Below, in pieces: positions 1 through 64,000 of a DNA stretch of 64,000 nt. The stretch covers positions 1 through 64,000 of the forward strand of contig NZ_JBCAUS010000003.1 of the NCBI RefSeq assembly GCF_038432375.1, read 5' to 3'. Source of the stretch: Methanococcoides sp. LMO-2. Its GTDB lineage: Archaea; Halobacteriota; Methanosarcinia; Methanosarcinales; Methanosarcinaceae. The translations under genes were made by a program, and so were the position numbers. The notes beneath the pieces were generated by a model, which searched no databases, was not told where the DNA came from, and was given only the letters and a program-made list of their open reading frames with translations. How positions within the stretch are numbered: position 1 is the first letter of the stretch; every line of letters starts with the position of its first letter.

Positions 1-711
1 ATCAACCAGAGTTATTTGTTAAAGCACACAAAATTTGGAAGTTAACTAAGAATTGTCGGAAAAGAACTCTATTTAATTAGAGAGTTGTTTTCTATGCACA
101 ATAGTTGGTTATTTCTTTTTGATAGATAATGTCACTATCAGTCAGAATTAACCGAACTGCCACTTTCAACGTCAGACCGGAAAAGCTCCGGTCTCCACCA
201 ATGATTTTGATTTGGAGGTGATAAATCCACACACATTGTGCGGAATTGAATATATGTCGTTTTTAGTATATAAGACTTTGGATTGCTTATATACTTGCAG
301 ACTCACAATAGAAAGCGATAAAGCGAATCAAACGTAATTGTTGACCCGTATTATTGCCCGCCTTGCGAGGTCTCCTAAATGCACGGACTTGTATATAAGC
401 GTTTTGATTGCCCACATACATCCATGCTCGCAACGAAGAGCAAAAGAAACGACCACTGATCATAGTGATCCGCATTCTTACTCGCCTTGCGAGGACTCCT
501 ACATATACAAACTAGTATAAATAGATATCCATTGCCATACTTTTTACTTATCTACTCGAGGAGAAACTCGCGATATTGCCATACTCTAATAAGGCCAATA
601 ATGCAATACAACTTCATGACAAAAATAGCAGAATAATTACAAAAACGGGTCCAAACAATAGAAAACATACGCAACCTTTAACAATATATGGTGCATAAAT
701 GATGCGATATA
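1..711. other. AT-rich intergenic region with hairpin and repeats
   Basis: No convincing gene is seen in these 711 bases. A perfect 8-bp stem (AGACCGGA / TCCGGTCT, loop AAAGC) lies at 174-194, and a full Shine-Dalgarno-like GGAGGTGAT sits at 214-222 without a good reading frame behind it; only a 33-codon TTG-started frame at 236 follows. A 19-bp motif is repeated at 359 and 483, in each case followed by a GTATAWA box. The rest is low-complexity AT-rich sequence that may hold the promoter of the translation factor gene downstream. Confidence 0.5.
359..527. repeat. Direct repeat of a leader-like element
   Basis: CGCCTTGCGAGGWCTCCTA occurs at 359-377 and 483-501, with one mismatch (W). The ungapped similarity continues for about 40 bases to a TATA-like GTATATAA / GTATAAAT. 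The core CTTGCGAG is matched by CTCGCAACGAAG in between. The arrangement looks like two copies of a promoter-linked operator, but no function can be named. Confidence 0.4.
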
Positions 712-1059
712 TTGTATAAATTTGAAAGAGGAATCAAACTGTACAAAAAGAACTCCGGTAACAACAATGCTGCACCTCAGCAGGTAACACGTGTAAGAAC
801 ACCACGAAAAGAGAACGGAGAAATCCTTGCAACCGTAGAGAACCTTCTGGGTGCAAACCGACTAAGACTGCGGTGCATGGATGGTGTGGTCCGCATGGGA
901 CGCATTCCCGGATCTATGAAAAAGAGAACATGGATACGCGAAGGTGACATTGTTATTGCAGTACCATGGGATTTCCAGGATACAAAAGCAGATGTCATCT
1001 GGAAATATACCCGCCCACAGGTAAACTGGCTTGAACGCAAAGGTTTCCTCAAAGGATAA
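712..1059 (+). CDS. eif1A: Translation initiation factor aIF1A (eIF1A)
   Basis: Archaeal homologue of eIF1A, an OB-fold protein that binds the 30S A site and promotes initiator tRNA binding and scanning. The 115-residue frame has the family core [22 protein letters not shown], then RCMDG, GRIPG and the tail [10 protein letters not shown]. Start choice is uncertain. The TTG at 712 has no ribosome binding site, whereas a CTG at 739 sits 6 bases behind GAAAGAGG and would give [10 protein letters not shown], a plausible N-terminus. The Rio1 kinase gene starts 2 bases after the stop, so the two are surely co-transcribed. Confidence 0.95.
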
Positions 1060-1061
1060 TT

Positions 1062-1859
1062 ATGAAAAAAAAACTAGAAGGCAAAATAAAGCGTCTTGAC
1101 AATGATGTCGATAAATTACGTGTTCGACGCAAAGACAGCGATACGCTCAAAGTGATCGAGAATGTATTTGATAATGCCACTTTAAAAGCACTCTATACTC
1201 TCTCAAACAAGGGGATTGTAGAAGCCCTGGGCGGGTCCATCAGTACAGGAAAGGAAGCAAACGTGTTCCTCGCCAGTGGCGAAAACGAAAAGGATATCGC
1301 AGTAAAGATCTACAGGATATCTTCAAGCACTTTCAGATCAATGGAAGATTACATCCTCGGAGATCCGCGTTTTAGTAACGTACGCCACAACAAAAGGGAC
1401 ATAATCTTTGCATGGACAAGAAAAGAGTTCAGAAACCTTATGCGTGCAAAGGCCGCCGGGATCCGCGTACCAGAACCCATTATAACTGAAAGGAACATCC
1501 TGATAATGGAATTCATGGGCGAGAATGGAAATCCTTACCCCCTGCTCAAAGAAACAAAACTGGATGAGGAAGAAGGACAGAAAATCTTCGAAACAATAGT
1601 AGAAGACATGCATAAGCTTTACAAAGAAGCAAGCCTCGTCCATGGTGACCTGAGCGAATACAACATACTTATCGATCCAGAAGACATAACACCCATTATT
1701 ATCGATATGGGACAATCTGTGACTCTGGAGCACCCGCGCGCAGACCAGTTCCTGAGGCGAGACATAGAGAACCTGCTCAGGTACTTTAAGCGATACAAGA
1801 TCGATGCGTCACCTCAAAGCATCTACGAGCGGATAAAAAGAACAGAACCTGATAACTAA
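1062..1859 (+). CDS. rio1: RIO1-type serine/threonine protein kinase
   Basis: Atypical protein kinase/ATPase of the Rio1 family, which acts in late maturation of the small ribosomal subunit. Visible motifs are the flexible ATP loop STGKEANVF (residues 61-69), the catalytic HGDLSEYN (D196, N201) and the metal-binding IDMGQ (D215). At 265 residues it is typical for archaeal Rio1. The ATG lies directly behind the aIF1A stop, and a KH-domain gene follows 38 bases downstream. This aIF1A-Rio1-KH order is common in euryarchaea and groups translation start with 18S/16S maturation. Confidence 0.95.
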   Translation: MKKKLEGKIKRLDNDVDKLRVRRKDSDTLKVIENVFDNATLKALYTLSNKGIVEALGGSISTGKEANVFLASGENEKDIAVKIYRISSSTFRSMEDYILGDPRFSNVRHNKRDIIFAWTRKEFRNLMRAKAAGIRVPEPIITERNILIMEFMGENGNPYPLLKETKLDEEEGQKIFETIVEDMHKLYKEASLVHGDLSEYNILIDPEDITPIIIDMGQSVTLEHPRADQFLRRDIENLLRYFKRYKIDASPQSIYERIKRTEPDN

Positions 1860-1897
1860 AAACGTAATTAAGATCACAATAATCAACAGGAATACAT

Positions 1898-2434
1898 ATG
1901 ACCCATATCAAAGTACCACAGGACAGGATCGGCGCGATCATCGGCCCAAAAGGCAATGTTAAAAAGATGATCGAGGAAAAATCCACCTCTAAATTGGAAA
2001 TTGACAGTGAAAACGGAACCATCGAGATCGTACCCGGAGACGACCCGGTAGGGGCTATGAGAGCAGCCGATGTAATACAGGCCATAGGAAGAGGATTCAA
2101 TCCTGAAAAGGCCTACAGCTTCTTTGACAACGATATGCTGATGCTTGAAATAATTGACCTCTCACATGCAGCATCCACTCCAAAAGAATTGCTGCGCCTC
2201 AAAGGAAGGATCATCGGCAAAGGTGGAAAGACCAGAGAGATCGCAGAGAGCCTCATCGGTGTAAAGATATCAGTCTACGGGAAAACAGTAAGCATAATCG
2301 GTGACCCTGAACAGATAATCATAATCAGGACCGCAATGGAAATGCTCATCGACGGTGCGAACCACGGTTCAGTATACAGCTTCCTCGAAAAGAAGAAGCA
2401 GGACCTTATGCGAGCACAACTTGATTCATATTAA
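1898..2434 (+). CDS. KH-domain RNA-binding protein (Dim2/Pno1-like)
   Basis: 178-residue protein with two KH domains. The first starts at residue 5 with the GxxG loop IGPKGNVKK (about 17-25). The second carries LKGRIIGKGGKTREIAE (about 100-116), the divergent KH of Pno1/Dim2. Archaeal Dim2 partners with Rio1 and aIF2alpha in 16S rRNA 3'-end maturation, which fits its place behind rio1. It ends in TAA and is followed by a stem-loop. Confidence 0.9.
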   Translation: MTHIKVPQDRIGAIIGPKGNVKKMIEEKSTSKLEIDSENGTIEIVPGDDPVGAMRAADVIQAIGRGFNPEKAYSFFDNDMLMLEIIDLSHAASTPKELLRLKGRIIGKGGKTREIAESLIGVKISVYGKTVSIIGDPEQIIIIRTAMEMLIDGANHGSVYSFLEKKKQDLMRAQLDSY

Positions 2435-2445
2435 TACCAGATCTT

Positions 2446-2482
2446 TGAAGGGGTACCATACAGCACATACAAAACCCCTTCA
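2446..2482 (+). terminator. Stem-loop after the aIF1A-rio1-KH operon
   Basis: Perfect 9-bp inverted repeat TGAAGGGGT (2446-2454) / ACCCCTTCA (2474-2482) with a 19-base loop, just after the KH stop codon. There is no strong T-run behind it, so it may be a processing or stability structure rather than a terminator. Confidence 0.4.
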
Positions 2483-2544
2483 TACCACATTATTCCTTGA
2501 GCCGGACACTTCATTCCTGTAAATACCTCCCGGAGGCTAATGAA

Positions 2545-2952
2545 ATGGGTGAAACAAAGACCATCGTACAAAAAGCAATCGAAATGGGTGATTTTTCAAC
2601 ACTGGTAGATGCGGCTAAAAAATTAGGCCTTGACAAGAAGTTCGATAGCGACGGACCATATACAATATTCGCACCTATGGAAAAGGCATTCGAACCAATA
2701 CCCGATAGTGTGATAGATGAAGCTTTTGATGACCCTGATTACCTCATGAATGTCATAAACTACCATATCGTAAAAGGAAAATACCTGATATCAGACCTTA
2801 TGGAAACTGACTCATTGACCGCACTCAATGACAAGGAACTGGAAATTTCAAAAGATGGTGATGTAAAGATCAACGGGATCCCCATCGAAAAAGAAGATAT
2901 CGAATGCAGCAATGGGGTAATTCATGCCATTGCAGATATACTGATACCCTGA
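2545..2952 (+). CDS. Fasciclin (FAS1/beta-Ig-H3) domain protein
   Basis: Single FAS1 domain of 135 residues: TIVQKAIEMGDFSTLVDAAK, then the conserved box YTIFAPMEKAFEPIP (about 38-52), NYHIVKGKYL and the C-terminal NGVIHAIADIL. FAS1 domains usually mediate cell-surface adhesion, but no signal peptide is seen here, so the protein may be cytoplasmic. The start is the ATG at 2545, because GGAGG at 2532-2536 lies 8 bases ahead. A longer frame begins at a TTG at 2497 but has no ribosome binding site. Confidence 0.85.
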   Translation: MGETKTIVQKAIEMGDFSTLVDAAKKLGLDKKFDSDGPYTIFAPMEKAFEPIPDSVIDEAFDDPDYLMNVINYHIVKGKYLISDLMETDSLTALNDKELEISKDGDVKINGIPIEKEDIECSNGVIHAIADILIP

Positions 2953-2968
2953 ATCCTGCAATAAAGGC

Positions 2969-4549
2969 TTAAAGTGGAAGCATCACATGAACCGTGGTGC
3001 CCTTCCCCTGTTCACTTTCTACCCACATCTGCCCTTCATGCAGACCTACAAGTTTCTTCGTGAGCGCAAGCCCCAGACCGGTGCCACTATAAAGCCTCTT
3101 TGTAGAACCATCTACCTGATAGAACTTGTCATAAAGATGAGGCAATTGCTCCTTTGGAATACCAATACCATCGTCCTTAATGGTGATATGCACCATCTCA
3201 CCAAGCGTTACGGCATCAATGGCAACAGTTCCCCCCTCTGAAGTGAATTTTACAGCATTTGATAATAGGTTGTAAATAATATGCCTGAACTTTGCCTTGT
3301 CGGCATTGACCTGTGGAAGATCCGGATCCAGATCATAAGAGAATGACACATTCTTTTCCAGAATAGAATGCATTATAGAATCTTTTGCCTCCATGATAAC
3401 CGGGATCATAGCAAACGTTTCGAAGGTTACTTCCTCTTTACCTGCTTCTATCATTGAGATCTCAAGAATATCATTTATGATCTCAGAAAGGTGGTTGCCG
3501 TTCTTGGAGACGTTCTGCAGATATCTTCGCTGAACATCGTTGAGCTCACCGCATCTGCCATCAAGCAGTATCTCCGAAAACCCTATAACTGAATTAAGAG
3601 GCGTCCTGAGTTCATGACTTACATTAGCAAGGAACTCACTCTTGGAACAATTAGCAGCATCCTCAAGAGCCTGTGCACGTTTAAGACATTCTTCAGCATT
3701 CTTTGTTTCACTGATATCATGGATCATTATAGAAAGCTGAGAGGGTACATTGTCCTTGTCAACCATAACATTACAATCAACCATAGCAGGGAAAATACTG
3801 CCATTCTTCCTCATATTCCAAACCTCTTCCTGTTTGAAATTACCATCTGCAAGCACCATGTCAAGCAAATATTTCAAGCGAGGAACCTGATCATCGTCAC
3901 AGAACATAAGGAAGTCACCTCCGGGAATCTCTTCCGGAGAATATCCATGCATTATTGCAAAAGCCTCGTTAAGATAAAGGAGAGTTCCCTTCATATCCAC
4001 GATTGCAACCCCATATTTTGCCGTATCTGCAAGAGTCTTAAAAATAACCAGGTCCTTTTCCACAAGTATTTGCTCGGCAAAACTTCCAAGGAAATCTGAA
4101 ATGCAGTCGATGAGATCCTTTTCTTCATTCAAACAAGAGAGAATACCGGCACTATCCGGCATTTCCTGAAAATAAACCTCTAACTTTCCATGGACAGTCC
4201 CTTCAACAAGTATGTCAGAAGCATATTTCGAAGACGAAAGATTAAACTCCCCTGACTGAAAAACCATATCATCGAACTTGATCCTCGAACAGGATATGGA
4301 GGATTTTTGCATCCCCGATGGAACCATGTTCACAACATTCCGAAAACCAGCCTCCAGAGAGGCGGAATCATTAATAGCTTTATGAACCGAATTCAAAAAA
4401 CGCACAAAACTCATCCGATTATCATGAGTTGGGGCCTGCCCTTTTGGAACACTGGCCAGGTCAGACCTATTAATAATTTCAACATTACCAGGGTCGTTAC
4501 TATTGACCATTACGCACGAGGAGCGTCCATTTTCCTTTTCTGAGATCAT
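2969..4549 (-). CDS. PAS-domain sensor histidine kinase
   Basis: 526-residue cytoplasmic histidine kinase with no membrane segment. The N-terminal 165 residues are a weakly conserved sensor region. A PAS domain follows at about 168-290 (GVAIVDMKGTLLYLNEAFAIMHGYSPEEI), then a HisKA box with phosphoacceptor His (SEFLANVSHELRTPLNSV, about 305-322) and a HATPase (NLLSNAVKFTSEGG; DDGIGIP; GTGLGLALTKKLV). It lies alone between a convergent fasciclin gene and the lactate operon, so its partner regulator is unknown. Its kinase core closely resembles that of the amber-interrupted kinase at 13886. Confidence 0.9.
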   Translation of the reverse strand: MISEKENGRSSCVMVNSNDPGNVEIINRSDLASVPKGQAPTHDNRMSFVRFLNSVHKAINDSASLEAGFRNVVNMVPSGMQKSSISCSRIKFDDMVFQSGEFNLSSSKYASDILVEGTVHGKLEVYFQEMPDSAGILSCLNEEKDLIDCISDFLGSFAEQILVEKDLVIFKTLADTAKYGVAIVDMKGTLLYLNEAFAIMHGYSPEEIPGGDFLMFCDDDQVPRLKYLLDMVLADGNFKQEEVWNMRKNGSIFPAMVDCNVMVDKDNVPSQLSIMIHDISETKNAEECLKRAQALEDAANCSKSEFLANVSHELRTPLNSVIGFSEILLDGRCGELNDVQRRYLQNVSKNGNHLSEIINDILEISMIEAGKEEVTFETFAMIPVIMEAKDSIMHSILEKNVSFSYDLDPDLPQVNADKAKFRHIIYNLLSNAVKFTSEGGTVAIDAVTLGEMVHITIKDDGIGIPKEQLPHLYDKFYQVDGSTKRLYSGTGLGLALTKKLVGLHEGQMWVESEQGKGTTVHVMLPL

Positions 4550-4828
4550 CTATCTTCCACATCTACGCCTGAACTAACTGCAAAGACAACTACACAGAAT
4601 TGCTTTACAAAGACATGAATGACATCTTTTTCAATGTCACCGTACTACCACCTTTACCGGAATGATTGAACCATGATACCTTTTGGTTCCAACAATACCT
4701 ATAGGTCAATTGATACAAAAGATATTAAAGACTTTCTTCATAAAAACAGAAAAAAGATAGACCGAACCGCCAATAAATGAACGATTCGGGAAGCAGATTG
4801 TCATTAAAGGATGAGCTCACTACAAACG

Positions 4829-5926
4829 TTAATCCGTTTCCAGAAGTTCATCAATAAGCTCAAGCAGATCACGAATCTCAAGATCAGAAGTTCCATCCAG
4901 TCCAAGTGTCAGGTTATTGACACAGAAAGGACATGTTGTAAGCAAAACATCTGCTATCCGGGCCTGTTCAACTCGTTTTGCTGCGATCTGTTGTGAGATC
5001 TCCGGGAACTGTGACCTGACACCACCGCCGCCACCACAGCAACGTGCAGATTCCCGACTATCTTTCATTTCCAGAAAATCGATCTCAGGTATCATGTTGA
5101 TAAGATCACGGGGTGCATCATAAATACCCAGATGCCTTCCGATGTGGCATGGGTCATGGTAAGTCACTTTCCTGTTGAAAGGCTTTAGATCGAGATCCTG
5201 CTCGCTGAGCCACTCTACGAAGTGCATGGCTTTGAAATTCATATTCACTAAATGAGGGTATTCTTTCCTGAACATCCTTAAACACCCCGCACATGAGAAA
5301 AGCACGATCTTAGCACCGGTGTCTTCTATAGCTTTAATGTTAGCCTCCGCCTGCCCCCTTATGACCTCATCGGAAAAACCGATCCTTCCGAGTACGCTGC
5401 CACAGCAGACCTCATCAAGCAGTGTATAATCAACACCAAGTTTCTTCAATATGGAGATCCCTGCCATAGAAGTCTCCTGGTTACGGTAAGCTGCGCTGCA
5501 CCCTGTAAAATATGCGATCTTAGCGGGATGAGGATCTTCTCCAAATACCTCCCTTCGGCTTTTCGATTCACCGAACGGATTTCCCAGTGTAGCTATTGAA
5601 TCTGCTATCTTCCTGTGAGTTGAACCTACGGCACCTGAAGCCACGATGTCCTTCCTGGCAGCTTCGATGACCCCAACTACCTCCGTGGACGAAGGGCACC
5701 TGCGGGTACAATCGGCACAGGTAGTACACTGATATATGCGTTCCAGCACCGATTCATCAGGTTCGATGTCACCTGCGTATAGCCCATAACAAAGAGCCAT
5801 CTTACCCCTTGCTACTGACGAATCCCATTCAAGATTATCAAAAATAGGGCAGATCTCCTTACAGAAGCCGCACTGCGTGCAGTTAAGCATCTCCTTTTTC
5901 CATTCCTTCAGATTATCTGTCCTCAT
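4829..5926 (-). CDS. Fe-S subunit of a D-lactate/glycolate-type dehydrogenase (GlcF-like)
   Basis: 365-residue electron-transfer subunit with two 4Fe-4S motifs (C16-x2-C19-x2-C22-x3-C26-P and C67-x2-C70-x2-C73-x3-C77-P). Two CCG domains follow, marked by CCGSVLG and CCGGGGGVR, as in GlcF and heterodisulfide reductase HdrD. It probably passes electrons from the FAD subunit to a membrane or soluble carrier. Its ATG directly abuts the TGA of the FAD subunit gene, so the two are translationally coupled. A role in lactate oxidation is inferred from the racemase homologue in the same operon. Confidence 0.85.
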   Translation of the reverse strand: MRTDNLKEWKKEMLNCTQCGFCKEICPIFDNLEWDSSVARGKMALCYGLYAGDIEPDESVLERIYQCTTCADCTRRCPSSTEVVGVIEAARKDIVASGAVGSTHRKIADSIATLGNPFGESKSRREVFGEDPHPAKIAYFTGCSAAYRNQETSMAGISILKKLGVDYTLLDEVCCGSVLGRIGFSDEVIRGQAEANIKAIEDTGAKIVLFSCAGCLRMFRKEYPHLVNMNFKAMHFVEWLSEQDLDLKPFNRKVTYHDPCHIGRHLGIYDAPRDLINMIPEIDFLEMKDSRESARCCGGGGGVRSQFPEISQQIAAKRVEQARIADVLLTTCPFCVNNLTLGLDGTSDLEIRDLLELIDELLETD

Positions 5927-7351
5927 TCACTCTTCCTCCAGATGATACCTCAGACGGGAAATGAAATTATCCTCCCAGTCCATGATCTTGTTCGGGTTCA
6001 TAATATTATTAGGATCAAGAGCCATCTTGATCGTTCTCATGGCATCAAGGCTGCATTTTCTCTCCCTGAGGAAGAAAGGAGCTTTGGTCATACCAACCCC
6101 ATGCTCCCCGGTGATCGTACCGCCAAGATCCATGACCTTGCTGTAGATCTCCTCCACTGCCTTTTCTGCCTGATCCCAGTGAGACCTCTTCGTGGGATCC
6201 ATTAAAACTTTTGTATGCAGGTTCCCATCACCTGAGTGACCATAACTTGCAATTACAATGTCATATTTATCGGAAATTTCCTGAAAAGCTGTTACGGCTT
6301 CAGGAACCTTGCTCATTGGCACAGCCATGTCATCGGCAAGCATAACGGTCACCAGATCATCATCATACTTCGACAATGCAGGGATCATCGCCTTTCTGCC
6401 CTTCCAGAGCTCCTCCTTTCTCTCAGGATGATCTGTGAAGTCAACAGAAAGCGCACCGGAAGACTTGCAAACTTCCATCACTTTTCGTATCTGGTCCTTC
6501 ACATCATTAACACTACCATCAACCTCGATCAACAAAATGGCCTCCTCATCAGGAAGTCCCATGCAAACAGCCTTGTTCACTGCCTCGATGCAAACCCTGG
6601 ACATCAGTTCAAGCCCCGAAGGTATCAATGGCCTTGCGATCATGTTAGCAACACACTGACCTGCTTTTTCCAGGGTATCGAATACCGCCACTGCAACCGC
6701 AGTTGCCTCCGGCAATGGGGCGATCCTCAGTGTTATCTCGGTTATGATTCCAAGAGTACCTTCCATGCCACACATCAGCTTTTCCAGCTGGTAGCCAGCG
6801 GAGTTCTTCAGAGTCCTTGAACCAAGCTTTGCAATATCCCCCTTGGGGAACACAACCTCCATGCCAAGGACATAATCTCTTGTAGCACCATATTTCACAG
6901 CATTACCACCCGAGGCATTGGTAGCCACCATTCCCCCGATGTTAGCAACATTCCCACTGGATGGACCGGGGATGAAAAAACCATATTTTTCAAGCTCTGC
7001 GTTCAGGTCCTTGTGGGTCACACCAGGCTCTACCACCACATAAAGGTCCTCAATATGCAACTCCTTTATTGTGTTCATCCTCTGCAGATCAATGACCAAG
7101 CCACCTGCAACAGGTACACTGTGACCACAAAGTGCGGTTCCGGCACCCCTCGGTACTATCGGGAAAAGATGCTCATTCGCAAGCTTCACTATTTTCTCGA
7201 TCTCAGCAGTCGTCCTTGGCCTTATCACAGCATCAGGCATACTACGGTGGATGCCGGCATCGGTAGAGTAGGCATACAGCTCAGCCGTGGAGGTCCTGAT
7301 ATGAGCCTCACCTACAATATCCCGCAACTTGTTAATGATCTGCTGGTCCAT
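5927..7351 (-). CDS. FAD-linked oxidoreductase (D-lactate dehydrogenase/GlcD type)
   Basis: 474-residue flavoprotein of the FAD_binding_4/FAD-oxidase_C family, which oxidises 2-hydroxy acids such as D-lactate or glycolate. The FAD-binding stretch reads VPRGAGTALCGHSVP and FIPGPSSGNVANIGGMVATNASG. The C-terminal domain has SYGHSGDGNLHTK and TGEHGVGMTK. The ATG at 7351 is chosen because AAAGGTGA lies just ahead; a TTG six codons upstream overlaps the end of the racemase gene. It forms a tight operon with the racemase homologue (upstream) and the Fe-S subunit (downstream). Confidence 0.9.
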   Translation of the reverse strand: MDQQIINKLRDIVGEAHIRTSTAELYAYSTDAGIHRSMPDAVIRPRTTAEIEKIVKLANEHLFPIVPRGAGTALCGHSVPVAGGLVIDLQRMNTIKELHIEDLYVVVEPGVTHKDLNAELEKYGFFIPGPSSGNVANIGGMVATNASGGNAVKYGATRDYVLGMEVVFPKGDIAKLGSRTLKNSAGYQLEKLMCGMEGTLGIITEITLRIAPLPEATAVAVAVFDTLEKAGQCVANMIARPLIPSGLELMSRVCIEAVNKAVCMGLPDEEAILLIEVDGSVNDVKDQIRKVMEVCKSSGALSVDFTDHPERKEELWKGRKAMIPALSKYDDDLVTVMLADDMAVPMSKVPEAVTAFQEISDKYDIVIASYGHSGDGNLHTKVLMDPTKRSHWDQAEKAVEEIYSKVMDLGGTITGEHGVGMTKAPFFLRERKCSLDAMRTIKMALDPNNIMNPNKIMDWEDNFISRLRYHLEEE

Positions 7352-7361
7352 TATTTCACCT

Positions 7362-8612
7362 TTATTCAATAAGAGGAATTGTCAGACTGCCCTGTGGCAG
7401 AATAATAGCATGTGGTTCCTTGCCCTGTTCCCTGATAAGACCGACCGCTTTATCGAAAGCTTCCTGGATCCCTTCCTGTGATTCCAGTTTCGCAGACCTC
7501 AGGACATCACTATCAAGGTCGGAAACTGCCCACATCTTAGCCCACGTACCTATCTGTGCCATCCTTGCTGCCTTGTGGAATCCAAGCTTGTAACATTCGG
7601 ATGTCTTCTCCATGACTTCAGAGCAGGTCGCTGAGGAACCAAGCAGATTAAGGAAAGTATCCTCCCCTACGCCATCACGGCACTTGGACACTAATATAAT
7701 GATACCGCCCTCTTCGAGAGCAAGCCTTCCATTTTCGAGAGCCTTTTGCGACTGGTAAAGATCTATATCCATTGGATATGGTGCCGCTGTGAGTACGATG
7801 TTCCCTTTTTTGCTGAGCTTAGTGCAGAATACCTCATTGGCCTTATCAACAGCAGCATCAAAGGACCCGAACAGGTCCCCTGCTGTCATTGCATAAAGAC
7901 CATGGTCTGCAGTAAGAACTGTCTGGACCGAGAATATATTAAGGTCCTTAAGCACCTCCATGGCATCGGTCATGTCCTCTGCCACAGGATTGCCTTCAAG
8001 TGCAAGCGATTGTGCCGCATTGGAAAGAGCATGCTTATGGTTCATCTCAATTGTCTTATAGCCTGCAACTCCCGGAAGGAAGGCTTTTCTGCCACCGGTA
8101 TAGCCTGCAAAATAATGTGGCTCCACACTTCCGATAACAAGAATGTTGCCTGCCTGGCGCACCATCTTGTTGATATACATTTCAGTGCCATTGGAGGAAA
8201 CACCCAGATACTCCATATCTTCGTCCTTTCTGGCATCATGCACGAAGATCTGTTCCTTCATTTCATCATAGATCTCACCGAAAATAAACCTGAACTCATC
8301 CTCTGTAGGTGCCCTGTGTGCACCGGTCGCCACTATGAACTTCACATCAGGATGATCCGCCAGGATACCTTTCATGTCCTGAAGGACACGGGCAGTTGGA
8401 GTCGGGCGGGTGGCATCATTAACTATGACCAGAAGGCTGTCAGTATTCTTCACAAACTCATCAAAAGGTTCCCTGCCGATCGGATGTGAAAGTGCATGTG
8501 AGATTATCCCGGACTCATCCCCTACCTCCGGCTCATTTGGCGAAAGTACCTCATGCGGGATATTTACTTCAAGATCAACAAAATCCTTACCATAGGGAAT
8601 CTTCACATTCAT
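7362..8612 (-). CDS. larA: LarA-like nickel-pincer racemase (DUF2088)
   Basis: 416-residue member of the LarA family, which uses a nickel-pincer nucleotide cofactor to racemise or epimerise 2-hydroxy acids. Visible are VNDATRPTP, VATGAHRAPTEDE and VEPHYFAGYTGGRKAFLPG (the Lys region that binds the pincer cofactor), then MNHKHAL. The ATG at 8612 has AGGAG 8 bases ahead. Being first in an operon with a GlcD/GlcF dehydrogenase, it could convert L-lactate to the D form for oxidation. LarA homologues vary in substrate, so this is an inference. No larB/larC/larE cofactor genes are in the window. Confidence 0.85.
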   Translation of the reverse strand: MNVKIPYGKDFVDLEVNIPHEVLSPNEPEVGDESGIISHALSHPIGREPFDEFVKNTDSLLVIVNDATRPTPTARVLQDMKGILADHPDVKFIVATGAHRAPTEDEFRFIFGEIYDEMKEQIFVHDARKDEDMEYLGVSSNGTEMYINKMVRQAGNILVIGSVEPHYFAGYTGGRKAFLPGVAGYKTIEMNHKHALSNAAQSLALEGNPVAEDMTDAMEVLKDLNIFSVQTVLTADHGLYAMTAGDLFGSFDAAVDKANEVFCTKLSKKGNIVLTAAPYPMDIDLYQSQKALENGRLALEEGGIIILVSKCRDGVGEDTFLNLLGSSATCSEVMEKTSECYKLGFHKAARMAQIGTWAKMWAVSDLDSDVLRSAKLESQEGIQEAFDKAVGLIREQGKEPHAIILPQGSLTIPLIE

Positions 8613-8935
8613 TCCATCTTCTCCTTTTACGCGCATCAGGACATACAATTAATACTACCATAACCGGACCAGACCGGATTATAACATAACAGTGTATAAT
8701 TGCACCACTGTAAGCAAAGTTAGTATAAAAAGGCTAGCTATGGTACAAAGAAACAAGTTACAATATAAAAGAATAACCCTTGTGATCCTCAAGGACAAAT
8801 AAAAGAGATAATCAAGAGTATATCAAAAAAATGACTCAACCCTCACAGAACAAGGTCATCGATTACCAAAAGGACTCATCGGAAATTAGCAGTGATGTAT
8901 TTTATTTTTCCCTTCAATTGTATTATTACACCGTC
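8613..8935. promoter_or_regulatory. Promoter region of the larA operon with candidate operator
   Basis: No gene is seen between larA and the mscS end. An imperfect dyad ATAACCGG-N6-CCGGATTAT lies at 8660-8682, about 50 bases ahead of larA, and overlaps a minus-strand TTATAATC box. This is a good candidate operator for the lactate operon. A second TATA-like box (AGTATAAAAAGG) is near 8730. Confidence 0.4.
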
Positions 8936-10135
8936 TTATTTTTTTTGTTCAATTTCATTACTGACCCTGTCCAGCAGTTCCTTAAGTCCAATATTGATGT
9001 CACCTGCCCTTGAGTCGAGATACTGGAGAGATTTTAGCCGGACACCATCCGTAGAAGTATTCTCTTCATTTCCCAGGGACTCGATTACAGAAGCCAGATC
9101 TTCTTTAAGATCTTCCTTTTGCCCCAATAAGGAATCAAGAGCTTTTTTTTCCGTTGCCCTGAGATTCTCATCAGCTACCCGATTGACAAGGCCGACAAAC
9201 TCATTCTGCTTCTGTTCCATATCTTCTATCATTTTGGAGATCTTCTTGGTTATCTCAGCCTCAATGGCCTTTCCAAATATGACATCCTCTGTGGTAACCT
9301 CCGTAACATACTCATAGGTCGCTGGTGGCTTAACAGTTACCTTATCGTGATCAGCAGGTATGAAAATAGCATCATCGGGATAAACTCTCTGGTTCATGAA
9401 TGTCGGAGATACTATTTCGATGTGATCTTCATGAAGGCTGTCAAACATCATCTTTTTCAGGTCTGACCTTTTGGTTATAAGGCTGGATACATCCTTCAAA
9501 AGACCTCCTACCTTGTATGTAACTGAAAAATCCCCCAATTCGACCACATGCACAAAGATGTTCTCAAGCTCTACCTCCTCTGCTGCCTTGACAAGAGACT
9601 TTTCAACCCTTTCCCTTGACACATTATAACCTAACGAAACAGTGGTAGAAATAACCGTACCGGATGAACTAATAGTTACCAGCGGATTAGAGATCAGTTT
9701 CAGATTCGGGATCGTTATGAGATCACGATCAATTGACTGGACCTGAGTATGCAGGATACCAATGTCAGAAACCCTTCCAAAGGTATCTTCAACCCTGATA
9801 AAATCGCCCGCCTTGAAAGGCTTTATGCGGCTTAGCATTATGCCTGACATACCATTTGCCACAAAAGTTGTAGATGAAAGAGCGATGGTAGCACCAATCA
9901 GGATACCAAAAAAGCTCAGAAGGGTCTGCTTCGTGTTGTCCGGTATCGGAAGGCTAAGCACGAGAACAACTAGCCCGATAAAAGCGACCAGCAGTAAGAT
10001 AAATTGCTCAAAGGTCTTTTGCTCTGAGAATATACGGGTCTTACGGAAAACGAAGCTCAATAATGCCAAAAGGATAAGAGTACCCGCAACTACAATGATG
10101 CTAAAGTAATAGTCTTCCAGTACTATAATGTTCAT
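8936..10135 (-). CDS. Small-conductance mechanosensitive channel (MscS family)
   Basis: 399-residue MscS-type channel. Two N-terminal hydrophobic helices (about 2-32 and 44-66) are followed by the pore-lining third helix, ATIALSSTTFVANGMSGIML. The beta domain follows, with FKAGDFIRVEDTFGRVSDIGILHTQ. The C-terminal 120 residues are charged and predicted coiled coil, longer than in E. coli MscS. The start is the ATG at 10135 behind TTGGGGGCT. It relieves hypo-osmotic stress by releasing solutes. It has its own promoter region upstream. Confidence 0.92.
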   Translation of the reverse strand: MNIIVLEDYYFSIIVVAGTLILLALLSFVFRKTRIFSEQKTFEQFILLLVAFIGLVVLVLSLPIPDNTKQTLLSFFGILIGATIALSSTTFVANGMSGIMLSRIKPFKAGDFIRVEDTFGRVSDIGILHTQVQSIDRDLITIPNLKLISNPLVTISSSGTVISTTVSLGYNVSRERVEKSLVKAAEEVELENIFVHVVELGDFSVTYKVGGLLKDVSSLITKRSDLKKMMFDSLHEDHIEIVSPTFMNQRVYPDDAIFIPADHDKVTVKPPATYEYVTEVTTEDVIFGKAIEAEITKKISKMIEDMEQKQNEFVGLVNRVADENLRATEKKALDSLLGQKEDLKEDLASVIESLGNEENTSTDGVRLKSLQYLDSRAGDINIGLKELLDRVSNEIEQKK

Positions 10136-10414
10136 AGCCCCCAATACGTGCAAACTGTACAGATTATTAGATAGATAGTAATTTCACATTTTCTTTATAA
10201 AAAACTGTTTGTAAAAAACACAACTAAAAAAACCTAAAGAGGGGGACCACAGATCCAACGGAATCAACATATATTTAAATCATTCTACATCCCCCATAAT
10301 AATGTAGAAACGGTGCCAGAAAAAGACATCTAAATCGGAGAAGAAGCAACCAAAAGTATCAATAAACAAAAATTGATGCAAAATTATTTAAATCTAAAAA
10401 TGGAAGTAGTATAT

Positions 10415-13075
10415 ATGCATCTTGATTATGCTGAGAAGTGGATTAAAAAAGGGGACAGTTTCTTTAGTTTGAAGAAGTACGAAGAAGCCATTGACGCATA
10501 CGATAAAGCACTTGAGATATATCCAAAGGATGAAGGAGCATGGGAAAGTAAAGGAAATGCTTATTTTAATCTCAGGAGATACGAAGAGGCTATCGAAGCA
10601 TACAATAAGGCACTTGAACTTAATTCGGAACTTGAAGGCATCTGGATGAACAAAGGAAATGCTGCCTTTAACCTTAAGGAATATGAAGAAGCCATTGAAG
10701 CATACGATCAGGCCATAAACATTTATCCGGAAAATGAAAATGCCTGGATAAACAAAGGAAACGCTTTTTTTAACCTCAAAGAATATGAGGAAACAATTGA
10801 TGCATACACTAAAGCCCTGGACATATACCCTGAAGAGGAAAATGTATGGATCAATAAGGGAAATGCATTCTCACACTTGAAAAAGTATGAAGAGGCAATT
10901 GAAGCCTACAATAAAGCCCTTGAACTTAATCCTGAATCAAAGGATGCCTGGGAGAACAAGGGAGTTGCATATTCCCATATGAAAAAGGGTGATGAGGCCA
11001 TAGAGGCATTCAACAAAACCCTGGAAATAGACCCTGACAATGAAGAAGCATGGGAAAGTAAGGGCAATGCACTCTATGAACTTGAGAAATATGAGGAAGC
11101 AATAGAAGCATTCAACAAGACCCTGGAAATAGACCCAAAAAATGACAAGACATGGGCTAAAAAGGGTAACTCCCATTTCAATCTTAAAGAATATGAAAAA
11201 GCAATAGAAGCTTTCAATAAAACTCTGGAGATAGACCCAGAAAATGGAAAAGCATGGGCAAAGAAGGGTAACTGCCATTTTGACCTGAAAGATTATCCGG
11301 AAGCAATAGGGGCATTTGATAAGGCCCTGGAGATCGATCCGAAGGACGGAACAATATGGGCAAGCAAAGGAAATGCATCCCTGATCCTCAAAAAGTATGA
11401 AGAAGCTACCGAAGCATACGGAAAAGCTACCGCTATCGATCCGGAGAACGGGATAATATGGGCAAGCAAGGGAAATGCATCCTTAATTCTGGAGAAATAT
11501 GAGGAAGCGGTCCTGGCATATGAAAAAGCCACACAGCTTGACCCGGATAATGCAAGCATATGGGCAAGTAAAGGAAACGCCCACACCAACCTGAAACAGT
11601 ATGAAGATGCGATCCAGGCATACAATAAGGTCACAGACATTGATCCAAAGGATGAGGAAATATGGGTCAGCAAAGGAGATGCATACTTCAACCTGGAAAG
11701 ATATGAAGAAGCAATCCAGGCATACGATAAAGCCCTGAAACTCGATCCGAATGATGAAATGGCATGGACCTATAAAGGAAATGCCTGTTCGATCCTCGAA
11801 AGGCACGGGGAAGCAATTGAAGCTTACGAAAAGGCCACTGAGATCAATCCCGACTCAAAGGATATCTGGATCAACAAAGGAAACACACTTTTCACTCTCG
11901 AAATATACGCAGAAGCTATAGAGGCTTATGACAAAGCAATTGAGATAGATCAGGGACAGGAAAGTGTATGGACCAACAAGGGAAATTCATGTTTCTGCCT
12001 TGAAAGATACGAGGAAGCGATATATGCATACGACAAAGCCACGGAACTCGATCCGGAATATGAATTTGTCTGGGCCAACAAGGGTAATGCATATACACAT
12101 ATTAAAAAATACGAAGATGCAATAAAAGCATATACTAAGGCACTGGAGTTGAAGCCAAATGACAAGAACGCCTGGGCCAACAAAGGAAATGCATATTCGC
12201 ACCTTAAAGCATATGAGGACGCCATCGTAGCTTATGAGAAAGCTTTGCAGATCGACCCTGAAGATGAAAAGACCTGGATCAATAAAGGAAATGCATATTC
12301 CCAGGTGAAAAAGTATGAGGAAGCGATCAATGCATATGAGAAAGCTCTTCAGTTGAATTCGAATGATGAGAATGTGTGGATCAGCAAAGGAAATGTTTAC
12401 TATCATCTGAAGAAGTACGAGAAAGCGATCGAGACATACGATAAGGCCCTTGAACTTAATGCGGAAGCAGAGGACGTGTGGACCAACAAAGGTAACGTAT
12501 TGTCACATATGAAGAAATTTGAGGAATCCTCTGAAGCATACAATAAGGCCCTGAAGGTCAATCCGGAAAATGTGGCGTCTCACCTTAATTATGCAAATAC
12601 ATTAAGAGAGAATAAAAAATTCAGTGAAGCTGAAACAGAAGTAATGCTCGTACTCCAGATGAACCCTTCAAATTCATTCGCATTAGGAGCTCTTGGAGAT
12701 ATCCTCTCAGACGAAGGATATTTCGAAAAAGCGATCGAGGAATACGAAAAGGCACTTTTCAATTCTGAGGAAATGCACCCTTCTTCGATCTCGGAGATCT
12801 ACAACAATATGGGCAGAGCATATGGAGAACTGGAAGATTACGAGAAAGCTGAGAAATATTTCCGGAAGGCTCTGTCAGAAGACGAATATAACGTAAAAGC
12901 AATAAGGAACAGTCGAATTCTTGAGAAGATGAAAGAATCACGAGGATTGTTGAAGAGGATGTTTAAAGGCAAGCGTTCAAATGAAGCGAAACCTGAGTTT
13001 GAGCTGAGCAGCAGTTATGGCCTCATCGAATCAAAGAACCAGATCCATGAAAATACTCTTGAAATTGAGTACTGA
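10415..13075 (+). CDS. Giant TPR-repeat protein (24 repeats)
   Basis: 886 residues consisting almost only of 34-residue TPR units. I count 24; the first 21 begin with Trp (pattern WxxKGNAxxxLxxYEEAIEAYxKALEIDP) and the last three are more divergent. A short basic tail (MKESRGLLKRMFKGKRS) follows. TPR solenoids act as protein-protein scaffolds; no enzyme domain or signal peptide is seen. I chose the ATG at 10415 because GGAAGTAG lies 6-13 bases ahead and the first repeat begins immediately after. ATGs at 10400 and 10376 are alternatives. Confidence 0.9.
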   Translation: MHLDYAEKWIKKGDSFFSLKKYEEAIDAYDKALEIYPKDEGAWESKGNAYFNLRRYEEAIEAYNKALELNSELEGIWMNKGNAAFNLKEYEEAIEAYDQAINIYPENENAWINKGNAFFNLKEYEETIDAYTKALDIYPEEENVWINKGNAFSHLKKYEEAIEAYNKALELNPESKDAWENKGVAYSHMKKGDEAIEAFNKTLEIDPDNEEAWESKGNALYELEKYEEAIEAFNKTLEIDPKNDKTWAKKGNSHFNLKEYEKAIEAFNKTLEIDPENGKAWAKKGNCHFDLKDYPEAIGAFDKALEIDPKDGTIWASKGNASLILKKYEEATEAYGKATAIDPENGIIWASKGNASLILEKYEEAVLAYEKATQLDPDNASIWASKGNAHTNLKQYEDAIQAYNKVTDIDPKDEEIWVSKGDAYFNLERYEEAIQAYDKALKLDPNDEMAWTYKGNACSILERHGEAIEAYEKATEINPDSKDIWINKGNTLFTLEIYAEAIEAYDKAIEIDQGQESVWTNKGNSCFCLERYEEAIYAYDKATELDPEYEFVWANKGNAYTHIKKYEDAIKAYTKALELKPNDKNAWANKGNAYSHLKAYEDAIVAYEKALQIDPEDEKTWINKGNAYSQVKKYEEAINAYEKALQLNSNDENVWISKGNVYYHLKKYEKAIETYDKALELNAEAEDVWTNKGNVLSHMKKFEESSEAYNKALKVNPENVASHLNYANTLRENKKFSEAETEVMLVLQMNPSNSFALGALGDILSDEGYFEKAIEEYEKALFNSEEMHPSSISEIYNNMGRAYGELEDYEKAEKYFRKALSEDEYNVKAIRNSRILEKMKESRGLLKRMFKGKRSNEAKPEFELSSSYGLIESKNQIHENTLEIEY

Positions 13076-13118
13076 TGCTCGTACATTCAAAGAGTTGGTA
13101 AAAGTATAACACACAAAT

Positions 13119-13631
13119 TCAGGAGAGCATTTTTTTGAACATTCTCCTGATAAGTGTCTTTTTTAGAAGGAAATAATCTTCTGTTGCATTCATGATAGCA
13201 CGCTTTTCCAGCAGTTTCCTGTCCTCGGACCACCGGGACATTGCTTTCTCCAGCATGTCCATTAGATGAACACGCTTTTCTTTCGGAAGTTTTGTGAGAA
13301 GATCCACACGGGTAGTTACTATCTTGAAAAGGTCCGCTTCGGATAATTCTCCTTCAGCATCAAGCATTTTGCTTATAGCTTCCAGTCTTTGGTCATCCGG
13401 CATACTATAGAATTCATCCAGCTTCTTGCATAATGCATCGCACTTCTCTTTCTCAGATTTTGAGGCAATATGCTTTATTGTTTCTGTGATGCAGCTGACG
13501 GTCTCTACCTGCTCTTTGTACAACTTACAGACCGGACATTTTTGAAAATGCTCATCGATCGAACCGGAATCGTTACCAATACATTCCTCACACGCTTTTG
13601 CAAGCTCTTCCAACTTCTCTTCTGCGATCAT
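13119..13631 (-). CDS. Conserved hypothetical protein with Cys-rich N-terminus
   Basis: 170 residues. The N-terminus has CEECIGNDSGSIDEHFQKCPVC, a Cys/His spacing like the zinc-binding anti-sigma zf-HC2 motif, followed by a charged helical body (KLPKEKRVHLMDMLEKAMSRW) and a basic tail. No membrane segment is present. I do not recognise a named family. GGAG lies about 11 bases before the ATG. It converges with the TPR gene. Confidence 0.6.
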   Translation of the reverse strand: MIAEEKLEELAKACEECIGNDSGSIDEHFQKCPVCKLYKEQVETVSCITETIKHIASKSEKEKCDALCKKLDEFYSMPDDQRLEAISKMLDAEGELSEADLFKIVTTRVDLLTKLPKEKRVHLMDMLEKAMSRWSEDRKLLEKRAIMNATEDYFLLKKTLIRRMFKKMLS

Positions 13632-13885
13632 AATTCAACAACTCCAATAAGAGGTTTGGATTCACTTTTATATATATCTGAGCTTTGAGCTTTGCAACAA
13701 TGAATCAGAAGAATTGGGCCAAGAGAAACAACTGAAAGATTAATATAACCTATATAATTTGATTGAATAATAACTAGACTATTAATCGAAGGGTTTATAT
13801 ATAAATTTATTGTAAGATTCAAAACAAAGAATTATATCAAAAAAATTTATTAAATCATTTATAAATAATCCGATGGAGTAATATA

Positions 13886-16800
13886 ATGGCTACATATTTG
13901 GAAACACAAAGATCAATACTTGAAAATGAAATATCATTAAAAAATCAGGCTATTGAATCAAGCATTAATGCCATTGCTTTAACAGACCTAAATGGGGAGA
14001 TTATTTACATAAACAAACCTTTTTTAAAATTATTCGATGTTAGTAATAAAAAGAATTTTTTGAAGAACCATTCGACCAGCTTCTGGAACGAACAAACCGA
14101 AGCAATAGAAATTATAAAAAATATTCATCAAACAGAGTTTTGGTCTGGAGAAATTGAAGTTACAAAAACGAACGGTTCAAAGATTATAACATTATTCTCT
14201 GCCAATGCCATAAAGAGCAAAGCAGGCAAATCAATTGCCATAATGATATCGATTATTGATATTTCCAAAGAAAAAGAATTGGAAAAAGATCTCGAAACAA
14301 TCTTTAATTCTATTAATGATGAAATTGCAATATTTGCACTTGATGGGCACTTCTTAGAAGCTAACAGAGTTACGTTTGAGAGATTGGGATATAGTAAAAG
14401 TGAATTGACCCAGATGTCGGTAATGGATGTAACACCGCCTGAATATAGAGAGAACTTGCGCAAGCAGGTACTTGAAAAATTAGAAAGAGGAGGTGGAATC
14501 ATTGAAACTGTCAGCAGGCATAAAGATGGTTCATTGATTCCAATCGAACTCAATATCCAATCTATTGAGTACAAAGGAAAACCTGCCATCATAACTGTTG
14601 CCAGAGATACAACCGATCGTAAAAAGGCAGAAAATGCCTTGAAAGCAAGCGAGGAAAAATATTCGAATCTTGTTGAAAATGGAAATGACGGAATAATCAT
14701 AATTCAGGATAATTTACTAAAATATATAAACCAAAAATTTGAAAATATGGCAGGGTATTCAAAAGATGAAATACTCGGTAGATCATTTTTTGATATTGTT
14801 TCAGAAGAAGATCGAGACATCACATTGAACAGGCATAAAAAAAGATTTACCCATAGCGATTTTACCAATAATTATGAGATAGAGATATTGTCAAAGAATG
14901 GTAAACGTGTTCCAGTAGAGATCAGCGGATCAATTATCGATTATGAAGGCAGGCCTGCAAATATGGCAATTATACGCGATATAACTGAGAGAAAGAAGCT
15001 GAAACAAAAAATAAGAGAAACTGACATTAAAAACGAAGCAATCCTTAATGCTTTACCTGATCTAATCTTTCAATGCAATAAAGAAGGAACTATTCTTGAC
15101 TTCCGCCCATCAACTGAAATAGATACATATGTTCAACCTAAAGACTTTTTGGATAAAAATGTCAAAGAAGTGTTGCCAGAAGATATTGCAGCTAAAGTAA
15201 TTTCATCGATCGACCAAGCCATCAAAACAAAAGAATTACAGCGTTTTTATTACGAACTTAGGACAAATAGAAAGTTGAATTACTTTGAAGCCCGGGTTGT
15301 GCTTACCGGAGAAGACTCCACATTAGCTATTATATCAGACATTACTGATCGTAAGTTAGCAGAGATCAAGCTGAAGAAAAGTGAAGAGAAATATTCAGCT
15401 CTCGTAGAAAATGGGAATGATGGCATCCTCATTGTTCAAGACGATTTAGTAAAATATGCAAATTCAAAAATGACAGAGATGGTTGGATATAGTCTTAAAG
15501 AAGCAATTGGAAGCCCTTTTTTAGAATATGTACATGAAAATCACCGAGAATTGGTTTTCGATAAATATGAAAAGAAATTAAAAGTAGGAAATGAAATTCG
15601 GTCCAGATATGAGTTCGACATTCTTTCCAAAGATGGGGGGAAAATATAGGTAGACACCACTGCAGCCATTATAGAATATGAAAAAAAGCCCGCGGTTATG
15701 GCTATCTTGCGTGATATAAGCAAAAGAAAAGAAATGATAGAGGCACTTCAGGCATCTGAAAAGAAATTCAAAGATATTTTCAACAATTCTAATGATTCAA
15801 TTTCTATATATGAGCTAAATGGTAACATTATTGAAGTGAACAAAGTTGCTTGCAGATTAACTGGTTACACACGAAATGAAATATTAAAGAAGCAAATTAC
15901 GGATTTAGTTCATCCCGACCATAGTTCAAAACTAATTGATGACATAAAAAAACTTCATAAAGAAAAATACTCAATATTTGAAACTCTGGCCCTTTCAAAA
16001 AATGGAAACACTACCCCTATTGAACTAAGTAATCGCATTATTGAATATGAAGGAAGAGTTTCCGTACTTAGTATTGCCAGAGATATCACAGAACGCAAAA
16101 GGTTAACTGATGAACTGAAGAGAAAAAATAAATTACTCCAGGTAAAACTTGATTACCTATCTTCATCCGAAAGTGAACTTGAAGAGCTAACACTACTTGA
16201 TATAATAGATCCTGAACATCTTCAAAAGATACAGGATTCATTTTCAAAGGCAAATAGAGTAGCTTCCATAATTACCAAAATTGATGGCACCCCCATTACC
16301 AGACCAAGCAATTTCTCAAAGATCTGCCAGATAGTACGCAACACTGAAGCTGGAGAAAGGAACTGCTATAGATCCGATATGATATTAGGAGAGAAAGCCA
16401 ACAAGGTCATGGAACCCAGTTATGGCAGATGTCACAGCCTTGGACTTATAGATGCCAGTGCTCCGATAATCGTTGGTGGACAACATGTTGCAAACTGGCT
16501 TGTCGGACAGGTCAATGTGGAAAAAATGGAACCAGCATCAGTAGAGAACTACGCCAGAAAAATTGGGGCAGATGTGGATGAAATGCTGGATGCATACAAT
16601 GAGATCCGCTACATGTCTCAGGAACAGTTCGAGAATATATTGCATTTGCTATCATTGTTTGCAAAGGAAATATCCACACTGGGATATAATAATCTTAAAC
16701 TGTTAAAAGAGATAAACGAACGCAAGGTCGCAGAAAAAGAGCTAAGGGAAAGCGAAACAAAATACAGGGAAGTTGTTTCATCAATTGATGCCCTTTTCTG

Positions 16801-18250
16801 GAAAGCTGATGTCGACGAGAATGGAGGTTTCATTAACACGTACATGTCACCTTTTGCAAATCGGTTGCTGGGAATTGATACAGAAAATAAAGAGCAGAAC
16901 TGGCAGTCATTTTTTAACTATGCGCATCCGGATGACCTTCCAATAATACTGCAAAATATGAATGAAACAGTAAATAGAAAATGTGCATTAAATGACTATG
17001 AATATAGGATCATAAGGCCAGATGGAACTCAATTATGGTTGCATGAAAAAGCGATATCAACCATAAATTCAGAAGGTAAAGTCCAGCTATTTGGAACTAC
17101 TGTAGACATAACAGAACTTAAAAACGTTCATGATGAGCTAGTTGTAGAAAGAGATCGTGCACAAAAGTATTTTGATGTGGCCAAGGTCATTATGCTGGTT
17201 CTGGGAACCGACAGGAATGTAGTTCAAATCAATAACAAAGGTTGTGAGATCCTTGGTTATGAAAAAGAAAATATTGTCGGTAAGAACTGGTGTGAGAACT
17301 TCCTTCCTGAAGAATTCTGTGAGCAGGTCGAAAAACAAATTGAATATTTGATATCAGATAATAAGAAAAAAATCGAATATCATGAGAATCCTATTCTGAA
17401 CTCTTCCGGTGAAGAAAGATGGATAGCATGGAATGTTTCTGTACTATATAACAAAAATAGTTAGATAGAGGGCTTTCTCTGTTCGGGCCAGGATATCACA
17501 GAAAGGAAGAATCTAGAAAATAATTTGCTTAATACAAAGATAGCCTCTGAAGTTGCAAATCGCTCAAAGAGTGAGTTTTTGGCAAACATGAGCCATGAAC
17601 TCAGAACTCCACTTAATTCTGTAATTGGTTTTTCCGACATATTGTCTAATGAGGTTTATGGAAATCTCAATGAAAAGCAAATGAGATATACAGAAAATAT
17701 CCACAAGAGCGGACAGAACCTGTTGAAGATCATAAACAATATACTCGACCTATCTGCTATAGAAGCAAGATCAAGCGAGCTAAATTACGAGAAGTTTATT
17801 TTATGCGAGGTCCTCAAAGAGGTTCGTAAAAATGCACTTCCTCTTGCAACACAGAAGAATATATCCATAGAAATGGATATTGAGAAAATGATCCTGATAG
17901 ATGGTGACAAAAACAAGATCAAGCAGATAATCAACAATGTTTTGAACAATGCTATCAAATTCAACAATAATGGCGGTTCGGTCTTTGTCAAAGCACGAAA
18001 CATTGATAATGAAATAAATATTCTGGTAAAGGATACAGGAATCGGTATTCCTGAAAAAGAGATCGGAAAAATGTTCGACCCTTTCTATCAGATAGATGGT
18101 TCATCATCACGCGATTATGGAGGAAATGGAATTGGACTTGCTCTTGTAAAGCATTTTGTTGAAATGCACAAGGGAGATGTCTGGATCGAAAGTGATGAAG
18201 GATTGGGAACTGAAGTTCATATCAAACTTCCTGCTGAACAAAGGATTTAA
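13886..18250 (+). CDS. Multi-PAS/PocR sensor histidine kinase with two in-frame UAG codons
   Basis: One uninterrupted frame of 1454 codons except for TAG at 15647-15649 (codon 588) and 17462-17464 (codon 1193). Reading through both gives about six PAS domains (17-745), then a PocR-type ligand domain (about 770-930, with ITRPSNFSKICQIVR and GRCHSLGL), two more PAS domains, a HisKA box (SEFLANMSHELRTPLNSV) and a HATPase (DTGIGIPEKE; GNGIGLALVKHFV). Both ambers fall inside PAS folds, and homology continues without loss on either side. The organism uses UAG for pyrrolysine in MttB and MtbB, so readthrough as pyrrolysine is plausible. Otherwise this is a kinase gene split by two nonsense mutations. 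No frameshift is seen. Confidence 0.75.
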
Positions 18251-18276
18251 AGTCGAAACGGTCATAATTATTTACA

Positions 18277-18957
18277 ATGGAACCACTAACAATTATCATT
18301 GTAGCTGTAATAATAATCTTCCCGATCTTACTTGTAAAGGAAGCAAAAAAACAGAAGAAAACCTCTATCCCATTATTCGAGAACTATGCGAAGTCCCATA
18401 ATTGGACATACATGCAGGAAGATGATGGAACGGTTCAGAACTTAGCAAAGGACCTTCAGGGTATCGGTCGTTTCAACTCACCCTCCCTTGGAAAAATAGC
18501 TCCAGAGAATGTAATAATAGGTTCAGTTCCAAAGGGAAGGATTCACTATTTCCAGCATCATGTCCGTATTTCTGAAGGTAATGCCATCCATTTAAATGTA
18601 TGTCTGTTGCAACTGAAAAATACGATATGTGATGCGCTCATTGTTCGTTTTAAGAAAGAGAGTTCCAGATTGACAAATGAACTCTATACGATGCCAGAAC
18701 TGGAATTGGATCAAAACTGGTCAAAGGATGTAGTTATCTATGGAAACTACACTGACATCAACGAGGTACTGGATGACATAACCCTGACTAAAATTGTTGA
18801 AAAAGCAAACGAGCTGCCATGGAGGATAGACCTGCAGATCAAAAACAACCTCGTTGCAGTTTACATTGCTGAGAGGAATGCATCAGTTGAAAATGAAAGC
18901 GACCTTTCTGCATTGAAAGACTTCACAGAATACGTAGCAGGCAGTATTCAAAGATAA
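18277..18957 (+). CDS. Membrane-anchored hypothetical protein
   Basis: 226 residues with one N-terminal membrane helix (about 3-20, LTIIIVAVIIIFPILLV) and a soluble domain of unknown family. The ATG lies 24 bases after the kinase stop, so it may be co-transcribed with the amber-containing sensor kinase and act with it. That link is inferred from spacing only. Confidence 0.65.
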   Translation: MEPLTIIIVAVIIIFPILLVKEAKKQKKTSIPLFENYAKSHNWTYMQEDDGTVQNLAKDLQGIGRFNSPSLGKIAPENVIIGSVPKGRIHYFQHHVRISEGNAIHLNVCLLQLKNTICDALIVRFKKESSRLTNELYTMPELELDQNWSKDVVIYGNYTDINEVLDDITLTKIVEKANELPWRIDLQIKNNLVAVYIAERNASVENESDLSALKDFTEYVAGSIQR

Positions 18958-19077
18958 AACCCTTAAAAAAACCTAATAATACGACTGTCCGTAATAGCAG
19001 GTCAGCTATCGAAAGAGAAATTTATCTTGTTTTGAAGCTTCGATGTAAAGCAAAGTATGCAATTGAACAAACAGATA

Positions 19078-19239
19078 TCAGGATTCTTTTTTCATCCTGC
19101 AGAGTTCCTTCTTGTACATTACCTGGGTGCGCCATCTCGCAACATCTGGTGTAGGTTCCCTTCCGGCCTGTTTTAGAATGATCCCATCCAGATATTCAAA
19201 ATCTTTCTTTATATCCTCACATGGAATTTTCTCGGACAT
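19078..19239 (-). CDS. Small hypothetical protein (53 aa)
   Basis: Frame of 53 codons from ATG at 19239 to TGA, starting MSEKIPCEDIKKDFEYLDG and containing PDVARWRTQVMYKKELCRM. GGGGTT lies 7 bases ahead of the ATG. Charged helical composition and codon use look genuinely coding. No family is recognised; it stands alone between two kinase genes. Confidence 0.6.
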   Translation of the reverse strand: MSEKIPCEDIKKDFEYLDGIILKQAGREPTPDVARWRTQVMYKKELCRMKKES

Positions 19240-19393
19240 ATTTTAACCCCATTCGGTGTTATTTAGGTAATATGAAAGAGGAGATTCATAATATTCTTGG
19301 GCTAAATGGATATAAATATGAATTAATTAGAATTATAACTAGAGGTTCATTTTAATGAGAGAACGTAACCCATTGCCCTACATACGGAATATT

Positions 19394-20980
19394 TCAAACC
19401 CATTTCCTCAAAGTAACCCAAAAGACACTTCCCTGCCCATCAGGATTGTCCACAACTCCAACACTCCCACCATGAAGATCAACGATCTTCTTAACAATTG
19501 CAAGACCAAGCCCTGTACCTTTTATTCCCTTTTTCGTGACACGCTTGAAGCGCTCGAACAGTTCCGGCTTGTTCTCATCAGGAACACCATCACCCCGATC
19601 CGTTACTGATACCATCCACTCATCACCGGCATCTGAAATGGAAAAGATGATCCTTTCTTTTTCAGGGCTGTACTTTATCGCATTGGAAAGCAGATTTGAG
19701 AACACTTCCTCGATCATCGGGTTCGCCTTTACAGCATAAGAGCCCTGATGGTCAAATTCAACGAGCATCTTTTTCTCTTCGATATTGGGATGAAAATTTC
19801 CGATCACACCCTCAATAATAAGAGCCAGATCCATTTCCTGGAATTCGATATCCTCAAAAGTATCCAGTTTTGCGAACCTTGCTGCATTCTCGATCATGTC
19901 GATCAACTTCTTGTTGTTGCGATCGATTGTCCGAACCATCTCCTGCTTCTTTTCATCATCCTCCATCTCAAGCAGAAGCTCGGCATAGCCTTTGACGATA
20001 CCTGCAGGATTCAACAGATCGTGTCTCATGATATCGGAGAACAACTCCTTTAGCTCGTTTGAATGTTCAAGATCCTCTGCATACTTCTTAAGTACCTCAA
20101 TCGATTCCCTGCGCTGGATAAGTCTCCACAAGCCCTGCATCAGTAATGTCAGCTGGCGAACATCAGAAGCATCATACTCCCCATCCTTGTTACCAACACC
20201 AGCAGTTGCGACTATCCTGCTACCTTCAAAAACGGGGACTGCCATGTAATTTGTGAGTTCCACATGACCTTCAGGATACCCCCTCTTGAGAGGATGAGGC
20301 ATTTCATAGTTGCTGATTATAACAGGTTTCCGTTGCCTTATCGGTTCACCCCAGAGACCGATCTTCTTCACGTCATAGACGAACTTACGATCAGGCACAG
20401 TGCATTCTTTCATCACACTGTTCGACCATGTATGCATTGTAAGAACAGATTCATCCTCGTTCAGAAATGCAAGGTATCCGATCGTGCTGCCGGTAAGCCG
20501 GACAGCTTCTTCATGAACAAAATCTGCGATCTCCTGCATGGGAGCATCCATCATCTGCTCAAGTTCCAGAAGAGTTTCAAGCCGGGATTCATCCAGTTTC
20601 AGTGTATCTTCAAGATCTTTTCTTTGTGTGATATCCTCTATCATGCAGATACCACCACCGATAGAGCCATCTTCCGACATGTCAGGACTGCAATGCACTT
20701 CTACCTGTACAGGCGAACCGTTCGAACCGGTCAGAGATTCATCCTCATAAGTAACAGACTCTCCTGAAAGCACTCTCTCTATAGCAACCCCGACCTGTTC
20801 AGTATTAAAAAAAGATAAAACATCAAAACCGATGATGTCTTTTTTGTCTTTACCAAAGATCCTGGAAGACCTTTCATTGCAAAGTGTAACGACACCGTCA
20901 CGGTCAAAATACATGATCCCTAGAGGGGATTTCTCAAATATCATGCGATATTCCTTTTCGGATCCCATTGAATCACTCAC
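19394..20980 (-). CDS. PAS-GAF sensor histidine kinase
   Basis: 528 residues. An N-terminal PAS domain (about 8-120, IFEKSPLGIMYFDRDGVVTLCN) is followed by a GAF-like domain (about 140-310, LTGSTIGYLAFLNEDESVLTMHTWS, as in the methanogen GAF_2/PAS kinases), a HisKA box with IMRHDLLNPAGIVKGYAELL, and a HATPase (NLLSNAIKYSPEKE; GTGLGLAIVKKIV). No membrane segment. The GTG at 20980 is used; an ATG four codons later is equally possible. The input signal is not known. Confidence 0.88.
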   Translation of the reverse strand: MSDSMGSEKEYRMIFEKSPLGIMYFDRDGVVTLCNERSSRIFGKDKKDIIGFDVLSFFNTEQVGVAIERVLSGESVTYEDESLTGSNGSPVQVEVHCSPDMSEDGSIGGGICMIEDITQRKDLEDTLKLDESRLETLLELEQMMDAPMQEIADFVHEEAVRLTGSTIGYLAFLNEDESVLTMHTWSNSVMKECTVPDRKFVYDVKKIGLWGEPIRQRKPVIISNYEMPHPLKRGYPEGHVELTNYMAVPVFEGSRIVATAGVGNKDGEYDASDVRQLTLLMQGLWRLIQRRESIEVLKKYAEDLEHSNELKELFSDIMRHDLLNPAGIVKGYAELLLEMEDDEKKQEMVRTIDRNNKKLIDMIENAARFAKLDTFEDIEFQEMDLALIIEGVIGNFHPNIEEKKMLVEFDHQGSYAVKANPMIEEVFSNLLSNAIKYSPEKERIIFSISDAGDEWMVSVTDRGDGVPDENKPELFERFKRVTKKGIKGTGLGLAIVKKIVDLHGGSVGVVDNPDGQGSVFWVTLRKWV

Positions 20981-21321
20981 GTCCCTAATTTTTGAAACTT
21001 TCAGAAAATGTACCCTACAAACATATGAATCAGATACAATTTAAACGTTTTTAGAAACGCTCTGACAACTCAAAAATATCACTGAAAAACTAAAAGACAA
21101 ATTTAATAAATTACATTTAATAGCCTTAAATTTCACCAAACTTGTCTTAGGTATTCTGCTGAAGTACATAGATGATGATAACTACTATCCTAAACCAATA
21201 ACCATAATTACCGTGAAAATAATCTGCTTCATGGAAATAGATATCACGATATTTGATGAACATAGATTCTGGTAATATTACGTTTATCATTTGATATTTT
21301 TCAAATACGGTGGGTAATAAC
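20981..21321. other. AT-rich intergenic region between divergent genes
   Basis: 341 bases between the PAS-GAF kinase and the DUF7662-like gene. It is AT-rich with several TATA-like stretches but no clear repeat, RNA or reading frame. It presumably holds both divergent promoters. Confidence 0.4.
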
Positions 21322-21984
21322 ATGGGTAAATATTCAAATCTTGGGATATATCTTGGCAATCAAAATGAAACTCGAGTCCAACTTACTTTTTCAAAAATTG
21401 ATGAAATATTAGGTTTTTCATTACCACCTGCTGCCAGGAACCACCCCGCATGGTGGACCAATGACAAAGATAGAACTCATGCAATGGATGGGTGGCTTGG
21501 TCAGGGATGGAAAGCCAAAGTGGATTTAGAAATGCAGCAAGTGAGTTTTATCAATCCGGAAAATATCCTCCATGCAAAAGCCAAGACTAGGGCTATAAGA
21601 TCTACAACAACAGATGCCCATGATTTCCAAAACCAGGTACTTGATGTAATGTCCGGCTTTTATTCAAAGGAGCTTGTTACAGATCAATTTCCGGGAATTC
21701 CAACGTCTATTGCCATGATCTCCAATGATAAAGAGATAGTTGGTTATGCACAGTACATTGCAATGGATAACGATAAGACCCTACCAACAACAAAGTTCTC
21801 CGTCATTGCCGAACATGTATGGTTGTTAGAAAAAGCTGCTGCATTACATAAGTTTTTGGTCTTTGGAAATGACCGCCGCGTTCCTGAGGAATGGCTAAAA
21901 AGATATGGACATCTCGTATATGATGTTAATTTTTTCTATTATAGCCTTGAAGATGATAGATTGGAAAGATTTGTTTTTGAATGA
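21322..21984 (+). CDS. Hypothetical protein with DUF7662-like N-terminal domain
   Basis: 220 residues. The first 85 (KYSNLGIYLGNQ...ltFskIDEILGFSLPPAARNHPAWWTND...WLGQGWKAKVDLEMQQVSF) match a domain of unknown function common at the N-terminus of nuclease- and defence-like proteins (I recall it as DUF7662). The C-terminal half (VIAEHVWLLEKAAALHKFLVFGNDRRVPEEW) is not recognised. The ATG at 21322 follows GGTGGG; the upstream GTG is less likely. It is a single gene, and a role in DNA binding or defence is only a guess. Confidence 0.6.
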   Translation: MGKYSNLGIYLGNQNETRVQLTFSKIDEILGFSLPPAARNHPAWWTNDKDRTHAMDGWLGQGWKAKVDLEMQQVSFINPENILHAKAKTRAIRSTTTDAHDFQNQVLDVMSGFYSKELVTDQFPGIPTSIAMISNDKEIVGYAQYIAMDNDKTLPTTKFSVIAEHVWLLEKAAALHKFLVFGNDRRVPEEWLKRYGHLVYDVNFFYYSLEDDRLERFVFE

Positions 21985-22096
21985 ATCTCCAAATTTAGAT
22001 TATTCAATTTTTCTGTGAGATCTAAATCAAAAATAGCCCAGAATAGCTTTCTAAAGACGTCGAGAGGATTTATACATTAAAAATAAAAAGGGGTTT

Positions 22097-25000
22097 TTAG
22101 CTCCTCTTCCTAATTAGCAGATGGACTCCAACCAAAATCAGGATCAACAATCCTGTTGAAATCCATGGTATACCCTCGGGCTCTGGTTGCATATCCTCGT
22201 CCTCCACTACAGAGATACCCTCTTCTGATGGTGGTGTACCGTCTTCTATAGATACCGTTTTATCTTCTTCTGCAAACCCGACTATTGCAAAAGGTGAGAA
22301 GCCAGTGGTTTCCGCCTCAAAGTAGATGTATTCACCATCTTCGTCAATCTTGGTTGTAGAAAGCTCATTCCACTTCCCATCACTATAGCGATATAATGCA
22401 ATGCTGGATGCATCGATACCATTTTCAGAGAGCCATTCTTTACTTACTCTGAAGCCTATAACAGCATCTTCGATCTTATCATCTCCAAATGCAGCATTAC
22501 CAACCCAGATGTTCATGTTCTGATAAACGATGCCTGGAGCTGGAGAATCTACAAGCGCAGAAGTATCTATTAAGATCTCAATCAGGGTACTGATTAGGCC
22601 TGCATTGGCTACACCCCTGAACTGAATGTAGACAATGTGGCACTTTTCTTCAGTGAATTCGTATCTGGAAAGCTCTCCTGAAACTACATTAGAAGTTGCA
22701 GCATCTTTCACAAGAATATTCTCAAATGCTTCACCGGTAGCGCCACCACCGCCTCCTCCACTTCCGCCGCCACCGCCGGAGGATGTAGAAGTGCGCGTAA
22801 CATTTACAGATGTTGTGTTGGTATTTCCAGCAGAATCGGTAACGTTTGCATAAATGGTGTTAGCACCTATAACCAGAGCTACTGTTGCCGTGAAGGTACC
22901 ATTGAAGCCCAGAATTGTGGTTTCTGCAACAATGTCATTCACCGTAACCACTGGCAGCGATCCTGTACCATTAACAAGACCTGATACTGCAATTGAGCTT
23001 GAAGTTGTGGAAGTTCCATCCGCCGGCGAAGTAATACTGATCACTGGCATGAGATCATCAATGACAATAGCAAGCGGCAGGTAGTCAACTTCAGTTTCTG
23101 ATAGGTTGTATTGCTCATCACAGATTCCATCATTGTTGGAATCTGCTGTTTCAACACTGAATCCGGTTCCATTAGGATGTACCCAATAGTTTCCACCAAC
23201 GAAAGAACCGCCAACAATGTTTGTTCCAACATTCAGAGTGATGTTCCATGTATTTCCAGTATTTGTTCCAGCAAATTCAACGTTATTTGTATTGTTGAAG
23301 TAGTTGTTGTAGATGAGACTGTTGTTAGAATTCTCAAGATAAAAACCATCAACAGAGTTATTCAACACGCTGTTACTACTCAGAGTGTTACTGCTGGAAT
23401 TCATCATCAAGATACCGGCATCGTAGTTCGAGATTGCAACGTTGTCGAACAGAGTGTTGTTATCGCTGGACTTTTCCAGTCGGATGCCACAATTGCTATT
23501 CAAGCTTGCAGTGTTACCGTTCAGAGTATTGTTAGTAGAAGAATATAAAAAAATACCGTGATAGTTGTTAGATGCAGTGTTGTTACTCAGCATGTTATTA
23601 TTGGACTGACCGAGCAAGATGCCGAAATCAGAGTTCGAGTTTGCAATGTTATCATTCAGTGTGTTATTGCTGGAAGAAGATAGCCAGATGCCTTGGATGC
23701 TATTCATTCCAGTATTATTGCTCAACGTGTTATTGCTGGACTCATCCAGCAATATGCCGTAAAAGTTGTTCGAGTTTGCAGTGTTATTGCTTAGCGTGTT
23801 GTTATCGCTGGACTGTTTCAGCCAGATACCGTAATAGTTGTTCAAGCTTGCAGTGTTATTGCTTAGCGTGTTGTTATCGCTGGACTGTTTCAGCCAGATA
23901 CCGTAATAGTTGTTCAAGCTTGCAGTGTTATTGCTCAACATGTTGTTGCTGGACTGATTCAGCAAGATACCAAAATCGGTGTTCGAACTTGCATTGTTAC
24001 CGTTTAGCATGTTGTTATCGCTGGACTGTTTTAGCAAGATGCCGACACTGTTCGAGTTTGCAGTGTTGTTACTCAGCAAATTGCTGCTGGAAGAATTCAG
24101 ATGGATGCCCAGAATGTTGTTCATTCCAGTGTTATTGCTCAGCACGTTATTGTTTGAACTCAACAGATCAATACCGATAAAGTTGTTAGATAAACTGTTT
24201 TCAGAAATATTACAGCCCTCAAGTTCACCGAGACCTATTCCCATGCCCCCTGTTGCACCTGTCACATTGAAGCCGCTGATAGTGACGTTGTTTACAGTTA
24301 CGAAAAAGACATGATCATTTGGATCGGCAGCCTGGACAATGGTATCGTTCGGATCTCCAGACTGTGAGATGATCATTAGTTCCTTGTTCACATACACATT
24401 CTCTGTGTAGGTTCCAGGATAGACAAGGATAGTATCTCCGTTAGTTGCATTATTTACAGCAGCCTGTATCGTGGTATAATCCTGCCCACCGTTGTCATCC
24501 ACAGTGATAGTTACAGTTTCAAGCTTGATTATTACAGTAGCTGAATCAGCAGCAGACCAGACTCCGTCATCATCCTGTACACTGAAGGTAATGGTATGAG
24601 TACCGAGAGAAAGAGCGGAAGTACTGAAATTGGCAGAACTGCTTAACAAACCATCAAGATCGGAAGTCCAGTTGTAGCCTATGATCGTACCATCTGAATC
24701 AGTTCCAGAGCCATTGAATGTTACTGTTGCACCTTCAATAGCAGGATTAGGTGCAATTGAATCAATGTTTGGAATAGGAGCTACGTTCGGAAGCTCATTG
24801 ATTATCACAGTAGCTGAATCAGCAGCAGACCAGACACCATCATCATCCTGTACACTGAAGTTGATGGTATGAGTACCGACCGAAAGGCTGGAAGTACTGA
24901 AATTAGCAGAACTGCTTAACAGACCATCAATATCGGAAGTCCAGTTGTAGCCTATGATCGTACCATCTGAATCAGTTCCAGAGCCATTGAATGTTACTGT

Positions 25001-28000
25001 TTCACCTTCAACTGCAGGATTAGGTGCGATAGAATCAATGTTTGGAGTAGGAGCGATGTTTGGTGGTATTGGCTCAAGCGTAACTGGCCAGAACAGCAGT
25101 GGATAGTTGTCATCACCATAGGGTGCATCACCAATACCATCCCCATTGTTGTCCGTGCCTGTGTAGTCAGAATAGTAGTTACCTGTGTAGTTCACGTAGT
25201 TGCTACCATTGTAAGTATATTCCAGCATCTCGGTTGAGTTCCAGATATTTCCGGTATTACTTCCAGAGAATTCAACATTATTTGTGTTGTTGAAGTAGTT
25301 GTTGTAGAGGAAACTGTTGATGGACTCAGACAACCAGATTCCATAATCGTTATCCACTGCCGTGTTGTTGATCAGATTGTTATCGCTGGAATACAACAAG
25401 CCCATGCCATAGTAATTGTTTGACGCCGTGTTGCTGTTCAGAGTGTTGTAGTCGGAATTCCCCACATAGATGCCGTAGGCGCTATTATTCGATGCCGTGT
25501 TGTTGGTCACAGTATTGTAGTTGCTGTAATCCAGAAAGATGCCGTTCATGTTATTGCCAGCTACTGTGTTGCTGGTCAGGTTGTTGTTGCTGGAATACAA
25601 CAGCTCGACGCCGTGGCCGGTATTGTTCGACGCCATGTTGCCGGTCAGGTTGTTGTTGCTGGATGAAGATAGCCAGATACCTGAGTTACTATTGTTCGAC
25701 GCGGTATTGCTGGTCAGCATGTTGTAGTTACTGGATAAATACAGCCAGATGCCGTATTCGGTATTGTCCGACACCGTATTATTGGTCAGCATGTTGTAGT
25801 TGCTGGACTCAGACAGCCAGATGCCGTGACCGGTATTGTTTGATACCGTGTTGCTGGCCAGATTGTTGTCGATGGAACTAATCAGATAGATACCGTAGAT
25901 GTTGTTCGATGCCGTATTGCTATTTAGGTTGTTGTCGATGGAACTAATCAGATAGATGCCATAATCATTGTTCACTACCGTATTGCTAGTTAGCTTATTG
26001 TGATTGCTGGAATAATACAGAGAGATACCGTCGTTATTATTCGACACCGTGTTGCTGGTCAGAGTGTTGTAATTGGAATTCCCCACATAGATGCCGTAGG
26101 CGCTATTATTCGAAACCGTGTTACTGGTCAGGTTGTTGTAGTTACTGGAAGAATACAGATAGATGCCGTAATTGTTGTCAACTGCCGTGTTGTTGGTCAG
26201 TTTGTTGTAGTTGCTGGATGGATTCAGCCAGATGCCGTAGTTATTGTCAGCTGCCTTGTTGTTAGTCAGAGTGTTGTTGCTGGACTCGGACAGCCAAATG
26301 CCATAGCCAGTATTGTTCGAAGCAATGTTGCTGCTCAAGTTGTTGTTGCTGGAAAGCCACAGATTGATGCCGTGGTGGGTATTGTTCGACGCCGTGTTAT
26401 CGATCAGGTTGTTGTTGATAGACTGTCGTAGATTGATGCCGTAGGCGTTATTCGATAAACTGTTTTCAGTAACAGTACAACCCTCAACCTCATAGAGGTA
26501 GATGCCGGAAGATGAAGTGCCAACCGTTGCAACAGTGGCACCAGTTGCATTAAACCCGCTGATGGTTACATTGTTTGCGGTTACATTGAAGGCGTGATCG
26601 TTTGGATCAGCGGCCTGGACAATTGTATCATCCGGATTTCCGGACTGCGAGATTATCGTTAATTCCTTGTTCACGTCCACATTTTCAGTGTACGTTCCTT
26701 TATTCACAACGATCGTGTGTCCATCAAGTGTTGCAGGATCATTGATAGCAGCTTGTATTGTAGAAAAATTCTTGCCAGAATCTATGTTATAAACAGGCAA
26801 GGTTGCCATTTCTGTAAGCGGTAGATAATCTCCACCATTAATTATATCGCCTGTAGAATTGTATGGAAGCAAAGTATCTCCCAACCTATCATTATCAGTA
26901 TCAACACCAGCATAATCTGACCAGTAGTTTCCTCCAAGATAATATCCACCAATGATGTTTGTACCTGTTGTTTTTGTGATATTCCAGACGTTATTTCCAT
27001 TATCATACGCATTATTGGTGTTGTTGAAATAATTGTTATAGATGAGGTTGTTGCTGGAAGAATCCAGATAGATGCCAACATTGTTGTCTGCAGCGGTGTT
27101 GCTGGTCAGCTCATTGTTGTTGCTGGACACAAACAGCCTGATGCCAATATCATTATCCACTGCCATATTACTAATCAGATTGCTGTAGTCGGAAGAATCC
27201 AAATCGATGCCGTTGTTATTGTCCAACGCCGTATTGCTAACCAGCGTGTTGTTGCTGGATGAATACAGAAGGATTCCAGTATTGCTGTTTGACACTATAT
27301 TGCCGGTCAGGCTGTTGTTGTTGCTGGAGAAATGCAGTAGGATGCCGAAGGCGCTATTGTTAGACGCTGTGTTGCTGATCAGCGTGTTGTCGCTGGAATT
27401 CAATAGATCGATGCCGTAGGCGCTATTGTTCGAAGCATTGTTGCCGGCCAGGGTGTTGTTGCTGGAATAACGTACATAAATGCCGTAATTACCATTGTTC
27501 GAAGCCATGTTGCTGGCCATATTATTGTTATCGGAAGAATCCAGCATGATGCCATAATTGTTGTTCGAGGCCGTGTTACTGTTCAGGTTGTTGTAGTTGC
27601 TAGACCCAGACAAAAGGATGCCGTAGATGGTATTGTTCGAGGCCGTGTTGCTGACCAGCGTGTTGTCGCTGGAAAAATCCATAACGATGCCGTAGGCGCT
27701 ATTGTCCGAAGCCGTGTTGCTGACCAGCGTGTTGTTGTTGCTGGAATCCAGCAGGTAGATACCGTAGGCGCTATTGTTCGAAGCCGTGTTATCGGTCAGG
27801 GTGTTATTGTTGCTGGAATCAAACAGCCAGATGCCGCGGGTGTTGTTCGAAGCCATGTTGCCGGTCAGCGTGTTGTTGTCGCTGGATAAATACAGATAGA
27901 TGCCGTAATTGTTGCCCGATGCCGTATTGCTGATCAGAGTGTTATTGCTGGATGAAGACAGAACGATGCCGTAGTCGTTATTGTTAGACACCGTGTTGCC

Positions 28001-28609
28001 GGTCAGCGTGTTGTTGTCGCTGGATAAATATATCCAGATTCCGTAGGTATTGTCCACTGCAGTATTGCTGGTCACATTATTGTAATTGCTGGATACAGAA
28101 AGCCAGATTCCGTAGGTGTTGTCCAACGCCGTATTGCTGGTCACATTATTATAGTTACTGGAATTATACAACCAAATGCCGTAGTTGTTGTTTGATAAAC
28201 TATTTTCAGTAACATTACAACCTTCAACCCCATTGAGATAAACACCTGCGACAGAATCGGTGGCACCCGTGAAATTAAACCCGCTGATGGTCACATTGTT
28301 TGCGGTCACACTGAATACGTGCTGGTAAGAATTAGCAGCATGGACAATTGTATCTTCTGGATTTCCGGACTGTGATATGACTGACAGTTCTTTGTATACG
28401 TCCACGTTCTCTGTATAGGTTCCCGGATAGACAATGATAGTATCGTCATCAATTGCATTATTTATAGCACCCTGTATCGTAATATAATCCTGGTCATCGC
28501 TGTCACCCACAGTAATAACAGCTGCATTTGCAGAAGCAACTGAAAGAATCAAAAGTAAAAATATGGAAATAATGTTTTTAAGCACCAATTTCGAGCAATT
28601 AGAATACAT
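22097..28609 (-). CDS. Giant NosD-type beta-helix surface protein with PKD and PGF-pre-PGF domains
   Basis: 2170 residues with signal peptide (KNIISIFLLLILSVASANA). Three blocks each begin with a pectate-lyase-like cap (DYTTIQAAVNNATNGDTILVYPGTYTENV) and continue as 22-24-residue NosD/parallel beta-helix rungs (YGIWLxxSSNYNxLTSNTASNN). Two near-identical PKD-type domains (about 1220-1390) separate blocks two and three. Then come an immunoglobulin-like domain (SITSPADGTSTT), a Gly/Ser linker, a PGF-pre-PGF domain and a C-terminal membrane helix with RKRS tail. It is probably anchored outside the cell and may bind polysaccharide or act in adhesion. The ATG at 28609 precedes the signal peptide; the frame opens 23 codons earlier. 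Confidence 0.9.
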   Translation of the reverse strand: MYSNCSKLVLKNIISIFLLLILSVASANAAVITVGDSDDQDYITIQGAINNAIDDDTIIVYPGTYTENVDVYKELSVISQSGNPEDTIVHAANSYQHVFSVTANNVTISGFNFTGATDSVAGVYLNGVEGCNVTENSLSNNNYGIWLYNSSNYNNVTSNTALDNTYGIWLSVSSNYNNVTSNTAVDNTYGIWIYLSSDNNTLTGNTVSNNNDYGIVLSSSSNNTLISNTASGNNYGIYLYLSSDNNTLTGNMASNNTRGIWLFDSSNNNTLTDNTASNNSAYGIYLLDSSNNNTLVSNTASDNSAYGIVMDFSSDNTLVSNTASNNTIYGILLSGSSNYNNLNSNTASNNNYGIMLDSSDNNNMASNMASNNGNYGIYVRYSSNNTLAGNNASNNSAYGIDLLNSSDNTLISNTASNNSAFGILLHFSSNNNSLTGNIVSNSNTGILLYSSSNNTLVSNTALDNNNGIDLDSSDYSNLISNMAVDNDIGIRLFVSSNNNELTSNTAADNNVGIYLDSSSNNLIYNNYFNNTNNAYDNGNNVWNITKTTGTNIIGGYYLGGNYWSDYAGVDTDNDRLGDTLLPYNSTGDIINGGDYLPLTEMATLPVYNIDSGKNFSTIQAAINDPATLDGHTIVVNKGTYTENVDVNKELTIISQSGNPDDTIVQAADPNDHAFNVTANNVTISGFNATGATVATVGTSSSGIYLYEVEGCTVTENSLSNNAYGINLRQSINNNLIDNTASNNTHHGINLWLSSNNNLSSNIASNNTGYGIWLSESSNNTLTNNKAADNNYGIWLNPSSNYNKLTNNTAVDNNYGIYLYSSSNYNNLTSNTVSNNSAYGIYVGNSNYNTLTSNTVSNNNDGISLYYSSNHNKLTSNTVVNNDYGIYLISSIDNNLNSNTASNNIYGIYLISSIDNNLASNTVSNNTGHGIWLSESSNYNMLTNNTVSDNTEYGIWLYLSSNYNMLTSNTASNNSNSGIWLSSSSNNNLTGNMASNNTGHGVELLYSSNNNLTSNTVAGNNMNGIFLDYSNYNTVTNNTASNNSAYGIYVGNSDYNTLNSNTASNNYYGMGLLYSSDNNLINNTAVDNDYGIWLSESINSFLYNNYFNNTNNVEFSGSNTGNIWNSTEMLEYTYNGSNYVNYTGNYYSDYTGTDNNGDGIGDAPYGDDNYPLLFWPVTLEPIPPNIAPTPNIDSIAPNPAVEGETVTFNGSGTDSDGTIIGYNWTSDIDGLLSSSANFSTSSLSVGTHTINFSVQDDDGVWSAADSATVIINELPNVAPIPNIDSIAPNPAIEGATVTFNGSGTDSDGTIIGYNWTSDLDGLLSSSANFSTSALSLGTHTITFSVQDDDGVWSAADSATVIIKLETVTITVDDNGGQDYTTIQAAVNNATNGDTILVYPGTYTENVYVNKELMIISQSGDPNDTIVQAADPNDHVFFVTVNNVTISGFNVTGATGGMGIGLGELEGCNISENSLSNNFIGIDLLSSNNNVLSNNTGMNNILGIHLNSSSSNLLSNNTANSNSVGILLKQSSDNNMLNGNNASSNTDFGILLNQSSNNMLSNNTASLNNYYGIWLKQSSDNNTLSNNTASLNNYYGIWLKQSSDNNTLSNNTANSNNFYGILLDESSNNTLSNNTGMNSIQGIWLSSSSNNTLNDNIANSNSDFGILLGQSNNNMLSNNTASNNYHGIFLYSSTNNTLNGNTASLNSNCGIRLEKSSDNNTLFDNVAISNYDAGILMMNSSSNTLSSNSVLNNSVDGFYLENSNNSLIYNNYFNNTNNVEFAGTNTGNTWNITLNVGTNIVGGSFVGGNYWVHPNGTGFSVETADSNNDGICDEQYNLSETEVDYLPLAIVIDDLMPVISITSPADGTSTTSSSIAVSGLVNGTGSLPVVTVNDIVAETTILGFNGTFTATVALVIGANTIYANVTDSAGNTNTTSVNVTRTSTSSGGGGGSGGGGGGATGEAFENILVKDAATSNVVSGELSRYEFTEEKCHIVYIQFRGVANAGLISTLIEILIDTSALVDSPAPGIVYQNMNIWVGNAAFGDDKIEDAVIGFRVSKEWLSENGIDASSIALYRYSDGKWNELSTTKIDEDGEYIYFEAETTGFSPFAIVGFAEEDKTVSIEDGTPPSEEGISVVEDEDMQPEPEGIPWISTGLLILILVGVHLLIRKRS

Positions 28610-28944
28610 CGAACCCCACCATTTAAAATTATATTTTAATGCTATAAATTCATATCGAGATATAATTTTCAAGAACAATTACTTTTTAACAGCATGCAAA
28701 TACTTGTCTAAAACTAACTCGCTGTAGGAAATCAACATCCTTAGAGTTAGAAGGAAACTGCACTCCCCCAAATAATAAAAATATGGAGATTTTTTAGTAT
28801 TACTAAACCCCCGACATTAAACAATTTTAAATAGATTTTTAGCATTTTTTCTCGATCCAAAACTTAATATTTCGCACAACGAGTAAGCTTTGAACTCAGA
28901 TAGAGATATAGAAAAGAAAAGAATAGCAAGAGCACACGAAAAAC
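28610..28944. other. AT-rich intergenic region upstream of the giant surface gene
   Basis: About 335 bases with high AT content and no supported gene. Minus-strand TATA-like stretches lie around 28625-28670 ahead of the giant surface protein. Nothing else stands out. Confidence 0.4.
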
Positions 28945-29106
28945 TTATGGGAAGCCGTCGAGAGGATTTGCATAATATGTTGCATCAGATTTGTACCAAT
29001 AGGTTCTTCCTTTACAAGTCCTGTTATTTTTCCATTCCTTGTAGAACATAGTAAGCTTTTCATCTTTATCAAGAAGCCATGCATCTATTGATATGCTACC
29101 TAACAT
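28945..29106 (-). CDS. Small orphan frame, possible gene remnant (53 aa)
   Basis: 53-codon frame from ATG at 29106 to TAA, reading MLGSISIDAWLLDKDEKLTM and ending with YWYKSDATYYANPLDGFP. The aromatic-rich, non-repetitive sequence looks coding, but there is no clear ribosome binding site and no recognised family. It may be the C-terminal remnant of a larger protein. Confidence 0.3.
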   Translation of the reverse strand: MLGSISIDAWLLDKDEKLTMFYKEWKNNRTCKGRTYWYKSDATYYANPLDGFP

Positions 29107-29165
29107 TATCACACAGAAAACCCAATTTCTACCGATTTATGCATACTCGACATTGTTGGCTTTGA

Positions 29166-29462
29166 TTATTTTGTGAGATTTTTATTCTTTAAAATCTCAT
29201 TCAATTTTTCACTTAATTCATAACGACTATCCATGCAGTTAGGTTCAACTTTTTCACAAACGATCAATCCACTTTTCTTTAGCTGAACAACCTGTGGAAC
29301 TAATTTTTTGGCACAAGGTCTCTTTGACAGGCTATGTAAAATTTCTTCTAAACTAAGACTACTTTCTGAGTTTGAAAGTACTTTTAATACCCCACGTTGT
29401 AAAGATGATATATTTTGGAGACCAAATTCCTCTGCACAAATTTGGATAATGTGGGATGACAT
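29166..29462 (-). CDS. Small winged-helix transcription regulator
   Basis: 98 residues with a winged-helix fold pattern: LQRGVLKVLSNSESSLSLEEILHSLS, then KLVPQVVQLKKSGLIVCEKV and the wing strand DSRYELSEKLNEIL. The ATG at 29462 follows AGGAAG. It lies 63 bases behind the MtmB-like gene on the same strand, so it is a likely regulator of that methyltransferase module. It is shorter than the Msr-type methyltransferase regulators known in Methanosarcina and has no sensor domain. Confidence 0.7.
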   Translation of the reverse strand: MSSHIIQICAEEFGLQNISSLQRGVLKVLSNSESSLSLEEILHSLSKRPCAKKLVPQVVQLKKSGLIVCEKVEPNCMDSRYELSEKLNEILKNKNLTK

Positions 29463-29525
29463 CAAAATCTTCCTGAAAAGAAAAGATACCGTCCAAGAGG
29501 TCGGCATCATTGCTTTTTTGAGTTC

Positions 29526-30905
29526 TTACTCAAAGTCAAATCCCATATCGGACAACTTTGCCTTTGAAGATGCCCACAGGTCTTCAAATTCCTGTGATGG
29601 TCTAACGTTCTTCAGGTCATAACATTCGTAGAACTTCTTACCTGCAGGTGCTTTGCCAGATGTTACTGCTTCGGTATATGTTTTTGCAAGTTCAAGTCCA
29701 AATTCGTTCATGTCCTCCAGACTCATTTTAGACGCTGCCATGCTTATTTCAGCACAGATTCTGCCATCCATTCCAGAGCTGCAATCAGTTTGAGCACCAA
29801 CTAGACCGCACGGTCCAACGAAGTGAGATGCACCGGTCACTGTTGTTGCACCAGCAAGGACTGCTGTTTCATTCATGAACATCTCTGTGCACATTCCAGC
29901 AGATGGGAATACATAAAGGCTGGTCATAAGATCAGTATTTCTTGCAAGTGAAGCCATCACCAGTGATGTGGACCAGACGGCATGAGGACTTGATCCCTCC
30001 CCTGTCATCATATTGAGAGGGGCTGTCATTACATATAACTCAGATCCGGTAAGTAAGTAGGTGTAAATACCCTCTGCCACTGTAGCGATTGCTGTAGTTG
30101 CCGGACCGCCAGTATATCCACCCAGGATTGGACACATGCATGAAAGTGGTTTATAGTTATTCAGGCTTGTGTTCGCAATTTTGTTGAGAATTGCCCAATC
30201 TAGTTTCATATCATTCATGAAACAAATCGTATGCATATCTTCAGGTCTCAATGCTCCTGGAGCATCTGCAAAAAACTGGCCTTCAGTAGATACTGCTGAC
30301 ATAACACCGATTATTGGAAATCCCGGTTTTCCAGCCCTGTATAAACCTTCTCTGGTCCACATGATTTCAGATCTTGCAGCCATTAATTCTATAGGAGTAC
30401 CTGCTTTTATGTCCATATCGTATAGATAAGGAAGAGTCGGTGTATGGATTCCTTTTACAAGTGGCTCCTGGGCGATAGACTGGGCGTGCTTTACAATATA
30501 TTCCTGGCTCATACCGCCACCGCCGGTGCCTCCAAAAACGACAGGTGCTCTGGAATTATCTTCCATATTTCTCTTTACAAGGGTAATTTTATCATTTCCA
30601 GAGCCATATTCTTCTCTTCCAGCACAGGTAGCCATATGATTTTTGATTTCTTTTTCATCAAACTCAATAACACGACTCGTACTTGCGTTATAGACTCCTA
30701 CATCGACAAGCAGATCAATCGCTGCACTATAAACAGAATCAATTAGATCCATGTCGAGTGGCATGATTTCTTCACCAGTGTATTTAATATCATATTCTTT
30801 TGCCAGTTCCATCAATTTCTGAGGAAGGACTCTATTATCAAAGTTTTTTTCTTCAATTACCTTTCCCGAAAGAGATCTATTGAAAGTATCAAGAATGTTT
30901 AACAT
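29526..30905 (-). CDS. MtmB-family methyltransferase lacking pyrrolysine
   Basis: 459-residue homologue of monomethylamine:corrinoid methyltransferase MtmB (usual length about 458). The family scaffold is clear: APVVFGGTGG, GGYTGGPATTAIATVAEGI, PSAGMCTEMFMNETAVLAGA and the C-terminal AGKKFYECYDLKNVRPSQEF. In MtmB of Methanosarcina barkeri the pyrrolysine lies in SLSA-Pyl-GNISAD; here the matching stretch reads AVSTEGQFFAD, so the residue is Glu, encoded by an ordinary codon. GAGGTGAT precedes the ATG. The corrinoid protein gene is 9 bases upstream, so the two form one operon. The substrate is unknown; a methylated compound other than monomethylamine is likely. The alignment was made from memory. 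Confidence 0.8.
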   Translation of the reverse strand: MLNILDTFNRSLSGKVIEEKNFDNRVLPQKLMELAKEYDIKYTGEEIMPLDMDLIDSVYSAAIDLLVDVGVYNASTSRVIEFDEKEIKNHMATCAGREEYGSGNDKITLVKRNMEDNSRAPVVFGGTGGGGMSQEYIVKHAQSIAQEPLVKGIHTPTLPYLYDMDIKAGTPIELMAARSEIMWTREGLYRAGKPGFPIIGVMSAVSTEGQFFADAPGALRPEDMHTICFMNDMKLDWAILNKIANTSLNNYKPLSCMCPILGGYTGGPATTAIATVAEGIYTYLLTGSELYVMTAPLNMMTGEGSSPHAVWSTSLVMASLARNTDLMTSLYVFPSAGMCTEMFMNETAVLAGATTVTGASHFVGPCGLVGAQTDCSSGMDGRICAEISMAASKMSLEDMNEFGLELAKTYTEAVTSGKAPAGKKFYECYDLKNVRPSQEFEDLWASSKAKLSDMGFDFE

Positions 30906-30914
30906 AATATCACC

Positions 30915-31565
30915 TCACATTGCCATTGCTTTCTTTGTAATTTCTACTGCTTCAGCTGCATTTTGGGCATAGTAGTCAGCACCAATCTCATCAGCGTATT
31001 CCTGTGTAATTGGAGCACCACCAATCATGAGTTTAAACTGATCCCTGATTCCCATTCCATCAAGAAGTCCCAATATATCCTTAAAACTGGACATTGTAGC
31101 ACTCATAAGAGCCGAAGCAGCTATTAGATGAGTATTATTTTCTTTAGCCGCAGCTATGATCTTTGATGCAGGAACATCTGTGCCGAGATCTACAACATTA
31201 AATCCTGCTGTCTTTAACATTCCACCAACCAGATTTTTCCCGAGATCATGGATATCTCCTTCTACTGTTGCAAGAACAACGGTTCCCAGTGAGACAGATG
31301 TTACTCCTTCTGCAGCCATTTTATCAGACAGGGCTTTGTTTGCTTTTTCCATTATTTCAGCACCAATCATAACTTGCGGAAGGAAGTATTCCATTGATTC
31401 AAATTTTTTACCAACTTCAGCCATAGCTTCTGCCAGTTTGTTCACTAGTTTGACAGGATCGAAATTCCCTTCTATCCATTCATTGACCACTTCTTCTACT
31501 TTCCCTTCGTTTATTTCTACGAGAGCAGTGTAGCCCTCTTCAAGTAATTCATCTTCAACACTCAT
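30915..31565 (-). CDS. Methyltransferase corrinoid protein (MtmC/MtgC-like)
   Basis: 216-residue two-domain corrinoid protein: an N-terminal helical cap (about 1-90) and a B12-binding domain with the base-off motif GDIHDLGKNLVGG (D-x-H-x-x-G), then VIDLGTDVP-like and SALMSATM, GGAPITQEYADEIGADYYAQNA. It accepts the methyl group from its partner methyltransferase and hands it on to a CoM methylase. The ATG at 31565 follows AAGGAGATAA. It is first in the operon with the pyrrolysine-free MtmB homologue and divergent from the MttB-like gene. Confidence 0.9.
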   Translation of the reverse strand: MSVEDELLEEGYTALVEINEGKVEEVVNEWIEGNFDPVKLVNKLAEAMAEVGKKFESMEYFLPQVMIGAEIMEKANKALSDKMAAEGVTSVSLGTVVLATVEGDIHDLGKNLVGGMLKTAGFNVVDLGTDVPASKIIAAAKENNTHLIAASALMSATMSSFKDILGLLDGMGIRDQFKLMIGGAPITQEYADEIGADYYAQNAAEAVEITKKAMAM

Positions 31566-31639
31566 TTTATCTCCTTCTTTTTTGGCTTTCAATTTTTAAG
31601 TACATAGATTTTGCATTAACTAGTATATATCTTTATTGT

Positions 31640-31690
31640 AGCAATACTTATATATTACATTTTAAAGACAATATGTTTATATATAATAAG
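31640..31690. promoter_or_regulatory. Divergent promoters of the methyltransferase module
   Basis: Between the corrinoid gene (minus) and the MttB-like gene (plus) lie CTTATATATTAC near 31648 and GTTTATATATAATAAG at 31675-31690, both good archaeal TATA boxes. They probably drive the two divergent methyltransferase transcripts, leaving a leader of about 150 bases for the plus-strand gene. Confidence 0.45.
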
Positions 31691-31839
31691 ATCAAACTTT
31701 AAAATAAATAACAATCGACGAACACGCAACAAAAAAATAGCATAAATGTGGAAATCGATTTATACACTAGTTTTTTATTGTGACCTCGTATACATGGACA
31801 ACAAAAACAAAAGCGAACATACTTTGATAAGAGGTTTTT

Positions 31840-33282
31840 ATGTTAAATGGTCTGCAAGATAAAATGAGTGGAAAATTAGAGTTCCTTTCAGAAGATGACT
31901 GTGAGAAGATTCACTATGCTTCCCTAGAGGTACTAAGTGAAGTGGGTCTTAAAATTGAACCCGGATACGCATTGGATGCATTGGAAGAGATGGGTTGTGA
32001 TGTGAACAAGCGAACTTCAATAGTCAAATTTCCAAATTATCTTGTTGAAGAATGCTTACGTGCTTGCCCTCATTCAGTTAAATTATATGGACTGGATTCA
32101 AAGTATGATATTAAGATGGAAAAAAAGAGAACATATGTCTCTACAGGTACAGGCTATGGCGTAATTGATGAAAAGGAAAATCTAGCGAGAGCTGGAAATT
32201 TAAATGATGTTAGAGAAGCTACACTGATTGCCCATCATCTGGATAATATTCATTCAATATCTCCCCCATTGGTGGGAGTTTCAGATAGCCCTGCAAATAT
32301 CGCAACAGAGACAATATTAGCTGAGACTTTGAAAAATACTAACAAAACTATTGAATTTTACCTGACAGGAACCTCTGATTCAAAGCCGGAAGTTGATGAC
32401 CTAATTTCTTTATGTGAACTTGTCGCCGGAGGGGCTGCAGAACTAAAGAAACGTCCATTTGCGATGCTTGCTCTCAACCCTGTATCCCCTTTAATATACC
32501 CTGAAGAGCAGATCTCATCTATTTTTAAGTGCGTAGATGCTGGAATACCTGTCGCGATTATGCCAGGTGCTGTTGGTGGTGCCACTGCACCCATAACAAT
32601 TTCAGGAATACTCACACAGAGCAATGCTGAATTCCTTGGTGGCGTGGTACTTGCAAACATAGTTAAGAAAGGTGCACCGGTTGTTTACGCGCATTACAAT
32701 TCAATAATGAATATGCAAACAGGAAACTATTCTGCCGGCTCAGTAGAGATGGGGTTAATAGGATCTTGCGTAGGACAACTAGGTAACTGGTACGGCATCC
32801 CAACAAATGGTTTTTTCCCTATGTCCGATTCGCACATTCCAGACCAACAAGTCGGTTATGAAAAAATGATGCAATGGGTCCTTTCTACTCTTGGAGGCAT
32901 GAATTATTTAAATGGGGCAGGAAGTGTCGAAAACGGTACTCTGATCTCACTAGAACAGCTTGTAATTGACAACGAAGTTGTTGGAATGGTCGATCGCATG
33001 CTCAAGGGCGTTCAAGTTGATGACGAAAGGATAGGAATAGACACTATCAGCAAAGTCGGACCTGGAGGAAATTACTTCAAACAAGCCCATACATTACAAT
33101 GGTCCAGAGATGAGTGTTTTATCCCAAAGATAAGTGAAAAGGAATCTTTTTCAAATTGGGAAGGGGAAAACGTCATAACAAAAGCAAAAGCAACAGTTGA
33201 TGAAATGCTACGCAATGTTGAAACGCCAGTGGATAAAGATATAATCAAAGATATTGAACAGTTCCAGAAAGAGTTGCTGTGA
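31840..33282 (+). CDS. Pyrrolysine-free MttB-family methyltransferase (MtgB-like)
   Basis: 480-residue COG5598 (MttB superfamily) protein without an in-frame UAG. It aligns along its whole length with the two MttB proteins further on. Their segment around pyrrolysine (GIPS.VAG-Pyl-.[13 protein letters not shown]) is replaced by GIPTNGFFPMSDSHIPDQQVGYEK. Such non-pyrrolysine members include glycine betaine methyltransferase MtgB, and Methanococcoides strains are known to use betaine and choline. A quaternary amine substrate is therefore likely but not proven. AGAGG precedes the ATG. The corrinoid partner is probably the divergent gene upstream. Confidence 0.85.
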   Translation: MLNGLQDKMSGKLEFLSEDDCEKIHYASLEVLSEVGLKIEPGYALDALEEMGCDVNKRTSIVKFPNYLVEECLRACPHSVKLYGLDSKYDIKMEKKRTYVSTGTGYGVIDEKENLARAGNLNDVREATLIAHHLDNIHSISPPLVGVSDSPANIATETILAETLKNTNKTIEFYLTGTSDSKPEVDDLISLCELVAGGAAELKKRPFAMLALNPVSPLIYPEEQISSIFKCVDAGIPVAIMPGAVGGATAPITISGILTQSNAEFLGGVVLANIVKKGAPVVYAHYNSIMNMQTGNYSAGSVEMGLIGSCVGQLGNWYGIPTNGFFPMSDSHIPDQQVGYEKMMQWVLSTLGGMNYLNGAGSVENGTLISLEQLVIDNEVVGMVDRMLKGVQVDDERIGIDTISKVGPGGNYFKQAHTLQWSRDECFIPKISEKESFSNWEGENVITKAKATVDEMLRNVETPVDKDIIKDIEQFQKELL

Positions 33283-33360
33283 AAAGTAGCAATCTTTCAC
33301 TTAAGGAATATTAAAAAATAAGATATTTGAACTCAAAGTGTAATATAAGATAAATAAAAA

Positions 33361-33379
33361 ATAATAGGGCTTTTAACCC
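33361..33379 (-). terminator. Displaced tRNA-Thr terminator
   Basis: On the minus strand this reads GGGGTTAAAAGCCC followed by T-rich TATTATTTTTTATTT (into 33346). Before the casposon inserted it would have followed the tRNA-Thr gene by about ten bases. It is now separated from it by the whole element. Confidence 0.4.
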
Positions 33380-33393
33380 CGTACTTCATAGCC
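33380..33393. repeat. Left target-site duplication of the casposon
   Basis: CGTACTTCATAGCC, identical to 55865-55878 at the other end of the element. The 14-bp length is that reported for casposase integration. On the tRNA strand it begins with the last GGC of tRNA-Thr. A GGG/CCC run at the border leaves about one base of ambiguity. Confidence 0.9.
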
Positions 33394-33567
33394 GGGATAT
33401 AGGTAAAGTGGGAAAAGGCAACTCCCGAAATTACTTTAACTATTCGTATTGGTAAGGGCCTAGCTCTATCAAATTTATTTGGATAAGTTGTGGGATGGTA
33501 ACTCCCTAAACTTCTCGGTAATTATCTCTATATCCAAAATATCATTCATAAGCCCTGTTTTTTTTTA
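33394..33567. repeat. Left terminal inverted repeat of the casposon
   Basis: 174 bp starting GGGATATAGGTAAAGTGGG and ending CCCTG followed by nine T and an A. It is the reverse complement of 55691-55864 except for one base (CAAATTT versus CGAATTT near 33471), without gaps. Confidence 0.95.
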
Positions 33568-33640
33568 ATAAGTTATAATCTTAATTTGTGTATTTTCAAA
33601 TTTGTTAAAACGTAATCAGTAAGCACATTTTATGCATAAA

Positions 33641-33680
33641 TTATATAAACTAAAAAGTACATTTCATATATGTACATTTC
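33641..33680 (+). promoter_or_regulatory. Casposase promoter with repeated GTACATTTC
   Basis: A TATA-like TTATATAAAC at 33641-33650 is followed by two copies of GTACATTTC (33657-33665 and 33672-33680), 15 bases apart centre to centre. The pair could be an operator controlling cas1 expression. No binding protein is known; the two DNA-binding proteins of the element are candidates. Confidence 0.35.
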
Positions 33681-33784
33681 TATCAAATTGTTCAGCTAAT
33701 TATCTGTAAGATTCAAAAAAAAAATGGTATTAAAATCGATGCATTAGCTTAGCTGATCTTTGGACTAATGGAAGGTAATCTACA

Positions 33785-34999
33785 ATGAAAATGCTACTTC
33801 TAAACGGTCATGGAATTAACATGAGGGTTGATGCTGCTAAACTCCATATCAAAGATGGAAGATTTTCAACCACTGAAAAACCGCAAAAGTATGTGTTCTA
33901 TCCAAAGAGGATAGATATCGATAGTATTGTTGTGTATGGTCGGAGCGGATCATTGAGTTTTGAGGCTATCAGATGGTTGATCAAACATAATGTCCAGATC
34001 TCTATACTCAATTGGGATGGCAAGTTATTGACAACAATGCTACCTTCTGAAAGTACCAATGTAAAGACTAAGTTTGCTCAGTATCGTGCCTATGAGGATG
34101 AGACGACACGAATCAAAATAGCAAAAAAGTTTATCGAAGCTAAGTTTGATAAGTCTCAGATCACGCTGGATTATCTCAAAGAGCGCTATCCTTCAATTGA
34201 TTATGATTTCTCTGAAGAAACGAAGAAATTGGAGAAGGCTAAGAGAGTAAACGATGCCCTAGGTGCTGAGGGTGGTGTAGCCTCCAAGTACTGGAATGAA
34301 TTCTTAAAAGCTATACCTGAGAAATACGATTTTGAATCTCGACTTAACCAGAGCGGGAGAGCCATAGGGGCTGGTGATATGGCAAATGCCATGCTTAACT
34401 ATGGCTACGCATTGTTAGAGGCAGAGTGTCTGAGGGCCATTAACTCTGTGGGGCTAGATCCTCATGTGGGTTTCTTGCATGAAATGAATCCAAGTAAGAA
34501 TAGTCTGGCTTATGATCTTCAGGAACCTTTCAGATTCCTTATTGATCTTGCTGTCCTTAACCTGATTGAGACGAATGGCATAGACAAGAAGGACTTCATC
34601 AGGACAGAAAATTATTCCTTGAGGCTCAGGCCCAGTGGGGCTAAGAAACTGACTGAAGAGATTAATTGGTGGTTTAACAAACGAGTTAGATATCAAAACA
34701 AAAATCCAATGTGGAATTATGTTATTCTCCTGAAAGCTAGAGAACTAGCTTATTATCTAACTGGTAAACGCAAAGAGATTGACTTTTTGAAACCACAATA
34801 TCCGACAAAACGACAGGATTCAAGCAACATGCGACAGAAGATACTCAGTATATCATATTCGGATTGGAAAAAGCTAGGTTTTTCGAAAGGAACATTGCAT
34901 TATATGAAGAAAAATGCAGAAGCTGATAAGCCTTTTACTCTTAACGCACATGTTAGGGAAAGGTTGGAGAATTGGAATAATCTTATTAAAAAAGTTTAA
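33785..34999 (+). CDS. cas1: Cas1-family casposase (casposon integrase)
   Basis: 404-residue Cas1 homologue with an N-terminal beta domain (VVYGRSGSLSFEAIRWLIKH; SILNWDGKLL) and a C-terminal catalytic domain with the metal-binding set E162 (AEGGVASKYW), H232 (GFLHEMNPSK) and D244/E247 (LAYDLQEPFR). A C-terminal extension contains a helix-turn-helix (YSDWKKLGFSKGTLHYMKK, about 358-376), as in casposases and unlike CRISPR Cas1. No cas2, effector genes or CRISPR array are nearby. It lies 391 bases inside the left inverted repeat. It inserts the element by 3'-end transfer, producing the 14-bp duplication. Confidence 0.95.
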   Translation: MKMLLLNGHGINMRVDAAKLHIKDGRFSTTEKPQKYVFYPKRIDIDSIVVYGRSGSLSFEAIRWLIKHNVQISILNWDGKLLTTMLPSESTNVKTKFAQYRAYEDETTRIKIAKKFIEAKFDKSQITLDYLKERYPSIDYDFSEETKKLEKAKRVNDALGAEGGVASKYWNEFLKAIPEKYDFESRLNQSGRAIGAGDMANAMLNYGYALLEAECLRAINSVGLDPHVGFLHEMNPSKNSLAYDLQEPFRFLIDLAVLNLIETNGIDKKDFIRTENYSLRLRPSGAKKLTEEINWWFNKRVRYQNKNPMWNYVILLKARELAYYLTGKRKEIDFLKPQYPTKRQDSSNMRQKILSISYSDWKKLGFSKGTLHYMKKNAEADKPFTLNAHVRERLENWNNLIKKV

Positions 35000-35024
35000 T
35001 ATCATCAAAATCTGGGAGCTTTTT

Positions 35025-35120
35025 ATGTCAAATAATAAATTTGTTAGAAATGATTTATGTCCTTGTGGTAGTGGTATAAAACATAAAAAATGCTGTATGC
35101 CAAGACTTCAGTTCTCCTGA
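35025..35120 (+). CDS. SEC-C motif micro-protein (31 aa)
   Basis: 31 codons from ATG at 35025, with GGGAG about 8 bases ahead. The sequence is a SEC-C zinc motif: RNDLCPCGSGIKHKKCC (C-x-C-x8-C-C). Such motifs occur at the C-terminus of SecA and in many small zinc proteins. It starts 25 bases after cas1, so it may be co-transcribed. Function unknown. Confidence 0.7.
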   Translation: MSNNKFVRNDLCPCGSGIKHKKCCMPRLQFS

Positions 35121-35171
35121 TCCACCCTTTAGGTCTGAAACGTCTAATAGATTCCCTAGCAGCTCATTTGG

Positions 35172-35987
35172 TTACATAGAACTCTCAACGTTAACTTTGG
35201 ATTCGTCTCTTATTCTGGCAAGAATATCTGCTGTTTCTGTCTCTCCTTCTTTTCTCAGTCGATTTTCCAGATAAAACAGTTCTGTCCTTCCATTTTCAAT
35301 GACCTTGGCTGTGAACTTATCTCCATAATCACCTTGGAATATTGATAACTTGCCCACTTCAATGTCCTTTTTCAATCGTTCAAGAACAGACTTATCATTA
35401 TAATATCCAAGGAGCTGGATAACAAAACGTCTTAGCATTGGACCATTTTTATGCCCCTCTGGATAGCTTTCTAACAAATTCCTTAATCCATCCAAAAAAG
35501 CAGTTTTATCACTCGGTTTTATTCCTTTAGTTGTGATATGCTCATGGAGAATCCTCAATAAGCTTTCTATTAAAATAGCGTCCTTACCATCTAAATTTAA
35601 AGCTAAAATGTCTAAATGACTTGAATCCAAAACGTACTTCTTCCCATATCTTTTTAATTCAGCCAGTACCATTTTTTTATCAATGTCATCTCCTTCACTG
35701 AGAAACTTAAATATCTCGTCCAAGTGCCTCTTCATCTCAGCAGTTTCTTTTAAAATCAGATACTTTGCTCGGTCATCCGGCTCTTCTTTGCCATACTTTC
35801 TAACCTGTTCAGCGTTCAAAGTTTCAAGTGGACCTTCATCTTTGGTCATTTGCTCCAGTTTTCTATAAATTGTTCTTTTACTCCCACTTTCTTCAGAATG
35901 GTTTTCTAGCAGGTGATCAACGAGTTGCCCCGTCCTCACAAAGCCATTTTTTGCTATGTATTCAATAATTATTATGTCAATATCCAT
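35172..35987 (-). CDS. Winged-helix domain protein of the casposon
   Basis: 271 residues. The N-terminal winged helix reads IIIEYIAKNGFVRTGQLVDHLLEN then GSKRTIYRKLEQMTKDEGPLE. The rest is helical and charged without a recognised family. The ATG at 35987 follows AAAGGAAC; the frame extends 20 codons upstream without a start signal. It is divergent from the HTH-HNH-PolB operon and convergent with cas1, so it is a candidate regulator of the element. Confidence 0.65.
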   Translation of the reverse strand: MDIDIIIIEYIAKNGFVRTGQLVDHLLENHSEESGSKRTIYRKLEQMTKDEGPLETLNAEQVRKYGKEEPDDRAKYLILKETAEMKRHLDEIFKFLSEGDDIDKKMVLAELKRYGKKYVLDSSHLDILALNLDGKDAILIESLLRILHEHITTKGIKPSDKTAFLDGLRNLLESYPEGHKNGPMLRRFVIQLLGYYNDKSVLERLKKDIEVGKLSIFQGDYGDKFTAKVIENGRTELFYLENRLRKEGETETADILARIRDESKVNVESSM

Positions 35988-36180
35988 GTTATAGTTCCTT
36001 TTTTTAATGTCAATAACTTTAATGATTAATGTAAAATTTAATGTCAAAAATCATGTCATTATGAACATATAGTCATTGATTGTTTTTAAATTTTGGTGAT
36101 TAAAGTGCGCACGAAGTCGCTGATCAGAATTGTGCTTTCTCCTTACTTTATAGGAGGGGGTACAGAGAAGAGGTAGTAAA

Positions 36181-36816
36181 ATGAACAGATTCTCAAAAAA
36201 ATACAAAACATTTGAAGAATGGCTCAAAAACAAACCCCGAACATCCAAATATGCAAGAAGAATCATTGATTTGCATGAGCGATTTCCGCACCTAACTCTT
36301 GGAAAGATTCGTGAGCTTCACCAACATGACTATAATATTAGCATTGTTCCTTGGACTGAACTGTCACCGAAGGACAAAAGAGACAGAACACAGGTTTTGA
36401 GAGTTTTAAACTCTATCAGAAAGGGGAACTCGTTAACACATACACTTGATGAGGCTGGTGTCAGTAGGGACATAGTAATGCGACATCTTGGAAGAAATCT
36501 TCTCAAAAAAGCAGGAAGATGGAGTGCCAGACCTGTAGATAAGATACAGGTTGAGATGCCGATCAATACAAAAACTGAAGGAAGGACCTCAATAATAACT
36601 TCCAGTTCACAGGACAGAGCATTGATTGGTAAATACTTTGCGCATGTCCAAATTGCTCTGTATACTGGTGAGCCTTCAGAGCTTGATGATTTTAAAGATG
36701 TGGTTATCGTAGATGCCGAAGGTAAACCGCATAAGCTGGAAACGGATTTGGAGACCATTTATGAGATTGAAGAGGCGATGGAAGAGCCTGAGTTCTTTGA
36801 GATCTACAAGTATTGA
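36181..36816 (+). CDS. Casposon helix-turn-helix protein
   Basis: 211 residues. A basic N-terminal part (RFSKKYKTFEEWLKNKPRTSKYARRIIDLHERFP) leads to a helix-turn-helix-like region (LNSIRKGNSLTHTLDEAGVSRDIVMRHLGRNLLKKAGR, about 79-115). The C-terminal half is acidic. HTH proteins at this position are typical of casposons. It has a GAGG ribosome binding site and is first in a tight operon with the HNH nuclease and polymerase. Confidence 0.75.
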   Translation: MNRFSKKYKTFEEWLKNKPRTSKYARRIIDLHERFPHLTLGKIRELHQHDYNISIVPWTELSPKDKRDRTQVLRVLNSIRKGNSLTHTLDEAGVSRDIVMRHLGRNLLKKAGRWSARPVDKIQVEMPINTKTEGRTSIITSSSQDRALIGKYFAHVQIALYTGEPSELDDFKDVVIVDAEGKPHKLETDLETIYEIEEAMEEPEFFEIYKY

Positions 36817-36828
36817 GGAGGTGATTAA

Positions 36829-37161
36829 ATGAACAAAATGACTTACAAGAACAGCATTAAGAAGCAGATACGTGAAGGAGAGCTGAAAGTTTGCTGTCGC
36901 ATTTGTGGAGAGGATGATCCCCATGTGATCGAACAGCACCACATAGAAGGAAGAGCAAATTCAGATGTAACGATACCACTGTGCAAAAATTGCCATGCAA
37001 AAATCACCCATGAGCAGAATGCCTTGAAACCAGAATTCAGGTTCCGTAAAGCACCACCTAAGAATAAAGGTGGGTTCAGCATGGTCTCGATTGGAGCCCT
37101 CTTGGAAGTGGCAGGCAACATACTGATCAAAAATGCACATGAGGGATTGGACAATGACTAA
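36829..37161 (+). CDS. HNH endonuclease of the casposon
   Basis: 110 residues with a zinc-supported HNH core: CRICGEDDPHVIEQHHIEG, then IPLCKNCHAKITHEQN. Cys pairs bind zinc, and the HH and the later H form the nuclease site. A perfect GGAGGTGATT precedes the ATG. HNH nucleases are standard casposon components of unclear role, perhaps excision or replication. The stop overlaps the polymerase start by 8 bases (ATGACTAA). Confidence 0.9.
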   Translation: MNKMTYKNSIKKQIREGELKVCCRICGEDDPHVIEQHHIEGRANSDVTIPLCKNCHAKITHEQNALKPEFRFRKAPPKNKGGFSMVSIGALLEVAGNILIKNAHEGLDND

Positions 37162-39856
37162 TGTAGCTGTCAGGACCTTTGCCTCAAGACCAGAAGTAAA
37201 GGCCCGAAACTATTCATTGAAGATGGATTCAGATATAAGCTATCCACGAGTCTTTGTTTTTGATACAGAGACAACGATTGATAGGTATCAGAATCTAAAG
37301 ATTGGATACTTCCAGGTATATCAGGAGGATTTTTACCAGCAGGAGGGGGTTTTCTATGACCCCTCTATGCTCAACGAGAAGGAATCGAGATGTATTGTGG
37401 ACTATGCATCAAAACATAATATTGAACTGTACACCTTAAAAGAGTTCGTGGAAGATGTATTTTATCCTGAAGTTTATAAGCTCAGGAGTCTGTGTATTGG
37501 CTATAATCTGGCATTTGATATCAGCAGACTTGCTCATGCTTGCAATCCATCTAGGAAGTGGTCAAAGGGTGGGTTTACATTCACCCTCTCCAAGAAGAAG
37601 GCAAATCCCCAGATAATTATCCGTAAGATGGGGGATGCAAATACCTTCAAGTTCACTACCACTAAGGAAAACAGGAAAAATGACTATTTTCCAGGTGATT
37701 TCTTGGATGTGCAAAGGTTAGCAGAAGTGCTACTCGAATCGGATCATATTTCACTCGCAAAGGCCTGTGAAAGATTGGGGACAAGAACGAGGAAAATAGC
37801 TGACATTGAATATGGAGATGTCACTGAAGACTTGATCGAATACCTCATTACTGACGTACGTGCAACTTATGAGGTCTACCTGAAATTGATGCAAGAACTG
37901 AAACTGTACAGCATACCCGTTCCGCCTACACGGATATACAGTGCTGCCTCAATGGGAAAGTATGCATTGGCAAGTCTTGGTGTAGTTCCATTCAGGGTAC
38001 AAAACCCTGAATTTCCTCCTGAGATCGTTGGAAACATCATGGCTTCCTATTATGGTGGTAGATGTGAATGCATGGTCAGAAAAAAGACCAGGAAGACGAC
38101 AGTTCTCGACTTTACGAGCATGTACCCAACTCTGGTACTTGAGATGGATCTCTGGAAATACATCATTGCAGATTCGATTGAAACACATGATGTTACTGAT
38201 GAAGTTAAGGAGATGCTTCCAAACATCAATCATTCATATCTGCAGGATAGCAACAAATGGAAAGATTTCGTTGTTCTTGTGAAGATGGTTCCATGTGGAG
38301 ATATCCTGCCAGTGAGAATGGATTACAAGAAAGAAGGGATGCTCAATGTGGCTCAGAACTATCTATCAATAGAATCTGAAATGTGGTATACTCTGCCTGA
38401 TGTCATTGCTTCATGTCTGGTGACCGGTAAAGAACCAGAGATTAAAGAAGCTGTACGATTTGTGCCAAAGGGAGTACAAAATGATTTGGTTAAGTCTACC
38501 ATCTTTGGAACTGAGATCGATCCGGCTAAGGACAATCTCATAAAATTTCTGGTGGAGGAAAGGCAGAGAGTTAAAGAGCAGATCAAAAAGATGGAGAAGG
38601 CAAATCCTCAATACAAACAGTTGGAGGACAGGAGCCGTGCGATTAAGATTCTTGTCAATGCCATGTGTTATGGGATTTTTATAGAACTTAATCCTGAAAA
38701 TGAGAAGAGCAGTTTCAATGTTTATGGCCTTGCTGAGACCATTGCTTCAAACAGCTATTTCGAGAGACCGGGCAGATATTTCAATCCACTCATTGCAACA
38801 ATGATCACGGCGGGTAGCAGACTGTTTCTGACCATGGCTGAAACACATCTGAAAAAGTCAGGACGCAGTCATATCTATATGGACACTGACAGCATCTTTG
38901 TACCACCAGAAACCGCTGATGATCTGATTAATCATTTCCAGCCCTTAAGTCCGTATGACACCAAGATCCCATTGCTCAAGAAAGAATGGAATAATGTTCT
39001 GTTTTATGGGATCAGTAGTAAACGGTATTCCCTTTACACGCTGAATGAGGACAGGATTGAACTTGCAGGAATGGGTGAAGACAGGTCATACAAACTTCAT
39101 GGTCTTGGCCATCTTGCCAATCCATTTCCCAATGAGAATGATGACTGGCATGCAGAAGTATGGTATGATATACTCCGCTTACATCATGAGAAGACTGCAT
39201 TGGAAGAGATAGTAGAGAAGTACGGTATGCTCTATTCACTATCCAAGTTTACTGTGAGCACTCCTGAGATCCTGGATTATTTCAAAACCGTTAATAAGTT
39301 GAGACCCTGGAAAAAAAGGATAAAGCCATTCAACTTTGCGTATACAGGATTCCAGACAATTCTGGAAGGGAATATGCCTGTGAAACCTCTGGTACCTTAT
39401 ACCAGCGATTCACAAACGGTAGTTTACGGTAAGTTTATCGACCTCTATACAGGCAAGGTCAAAGAAGGCATGAAATACTTCAAACCTTTGAGCAAGACCA
39501 TAATCCAGTATGTAGACCATCGGGAGGTAAAGTTCAACTGTGTCACTGGTATGCTGGAAAGAAAGCAGATACTTGCCGATGGAATCATGCCCATTGGAAA
39601 AGAGACAAACAAGATAGATGAGCAGATATTGGATGGCAGGCAACCACAGGTATTCCTTAGTAATGATGAAAGGGAGAAGATCCTCGATAAGTTGCTGGAA
39701 TTTCCTCAGAAAACTGCTGAAAAGCTGGGTGTTAACAGAGGGACCTTGGCAAAAATCAAACGAAAAATACGTAAGAACAGGTCTAAATTCAGGATGGATA
39801 CTAAAGCTACTAAGAAACTGGTGCAGTATCTGTACTGGAACAATGTAAACGAGTGA
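37154..39856 (+). CDS. polB: Family B DNA polymerase of the casposon
   Basis: 900-residue PolB. The exonuclease motifs are FDTETT (ExoI), IGYNLAFDISRL (ExoII) and YLITDVRATYEVY (ExoIII). The polymerase motifs are DFTSMYPTLV (A), KILVNAMCYGIF (B) and YMDTDSIF (C). All catalytic Asp residues are present. The C-terminus (KLLEFPQKTAEKLGVNRGTLAKIKRKI) looks like an added helix-turn-helix. The ATG at 37154, inside the end of the HNH gene, has GAGGG 8 bases ahead. It presumably copies the element during transposition. Confidence 0.95.
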   Translation: MTNVAVRTFASRPEVKARNYSLKMDSDISYPRVFVFDTETTIDRYQNLKIGYFQVYQEDFYQQEGVFYDPSMLNEKESRCIVDYASKHNIELYTLKEFVEDVFYPEVYKLRSLCIGYNLAFDISRLAHACNPSRKWSKGGFTFTLSKKKANPQIIIRKMGDANTFKFTTTKENRKNDYFPGDFLDVQRLAEVLLESDHISLAKACERLGTRTRKIADIEYGDVTEDLIEYLITDVRATYEVYLKLMQELKLYSIPVPPTRIYSAASMGKYALASLGVVPFRVQNPEFPPEIVGNIMASYYGGRCECMVRKKTRKTTVLDFTSMYPTLVLEMDLWKYIIADSIETHDVTDEVKEMLPNINHSYLQDSNKWKDFVVLVKMVPCGDILPVRMDYKKEGMLNVAQNYLSIESEMWYTLPDVIASCLVTGKEPEIKEAVRFVPKGVQNDLVKSTIFGTEIDPAKDNLIKFLVEERQRVKEQIKKMEKANPQYKQLEDRSRAIKILVNAMCYGIFIELNPENEKSSFNVYGLAETIASNSYFERPGRYFNPLIATMITAGSRLFLTMAETHLKKSGRSHIYMDTDSIFVPPETADDLINHFQPLSPYDTKIPLLKKEWNNVLFYGISSKRYSLYTLNEDRIELAGMGEDRSYKLHGLGHLANPFPNENDDWHAEVWYDILRLHHEKTALEEIVEKYGMLYSLSKFTVSTPEILDYFKTVNKLRPWKKRIKPFNFAYTGFQTILEGNMPVKPLVPYTSDSQTVVYGKFIDLYTGKVKEGMKYFKPLSKTIIQYVDHREVKFNCVTGMLERKQILADGIMPIGKETNKIDEQILDGRQPQVFLSNDEREKILDKLLEFPQKTAEKLGVNRGTLAKIKRKIRKNRSKFRMDTKATKKLVQYLYWNNVNE

Positions 39857-40309
39857 TCTTAAGCAGGATTCGTGCTAGTAAGTATAAAAATACTTCTAGC
39901 TACGTATTCTTAAAAAAAACTTTAAACTATCGAGTATACCTCTTAGGTATATATCTATGCCTTTAAAGTATATATTTATATTTTATATAGGCATATTTAT
40001 GCCGCTTAACGGCATATCTATTACGTATATAGTTAGGTTTCTAACGGTTTTAGTTAGAAGATTAACGCTTTTAGTAAAATCCTTAACGCCTATAGTTATC
40101 GATTTATCCCTTAGAGATAAGTTCTTATTCGTTAAAGATAATTCTTTATCTCTTAGAGATATATACGTATCGTATAGATATTTATACGATATTATTTCTA
40201 GTTCGAATATAAACTTAGATATTTTGAGTAAAAATTGTAAATAGTCTATATCCTAGATTATAGTCTATTATCTTAGTCTAAATAAGAAATATACTATTTT
40301 TAATCTATT
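39857..40309. other. Very AT-rich low-complexity segment with TTAACG-type repeats
   Basis: About 450 bases downstream of polB with strong bias to TA/AT steps. The word YTAACG recurs four times (near 40005, 40040, 40064 and 40088). A hairpin GCCG-CTTAA-CGGC lies at about 40002-40014, and CTTAGAGATA recurs. A 95-codon frame at 39957-40244 is biased low-complexity and unlikely to be a gene. It may be a cis-acting region of the element such as a replication origin; this is a guess. Confidence 0.4.
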
Positions 40310-40351
40310 AAGCGATGTAAGAAGCAAAAAAAGAAGATTATCCCAAAATGA
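40310..40351 (+). pseudogene. 3' remnant of a zinc-ribbon gene
   Basis: The last 14 codons (KRCKKQKKKIIPK, then TGA) match the end of the 46-residue zinc-ribbon gene at 48927-49067. The 5' part is replaced by AT-rich sequence, which fixes the left edge of block A. Confidence 0.7.
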
Positions 40352-40447
40352 AGTTACTTTGATGTCATCAAAATCTCTTCGAGAACTATACCGTCAAAGT
40401 GCCTTTCCAAGAATTCTCATTTTTCCAGATATCTTATCCTGAATTCA

Positions 40448-40870
40448 TCATACTTTGCAAAGTGTGGGTTTTGTTGCGTTTTCTTCCTCAATGCAATCTA
40501 CAGAGCCGTCGAAGATAGAATTAATAATATGTGCCAAATGTTCATATCGAATGGGTTTCTTCAGATAGGCCTGATAATCTACTAAATCTGCTCTTTTGCG
40601 CGTTTCGATAGAGTAGTCGGCAGTAACAAAAACTATGGGAATGGAAGACAAATTCCGAATTTTCATAGCAGCTTCAATGCCATCCATACTACCTTTTAAC
40701 CAAATATCCATAATTACAAGGTCAGGGTTAGTGGTTTCCAACAACGAAATAACATTTTCTCCTTTTGAAACTATGCCAGTTACAAAATAACCTTTTGCTT
40801 CAAGCATTAATTTAAACATGGAGGCAACACTTGATTGATCTTCGACAATAAATATCTTCTTATATTTCAT
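40448..40870 (-). CDS. Single-domain response regulator
   Basis: 140-residue CheY-like receiver with no output domain. It has IFIVEDQSS (acidic pocket), DLVIMDIWLKG (phosphoacceptor Asp), VFVTADYS (Thr) and YLKKPI (Lys), so all catalytic positions are present. The ATG at 40870 opens the receiver; a frame of 17 codons upstream lacks a start signal. It lies downstream of mttC on the same strand and probably serves a separate kinase. It is the intact counterpart of the broken copy at 49165. Confidence 0.85.
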   Translation of the reverse strand: MKYKKIFIVEDQSSVASMFKLMLEAKGYFVTGIVSKGENVISLLETTNPDLVIMDIWLKGSMDGIEAAMKIRNLSSIPIVFVTADYSIETRKRADLVDYQAYLKKPIRYEHLAHIINSIFDGSVDCIEEENATKPTLCKV

Positions 40871-40961
40871 AATACAACCCAAACCATTTAATGATTTGTT
40901 CTCACCATTTCCCATTAGCACCTACATTCATTCCAGACTTTTTTGTAAATCAATGGGAAAT

Positions 40962-41031
40962 CTCCCCCCATTTCGTTTTCAGAAAAAGTGGTGAAATGGG
41001 GTTGTAAAACAATCTACGAAATGAGGGGGAG
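40962..41031 (-). promoter_or_regulatory. Conserved competing hairpins after mttC
   Basis: On the plus strand CTCCCCCCATTTCGT (40962-40976) can pair with ACGAAATGAGGGGGAG (41016-41031) or, through CCCCATTTC, with GAAATGGGG (40993-41001). In the mttBC transcript this puts two alternative partners against one arm, like an attenuator or terminator. Block B retains both pairings at 49679-49749 with few changes. Confidence 0.5.
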
Positions 41032-41091
41032 TTGGGGAGTTGTCAGAAAATGGTAGATACGTTCATAACGAACGCATCTTCATTCATGCCA

Positions 41092-41742
41092 TTATTCAAC
41101 CAATGCCTTGCACTTTACGACTGCATCGTTTGCGTTCTCAGCATAGATGTCTGCTCCGATCCTGTCTGCCCAGTCCTGGGTAACAGGTGCGCCACCGACC
41201 ATTGTCTTTACAGAGTCACGGAGGCCTGCTTCCTTAAGCTGCTCTTCGATCTGCATCTGAAGGACCATTGTAGTGGTCATAAGTGCGGAAGAACCAACTG
41301 CAATTGGCTGATGTTCTTTGACTGCTGCGACGTAGTCTGCGACTGGTACATCACGACCAAGGTCGATGATATTGAAGCCAGCGATCTTGAGCATTGTTGC
41401 GACGATATCCTTACCGATTGTGTGGATGTCACCCTCGATTGTACCGATTGCGATCTTACCCTTGCTCTCTGTTGCTGCACCTTGCTTCTCAAGAATAGGT
41501 GTGAGGACTGCAACACCACCGCTCATTGCTTCGGATGCTGCAATAACGTGTGGAAGGAAAAGGGTACCCTGCTCGAACTGGTCACCGACTTCATTCATAC
41601 CTGCGGTAAGACCATCCTGAATAAGGGATACGACGTCAACACCTGCGCCGATTGCTTCTTCACACACTTCTTCTACTGCTTCGTCATCGAAATCCATGAC
41701 TGCAGCTTTTGCTTTTGCGTTAATTTCATCCTGTGTAACCAT
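41092..41742 (-). CDS. mttC: Trimethylamine corrinoid protein MttC
   Basis: 216-residue corrinoid protein with the B12 motif GDIHTIGKDIVATM (D-x-H-x-x-G), then IDLGRDVP, GSSALMTTTM and MVGGAPVTQDWADRIGADIY. It takes the methyl group from MttB and passes it to a CoM methylase. GGAG precedes the ATG. The gene directly follows mttB (27 bases apart). Assignment to MttC rather than MtbC rests on its pairing with mttB. Confidence 0.9.
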   Translation of the reverse strand: MVTQDEINAKAKAAVMDFDDEAVEEVCEEAIGAGVDVVSLIQDGLTAGMNEVGDQFEQGTLFLPHVIAASEAMSGGVAVLTPILEKQGAATESKGKIAIGTIEGDIHTIGKDIVATMLKIAGFNIIDLGRDVPVADYVAAVKEHQPIAVGSSALMTTTMVLQMQIEEQLKEAGLRDSVKTMVGGAPVTQDWADRIGADIYAENANDAVVKCKALVE

Positions 41743-41769
41743 TTTTAAAACTCCTGAATTTCAACAAGT

Positions 41770-43236
41770 TTACATCAATGATCTGGCAACTTCATCAGCC
41801 TTTGCTACTACAGCTTTCATATCTTTCAAAATATCAGAATCAATTGGTTTGACTTGATGATTTTTCAATATGTCTACCACTTTATCATGTGCTGCACTCG
41901 CGAGGTCCTTTGAACCTGCAGACTTCCATTCATCATACATCCTACGATCTATAAGTTCAGGATTTGAAGGGAGGCTGATGTTCTTCAATGTGGTTTTGTG
42001 TCCAACAAAGTTACCGCCAGACCCTACTTCTCTAATCGCTTCATAGGCAAGTGTTTCTTCTGTAACTGGTATACTTTCACTGGATTTGTTTATCATACTA
42101 ATAAACTCAGAGTCCATTACAAGCTTTTCAGGTGAAAAGGTCATACCCATTTCAAGCATACCAGCACCGTAGATGACATTGGCACCTGCATATGCAGGAA
42201 GAAGACCAGTAATTGTTGCTTCATGTCCAGCTTGAGAATCTGGTAACTTGGAATCTACCTACATGCCTGCTACATAAGATGGGATATTGTAATATTTTCC
42301 AAGCTTTGCAACACCTGCATTTATCATTCCTAGTTCAGGGCAACCGATTGATGCTGTTCCTGACTTTATATCAAATGAAGTTGTTGAGCTACCATAGAAT
42401 GTGGGATGTCCTGGTTTTAATAGCTGAATTAAGACCAAAGCGGCAAGTATCTCGGCATTATGAGTCACGAGTGTTCCTGCCAGGAAGATTGGTGCTGATG
42501 CTCCACTCATTGCCATACTAAGATCTATAATTGGCATATCATACTTAGTGGCTTGGAAAATTATTTCGCAGAAATATTCGTCAATTTCTAAAGGACTGAC
42601 AGGACAGCCTCCTAATGTAATTACGGACTTTTTATGTGCTTCTTCCTCATCTCCACCATAGAGTGCCTTATTCATCTCGAAGTAATAGCTTATCTCCCAT
42701 GGTTCAGCTTCGGCCATAACCAAATTTTTAGAAGTATTTTCATAACAACACATTACTTCATGTGTTGACTTCGAAATGGGCTTATCATTCAAATCCATTG
42801 CTGTTACTGGAGATGCAACAACATTTATATCGGACAAAGAATCTGCAATTTTTGTCATGTCTGCAATATCCTGCAGATAACTATCCCTCATATGATATGT
42901 ATTAGGTCCCTTGTACTCCGCTATTTTGGTTCCAACACCAAAATTACACCAGTTAACCTTCTTCCCATGGGCATCCATATTGACAGTATTCTTTTCATCA
43001 CGACCATACATTTTGAATGACGATGGTGCTGTCTTTATTGCTTTATTGACAAGTTCTTCTGGGAATTTAACAACCATTGTAGCTTCGTCGACCTCACATC
43101 CATTTTCCTTTAAAACTTTCCTCGCATTGTCATGTGATATCTTTATTCCAGGATCTGCCAACACTTTTAGCGTAGCCTGATGAATATTTTTTATGTCATC
43201 GTTGTCAAAGAGTTCCAATTGAAGTAAATTACTCAT
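41770..43236 (-). CDS. mttB: Trimethylamine methyltransferase MttB, pyrrolysine-containing (copy 1)
   Basis: 488 codons with an in-frame TAG at 42261-42259 (codon 326), followed by VDSKLPD and QAGHEATITGLLPAYAG. This is where MttB carries pyrrolysine (residue 334 in M. barkeri). It transfers a methyl group from trimethylamine to Co(I) MttC. Family features include [23 protein letters not shown] and GSPELGMINAGVAKLGKYY before the UAG. AAGGAGAT precedes the ATG at 43236. It forms an operon with mttC and shares a divergent promoter region with mttP. It is only moderately similar to copy 2. Confidence 0.95.
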
Positions 43237-43339
43237 TTTCTTATCTCCTTATAATTTATGATGGTGTAAATCTTCTGGTTTTTGACTCACATCCACAATC
43301 CTTCAATTGACATAACTAGTATTTATTTTTTTCTATCCA

Positions 43340-43385
43340 ATAGGTATATTTATATACTAGAACATTAAAAACATTTATATATCAT
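43340..43385. promoter_or_regulatory. mttB/mttP divergent promoter region (block A)
   Basis: Two TTTATATA boxes at 43349-43356 and 43374-43381 lie in the 224-base gap between divergent mttB and mttP. The same two boxes, 25 bases apart, recur in block B (51481-51488 and 51506-51513). The mttP leader ATGATTCAGTAAGAGAGAAAT is kept almost unchanged in both. Confidence 0.5.
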
Positions 43386-43460
43386 CACCTGCAATGTTTT
43401 GTTGATCCATATGATTCAGTAAGAGAGAAATTGTAACAATGGATCAAATGAGGTGTCTAT

Positions 43461-44558
43461 ATGAGAAAAGACCTTGAATCGATAATTAGAAATGAAAACA
43501 AAAACCGCGTAAAATGGGGCTTTGTAATTGGTCTCATCTGTTCAGTTGTGTGGGGTGCCGGATATGTGGCACTGGATCTTATGTGGCGTGTTACACCATT
43601 TGCAGAATGGGCTGTATTTCCCGAAGGTCCGGCAGGATTTTTTATAGCCACGTTATGCATAGGTTCTGCATTTGCCCTTAGTGCATTGATTATTCTAACT
43701 GTATTTTGGCTCGGTGGCACTGGTAAAATTGCTGACCTCCCGAGAACCGTTCTTAATTTTAAGCTTTCTAAATGGTATCTTATCTGTGCGTCATTTGGAG
43801 GGCCTGTTGCAATTTATGGAAGTGTTTTAGCAGTAGGTTATGTTGGGGCAGCTTTTGCAGCTTCAATTGCACTTCTTTGTAGTGTGGTTGCAACCATTGC
43901 TGCGAAAATTTGGTACGGTGAAAATATTTCCCAAAAAACATGGGTGGGACTTGCTTTTATCCTTGTAGGCGGCATATTTATTGTAAACCCGATACAAATG
44001 CTGGCAGAAATTGCTAACCCTGCATCTCCTGATGGGGTTTGGCTTGGTTATCTTGGAGGAATGATGGCCGCTGTTGGTTTTGGGCTTGAAGCTGCAGTTG
44101 CTGGTCGTATTTTGGATGTGACAGATGCAGATTCTGGTTTACTAACCCGTATAACGGCCGAAGTTTTGCTGTGGTTTGTTATTATTGTACCATTTTTCAT
44201 GATTATTTTTGGACCTGGTGCTATTGTTACAGCCATGTATGCAGCTTTTACAAGCATACCATTCATAGCATTGGTTGTATTAGGCACACTCACGCTAAAT
44301 CTTGCATATGTCTTCATGTATAAGAGCTATCCACTGATTGGCGTGGGACGTGGTGTGAGTATTTCCACACTTTATGCAGCCTGGTCAATATTATTCCTGA
44401 TGATATTTTTGGGGATCCCGATCGGGTGGTGGATTCTGACAGGTGCTGCCATGGCAATCGTTGGTACTTTTGTAATGTACTGGGAAAGCGGTGATTCTTT
44501 GCTAGAATGTACGCGTGATTGCAATGTCGCACTGGATGAAGTTAAAGGGGGCAAATAA
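43461..44558 (+). CDS. mttP: Methylamine permease MttP (copy 1)
   Basis: 365-residue inner-membrane transporter with about ten hydrophobic helices (first at about 19-40, VIGLICSVVWGAGYVALDLMW). The drug/metabolite-transporter-like repeat is seen in YVGAAFAASIALLCSVVATIAAK and FILVGGIFIV. It matches the MttP proteins encoded with mttB in Methanosarcina, thought to import trimethylamine. GAGG precedes the ATG. Its stop overlaps the start of the 95-aa gene. The copy at 51593 differs at only about ten residues. Confidence 0.88.
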   Translation: MRKDLESIIRNENKNRVKWGFVIGLICSVVWGAGYVALDLMWRVTPFAEWAVFPEGPAGFFIATLCIGSAFALSALIILTVFWLGGTGKIADLPRTVLNFKLSKWYLICASFGGPVAIYGSVLAVGYVGAAFAASIALLCSVVATIAAKIWYGENISQKTWVGLAFILVGGIFIVNPIQMLAEIANPASPDGVWLGYLGGMMAAVGFGLEAAVAGRILDVTDADSGLLTRITAEVLLWFVIIVPFFMIIFGPGAIVTAMYAAFTSIPFIALVVLGTLTLNLAYVFMYKSYPLIGVGRGVSISTLYAAWSILFLMIFLGIPIGWWILTGAAMAIVGTFVMYWESGDSLLECTRDCNVALDEVKGGK

Positions 44559-44845
44559 TGATGCGGTTGCCAATGAAATCAAGGCTTATTCAACTTCTTT
44601 ATGAAAAGGGTGAAGCATGGGACTTTGAATTGACTAACTCTTTGCTTATAGAATATGGAAAGTCTGGTGACTACTGGAAATGGATGGCTCGTTTCTGGAT
44701 GACTGAACTTGCTGCAGGTGGCATCCTTAATATTGTTGATGTGGAGGCAGACGATGGAAGTCATTTTGCAAACGATAAGGTGTTGTACAGATACAACCTG
44801 ACTGACTTTGGAAAGTCACGTGTTGAAGAAGTATTGGGGGCTTAA
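44558..44845 (+). CDS. Small winged-helix-like protein linked to MttP (copy 1)
   Basis: 95 residues; the ATG overlaps the TAA of mttP. The sequence RLIQLLYEKGEAWDFELTNSLL then WMARFWMTELAAGGILNIVDVEADDGS and YRYNLTDFGKSRVEEVL fits a winged helix with a long wing. It is translationally coupled to the permease and present in both blocks. Its role could be regulation of, or a subunit for, the transporter; unknown. Confidence 0.75.
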   Translation: MMRLPMKSRLIQLLYEKGEAWDFELTNSLLIEYGKSGDYWKWMARFWMTELAAGGILNIVDVEADDGSHFANDKVLYRYNLTDFGKSRVEEVLGA

Positions 44846-44847
44846 AC

Positions 44848-44964
44848 ATGTTTCTCGAAGGATTATGGGCATTTGAAGGTGCAGGTTACCTCTATTTGAT
44901 CCTGGTACTGTTCCTGGACATAGTAGCCCTGTATATAGGTCGGACGTTTATAAAAAAAATTTGA
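44848..44964 (+). CDS. 38-residue membrane micro-protein (copy 1)
   Basis: 38 codons starting two bases after the previous stop: MFLEGLWAFEGAGY, then one hydrophobic helix LYLILVLFLDIVALYIG and a basic end RTFIKKI. Both blocks keep it intact with one conservative change, which supports real coding. It is probably a small accessory subunit of MttP. Confidence 0.7.
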   Translation: MFLEGLWAFEGAGYLYLILVLFLDIVALYIGRTFIKKI

Positions 44965-45017
44965 TTCATCTATGATGATACTGAAAATTTGATCGAACAA
45001 AAGAAAGGTGACAAGAT

Positions 45018-45665
45018 ATGAATGAAAATGAAATATATGAACAGCTGAAAAATGCAGTATTGAACATTGACGAAGAGTCTTCTAAAGCTGCGGTAGAGGC
45101 AGGCTTACATGAAGGACTGGACCCAATGAGCATGATTGAGAATGGGTTTGCTAAAGGAATGGTTATAGTGGGAGATGAATTCGAAGCTGGTAGGCGTTTT
45201 CTTCCGCAGTTGATGATGTCTGCGGCTTTGATGACTGAATCGATAGAACAACTTAAAGAGAGCATTGAAGGCGAAGTGACACAAGAAACTCAGGGGACAA
45301 TTGTAATAGGGACCGTGGAAGGAGATGTGCATGACATCGGCAAGAACATTGTAAAGATATTCCTGGGCGGAAATGGCTTTAAGCTGTATGATTTAGGGCG
45401 AGACGTACTGCTACATAAGTTCATAGAGAAAGCAGAAGAGGTGAACGCAGATATTATTTCAACTTCTGCCCTGATGACATCTACCATGCAGAGTCAGGCT
45501 ACACTGGAAGAAATGTTGAAAGAAAAAGGACTGAAAGGTAAGATCAAGACAATGATAGGCGGGGCCCCTATAACAGAACGTTGGATGAAAAAAATAGGTG
45601 CAGATGGCTGTGCAGAAAATGCTAGTGAGGCGGTAAAAGTAGCCCGTCAGTTAATGGAACAATAA
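45018..45665 (+). CDS. mtbC: Dimethylamine corrinoid protein MtbC
   Basis: 215-residue corrinoid protein with GDVHDIGKNIVKIF (D-x-H-x-x-G), YDLGRDVLL, STSALMTSTM and IGGAPITERWMKKIGADG. It receives the methyl group from MtbB, whose gene follows 26 bases downstream. AAAGGTGAC precedes the ATG. Block B breaks off 17 bases into a copy of this gene. Confidence 0.9.
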   Translation: MNENEIYEQLKNAVLNIDEESSKAAVEAGLHEGLDPMSMIENGFAKGMVIVGDEFEAGRRFLPQLMMSAALMTESIEQLKESIEGEVTQETQGTIVIGTVEGDVHDIGKNIVKIFLGGNGFKLYDLGRDVLLHKFIEKAEEVNADIISTSALMTSTMQSQATLEEMLKEKGLKGKIKTMIGGAPITERWMKKIGADGCAENASEAVKVARQLMEQ

Positions 45666-45691
45666 ATCAAAATGAAGAGAGGTGTTTAATA

Positions 45692-47074
45692 ATGGTTATT
45701 TACACAAGAATGGGTGACGGTACACGCATCGATATTACAAAGGAAGCACTTATAAATGATATTGAGGATGGCTCTAATTTTGCAGCCGAAAAAGGCCAAG
45801 TTCCGGGACTTACTGACGATGAAAAAGAGCGACTTCTGGATATGTTTCTTGCCCCCGAGCGAATTGCAAGCATAAAGCCCGAAGATCAAGTTGTAACCAG
45901 TGCAGATGCTGGGCCGGCCTCTATATACGGTAACTACGGAGAATTCGGAGGAGTAGGAATTCCAACGGATATGACCACTTCGAATCTGGTACTAGAAAGA
46001 GTAAATGGTCATGATGTTGTTCTTCTTCCTTTTGTAGCCAGTTTCAAGGATACAAAACCTTCGACCACCCAGTTTAAGCAAATTGTGGAAGACATACTTA
46101 CAAGAACGATCAGTCCGCTCTTGCTTATATCTGCTCCTACTCTTGGTGCTTACTTCAAGCCAGAGGGACCCTTTGGGAACGCAACTGCCCTCATCTCCGA
46201 TGGTAAGATTGAGGAGGGACTGAGTGAATATGTAGCAGCTATGCCATCTCTTATAGACGACCTCCTCTGGGCATCTCAAGCAGTGCTTGATCCATTGGGT
46301 GGTGATTGCATTAACATGGATACAACAGCAGCTTCAGGAGATGGTGAATTCGTTGCTGCACTTAAAGCAACCGAAGAAATCAAAAAGACGACTAAAGTAT
46401 CTGTTTTGATGGGTATGGCGAATGAGTATGTTATGGGTGTACACGGTGGACTTCAATATGATGGGAAAACCGTGGCAGGCATGTATCCTCATGAGCAGGT
46501 GAAAGTTGCTGGAACCGCGGGTGTAGATGTTTTTGGAAGTGTTGTAAATACAAACATCAAAAAATCCACTCCATGGAATCTAGCAAAAACAGTTGCTCTT
46601 ACAAAACAGTGTGTTAAGGATGCAGATATTCCAGTCCATGCAAACTTGGGTATGGGTGTCGGTGGAATACCAATGGTTGAAATTGCACCAATAGATGCGG
46701 TTACAAGATCGGCGAAAGCACTTGTAGAGATAGCAGGCGTCGACGGAATATAGGTAGGAATTGCTGACCCTCTATCAATGATTGGTGCAATTGGCTTGTC
46801 AACAGGTATGAATGGATCCAGAACTGCTGGTGACCTCGTAATGAGGTTGCAACTGAAAGGAATGAAGCTCAAAGATGCAAAGGAATATGTCGCCAAGAAA
46901 CTCGGTACGGATGTGTTCACTCTTTCTGACGAGTATGCAATGAAGGAAATCAGGGAAGAACTTGGCTTGGGAACTATTAATGCTGTTCCAGGTCAGCCAA
47001 AGGGACTCAAAGCAAAAGCAAATATTGCAGAAGTTCTTGATATTGAGATTCCCTGCGTAGATATCCTTAGATAA
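45692..47074 (+). CDS. mtbB: Dimethylamine methyltransferase MtbB, pyrrolysine-containing
   Basis: 460 codons with in-frame TAG at 46751-46753 (codon 354), the position where M. barkeri MtbB has pyrrolysine (356). The context is EIAGVDGI-UAG-VGIADP. The frame begins MVIYTRMGDGTRIDITKEAL and contains YGNYGEFGGVGIPTDMTTSN and AGTAGVDVFGSVVNTN, hallmarks of MtbB. It demethylates dimethylamine onto MtbC. It ends in TAA and is followed by a strong terminator. Confidence 0.95.
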
Positions 47075-47089
47075 ATCAGAAAATATAGT

Positions 47090-47129
47090 TCTGTTGAAGG
47101 AGATTTTCCCTCTTCAACAGACTTTTTTT
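47090..47129 (+). terminator. Terminator after mtbB
   Basis: Perfect 10-bp stem TCTGTTGAAG (47090-47099) / CTTCAACAGA (47112-47121), 12-base loop, then C and a run of seven T. It closes the mttP-mtbC-mtbB transcript. Confidence 0.75.
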
Positions 47130-47327
47130 ACTTAAATGTATCATTTTGCCTCCTAAATGATGGATTATTTCAAAAGAATAAGGAATTCATATCTTTATTC
47201 AGGGAGGTTGCCTACTATGTGCTTGCCAGGAAAAGTACCAACAATTATTATAAGCAAATTGCTGCTGCTATCGGAAATCAAAATGTAATACAGAATCATG
47301 CGATGAAGATAAATTCAATCTAGAGTT
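47130..47327 (+). pseudogene. Possible coding remnant upstream of the MtmB-like gene
   Basis: A plus-strand frame without a start codon reads GLFQKNKEFISLFREVAYYV, continues with KQIAAAIGNQNVIQNHAMK and ends in TAG. It looks coding but matches no family I recognise. It may be the tail of a lost gene captured by the element. Confidence 0.25.
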
Positions 47328-47365
47328 ACAAAGAAGTTTGATTTATATAGTAATGAGGATTTATA

Positions 47366-48733
47366 ATGAATAATATGTATCTCAGAAAGCAGCAAGCACT
47401 CGATAAAAGGCAAAAACGGACTAGAGGTGAACATGAGACTCTAATATATGAAACCTCTTTGGAATTGGTTGATGCATATGACATCTTTTATGACGAGGGG
47501 GAATTAATTTCCTCTAATTTTCATATGGCAGACCGAATTTATAATGCCGCAATTGAGCTCTTAGAGCATGTAGGAGTTCTTTTTGATGATGAAGATAGAG
47601 TGCTTGAGTTGAATAGAAACGAGATTATAAGTGCCATTCGAAATAAAAAACGTTCATTCAAAATTGGTGAAGGAATAGATGCAACAACTCTACATTTCAG
47701 AGATGTCCTTGATAATCAAATGCCACTAATAATGGGTGGACCAAATAGTAGTCCTATATCCTTTGAGATGTTTGTTCCAATTCATCGTTCGTATGCAAAA
47801 ATAGGCATGCTTGATTCAATTGCTCCGGGTATCATTCATGAATTTCCGAATTCAATGTTGATAAAGCCCTTTTACGAACTTTACTCTGTGCATGAAGCGG
47901 CAAGTAATCTGAAGCAAGCATGTAATCTGGAGGGTAGATCTGGTTTATGTTGTGTAAGTCCTCCTTTTGTTGAAGATATCAGAGCTTCAATATCCATTGC
48001 CAATTCTAATTCTATGGGTACGGGAGATTTCCAGGAATTCTATCCAAGGCCTGATTTGACCGCAACTAATGACGAAATTGTAAGGGCAGTTCATTATAAG
48101 ATGGTGGGGTTAAATTATCTATGTACGCATTCGGTGATCATGGGAGGGATGACCAGTGCTAGTGCAGGGCAGTTTGCAATCGAATTGGTTGCAGAAGCTA
48201 TAAAATCAAATGTTCTTTACTCGGGAATTTTTTTCAAAAATCCAACTAATGTTCAATTACCGACCTCTACAACTCTGAATACTTTATGGGCATCTTTTAT
48301 GTCTTCAATCGCACTTTCCAGAAATATTCATATTCCCTACGGGAACGTTATCCGCAATTCAGCAGGTCCCTGCACAAAAATGTCATTTTATGAGACCGCC
48401 GTTCAAACAATAGGAAGCGTCGTTTGTGGAGATGATATAGTTGCAGGCCCTATTTTGAATAATGGTAGTATGGTAGACCATGCAGCAGGTCTGGAGTCGC
48501 AGTTTATGGCAGAGATTGCCGAATTGGCAACGACATTATCGCTAGAGGACGCAAACCTTCTTTGCCTACAACTATTCAGCAAATACAAGAATAAAATCAA
48601 AAAGGTCGATACTGGCAAGACTTTTAGCGAGTGTTACGACATTACGACACTTGAGCCTTCGGCGGAATATCGCACAAAATATGATGAGGTAATAAAGGAA
48701 ATATATGGAATTCTGACCGATGGAATCGTATGA
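47366..48733 (+). CDS. Second MtmB-family methyltransferase lacking pyrrolysine (casposon-borne)
   Basis: 455 residues, full MtmB length. Family signatures are LIMGGPNSSPISFEMFVPIHRSYA, MGGMTSASAGQFAIELVAEAI, SAGPCTKMSFYETAVQTIG and TGKTFSECYDITTLEPSAEYR. The MtmB stretch SLSA-Pyl-GNIS corresponds to VEDIRASIS, so Arg (or a neighbour) stands at the pyrrolysine position and no UAG is present. It is only distantly related to the homologue at 29526. GAGG lies 7 bases before the ATG. There is no adjacent corrinoid gene; MtbC or MttC of the element could serve. Substrate unknown; the alignment was done by eye. Confidence 0.75.
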   Translation: MNNMYLRKQQALDKRQKRTRGEHETLIYETSLELVDAYDIFYDEGELISSNFHMADRIYNAAIELLEHVGVLFDDEDRVLELNRNEIISAIRNKKRSFKIGEGIDATTLHFRDVLDNQMPLIMGGPNSSPISFEMFVPIHRSYAKIGMLDSIAPGIIHEFPNSMLIKPFYELYSVHEAASNLKQACNLEGRSGLCCVSPPFVEDIRASISIANSNSMGTGDFQEFYPRPDLTATNDEIVRAVHYKMVGLNYLCTHSVIMGGMTSASAGQFAIELVAEAIKSNVLYSGIFFKNPTNVQLPTSTTLNTLWASFMSSIALSRNIHIPYGNVIRNSAGPCTKMSFYETAVQTIGSVVCGDDIVAGPILNNGSMVDHAAGLESQFMAEIAELATTLSLEDANLLCLQLFSKYKNKIKKVDTGKTFSECYDITTLEPSAEYRTKYDEVIKEIYGILTDGIV

Positions 48734-48926
48734 ATTTTATTATTTAATTAGGCTTTTTTTATTGCAGAGAAGTAAAAAAGGCAAATAAACCATTCACCCG
48801 GAACAAACATATCAAAAAAAAGTGAATAATTGGAATATTTTGTCACGACTTTTAAAAAAATACCGCGTAAAGAACATTCGAACTTTAAATTAATTCCACA
48901 ACATGTTTATTAGAGGATGTGATTGT

Positions 48927-49067
48927 GTGAAAAATTTGTTGTGTATGATTGGTTTACATAAATGGGGGAAAGCTGGAGGACATTCTAACTTCTCGTCAAA
49001 TGTCAGGGAAGCTTATTTTGAATGCAAGCGATGTAAGAAACAAAAAAAGAAGATTATCCCAAAATGA
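48927..49067 (+). CDS. Small zinc-ribbon protein (46 aa)
   Basis: 46 codons from GTG at 48927 with AGAGGATG ahead. The sequence has LLCMIGLHKWGK and ECKRCKKQKKK, a C-x4-H...C-x2-C pattern like the short zinc-ribbon proteins of phages and mobile elements. A truncated copy of its end lies at 40310. Function unknown. Confidence 0.55.
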   Translation: MKNLLCMIGLHKWGKAGGHSNFSSNVREAYFECKRCKKQKKKIIPK

Positions 49068-49164
49068 AGTTACTTTATATCACCACAATATCCTTCGGGA
49101 AATATACCGTCAAAGTTCCTTTCCCGAGTATCTTCATTTATGCGGACATCTTATCATGAATCTA

Positions 49165-49584
49165 TCATTTTTTGCATATGCGAGTTTTGTTGCATTTACT
49201 TCCCCCCATATTATCCTCAGAACAACAGAATATAGAATGAATAGCAACTTCAAGATCTTCATGCATAATAGGTTTTTTCAGACAAGCCTAGCCTACTAGA
49301 TCTACCCTTTTGCGAACTACTTTTGAAAAGTCTGCAGTAACGAAAATTACAGGAATACCATACCCCTCACGGATTACCATAGCAATTTCAAGGCCATTAA
49401 TAGTATCCTTTAGATTAATATTCATAATTACAAGATCAGGAGGAGTGGATTCTACTAGAGAAATGACCTCCTCAACATTTGGAGCCATACTCAGTACAGA
49501 GTAACCTTTTAACTTAAGCATCAATTTGAGTATCGTACTATCAATCAAATCATCTACAATAACAACTTTCTTCATAGATTTCAT
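49165..49584 (-). pseudogene. Degenerate response regulator with in-frame UAG
   Basis: Copy of the receiver at 40448. The frame stops at TAG (codon at about 49288-49290), but homology continues after it (CLKKPIMHEDL) to a TGA at 49165, at full length. The amber replaces the CAG (Gln) of the other copy beside a one-codon deletion. The phosphoacceptor motif reads DLVIMNINLKD, so the Asp is Asn and phosphorylation should fail. Either a decaying gene or, with pyrrolysine readthrough, a non-phosphorylated pseudo-receiver. Confidence 0.65.
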
Positions 49585-49678
49585 GATAACAACCAAAACC
49601 GTTAAAAAACTGTTCGAATAGCCATTTCCCAATAACTCCTACATTCATTCCAGACTTTTTTATTAATCAGTGGGAAAT

Positions 49679-49749
49679 CTCCCCCCATTTCGTTTTCAGA
49701 AAAGGTGGTGAAATGGGGATTGTAAAACAATCTGCGAAATGAGGGGGAG
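49679..49749 (-). promoter_or_regulatory. Conserved competing hairpins, block B copy
   Basis: Same structure as 40962-41031: CTCCCCCCATTTCGT pairs with GCGAAATGAGGGGGAG or, in part, with GAAATGGGG. The stem-forming bases are kept apart from one G-T pair, although the neighbouring genes have decayed. Confidence 0.45.
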
Positions 49750-49809
49750 TTAGGGAGTTGTCAGAAAATGGTAGATACATTCATAACGAACGCATCTTCA
49801 TTCATGCCA

Positions 49810-49881
49810 TTATTCAACCAATGCCCTGCACTTTACGACTGCAGCTTTTGCTTTTGCGTTAATTTCATCCTGTGTAACCAT
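49810..49881 (-). pseudogene. mttC: mttC remnant with in-frame internal deletion
   Basis: Only MVTQDEINAKAKAAV (start) joined to VKCRALVE (end) remains, 23 codons plus TAA. Compared with block A, 193 codons are missing. The ends of the missing stretch share the 7-bp word GACTGCA, which remains once at the join, as expected for slippage or microhomology deletion. The encoded peptide cannot bind a corrinoid, so mttB copy 2 has no partner of its own. Confidence 0.85.
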
Positions 49882-49908
49882 TTTTAAAACTCCTGAATTT
49901 CAATAATT

Positions 49909-51369
49909 TTACATCAATGATCTGGCAGCTTCATCAGCCTTGCCTACTACAGCTTTCATATCTTTCAGAATGTCAGCATCAATAGGTAATACTTCGTAAT
50001 TTTTGAGTATATCAAGAACCTTTTCATGTGCAGCAGTTACAATTTCTTTAGAACCTGCAGCTTCCCAGTCCCCAGCCATCTGTCTGTTAAATAGGGCAGG
50101 GTGTGAAGGCAGTTCAACATTTTTGATTGTACTCTTGTGAGCAAGGAAGTGTCCACCTACCCCAATTTTATTGATAACATCAACAGCGAGGGTTTCTTCT
50201 GTAACTGGAATTCCATTCATCGATTTTTTTACCAGTCCTATTATTTCATTATCGATTAGAAGCTGTTCAAAGGAAAATGACATTCCTAATTCTAGCATAC
50301 CTGAACCGTATATGACACTGGAACCCGAATATGCAGATAACATTGCGGTTAATGTTTTTTCATGGCCTGCCTGTTCGTCAGGGACCTTGGAATCTGCCTA
50401 AGAGCCTGCAACTACACTTGGAATTCCATAGTATTGTGCCAATTTTGCAACACCTGCACTAATCAGTCCAAGCTCAGGTGAACCTACGGGTGCAGCCCCT
50501 CCCTTTACGTCAAATACTGTGGTAGAACTTCCATATGTTGTAGGATGGCCTGGTTTAAGCAATTGGGTAAGCACGATTCCTGAAAGCACTTCTGCATTGT
50601 GTGTAACCAATGTACCTGCAAGGAACACAGGTGATGATGCAGCACCCATAGCCATACTCAGGACCACCATTGGGATATCGTATTTGACTGCCTGAATGCA
50701 TGTTTCGCATATTGCATAATCTAGCTCAAGAGGACTTGACGGGCAGCTACCAGCTGTTATCAATGACTTCTTTCTAGCTTCTTCTTCATCCCCCCCATAG
50801 AATGCTTTATTTAATCCGAAATAGAATTCCACATTATTTGGTTCAGCTTCCATCATCAGGTGTTTGGAAACATTTGTCACTATGGAATATACTTCATGCA
50901 CGTTTCTTGCAATCGGTTGATCTGCAAGATCCATGGCAGAAACGGCGTTACACATGTAGCCCAGATTTTCCGCCCAGTCACAAACTTTTGCAATGTTCTC
51001 GAGATCATTTATGGTACTATCGCGGGTTGTAAATTTTCCGGGTGCATCATATTCGCACATTTTTACGCCAGTACCAAAATTAATCCAGTTAACTTCTGAA
51101 CCATCACTTTTCAATCCAATTGTGTTCTTTTTATCTCTTCCATGGATGTCATAAGAGGATGGTGAACTTTTGATGGCTCGATCCACGAGTTCTTCAGGGA
51201 TTTTTACGATTCCTGTTTCATGATTAACTTCGCAACCGTTATCTTCAAAGATTTTTCTTGCGCTTTCGTGTGAAACTCGAATTCCAGAACCCGAAAACAC
51301 TTTTAGTGTAGCTTGATGTATTGCATCCAAATCATCTTTTGTTAACACTTCGAAATTAACATTTTGCAT
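49909..51369 (-). CDS. mttB: Trimethylamine methyltransferase MttB, pyrrolysine-containing (copy 2)
   Basis: 486 codons with in-frame TAG at 50400-50398 (codon 324), followed by [14 protein letters not shown]. The MttB scaffold is complete ([43 protein letters not shown]). The frame is open apart from the UAG, so it appears functional although its mttC is deleted; it may use the MttC of block A. It differs from copy 1 throughout and may prefer another substrate. A GGAAG box precedes the ATG at 51369. Confidence 0.93.
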
Positions 51370-51469
51370 TTATCCACTTCCTTCCAATTTATGATGATGT
51401 GATTCTTCTGATTTTCAATCCACATCTCCAATGTATCGAAAGCATAACTCATATATAAAATTTTCTATT

Positions 51470-51515
51470 TAATAGATATGTTTATATACTAGAATATAAG
51501 AAATATTTATATACT
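51470..51515. promoter_or_regulatory. mttB/mttP divergent promoter region (block B)
   Basis: TTTATATA boxes at 51481-51488 and 51506-51513, with the same 25-base spacing as in block A. The leader before mttP is nearly unchanged. Confidence 0.45.
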
Positions 51516-51592
51516 GCCACTTACAATGGTTTGTTGATCTATATGATTCAGTAAGAGAGAAATTATAACAATGGATCAAAAGAGGCGTCTAT

Positions 51593-52690
51593 ATGAGAAA
51601 AGACCTTGAATCGATAATTAGAAATGAAAACAAAAACCGCGTAAAATGGGGCTTTGTAATTGGTCTCATCTGTTCAGTTGTATGGGGTGCCGGATATGTG
51701 GCACTGGATCTTATGTGGCGTGTTACACCATTTGCAGAATGGGCTGTATTTCCCGAAGGTCCGGCAGGATTTATTATAGCCACGTTATGCATAGGTTCTG
51801 CATTGGCTTTTAGTGCATTGATTATTCTAACTGTATTTTGGCTCGGTGGCACTGGTAAAATTGCTGACCTCCCGAGAACCGTTCTTAATTTTAAGCTTTC
51901 TAAATGGTATCTTATCTGTGCGTCATTTGGAGGGCCTGTTGCAATTTATGGAAGTGTTTTAGCAGTAGGTTATGTTGGGGCAGCTTTTGCAGCTTCAATT
52001 GCACTTCTTTGTAGTGTGGTTGCAACCATTACTGCGAAAATTTGGTACGGCGAAAATATTTCCCAAAAAACATGGTTGGGACTTGCTTTTATCCTTGTAG
52101 GTGGCATATTTATTGTAAACCCGATACAAATGCTGGCGGAAATTGCAAACCCTGCATCTCCTGATGGGGTTTGGCTTGGTTATCTTGGAGGAATGATGGC
52201 TGCTGTTGGTTTTGGGCTTGAAGCTGCAGTTGCTGGTCGTATTTTGGATGTGACAGATGCAGATTCTGGTTTACTAACCCGTATAACGGCCGAAGTTTTG
52301 CTGTGGTTTGTTATTATTGTACCATTTTTCATGATTATTTTTGGACCTGGTGTTATTGTTACAGCCATGCATGCAGCTTTTACAAGCATACCATTCATGG
52401 TATTTGTTGTATTAGGCACACTTACGCTAAATCTTGCATATATTTTCATGTATAAGAGCTATCCACTGATTGGTGTGGGTCGTGGTGTGAGTATTTCCAC
52501 ACTTTATGCAGCCTGGTCAATATTTTTCCTTGTGATATTTTTGGGGATCCCTATAGGGTGGTGGATTCTGACAGGTGCTGCCATGGCAATCGTTGGTACT
52601 TTTGTAATGTACTGGGAAAGCGGCGATTCTTTGTTAGAATGTACGCGTGATTGCAATGTTGCACTGGATGAAGTTAAAGGGGGCAAATAA
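51593..52690 (+). CDS. mttP: Methylamine permease MttP (copy 2)
   Basis: 365-residue transporter, about 97% identical to the copy at 43461. Changes are conservative, such as FFIATL to FIIATL and AIVTAMYAAF to VIVTAMHAAF. All membrane helices are intact. The start and ribosome binding site are conserved, as is the overlap with the next gene. The near identity, beside strongly diverged mttB genes, suggests recent gene conversion or duplication. Confidence 0.88.
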   Translation: MRKDLESIIRNENKNRVKWGFVIGLICSVVWGAGYVALDLMWRVTPFAEWAVFPEGPAGFIIATLCIGSALAFSALIILTVFWLGGTGKIADLPRTVLNFKLSKWYLICASFGGPVAIYGSVLAVGYVGAAFAASIALLCSVVATITAKIWYGENISQKTWLGLAFILVGGIFIVNPIQMLAEIANPASPDGVWLGYLGGMMAAVGFGLEAAVAGRILDVTDADSGLLTRITAEVLLWFVIIVPFFMIIFGPGVIVTAMHAAFTSIPFMVFVVLGTLTLNLAYIFMYKSYPLIGVGRGVSISTLYAAWSIFFLVIFLGIPIGWWILTGAAMAIVGTFVMYWESGDSLLECTRDCNVALDEVKGGK

Positions 52691-52977
52691 TGATACGGTT
52701 GCCAATGAAATCAAGGCTTATTCAACTTCTTTATGAAAAGGGTGAAGCATGGGACTATGAATTGACTAACTCTTTGCTTATAGAATATAACAAGTCTGGT
52801 GACTACTGGAAATGGATGGCTCGTTTCTGGATGACTGAACTTGCTGCAGGTGGCATCCTTAATATTGTTGATGTGGAGGCAGACGATGGAAGTCATTTTG
52901 CAAACGATAAGGTGTTGTACAGATACAACCTGACTGACTTTGGAAAGTCACGTGTTGAAGAAGTATTGGGGGCTTAA
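52690..52977 (+). CDS. Small winged-helix-like protein linked to MttP (copy 2)
   Basis: 95 residues, differing from the copy at 44558 at only four positions (Met2 to Ile, Phe to Tyr in WDFELT, Gly-Lys to Asn-Lys in EYGKSG). The start overlaps the mttP stop as before. Conservation supports function with MttP. Confidence 0.75.
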   Translation: MIRLPMKSRLIQLLYEKGEAWDYELTNSLLIEYNKSGDYWKWMARFWMTELAAGGILNIVDVEADDGSHFANDKVLYRYNLTDFGKSRVEEVLGA

Positions 52978-52979
52978 AC

Positions 52980-53096
52980 ATGTTTCTCGAAGGATTATGG
53001 GCATTTGAAGGTGCAGGTTACCTCTATTTGATCCTGGTACTGTTCCTGGACATAGTAGCCCTGTATATAGGTCGGACGTTTGTAAAAAAAATTTGA
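52980..53096 (+). CDS. 38-residue membrane micro-protein (copy 2)
   Basis: Same small membrane protein as at 44848, with one change (Ile to Val in RTFIKKI). It is intact, two bases after the previous stop. Confidence 0.7.
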   Translation: MFLEGLWAFEGAGYLYLILVLFLDIVALYIGRTFVKKI

Positions 53097-53149
53097 TTCA
53101 TCTATGATGATACTGAAAATTTGATCGAACAAAAGAAAAGTGACAAGAT

Positions 53150-53224
53150 ATGAATGAAAATGAAATTTTTGTTGAAATCTATGAAATCAAACTCATAGAA
53201 GATTTTGACCTATATTTTAGCTAA
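53150..53224 (+). pseudogene. mtbC: 5' stub of mtbC at the edge of block B
   Basis: ATGAATGAAAATGAAAT and its AAAAGTGAC ribosome binding region match the start of mtbC at 45018; the sequence then diverges and reads only 24 codons to TAA. It marks the right breakpoint of the duplication. Confidence 0.7.
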
Positions 53225-53335
53225 ATCTTGCTTTGTAATGTCAAAAAACTCTACAAAAATATTGCATCAGCTCTTATAAGTATATATATTTTTGTTCACT
53301 CGAGCTGACAGCTTATAAAAATAAAAGGTGTATAA

Positions 53336-55450
53336 ATGAATATAATAAATACAAAACGAAGTAAGAAAAACATATCATTCTGGATAAGTACTCTACTGAT
53401 ATTCGCACTCTTGCTTCCAACTATCGGCCATGCAGGAGCAGTTGATCTTAGGGGTGAGATTTTTGAAGCAGGTGCTGATGAACTTTCATGGGATGCCACT
53501 AACTGGAATTTCATGTTTGCAGACCCTAATGATTATACCTCCTGGACTGAGAGACTCTACTATGAGGATTCCGAAGATGGATCTAACGGTCCACTTGGTG
53601 TTGGAAACCATACTATCGATGCAGGAGAACTTATCTACTCCGCAAAACCATACGATGTATTATTCGGACTTACCTTGAATGAAGGGATTGTAGTCGGAGA
53701 GACTGGCATGTATTCTGGCTTCCCGTTCCAGCAGGGATATTATGTTGCAGTCAATTCAGATGCAACCACAATTGCACCTGTATTATTCGAATACTATTGG
53801 CCTGAGGATGTTACCACTCTTGCAGTCGGAGAAACATTTGACCTTGGAGCAGGTTACAGCATCGTGTGCAACCAGATCGATGTGGAAGGTAACAAAGTAT
53901 GGCTTTCCCTTTTCAAAGATGGTGACGAGCTCGAGTCGGAGATCATTGATACAAGAACTGAAAACGGAAGTCTTTTTGTTGCAAGGGACGACTTCGGTGG
54001 TCAGGAGGATGCAATCTACTTCACAACCTATGTTGATGCACTTTTCCAGGGTACTTCTGATAGCTTTGTAAAATTGCAATACACATGGCTGATCGACAAG
54101 GATGACGTAAGGACCATAACAACCGAAGAGACTTTCGGGGTATTTGAATGTACAAAGGCAGAAGCAGATGAGATCGTTTTCGAGAATTCAAATGCAATTT
54201 CATTGAAAATGGATGGTGTCACATACCTGACAGATGATATGTACCTGTATACATCCGTTGATAATGGTTATGCTGGTCCAACTGGTGGATTCAACATATT
54301 CCCTGCAATTACAATGAGTTCACCTGGTTTTTATGAAATGAGGGGTGAGATTTTTGAAGCAGGTGCTGATGAACTTTCATGGGATGCCACTAACTGGAAT
54401 TTCATGTTTGCAGACCCTAATGATTATACCTCCTGGACTGAGAGACTCTACTATGAGGATTCCGAAGATGGATCTAACGGTCCACTTGGTGTTGGAAACC
54501 ATACTATCGATGCAGGAGAACTTATCTACTCCGCAAAACCATACGATGTATTATTCGGACTTACCTTGAATGAAGGGATTGTAGTCGGAGAGACTGGCAT
54601 GTATTCTGGCTTCCCGTTCCAGCAGGGATATTATGTTGCAGTCAATTCAGATGCAACCACAATTGCACCTGTATTATTCGAATACTATTGGCCTGAGGAT
54701 GTTACCACTCTTGCAGTCGGAGAAACATTTGACCTTGGAGCAGGTTACAGCATCGTGTGCAACCAGATCGATGTGGAAGGTAACAAAGTATGGCTTTCCC
54801 TTTTCAAAGATGGTGACGAGCTCGAGTCGGAGATCATTGATACAAGAACTGATAACGGAAGTCTCTTTGTTGCAAGGGACGACTTCGGTGGTCAGGAGAA
54901 TGCAATCTACTTCACAACCTATGTTGATGCACTTTTCCAGGGTACATCTGACAGCTTTGTAAAATTGCAATACACATGGCTGATCGACAAGGATGACGTA
55001 AGGACCATAACAACCGAAGAGACTTTTGGAGTATTTGAATGTACAAAGGCAGAAGCAGATGAGATCGTTTTCGAGAATTCAAATGCAATTTCATTGAAAA
55101 TGGATGGTGCCACATACCTGACAGATGATATGTACCTGTATACATCCGTTGATAATGGTTATGCTGGTCCAACTGGTGGATTCAACATATATCCTGCTTT
55201 GGGAGTGTCAATTGAAACTGAGGACACAGAGTTTATCGAAGAGGAAGTGACCACTTACGAAGAACTGGATAATAGCACCGCGTCTATGAACGAAACATCA
55301 GAAGACGTGATTGAAATAGATGAATCTGATTCTCATGAAGATTCCAATTCCAGTACCATGGCCTCAACCACTGAAGATGCCCCTGGCTTTGGAATTGTAT
55401 TGAGCATACTTGGTCTTTGCATGGCAATTGGATATTCAAGAAGACGATAA
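53336..55450 (+). CDS. S-layer-type surface protein with duplicated domain and PGF-CTERM anchor
   Basis: 704 residues. A signal peptide (FWISTLLIFALLLPTIGHA) is followed by two copies of a roughly 286-residue domain of the methanosarcinal S-layer family (DUF1608), each starting LRGEIFEAGADELSWDATNW or MRGEIFEAG and ending GGFNI[F/Y]PA. Then come an acidic Ser/Thr-rich stalk and a C-terminal APGFGIVLSILGLCMAIGYSRRR-type PGF-CTERM signal for archaeosortase. It is probably exported and linked to the envelope as a surface tile. It lies inside the casposon, between block B and the right repeat, and is the last gene of the element. Confidence 0.88.
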   Translation: MNIINTKRSKKNISFWISTLLIFALLLPTIGHAGAVDLRGEIFEAGADELSWDATNWNFMFADPNDYTSWTERLYYEDSEDGSNGPLGVGNHTIDAGELIYSAKPYDVLFGLTLNEGIVVGETGMYSGFPFQQGYYVAVNSDATTIAPVLFEYYWPEDVTTLAVGETFDLGAGYSIVCNQIDVEGNKVWLSLFKDGDELESEIIDTRTENGSLFVARDDFGGQEDAIYFTTYVDALFQGTSDSFVKLQYTWLIDKDDVRTITTEETFGVFECTKAEADEIVFENSNAISLKMDGVTYLTDDMYLYTSVDNGYAGPTGGFNIFPAITMSSPGFYEMRGEIFEAGADELSWDATNWNFMFADPNDYTSWTERLYYEDSEDGSNGPLGVGNHTIDAGELIYSAKPYDVLFGLTLNEGIVVGETGMYSGFPFQQGYYVAVNSDATTIAPVLFEYYWPEDVTTLAVGETFDLGAGYSIVCNQIDVEGNKVWLSLFKDGDELESEIIDTRTDNGSLFVARDDFGGQENAIYFTTYVDALFQGTSDSFVKLQYTWLIDKDDVRTITTEETFGVFECTKAEADEIVFENSNAISLKMDGATYLTDDMYLYTSVDNGYAGPTGGFNIYPALGVSIETEDTEFIEEEVTTYEELDNSTASMNETSEDVIEIDESDSHEDSNSSTMASTTEDAPGFGIVLSILGLCMAIGYSRRR
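53450..54306. repeat. Intragenic tandem repeat, unit 1
   Basis: 857 bases repeated at 54341-55197 (period 891) with only a handful of substitutions, giving changes such as Glu to Asp, Asp to Asn and Val to Ala. The near identity points to recent duplication or conversion. Confidence 0.95.
54341..55197. repeat. Intragenic tandem repeat, unit 2
   Basis: Second copy of the S-layer domain unit of 53450-54306, in frame. A 34-base spacer encoding TMSSPGFYE separates the units. Confidence 0.95.
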
Positions 55451-55505
55451 GTTTGCTGGTGTTTATTGATCTGTGAATTGTATTGCAAAGTAAATTCAAT
55501 AATAT

Positions 55506-55542
55506 GGACTTGGGCTAAATTCTCCAGGTCCTTTTTTTTTTT
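55506..55542 (+). terminator. Terminator after the S-layer gene
   Basis: GGACTTGG (55506-55513) pairs with CCAGGTCC (55524-55531), one G-U pair, followed by eleven T. It separates the S-layer gene from the right end of the element. Confidence 0.65.
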
Positions 55543-55690
55543 ATTTTCAAAATAAGGAGGTCGATAATTCTCTGTGACTGAAATTTACTATAAAATATGG
55601 ATCTAAATTTTTTCCTCCTTTATTTTTTTTTTGGAGGGGTTTGGAGAAATGTTCTCTAGCCCATACAAAATATCTTCACCTCCATAACAA

Positions 55691-55864
55691 TAAAAAAAAA
55701 CAGGGCTTATGAATGATATTTTGGATATAGAGATAATTACCGAGAAGTTTAGGGAGTTACCATCCCACAACTTATCCAAATAAATTCGATAGAGCTAGGC
55801 CCTTACCAATACGAATAGTTAAAGTAATTTCGGGAGTTGCCTTTTCCCACTTTACCTATATCCC
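55691..55864. repeat. Right terminal inverted repeat of the casposon
   Basis: Reverse complement of 33394-33567 with a single substitution. It ends ...CCTATATCCC directly at the target duplication. Confidence 0.95.
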
Positions 55865-55878
55865 CGTACTTCATAGCC
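55865..55878. repeat. Right target-site duplication of the casposon
   Basis: CGTACTTCATAGCC, identical to 33380-33393. Its last four bases are the discriminator and first three acceptor bases of tRNA-Thr, so the insertion kept the tRNA whole. Confidence 0.9.
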
Positions 55879-55946
55879 GTCGGGGGGATTCGAACCCCCG
55901 GCCTGCTGATTACGAATCAGCCGCTATACCACTAAGCCACGACGGC
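55875..55946 (-). tRNA. tRNA-Thr (anticodon CGT)
   Basis: 72 nt cloverleaf. The 7-bp acceptor GCCGTCG/CGACGGC carries discriminator T. The D arm contains AGTGGTAT. The anticodon stem GCTGA/TCAGC has loop TTCGTAA (anticodon CGT, reading ACG), and the T arm is GGGGG-TTCGAAT-CCCCC. CCA is not encoded. The 3' end is the casposon target site. Confidence 0.97.
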
Positions 55947-55999
55947 ACATTGAACTTACACCTAATAAGGATTTTAGAATTTAATCGTTTCGCCCAGAT

Positions 56000-57001
56000 T
56001 CATTTTATCCGGACCTCGATACAGACATTATACTGATGCGGTGCATACGAGCGAACCGTCCTGCATTCCACCACTTCAATTGTACGATTAGCCCTCTTTG
56101 CTGCTGCTTCTATCAGACCTATAGAACTCTCATACAGGTCATCTTCATGGGTCATTCCATAGTAGTGAATGATACCCTTCGGAGCTGTCACATAGATAGC
56201 AGCGTCAAGGAATGCATCGGCACTGTGGGGGAGATTCATGATAACATGATCTGCAATGCCCTCGAAGTTGCGGGCAATCTCGTTCGCATCCCCTTCGATT
56301 AACTCGATGTTCTCGATAGAATTGAGCTTCACATTTTCTTTCAGGAAATGGATAGCATCGGGATTCTTGTCCATGGCAATGACCCTTTTACATTTCCTGG
56401 CAATAGGGATACTGTACGGACCCACGCCTGCGAACATGTCAAGGACAACATCATCTTCCCCTACCTGTGAAACAATTCTCTGTCTCTCTGTGGAAAGGCG
56501 TGGTGTGAAATATGCACGTTCGAGGTCCACTTTGTATTTAAAACCATGATCCTTGTGAACCGTTTCCGTCCTCTCTTCCCCTGCAAGCACCTTGAATCTG
56601 CGGGTTCGGAACTCACCCTCTACTGCTGACACTGCACCAAGCACGGTCTGCACATTCTTGTGCACCTTCAGGAGTGCATATGCGATCTTTTCTGCTTCGA
56701 CCTCGTCGGCTTCTATCAGTGCAATATCACCTACGATCTCGTAGCCAGGAGTGAAACCAAGGATGTCCTCGAGCTTGAGGATCTTTTCATGAGATTCAAA
56801 ATCATGATCCACCTGCCTTGCTTCTTCAGGAAGCTCATCGAGCTCATCTGGTGTCAACTCCCTTTCAAGAGGAAGATAAAGCTCATCGCCTTCACTGAAT
56901 ATCTTCAGGGACTTGTCAAGGATATCAAGTTCCATAAGGAACTTTCTGGCAGGTTCACCTTTCTTTTTAGGAATAGCAATACAGGGCTGCTTCAAACTCA
57001 T
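56000..57001 (-). CDS. trm5: tRNA (guanine37-N1)-methyltransferase, aTrm5 type
   Basis: 333 residues. It makes m1G at position 37 of tRNAs, preventing frameshifting. The class I SAM-dependent fold is seen as VLDMFAGVGPYSIPIA, VIAMDKNPDAI and the catalytic NLP motif HVIMNLPHSADAFL. An N-terminal region, CIAIPKKKGEPARKFLMEL, is typical of archaeal Trm5. The ATG at 57001 follows AGGAG at close range; the frame extends 17 codons upstream through an inverted repeat region and is not used. Confidence 0.92.
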   Translation of the reverse strand: MSLKQPCIAIPKKKGEPARKFLMELDILDKSLKIFSEGDELYLPLERELTPDELDELPEEARQVDHDFESHEKILKLEDILGFTPGYEIVGDIALIEADEVEAEKIAYALLKVHKNVQTVLGAVSAVEGEFRTRRFKVLAGEERTETVHKDHGFKYKVDLERAYFTPRLSTERQRIVSQVGEDDVVLDMFAGVGPYSIPIARKCKRVIAMDKNPDAIHFLKENVKLNSIENIELIEGDANEIARNFEGIADHVIMNLPHSADAFLDAAIYVTAPKGIIHYYGMTHEDDLYESSIGLIEAAAKRANRTIEVVECRTVRSYAPHQYNVCIEVRIK

Positions 57002-57023
57002 CTCTCCTGAAATAGCGCATATC

Positions 57024-57047
57024 GACATATCGGCGTATTGATATGTC
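57024..57047. repeat. Inverted repeat ahead of trm5
   Basis: GACATATC (57024-57031) / GATATGTC (57040-57047) with an 8-base spacer, flanked by two GCATATCG-like words. It lies between the exporter stop and the trm5 start; possibly a regulatory hairpin. Confidence 0.4.
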
Positions 57048-57067
57048 AGCATATCGGCCTGCCCGGA

Positions 57068-57679
57068 TCATCCGATCGCAAACCATCCGCCGAATAATAT
57101 CAGGAATAGTCCGCATGATACAAGAATATGCCTGTAGGTCTTCGGGGAGAACATTCCCCTGCCACGGCTGAAGGATAGCGATACGGCAGTGAACCAGCCA
57201 AGATCTGCAAGCCAGTGTCCGACTATGAAGAATGCCACTGCGACCATTCCAAGTTTCATGCTCTCAAGTACAAGGGCACTTCCGGCTGCCAGCCACCAGA
57301 GCCAGAAATATGGATTTGAAGCAGAGGTAACTATGCCTGCGATCAGTGAATTGGAGATTACTTTGTCCTGTCCGTGAAGTTCTTCGGCTGAAGCTTTTGC
57401 CCCTCGTATCGTCATGATCCCGAAAATGATCAGGACTATACCGCCGGCTACCGAGATGAAGGACATCTCGCGTTCGCCCACAAGTGTGTTCATACCTAAA
57501 AGTATCAGCACAAGCACGGCGGTTTCGATGATAGCATGGCCCAGGAACACTTCGGGTCCTGCTGTCCAGCCTTTCTTCAGTGTGCCGTCAATGGTCACGA
57601 ATAACATGGGGCCAGGTACAAGAGCACCGGTGAGGCCTACTATGAAACCAATGAACAACATCTCGAACAGTTCTAACAT
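57068..57679 (-). CDS. LysE-family amino acid exporter
   Basis: 203-residue membrane protein with about six helices. The N-terminal LysE signature is FIVGLTGALVPGPMLFVTIDGTLKKGW, and NPYFWLWWLAAG is conserved further on. It exports amino acids or related small molecules. No ribosome binding site is seen; a TTATATAG box about 25 bases ahead suggests a leaderless transcript starting near the GTG (57685) or ATG (57679). Confidence 0.88.
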   Translation of the reverse strand: MLELFEMLFIGFIVGLTGALVPGPMLFVTIDGTLKKGWTAGPEVFLGHAIIETAVLVLILLGMNTLVGEREMSFISVAGGIVLIIFGIMTIRGAKASAEELHGQDKVISNSLIAGIVTSASNPYFWLWWLAAGSALVLESMKLGMVAVAFFIVGHWLADLGWFTAVSLSFSRGRGMFSPKTYRHILVSCGLFLILFGGWFAIG

Positions 57680-57816
57680 GGTCACTAGAAAATTACGTTA
57701 CTATATAATGTGATCGATTATGTCGATCAGAAAAATAAGAATTTAAAAATTTATGGAACGCAAAGACAGGATTTGCCTTTGCAGTTCTTGTTTGTATTGT
57801 TGTTCTTGATACCAGA

Positions 57817-58830
57817 TCAGAGAATGATCTCTATGTCCAGTTCTTCAGCGAGCTCTTTGTACCTGTTACGGATGGTGACCTCGGTCACACCTGCAACATC
57901 AGCGACCTCACGCTGTGTCCTGCGCTCACCGCAGAGAATGGATGCAATATAGATCGCAGCTGCTGCCACACCGGTTGGTCCACGGCCACTTGTGAGTTCC
58001 TTTTCAGATGCCTGACGGAGGATCTCAACACCTCTGGACTGTACCTCTCCCTTGAGGTTCAGGCCTGAGCAGAACCTTGGGACGTAGTCAATTGGGGATG
58101 TTGGCATAAGCTTGAGTGCAAGCTCACGGGAAATGAAACGGTATGTTCTTCCGATCTCTTTCCTGCTTACCCTTGAAACTTCTCCGATCTCATCCAGGGT
58201 CCTTGGAACACTGCACTGGCGACATGCTGCATAAAGTGCTGCTGCTGCCACACCTTCAATACTCCTTCCACGGATGAGGTTCTTGTCAACTGCTTTCCTG
58301 TAGACCACTGCAGCGGTCTCACGTACGGTACGTGGAAGACCTAATGCAGATGCCATACGGTCAAGTTCTGATAAAGCGAATGCAAGGTTCCTTTCAGTAG
58401 CATTGCTTACGCGTATACGACGCTGCCACTTTCTCAACCTGTATAACTGGGCACGATTCTTGGAGGAGATTGACTTACCATAGGAATCACGGTTCCTCCA
58501 GTCGATCATGGTAGACAGACCTTTGTCGTGTATGGTGTATGTCATTGGTGCACCAACACGAGAACGTTTCATACGCTGGTCATGGTCAAAAGCACGCCAT
58601 TCCGGACCTTCATCAACGAATTCAGCATCTACTACAAGACCACAATCTGCACATACCAGTTCGGCACGCTCATAGTCCTGTTCAAGATTACGGCTTCCAC
58701 ACTCCGGACACTCAATAACCTTGTTCTCGACTTCAGCGGTCTTTTCCTTCTCTTTACGTGCCTTGATCATTGCACGTATTTTCTCTCTCTCTGAAGTATC
58801 AGAATATCTTACTCTTTCAACTTCCACCAT
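57817..58830 (-). CDS. tfb: Transcription initiation factor IIB (TFB)
   Basis: 337 residues. An N-terminal zinc ribbon ([10 protein letters not shown]...LVCADCGLV, about 39-63), the B-finger/linker ([21 protein letters not shown]) and two cyclin repeats ([50 protein letters not shown]) are present, ending in an HTH that reads the BRE ([21 protein letters not shown]). It bridges TBP-TATA and RNA polymerase. Confidence 0.97.
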
Positions 58831-58924
58831 ATTATCATTGCCTCGATTTTACCAAAATTGCTAACTGTCGATCCATTTAATATAAATGCAACCTATATAT
58901 GTTATATAAATAAAATAAATGGAC

Positions 58925-59185
58925 TTATTTGACGTATACCTTCTCATTGAGGTATTTCTTCAGTTCAGGACCAGAAACGTCTCCAAAGACCTTAATAGTA
59001 ATATAAGGAGACTTTACAGGACCGATCACACCATTCACCTTTCCAATTCGCTTGACGGATTTGTCAACAACCACCGAGTTTATACGAGGAAGATCCCTCA
59101 AAGATGTATCTGGTTTAATGTTGTCCCCTCTAACAAGCAAACCCTGTTGTGCTACTACCTGCACTACCGTCCCAAGCCTTTTCAT
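58925..59185 (-). CDS. gar1: H/ACA ribonucleoprotein subunit Gar1
   Basis: 86 residues: LGTVVQVVAQQGLLVRGD, VDKSVKRIGKVNGVIGPVKSPYITIKV, the six-stranded barrel of Gar1 with the GPV-x-x-PY motif. It joins Cbf5, Nop10 and L7Ae in guide-RNA pseudouridylation. The ATG at 59185 begins the conserved part; an upstream extension of 18 codons is AT-rich and unlikely. Gar1 next to TFB is a usual euryarchaeal order. Confidence 0.92.
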   Translation of the reverse strand: MKRLGTVVQVVAQQGLLVRGDNIKPDTSLRDLPRINSVVVDKSVKRIGKVNGVIGPVKSPYITIKVFGDVSGPELKKYLNEKVYVK

Positions 59186-59742
59186 ACGTCTCTTGCCATC
59201 AATATATAAATCAAATTGGTGATATATATACCATAGCATACCTTGTATATAAAGTTATCGCAATCTCTTTAATAATCCAAATAATACCATTACAAAAAGA
59301 TAATCATACAGATAACTAAAAATGCAACCAACTGACACATATTCACATGATCCGAATGGATCGTGTCAGGATAAGGCATGACAAAGCCTCACATGGACAT
59401 TAATAGTTTTCTGACAATTATCCTTACCAATAAATGCCGCAAATTTTAGAAGTAAACTTATTATAATTGACAAAGTTCGAATATATTATATAAAAACTTC
59501 GGCACATTTTATGAAAAAATAACCGGATTTTGGGACATTACAACAAATCTATAAAAAACAACGATAACACTTAATACCAATCACACAATAAACGGCAATA
59601 TCGTCTGGATATGTCCAATAACAAACTATCCGGAAGACAACGGATATTGTAGCTGATTACAGCCAGATATCGACATCATTAAATACATAATAACGCTAGC
59701 CTAACCCATAATCAAAATATCTTCCCGTGGGAGGAGAACTTA
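59186..59742. other. Intergenic region with ppdK promoter
   Basis: 557 bases without a gene. A 9-bp hairpin ACATGATCC / GGATCGTGT lies at 59345-59366. A TATA-like ATATTATATAAAA is near 59483-59495. GGGAGGAG stands just ahead of the kinase start. The long leader (about 220 bases) could carry regulation, but no known riboswitch was recognised. Confidence 0.45.
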
Positions 59743-62397
59743 GTGGCAGATAATAAATTTGTGTATCTTTTCGGAAACAACGAAACTGAAGGCAAAAACA
59801 GTATGAAAGACCTGCTTGGGGGTAAAGGAGCCAACCTCGCAGAAATGTCAAATCTGGGAATACCGGTTCCGGTCGGATTTACGATCACGACCGAGGTCTG
59901 TACTCTTTATCTTAAGGATGACAAATATCCTTCAGGTCTTGAAGAGCAGATCGATAACGCTATAAAGGAACTGGAAAACACCACGGGAAAGTTATTTGGA
60001 GATCTTAACAACCCATTACTTGTTTCCGTACGTTCAGGTGCCCGCGTGTCCATGCCAGGTATGATGGACACAGTGCTTAACCTGGGACTTAACGATAACT
60101 CAGTAGTAGGCCTCGCCAAAAAGACCGGCAACGACAGGTTTGCTTACGACAGCTACAGAAGATTCCTCACAATGTTCGCAGATGTTGTGCTTGGTATCGA
60201 ACATGAGAAGTTCGAATCCACACTTACTGCTAAAAAGAAGGAAAAAGGCGTCAAACAGGATACTGACCTTGACGTAGATGACCTGAAGGACCTTGTTGAG
60301 AAATTCAAAGGCATCATCAAGGAAGAGACCGGAAAGGACTTCCCGCAGGAAGCAAGGGAACAGCTCCAGATGGCCATCGATGCAGTATTCGGCTCATGGA
60401 ACAACCAGCGCGCTATCACATACAGACGACTGAATGGCATTCCCGGCAAATGGGGAACTGCTGTGAACGTACAGAGCATGGTCTATGGTAACATGGGAGA
60501 ATCCTCCGGAACAGGAGTAGCATTTACAAGAGACCCTGCAACAGGTGAGAAGAGATTCTTCGGAGAATACCTCATCAATGCACAGGGCGAAGATGTAGTT
60601 GCAGGAATCAGGACACCTCAGCCAATTGAGACCCTGAAGAACAACATGCCTGAAGTCTACGACCAGCTCGTGGACATCTACATGAAACTGGAGGACCACT
60701 TCAGGGACATGCAGGACATCGAGTTCACCATCGAAAAAGGCAAGCTTTTCATGCTGCAGACAAGAACCGGTAAGAGAACTGCTGCTGCAGCCATCAAGAT
60801 TGCTACTGACATGGTAGCAGAAGGACTGATCGATAAGGAAACAGCTCTTACAAGAGTTGAACCTGCACAGGTCGACAGACTCCTCCATCCAAACATCGAT
60901 CCGAACGCAACACCGGACGTAATTGCAAGCGGTCTCCCTGCATCCCCGGGAGCTGCTGTCGGTGAAGTAGTATTCACAGCAGAACATGCTGAAGAGAAAG
61001 CAAAGAACGGCGAGAAGACAATCCTTGTACGTGCTGAGACCTCACCAGAGGACATCGGCGGTATGAATGCTTCAGAAGGTATCCTCACAGTACGTGGAGG
61101 AATGACCTCACATGCAGCTGTCGTTGCAAGAGGCATGGGCAAGCCATGTGTTGCAGGCTGCGGTGAAATTGTAATTGATATTAAAGAGAAGATCTTCACA
61201 ATAGGAAACCACACCATCAATGAAGGTGATATGATCTCCATTGACGGTTCCACAGGAGATGTTATTCTCGGAGAGGTTGAGCTTACACTCCCCGGTGTTA
61301 CCGGTGAACTTGAGCAGATACTCTCATGGGCCGACGAGGTAAGAACCATGAAGGTCAGGACCAATGCAGACACACCTCACGACGCCCAGGTCGCACGTGA
61401 CTTCGGTGCAGAAGGAATTGGACTCTGCAGAACAGAGCACATGTTCTTTGGAGAGGACAGGATCCCTGCAGTCCGTGAGATGATCATGGCAGAAGAAGTC
61501 GATGTCAGGAAAGCAGCTCTCGAAAAACTCCTCCCAATGCAGAGAGAGGACTTTATCGGAATCTTCAGAGCAATGGAAGGTTACCCTGTGACCATCAGGT
61601 TGCTTGATCCACCACTCCACGAATTCCTGCCAAACCATGAGGAAGCAGTTGAAAGGCTTACTGAACTTAACTCCAACGACGCTCCACAGACCGAGATCGA
61701 CAGGGTGAAGAAGGTCATAGAACGTATCGAGTTCCTCAAGGAAATGAACCCTATGCTTGGTCACAGAGGATGCCGTCTGGGAATCACATACCCAGAGATC
61801 TACGAGATGCAGGCACAGGCTATTATTGAAGCTGCATGCGTACTAACAAAGGAAGGCATGACCATCGTACCAGAGATCATGATCCCATTGATCAGCACAA
61901 TTGATGAGCTTGAATTCGTCAAGAAGCATGTGATAAAAGCTGTGGAAACTGCCATGGAAAAGGAAGGTATCAAACTTGACTACATGGTCGGAACAATGAT
62001 CGAACTCCCAAGAGCAGCACTCACAGCAGACCAGATCGCAAAGGAAGCTGAGTTCTTCTCCTTCGGTACTAACGACCTGACCCAGACAACCTTCGGTTTC
62101 AGCAGGGACGATGCAGGTAAGTTCTTACCATTCTACTTAGAAAGTGGCATACTCGAGGACGATCCATTTGCAGTGCTTGACCAGGAAGGTGTGGGCCAGC
62201 TTGTAAAGATCGGTATCGAGAAAGGACGTGCCACACGACCTGACATCAAGATAGGTATCTGCGGTGAGCATGGTGGAGAGCCAAAATCAGTTAAGTTTGG
62301 ACACAACGTCGGACTCAACTATGTCAGCTGTTCACCATTCCGTGTGCCAATTGCAAGACTTGCAGCAGCACACGCTGTTATAGAGAACAAGCAGTAA
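59743..62397 (+). CDS. ppdK: Pyruvate, phosphate dikinase
   Basis: 884 residues, normal for PpdK, which interconverts pyruvate + ATP + Pi and PEP + AMP + PPi. The N-terminal ATP-grasp reads LLGGKGANLAEMSNLG and VSVRSGARVSMPGMMDTVLNLG. The swivel phosphohistidine is H457 (GGMTSHAAVVARG). The C-terminal PEP barrel has LGHRGCRLGITYPEIYEMQ and GICGEHGGEP with the catalytic Cys. GTG start with GGGAGGAG. It supplies PEP for gluconeogenesis. Confidence 0.97.
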   Translation: MADNKFVYLFGNNETEGKNSMKDLLGGKGANLAEMSNLGIPVPVGFTITTEVCTLYLKDDKYPSGLEEQIDNAIKELENTTGKLFGDLNNPLLVSVRSGARVSMPGMMDTVLNLGLNDNSVVGLAKKTGNDRFAYDSYRRFLTMFADVVLGIEHEKFESTLTAKKKEKGVKQDTDLDVDDLKDLVEKFKGIIKEETGKDFPQEAREQLQMAIDAVFGSWNNQRAITYRRLNGIPGKWGTAVNVQSMVYGNMGESSGTGVAFTRDPATGEKRFFGEYLINAQGEDVVAGIRTPQPIETLKNNMPEVYDQLVDIYMKLEDHFRDMQDIEFTIEKGKLFMLQTRTGKRTAAAAIKIATDMVAEGLIDKETALTRVEPAQVDRLLHPNIDPNATPDVIASGLPASPGAAVGEVVFTAEHAEEKAKNGEKTILVRAETSPEDIGGMNASEGILTVRGGMTSHAAVVARGMGKPCVAGCGEIVIDIKEKIFTIGNHTINEGDMISIDGSTGDVILGEVELTLPGVTGELEQILSWADEVRTMKVRTNADTPHDAQVARDFGAEGIGLCRTEHMFFGEDRIPAVREMIMAEEVDVRKAALEKLLPMQREDFIGIFRAMEGYPVTIRLLDPPLHEFLPNHEEAVERLTELNSNDAPQTEIDRVKKVIERIEFLKEMNPMLGHRGCRLGITYPEIYEMQAQAIIEAACVLTKEGMTIVPEIMIPLISTIDELEFVKKHVIKAVETAMEKEGIKLDYMVGTMIELPRAALTADQIAKEAEFFSFGTNDLTQTTFGFSRDDAGKFLPFYLESGILEDDPFAVLDQEGVGQLVKIGIEKGRATRPDIKIGICGEHGGEPKSVKFGHNVGLNYVSCSPFRVPIARLAAAHAVIENKQ

Positions 62398-62412
62398 ACA
62401 TATTATTCAACA

Positions 62413-62454
62413 TCAATATCGTGTGGAAGTGCACGATATTGACAACTCTTTTTT
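62413..62454 (+). terminator. Terminator after ppdK
   Basis: 11-bp perfect stem TCAATATCGTG (62413-62423) / CACGATATTGA (62432-62442), followed by CAACTC and six T. Confidence 0.8.
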
Positions 62455-62614
62455 GTTTGGTCACCAGGACCACCATAAGATCAAATTATTACAATAATTG
62501 ATCTAGACACATATTTTTCATTGAGATGAGCTTGCAAATCATAAAGAGTTTCCAAAAAAGTATTAAATGATGATAACACAGTAGTCTACAGAAGAAAGTT
62601 GAGGAGTTATTTCT

Positions 62615-63058
62615 GTGAGAAACTCTCTAAAGGTAGCACTTGTCATTGCATCGATCATTGCAGTACTGGTTGTTGTAAATTATTCATCTGTACTGAATTA
62701 TACAACAAATAAGGAAAGTGCAGAACAGACAGCAGGTATATGGGGAGAACAACTGGAAAACGACGTCTTTGTTCCGGAAACTTATGGATATGAGGACAAA
62801 CTTATTTTCACATTCATATTGCGTGATCCGGAATACTCAGCAGATTACTACGCCACATATGAGATTAAAGAAGATGGCAATACCATTGAAAGTGCTAACA
62901 GCAAGTTATACGAGAATGTCACTTTGGATGAGCCCATCGTTATAGAGATTTCAAGGGAAACATCTTCTGTATATGAACTAGAAATGATGATTACAGATGA
63001 AGAAGAGAACAAAGTGCATCAGAGTGGCGTCACTATCGGAACAAAAGATCAAAAATAA
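62615..63058 (+). CDS. Small membrane-anchored extracytoplasmic protein
   Basis: 147 residues with GTG start behind GAGGAG. An N-terminal signal anchor (VALVIASIIAVLVVVNYSSVL, about 7-27) is followed by an acidic beta-rich domain (TFILRDPEYSADYYATYEIKEDG; VVEISRE-type strands) outside the membrane. No family is recognised. Confidence 0.7.
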   Translation: MRNSLKVALVIASIIAVLVVVNYSSVLNYTTNKESAEQTAGIWGEQLENDVFVPETYGYEDKLIFTFILRDPEYSADYYATYEIKEDGNTIESANSKLYENVTLDEPIVIEISRETSSVYELEMMITDEEENKVHQSGVTIGTKDQK

Positions 63059-63245
63059 AGGACTAAACTGATCAACAATTAGTAAACTTCTAAATTTGAA
63101 ATTGAAGCCTTGAGATTAAAATAAAAATTAAGATTTTAATTTGAAGTTTTAACTTTAAGTATGGAGTAAGGAAGACAGCCAGAAGCCGTCCTTCCATCCA
63201 TATTATTGATATATAGAATATTCAGCTTCCCACGAAAAGACATTA

Positions 63246-64000
63246 CTAATCAAGAGACGGGAAAGCGCCGAACTTACTTTCATACCTGGCAACCATATCA
63301 TCCCATGTAGGAAGATCTGTCTGGCAACCAACTGACTCAACAGCAAATGATGCGACCGTAGCTCCTGCCTTTCCACAGACATCCAGCGGATATCCACGTA
63401 CATATGATACAAGGAAACCTGCACGATATGCATCTCCTGCACCGGTTGGGTCAACTGCCTTTACCGGAACCACCGGGATCTCGTATTCAGCACCTTCAGA
63501 GAATATCTTACTGCCTTCGGCATCATAGGTTACGACCACAATGTCTATCTTTTCCTTGATGTCCTCAAAAGTGCTCTCGGTCATGTCGCAGACGCGCTTG
63601 ATCTCGTGCTTGTTGGTGAAAAGGACATCGGTGTTCTCAAGGATAATTTCAAGATTCTCTCTTGTGTACGTTATAAGATCCTGTCCGGGATCAAAAGATA
63701 CGAACTTTGCCTTCTGTGCAATCCTGGCATTGAAGTTCGGCTCAGATGTTGCAAGGTGGACAAAGTCAACTTCCGGAGGGTCCAGTTCCTTCAGCTTTGC
63801 GGATGCTCCCCAGTAGAAGTAAGTTGACTGATTGTGGAAAGGATCCGTATAAACATATGCAGCAGTTCCCTTCTCACCCTCGAGCCTGAAAAGCAGGGAG
63901 AGATCAACACCCAGCCCATCAAGATGCTCTTCATAACCCGATGTTGCAAAATCATCCCCTACTGCAGAGATCAGCTGGGAGTTTCCGCCAAGGATAGAGA
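63246..64000 (-). CDS. PfkB-family sugar kinase, 5' end beyond the window
   Basis: 251 codons are visible, running out of the window at 64000. PfkB signatures are SILGGNSQLISAVGDD (N-terminal), FVSFDPGQDL, VLFTNKHEIKRV and the C-terminal DPTGAGDAYRAGFL with the catalytic Asp (GAGD). Methanogen members phosphorylate ribose, nucleosides or fructose-6-P; the substrate here is undecided. It ends in TAG followed immediately by TAA, the only clear gene in the window terminated by UAG. Confidence 0.88.
   Translation of the reverse strand, partial: SILGGNSQLISAVGDDFATSGYEEHLDGLGVDLSLLFRLEGEKGTAAYVYTDPFHNQSTYFYWGASAKLKELDPPEVDFVHLATSEPNFNARIAQKAKFVSFDPGQDLITYTRENLEIILENTDVLFTNKHEIKRVCDMTESTFEDIKEKIDIVVVTYDAEGSKIFSEGAEYEIPVVPVKAVDPTGAGDAYRAGFLVSYVRGYPLDVCGKAGATVASFAVESVGCQTDLPTWDDMVARYESKFGAFPSLD

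Follow-up and report, generated by a model that had tools for sequence, protein, structure and literature searches.

What does an MtmB-family methyltransferase act on when its gene has no pyrrolysine codon? By the established view, the pyrrolysine (Pyl) of MtmB holds methylamine as an adduct, opening the methyl group to attack by Co(I). The question is raised by a gene for an MtqB-like non-pyrrolysine MtmB-family methyltransferase of 459 residues, placed by its PF05369 match, an alignment with 1L2Q and a tree, at 29526-30905 on the reverse strand of the window, the whole stretch of 64,000 nucleotides analysed here (Methanococcoides sp. LMO-2, GCF_038432375.1, contig NZ_JBCAUS010000003.1, positions 1 to 64,000).

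Family and fold

The open reading frame is uninterrupted, with no in-frame stop and a start codon that sits behind GAGGTGAT. The protein matches positions 2-449 of the 450 in PF05369, the Pfam model for MtmB (340.8 bits vs a cut-off of 25, E = 1.6e-101), and its best solved match is MtmB 1L2Q (residues 10-458, E = 7e-61); it is a full-length member of the MtmB family, far beyond chance. A sequence-only reading of this DNA had described a full-length MtmB scaffold without a UAG, and both points are borne out. PF05369 is the sole Pfam match, with no match to the PF06253 (MTTB) profile; a genome-wide PF06253 search likewise did not return the gene, no NCBIfam model matched the protein, and no relatives were found in IMG/VR. 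An ORF of 114 residues (29166-29510, reverse strand), 15 bp downstream of the methyltransferase gene, has no Pfam match and the look of a winged-helix regulator.

An AlphaFold2 model, built on a six-row alignment, matches MtmB in Foldseek (E = 3e-33, TM 0.88) and in VIA-align (Z 46.7, rmsd 2.2 Å, about 430 residues); against the MttB superfamily, Z reaches just 18-19. Structural alignment against MtmB had been named beforehand as a refuting test, and it keeps the protein inside the family. The model has low confidence at the active-site stretch (residues 203-265), and we therefore make no claim about predicted pocket geometry. Compared with MtmB (PDB 1L2Q, 1NTH, 1TV2), the protein shares the family, the fold and the partnership with a corrinoid protein, but has neither Pyl nor TAG and is about 28% identical. 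It resembles MtgB and the other non-Pyl enzymes of the MttB superfamily (PDB 2QNE, 9YCE) in being a non-Pyl relative of a Pyl enzyme with a similar barrel (Z 18.9), and presumably in its way of working, as MtgB, a glycine betaine methyltransferase, passes a methyl group from a quaternary amine to a corrinoid protein; it belongs, however, to a different family, with 10-11% identity over about 300 residues.

Pyrrolysine column and active site

As seen in the two TAG-containing copies of this genome (L001 and L002), MtmB reads GRPGMxV-Pyl-GPETSLSAQGNISAD, with Pyl directly before GPETSLSA. When aligned with 1L2Q and the TAG-containing family members, Pyl202 of MtmB falls on Ile199, and Glu208 falls on MtmB Gln211, nine residues downstream of Ile199. 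The sequence-only reading had set Pyl after SLSA, too late in the sequence, and had seen Glu at its position; both statements are wrong, and Glu208 is ruled out by this alignment as a substitute for Pyl. The Pyl column is variable in the clade to which the protein belongs (I, V, Q, T or L), and Glu208 is invariant (7/7 members).

Three further residues of the 1L2Q active site, Glu229, Glu259 and Gln333, which surround pyrrolysine, are invariant in the aligned TAG-containing copies and are replaced here by Thr226, Cys256 and Tyr331, respectively. With all four MtmB active-site residues replaced, the monomethylamine-activating site has been lost in its entirety. The earlier suggestion of a different substrate or chemistry stands to this extent, as the active site of this non-Pyl family member has been rebuilt for something other than monomethylamine activation. 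A pocket signature common to the clade (M202, S203, E208, Q210, W237, C256, M257 and T270) is also present in the 459-residue protein, which has Y331 besides; clade-wide replacements relative to Pyl-MtmB, all found in this protein, include E205M, T206S, Q211E, N213Q, L240W, E259C, Q260M and E273T. Thr226, in the Glu229 column, is unique to this protein, with Leu in all other clade members. The exchange of polar MtmB residues for Ile, Cys, Met, Trp and Tyr fits what a cation-holding pocket might look like.

These replacements bear on two other explanations. The protein could be a methyltransferase for monomethylamine or another methylamine that uses an acidic or polar residue instead of pyrrolysine, as the original Glu idea held; the invariant Glu208 could sit near the pocket, and the related MtqB of strain Q3c, discussed below, is weakly active with monomethylamine (MMA; PMC13044021). 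We consider this unlikely, since Glu208 aligns with Gln211 and not with Pyl202, Pyl202, Glu229, Glu259 and Gln333 are all replaced, and the genome already holds two TAG-containing mtmB genes. The loss of all four catalytic residues could also mark a degenerate, inactive MtmB copy. This explanation we regard as scarcely credible, as the gene is full length, has its start codon behind GAGGTGAT and is paired with a corrinoid gene whose cobalamin motif is intact, and the replacements are common to the clade and conserved across it.

Non-pyrrolysine clades of the MtmB family

A tree of 44 MtmB proteins from the family Methanosarcinaceae resolves into four groups, each with 100/100 support: Pyl-MtmB and three non-Pyl types. 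Of the five MtmB-family genes in the source genome, two contain TAG and three do not. One non-Pyl type is widespread, with its source-genome copy (G000) at C2:870507-871874, and one is sporadic, with its copy at 47366-48733 in the window. The 459-residue protein lies in the remaining clade (100/100 as a whole), where it groups at 100/99 with proteins of two congener genomes, G020 and G024; it is 54% identical to both, and these are 77% identical to each other. The clade is rare: of 393 evenly sampled genomes of the phylum, four exceed 770 bits, the next score being 346, and a search of the family added one more clade-bearing MAG, G005. Within the genus it occurs in 3/11 genomes (the source genome, G020 and G024).

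The two other non-Pyl clades resemble the 459-residue protein in being TAG-less MtmB-family genes of the same genome, but are separate and fully supported, with other residues in the active-site columns. The gene at 47366-48733 (forward strand; 273 bits to PF05369) has Val in the Pyl column, lies downstream of a TAG-containing mtbB and encodes a product 68% identical to a protein of G100. The widespread, well conserved type has Met in the Pyl column and 83-97% identity within the genus and is missing from G017; no corrinoid gene was found within the 4.35 kb examined beside its source-genome copy. In G018, all that is seen of the Pyl mtmB genes is fragments located at the ends of contigs or close to them (C1, C3 and C10), most likely identical copies that collapsed in the assembly.

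Relation to MtqB

A function for a non-Pyl MtmB homologue was first published in March 2026, for MtqB of Methanococcoides methylutens Q3c; it is a tetramethylammonium/choline:corrinoid methyltransferase, and its corrinoid protein, MtqC, is encoded adjacent (PMC13044021). Both proteins are abundant in Q3c on tetramethylammonium and choline, and recombinant MtqB methylates cob(I)alamin with tetramethylammonium (37 nmol/min/mg), choline (42 nmol/min/mg) and, weakly, MMA (11 nmol/min/mg), with no methylation from TMA or glycine betaine (PMC13044021). The MtqB cluster contains Methanococcoides and Methanosarcina sequences, and in it one Met and one Cys close to the ligand are fully conserved (PMC13044021, Fig. 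5D).

Q3c MtqB has 87% and 78% identity to its SA1 and AM1 homologues, respectively (PMC13044021); the proteins of G020 and G024 share 77% with each other. SA1 is most likely the source of G020, and AM1 that of G024, which would make the two proteins orthologues of MtqB. The invariant residues of our clade include Met202, Cys256 and Met257; the paper gives its conserved Met and Cys without residue numbers, and Met202 and Cys256 would be in line with them. By gene order, pocket signature and the published identity figures, the clade is probably that of MtqB.

Since MtqB has already been described (PMC13044021) and the 459-residue protein groups with presumed MtqB orthologues, the earlier claim of a new methyltransferase type fails; the protein is best read, on its sequence, as a further member of the kind first described in 2026. 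Like MtqB/MtqC of M. methylutens Q3c and NaT1 (PMC13044021; Asakawa 1998), it belongs to the non-Pyl MtmB family, has a corrinoid gene directly upstream and clusters with Methanococcoides and Methanosarcina sequences; the Met and Cys conserved at the ligand in MtqB may be shared as well. Unlike the two presumed congeneric orthologues, at 54% identity, it has Thr226 for their Leu; a further difference from MtqB/MtqC is the divergent MttB-like gene beside its gene pair.

Probable corrinoid partner and neighbouring genes

The corrinoid gene (30915-31565, reverse strand) lies directly upstream of the methyltransferase gene, from whose start its stop is 9 bp away, and has a probable ATG start at 31565 behind GGAG. 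The encoded MtqC-like protein of 216 residues was recognised by its B12-binding domains and its identity to the clade partners; it contains the cobalamin motif DxHxxG, scores just under the cut-off of TIGR02370, has MttC (7xcn_M) as its best solved match, and shares 57-59% identity with its counterparts next to the G020 and G024 methyltransferase genes. The pair is kept at all clade loci examined except for one G005 copy. The corrinoid protein is likely the partner of the 459-residue methyltransferase, and its proposal as such from the sequence is thus supported by conservation of the pair in the clade.

An A+T-rich intergenic stretch (31566-31839) separates the corrinoid gene from a divergent gene for a non-pyrrolysine MttB-superfamily protein of 480 residues (31840-33282, forward strand), identified by PF06253 and the genome search. 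Promoters of both divergent genes are expected in this stretch; a promoter and terminator scan, which used a sigma-70-type model not suited to archaea, returned hits at chance level. The MttB-like gene is the sole non-Pyl gene of its superfamily in the source genome (genome-wide PF06253 search) and occurs in 6/11 genomes of the genus, and its protein has Met in the MttB Pyl column. G024 has the same divergent arrangement, with an MttB-like gene 84% identical. The product is a candidate quaternary-amine methyltransferase. The label MtgB was not adopted, because the protein scores higher against MttB structures (236 bits) than against MtgB (214 bits) and has a homologue (53%) in the genome taken as M. 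burtonii, a reported betaine non-user.

GC3 of the methyltransferase-corrinoid pair is 0.29-0.35, compared with 0.45-0.53 for housekeeping genes of the window, and is equally low in several other genes of the region, such as the MttB-like and transporter genes, so that composition gives no clear sign of a foreign origin. Beyond the MttB-like gene, 33785-39856 holds cas1, an HNH-like small ORF (a CxxC...HH...H pattern in the translation, no Pfam match) and an adjoining family-B DNA polymerase, with no other cas genes seen nearby; it looks like a casposon beside the methyltransferase genes, with no clear long terminal inverted repeats. Two TAG-containing mttB genes of the window (in 41092-44558 and 49909-52690) each lie beside a divergent gene for an EamA-type (MttP-like) permease; the permeases hardly differ from one another, and the DNA around them occurs as a repeat (91% over 300 nt). 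On the other side of the pair, 22097-28678 (reverse strand) encodes a surface protein of 2193 residues with many NosD/beta-helix repeats and PKD domains.

Substrate and proposed function

Methanococcoides vulcani uses betaine, choline and dimethylethanolamine, whereas M. burtonii and M. methylutens are reported users of dimethylethanolamine and not of choline or betaine. The clade is missing from G017 and G018, the genomes taken as M. burtonii and M. methylutens, respectively. With the genomes assigned to species in this way and the source genome taken as M. vulcani, the clade's presence goes along with choline use among the few strains whose physiology is known. No report was found of tetramethylammonium use by M. 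vulcani. A further explanation is a demethylase for dimethylethanolamine, a tertiary amine, in the choline pathway; M. vulcani, the presumed source species, uses this compound, and no enzyme is assigned to it. This we hold to be very improbable, since M. burtonii is a reported user, yet its presumed genome, G017, has no non-Pyl MtmB at all, and a tertiary amine would presumably have to be activated first.

The 459-residue protein probably acts on quaternary amines, as a divergent methyltransferase of the MtqB type whose most likely substrates are choline and/or tetramethylammonium. It would be the substrate-specific methyltransferase of a quaternary-amine:coenzyme M system, with the product of 30915-31565 as its MtqC-type corrinoid protein. 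The quaternary amine would sit in the TIM barrel where MtmB holds the pyrrolysine-amine adduct, and cob(I)alamin of the corrinoid protein would attack one N-methyl group directly. Pyrrolysine would be unneeded because the quaternary nitrogen is already positively charged and hence a good leaving group; for a charged quaternary ammonium, it can be enough that the pocket offers sulphur and aromatic side chains. Methyl-CoM for methanogenesis would then come from a methylcorrinoid:CoM methyltransferase encoded at another locus, and three genes of the source genome score over the cut-off of that family (MtaA/MtbA type). The family, the fold, the loss of the four MtmB active-site residues, the clade, the paired corrinoid gene and these MtaA/MtbA-type genes are results of the present analysis. 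For substrate and chemistry, and likewise for the direction of attack and the choice of partner, the proposal draws on the published MtqB and on which strains use choline.

The 54% identity, against 84% for the neighbouring MttB-like gene, and the Thr found in no other clade member may leave room for a different substrate. The protein could be a substrate-shifted MtqB paralogue with the same fold, the same partner and direct Co(I) attack, preferring another methylated cation or acting on only one of the two MtqB donors. This would fit its long branch (0.48) and its identity of 54%, where the non-Pyl MtmB that the same genomes inherited vertically keeps 90-97%. It would also fit a corrinoid protein that has diverged equally (57-59%) beside an MttB-like gene at 84%, and the Thr226 that replaces the clade's Leu in the Glu229 pocket column. 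On the other hand, all other clade-defining pocket columns are unchanged and the clade tracks choline use, and we regard such a shift as possible but doubtful. Only tentatively do we also consider a distinct subfamily next to MtqB: while the MttB-like gene stayed conserved, the adjacent methyltransferase-corrinoid pair would have been swapped or have changed quickly, and the donor served today would differ from the two published for Q3c, being for instance choline but not tetramethylammonium, or a quaternary amine not yet described.

In marine sediments, methane is formed directly from choline and tetramethylammonium, and an archaeal enzyme for them was identified only in 2026. Within the genus, the clade could serve as a marker of choline use, and the tree reveals two further non-Pyl MtmB clades in methanogens. 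As a divergent natural variant, the protein, together with the clade-wide residues, offers a test of how the MtmB barrel works without pyrrolysine.
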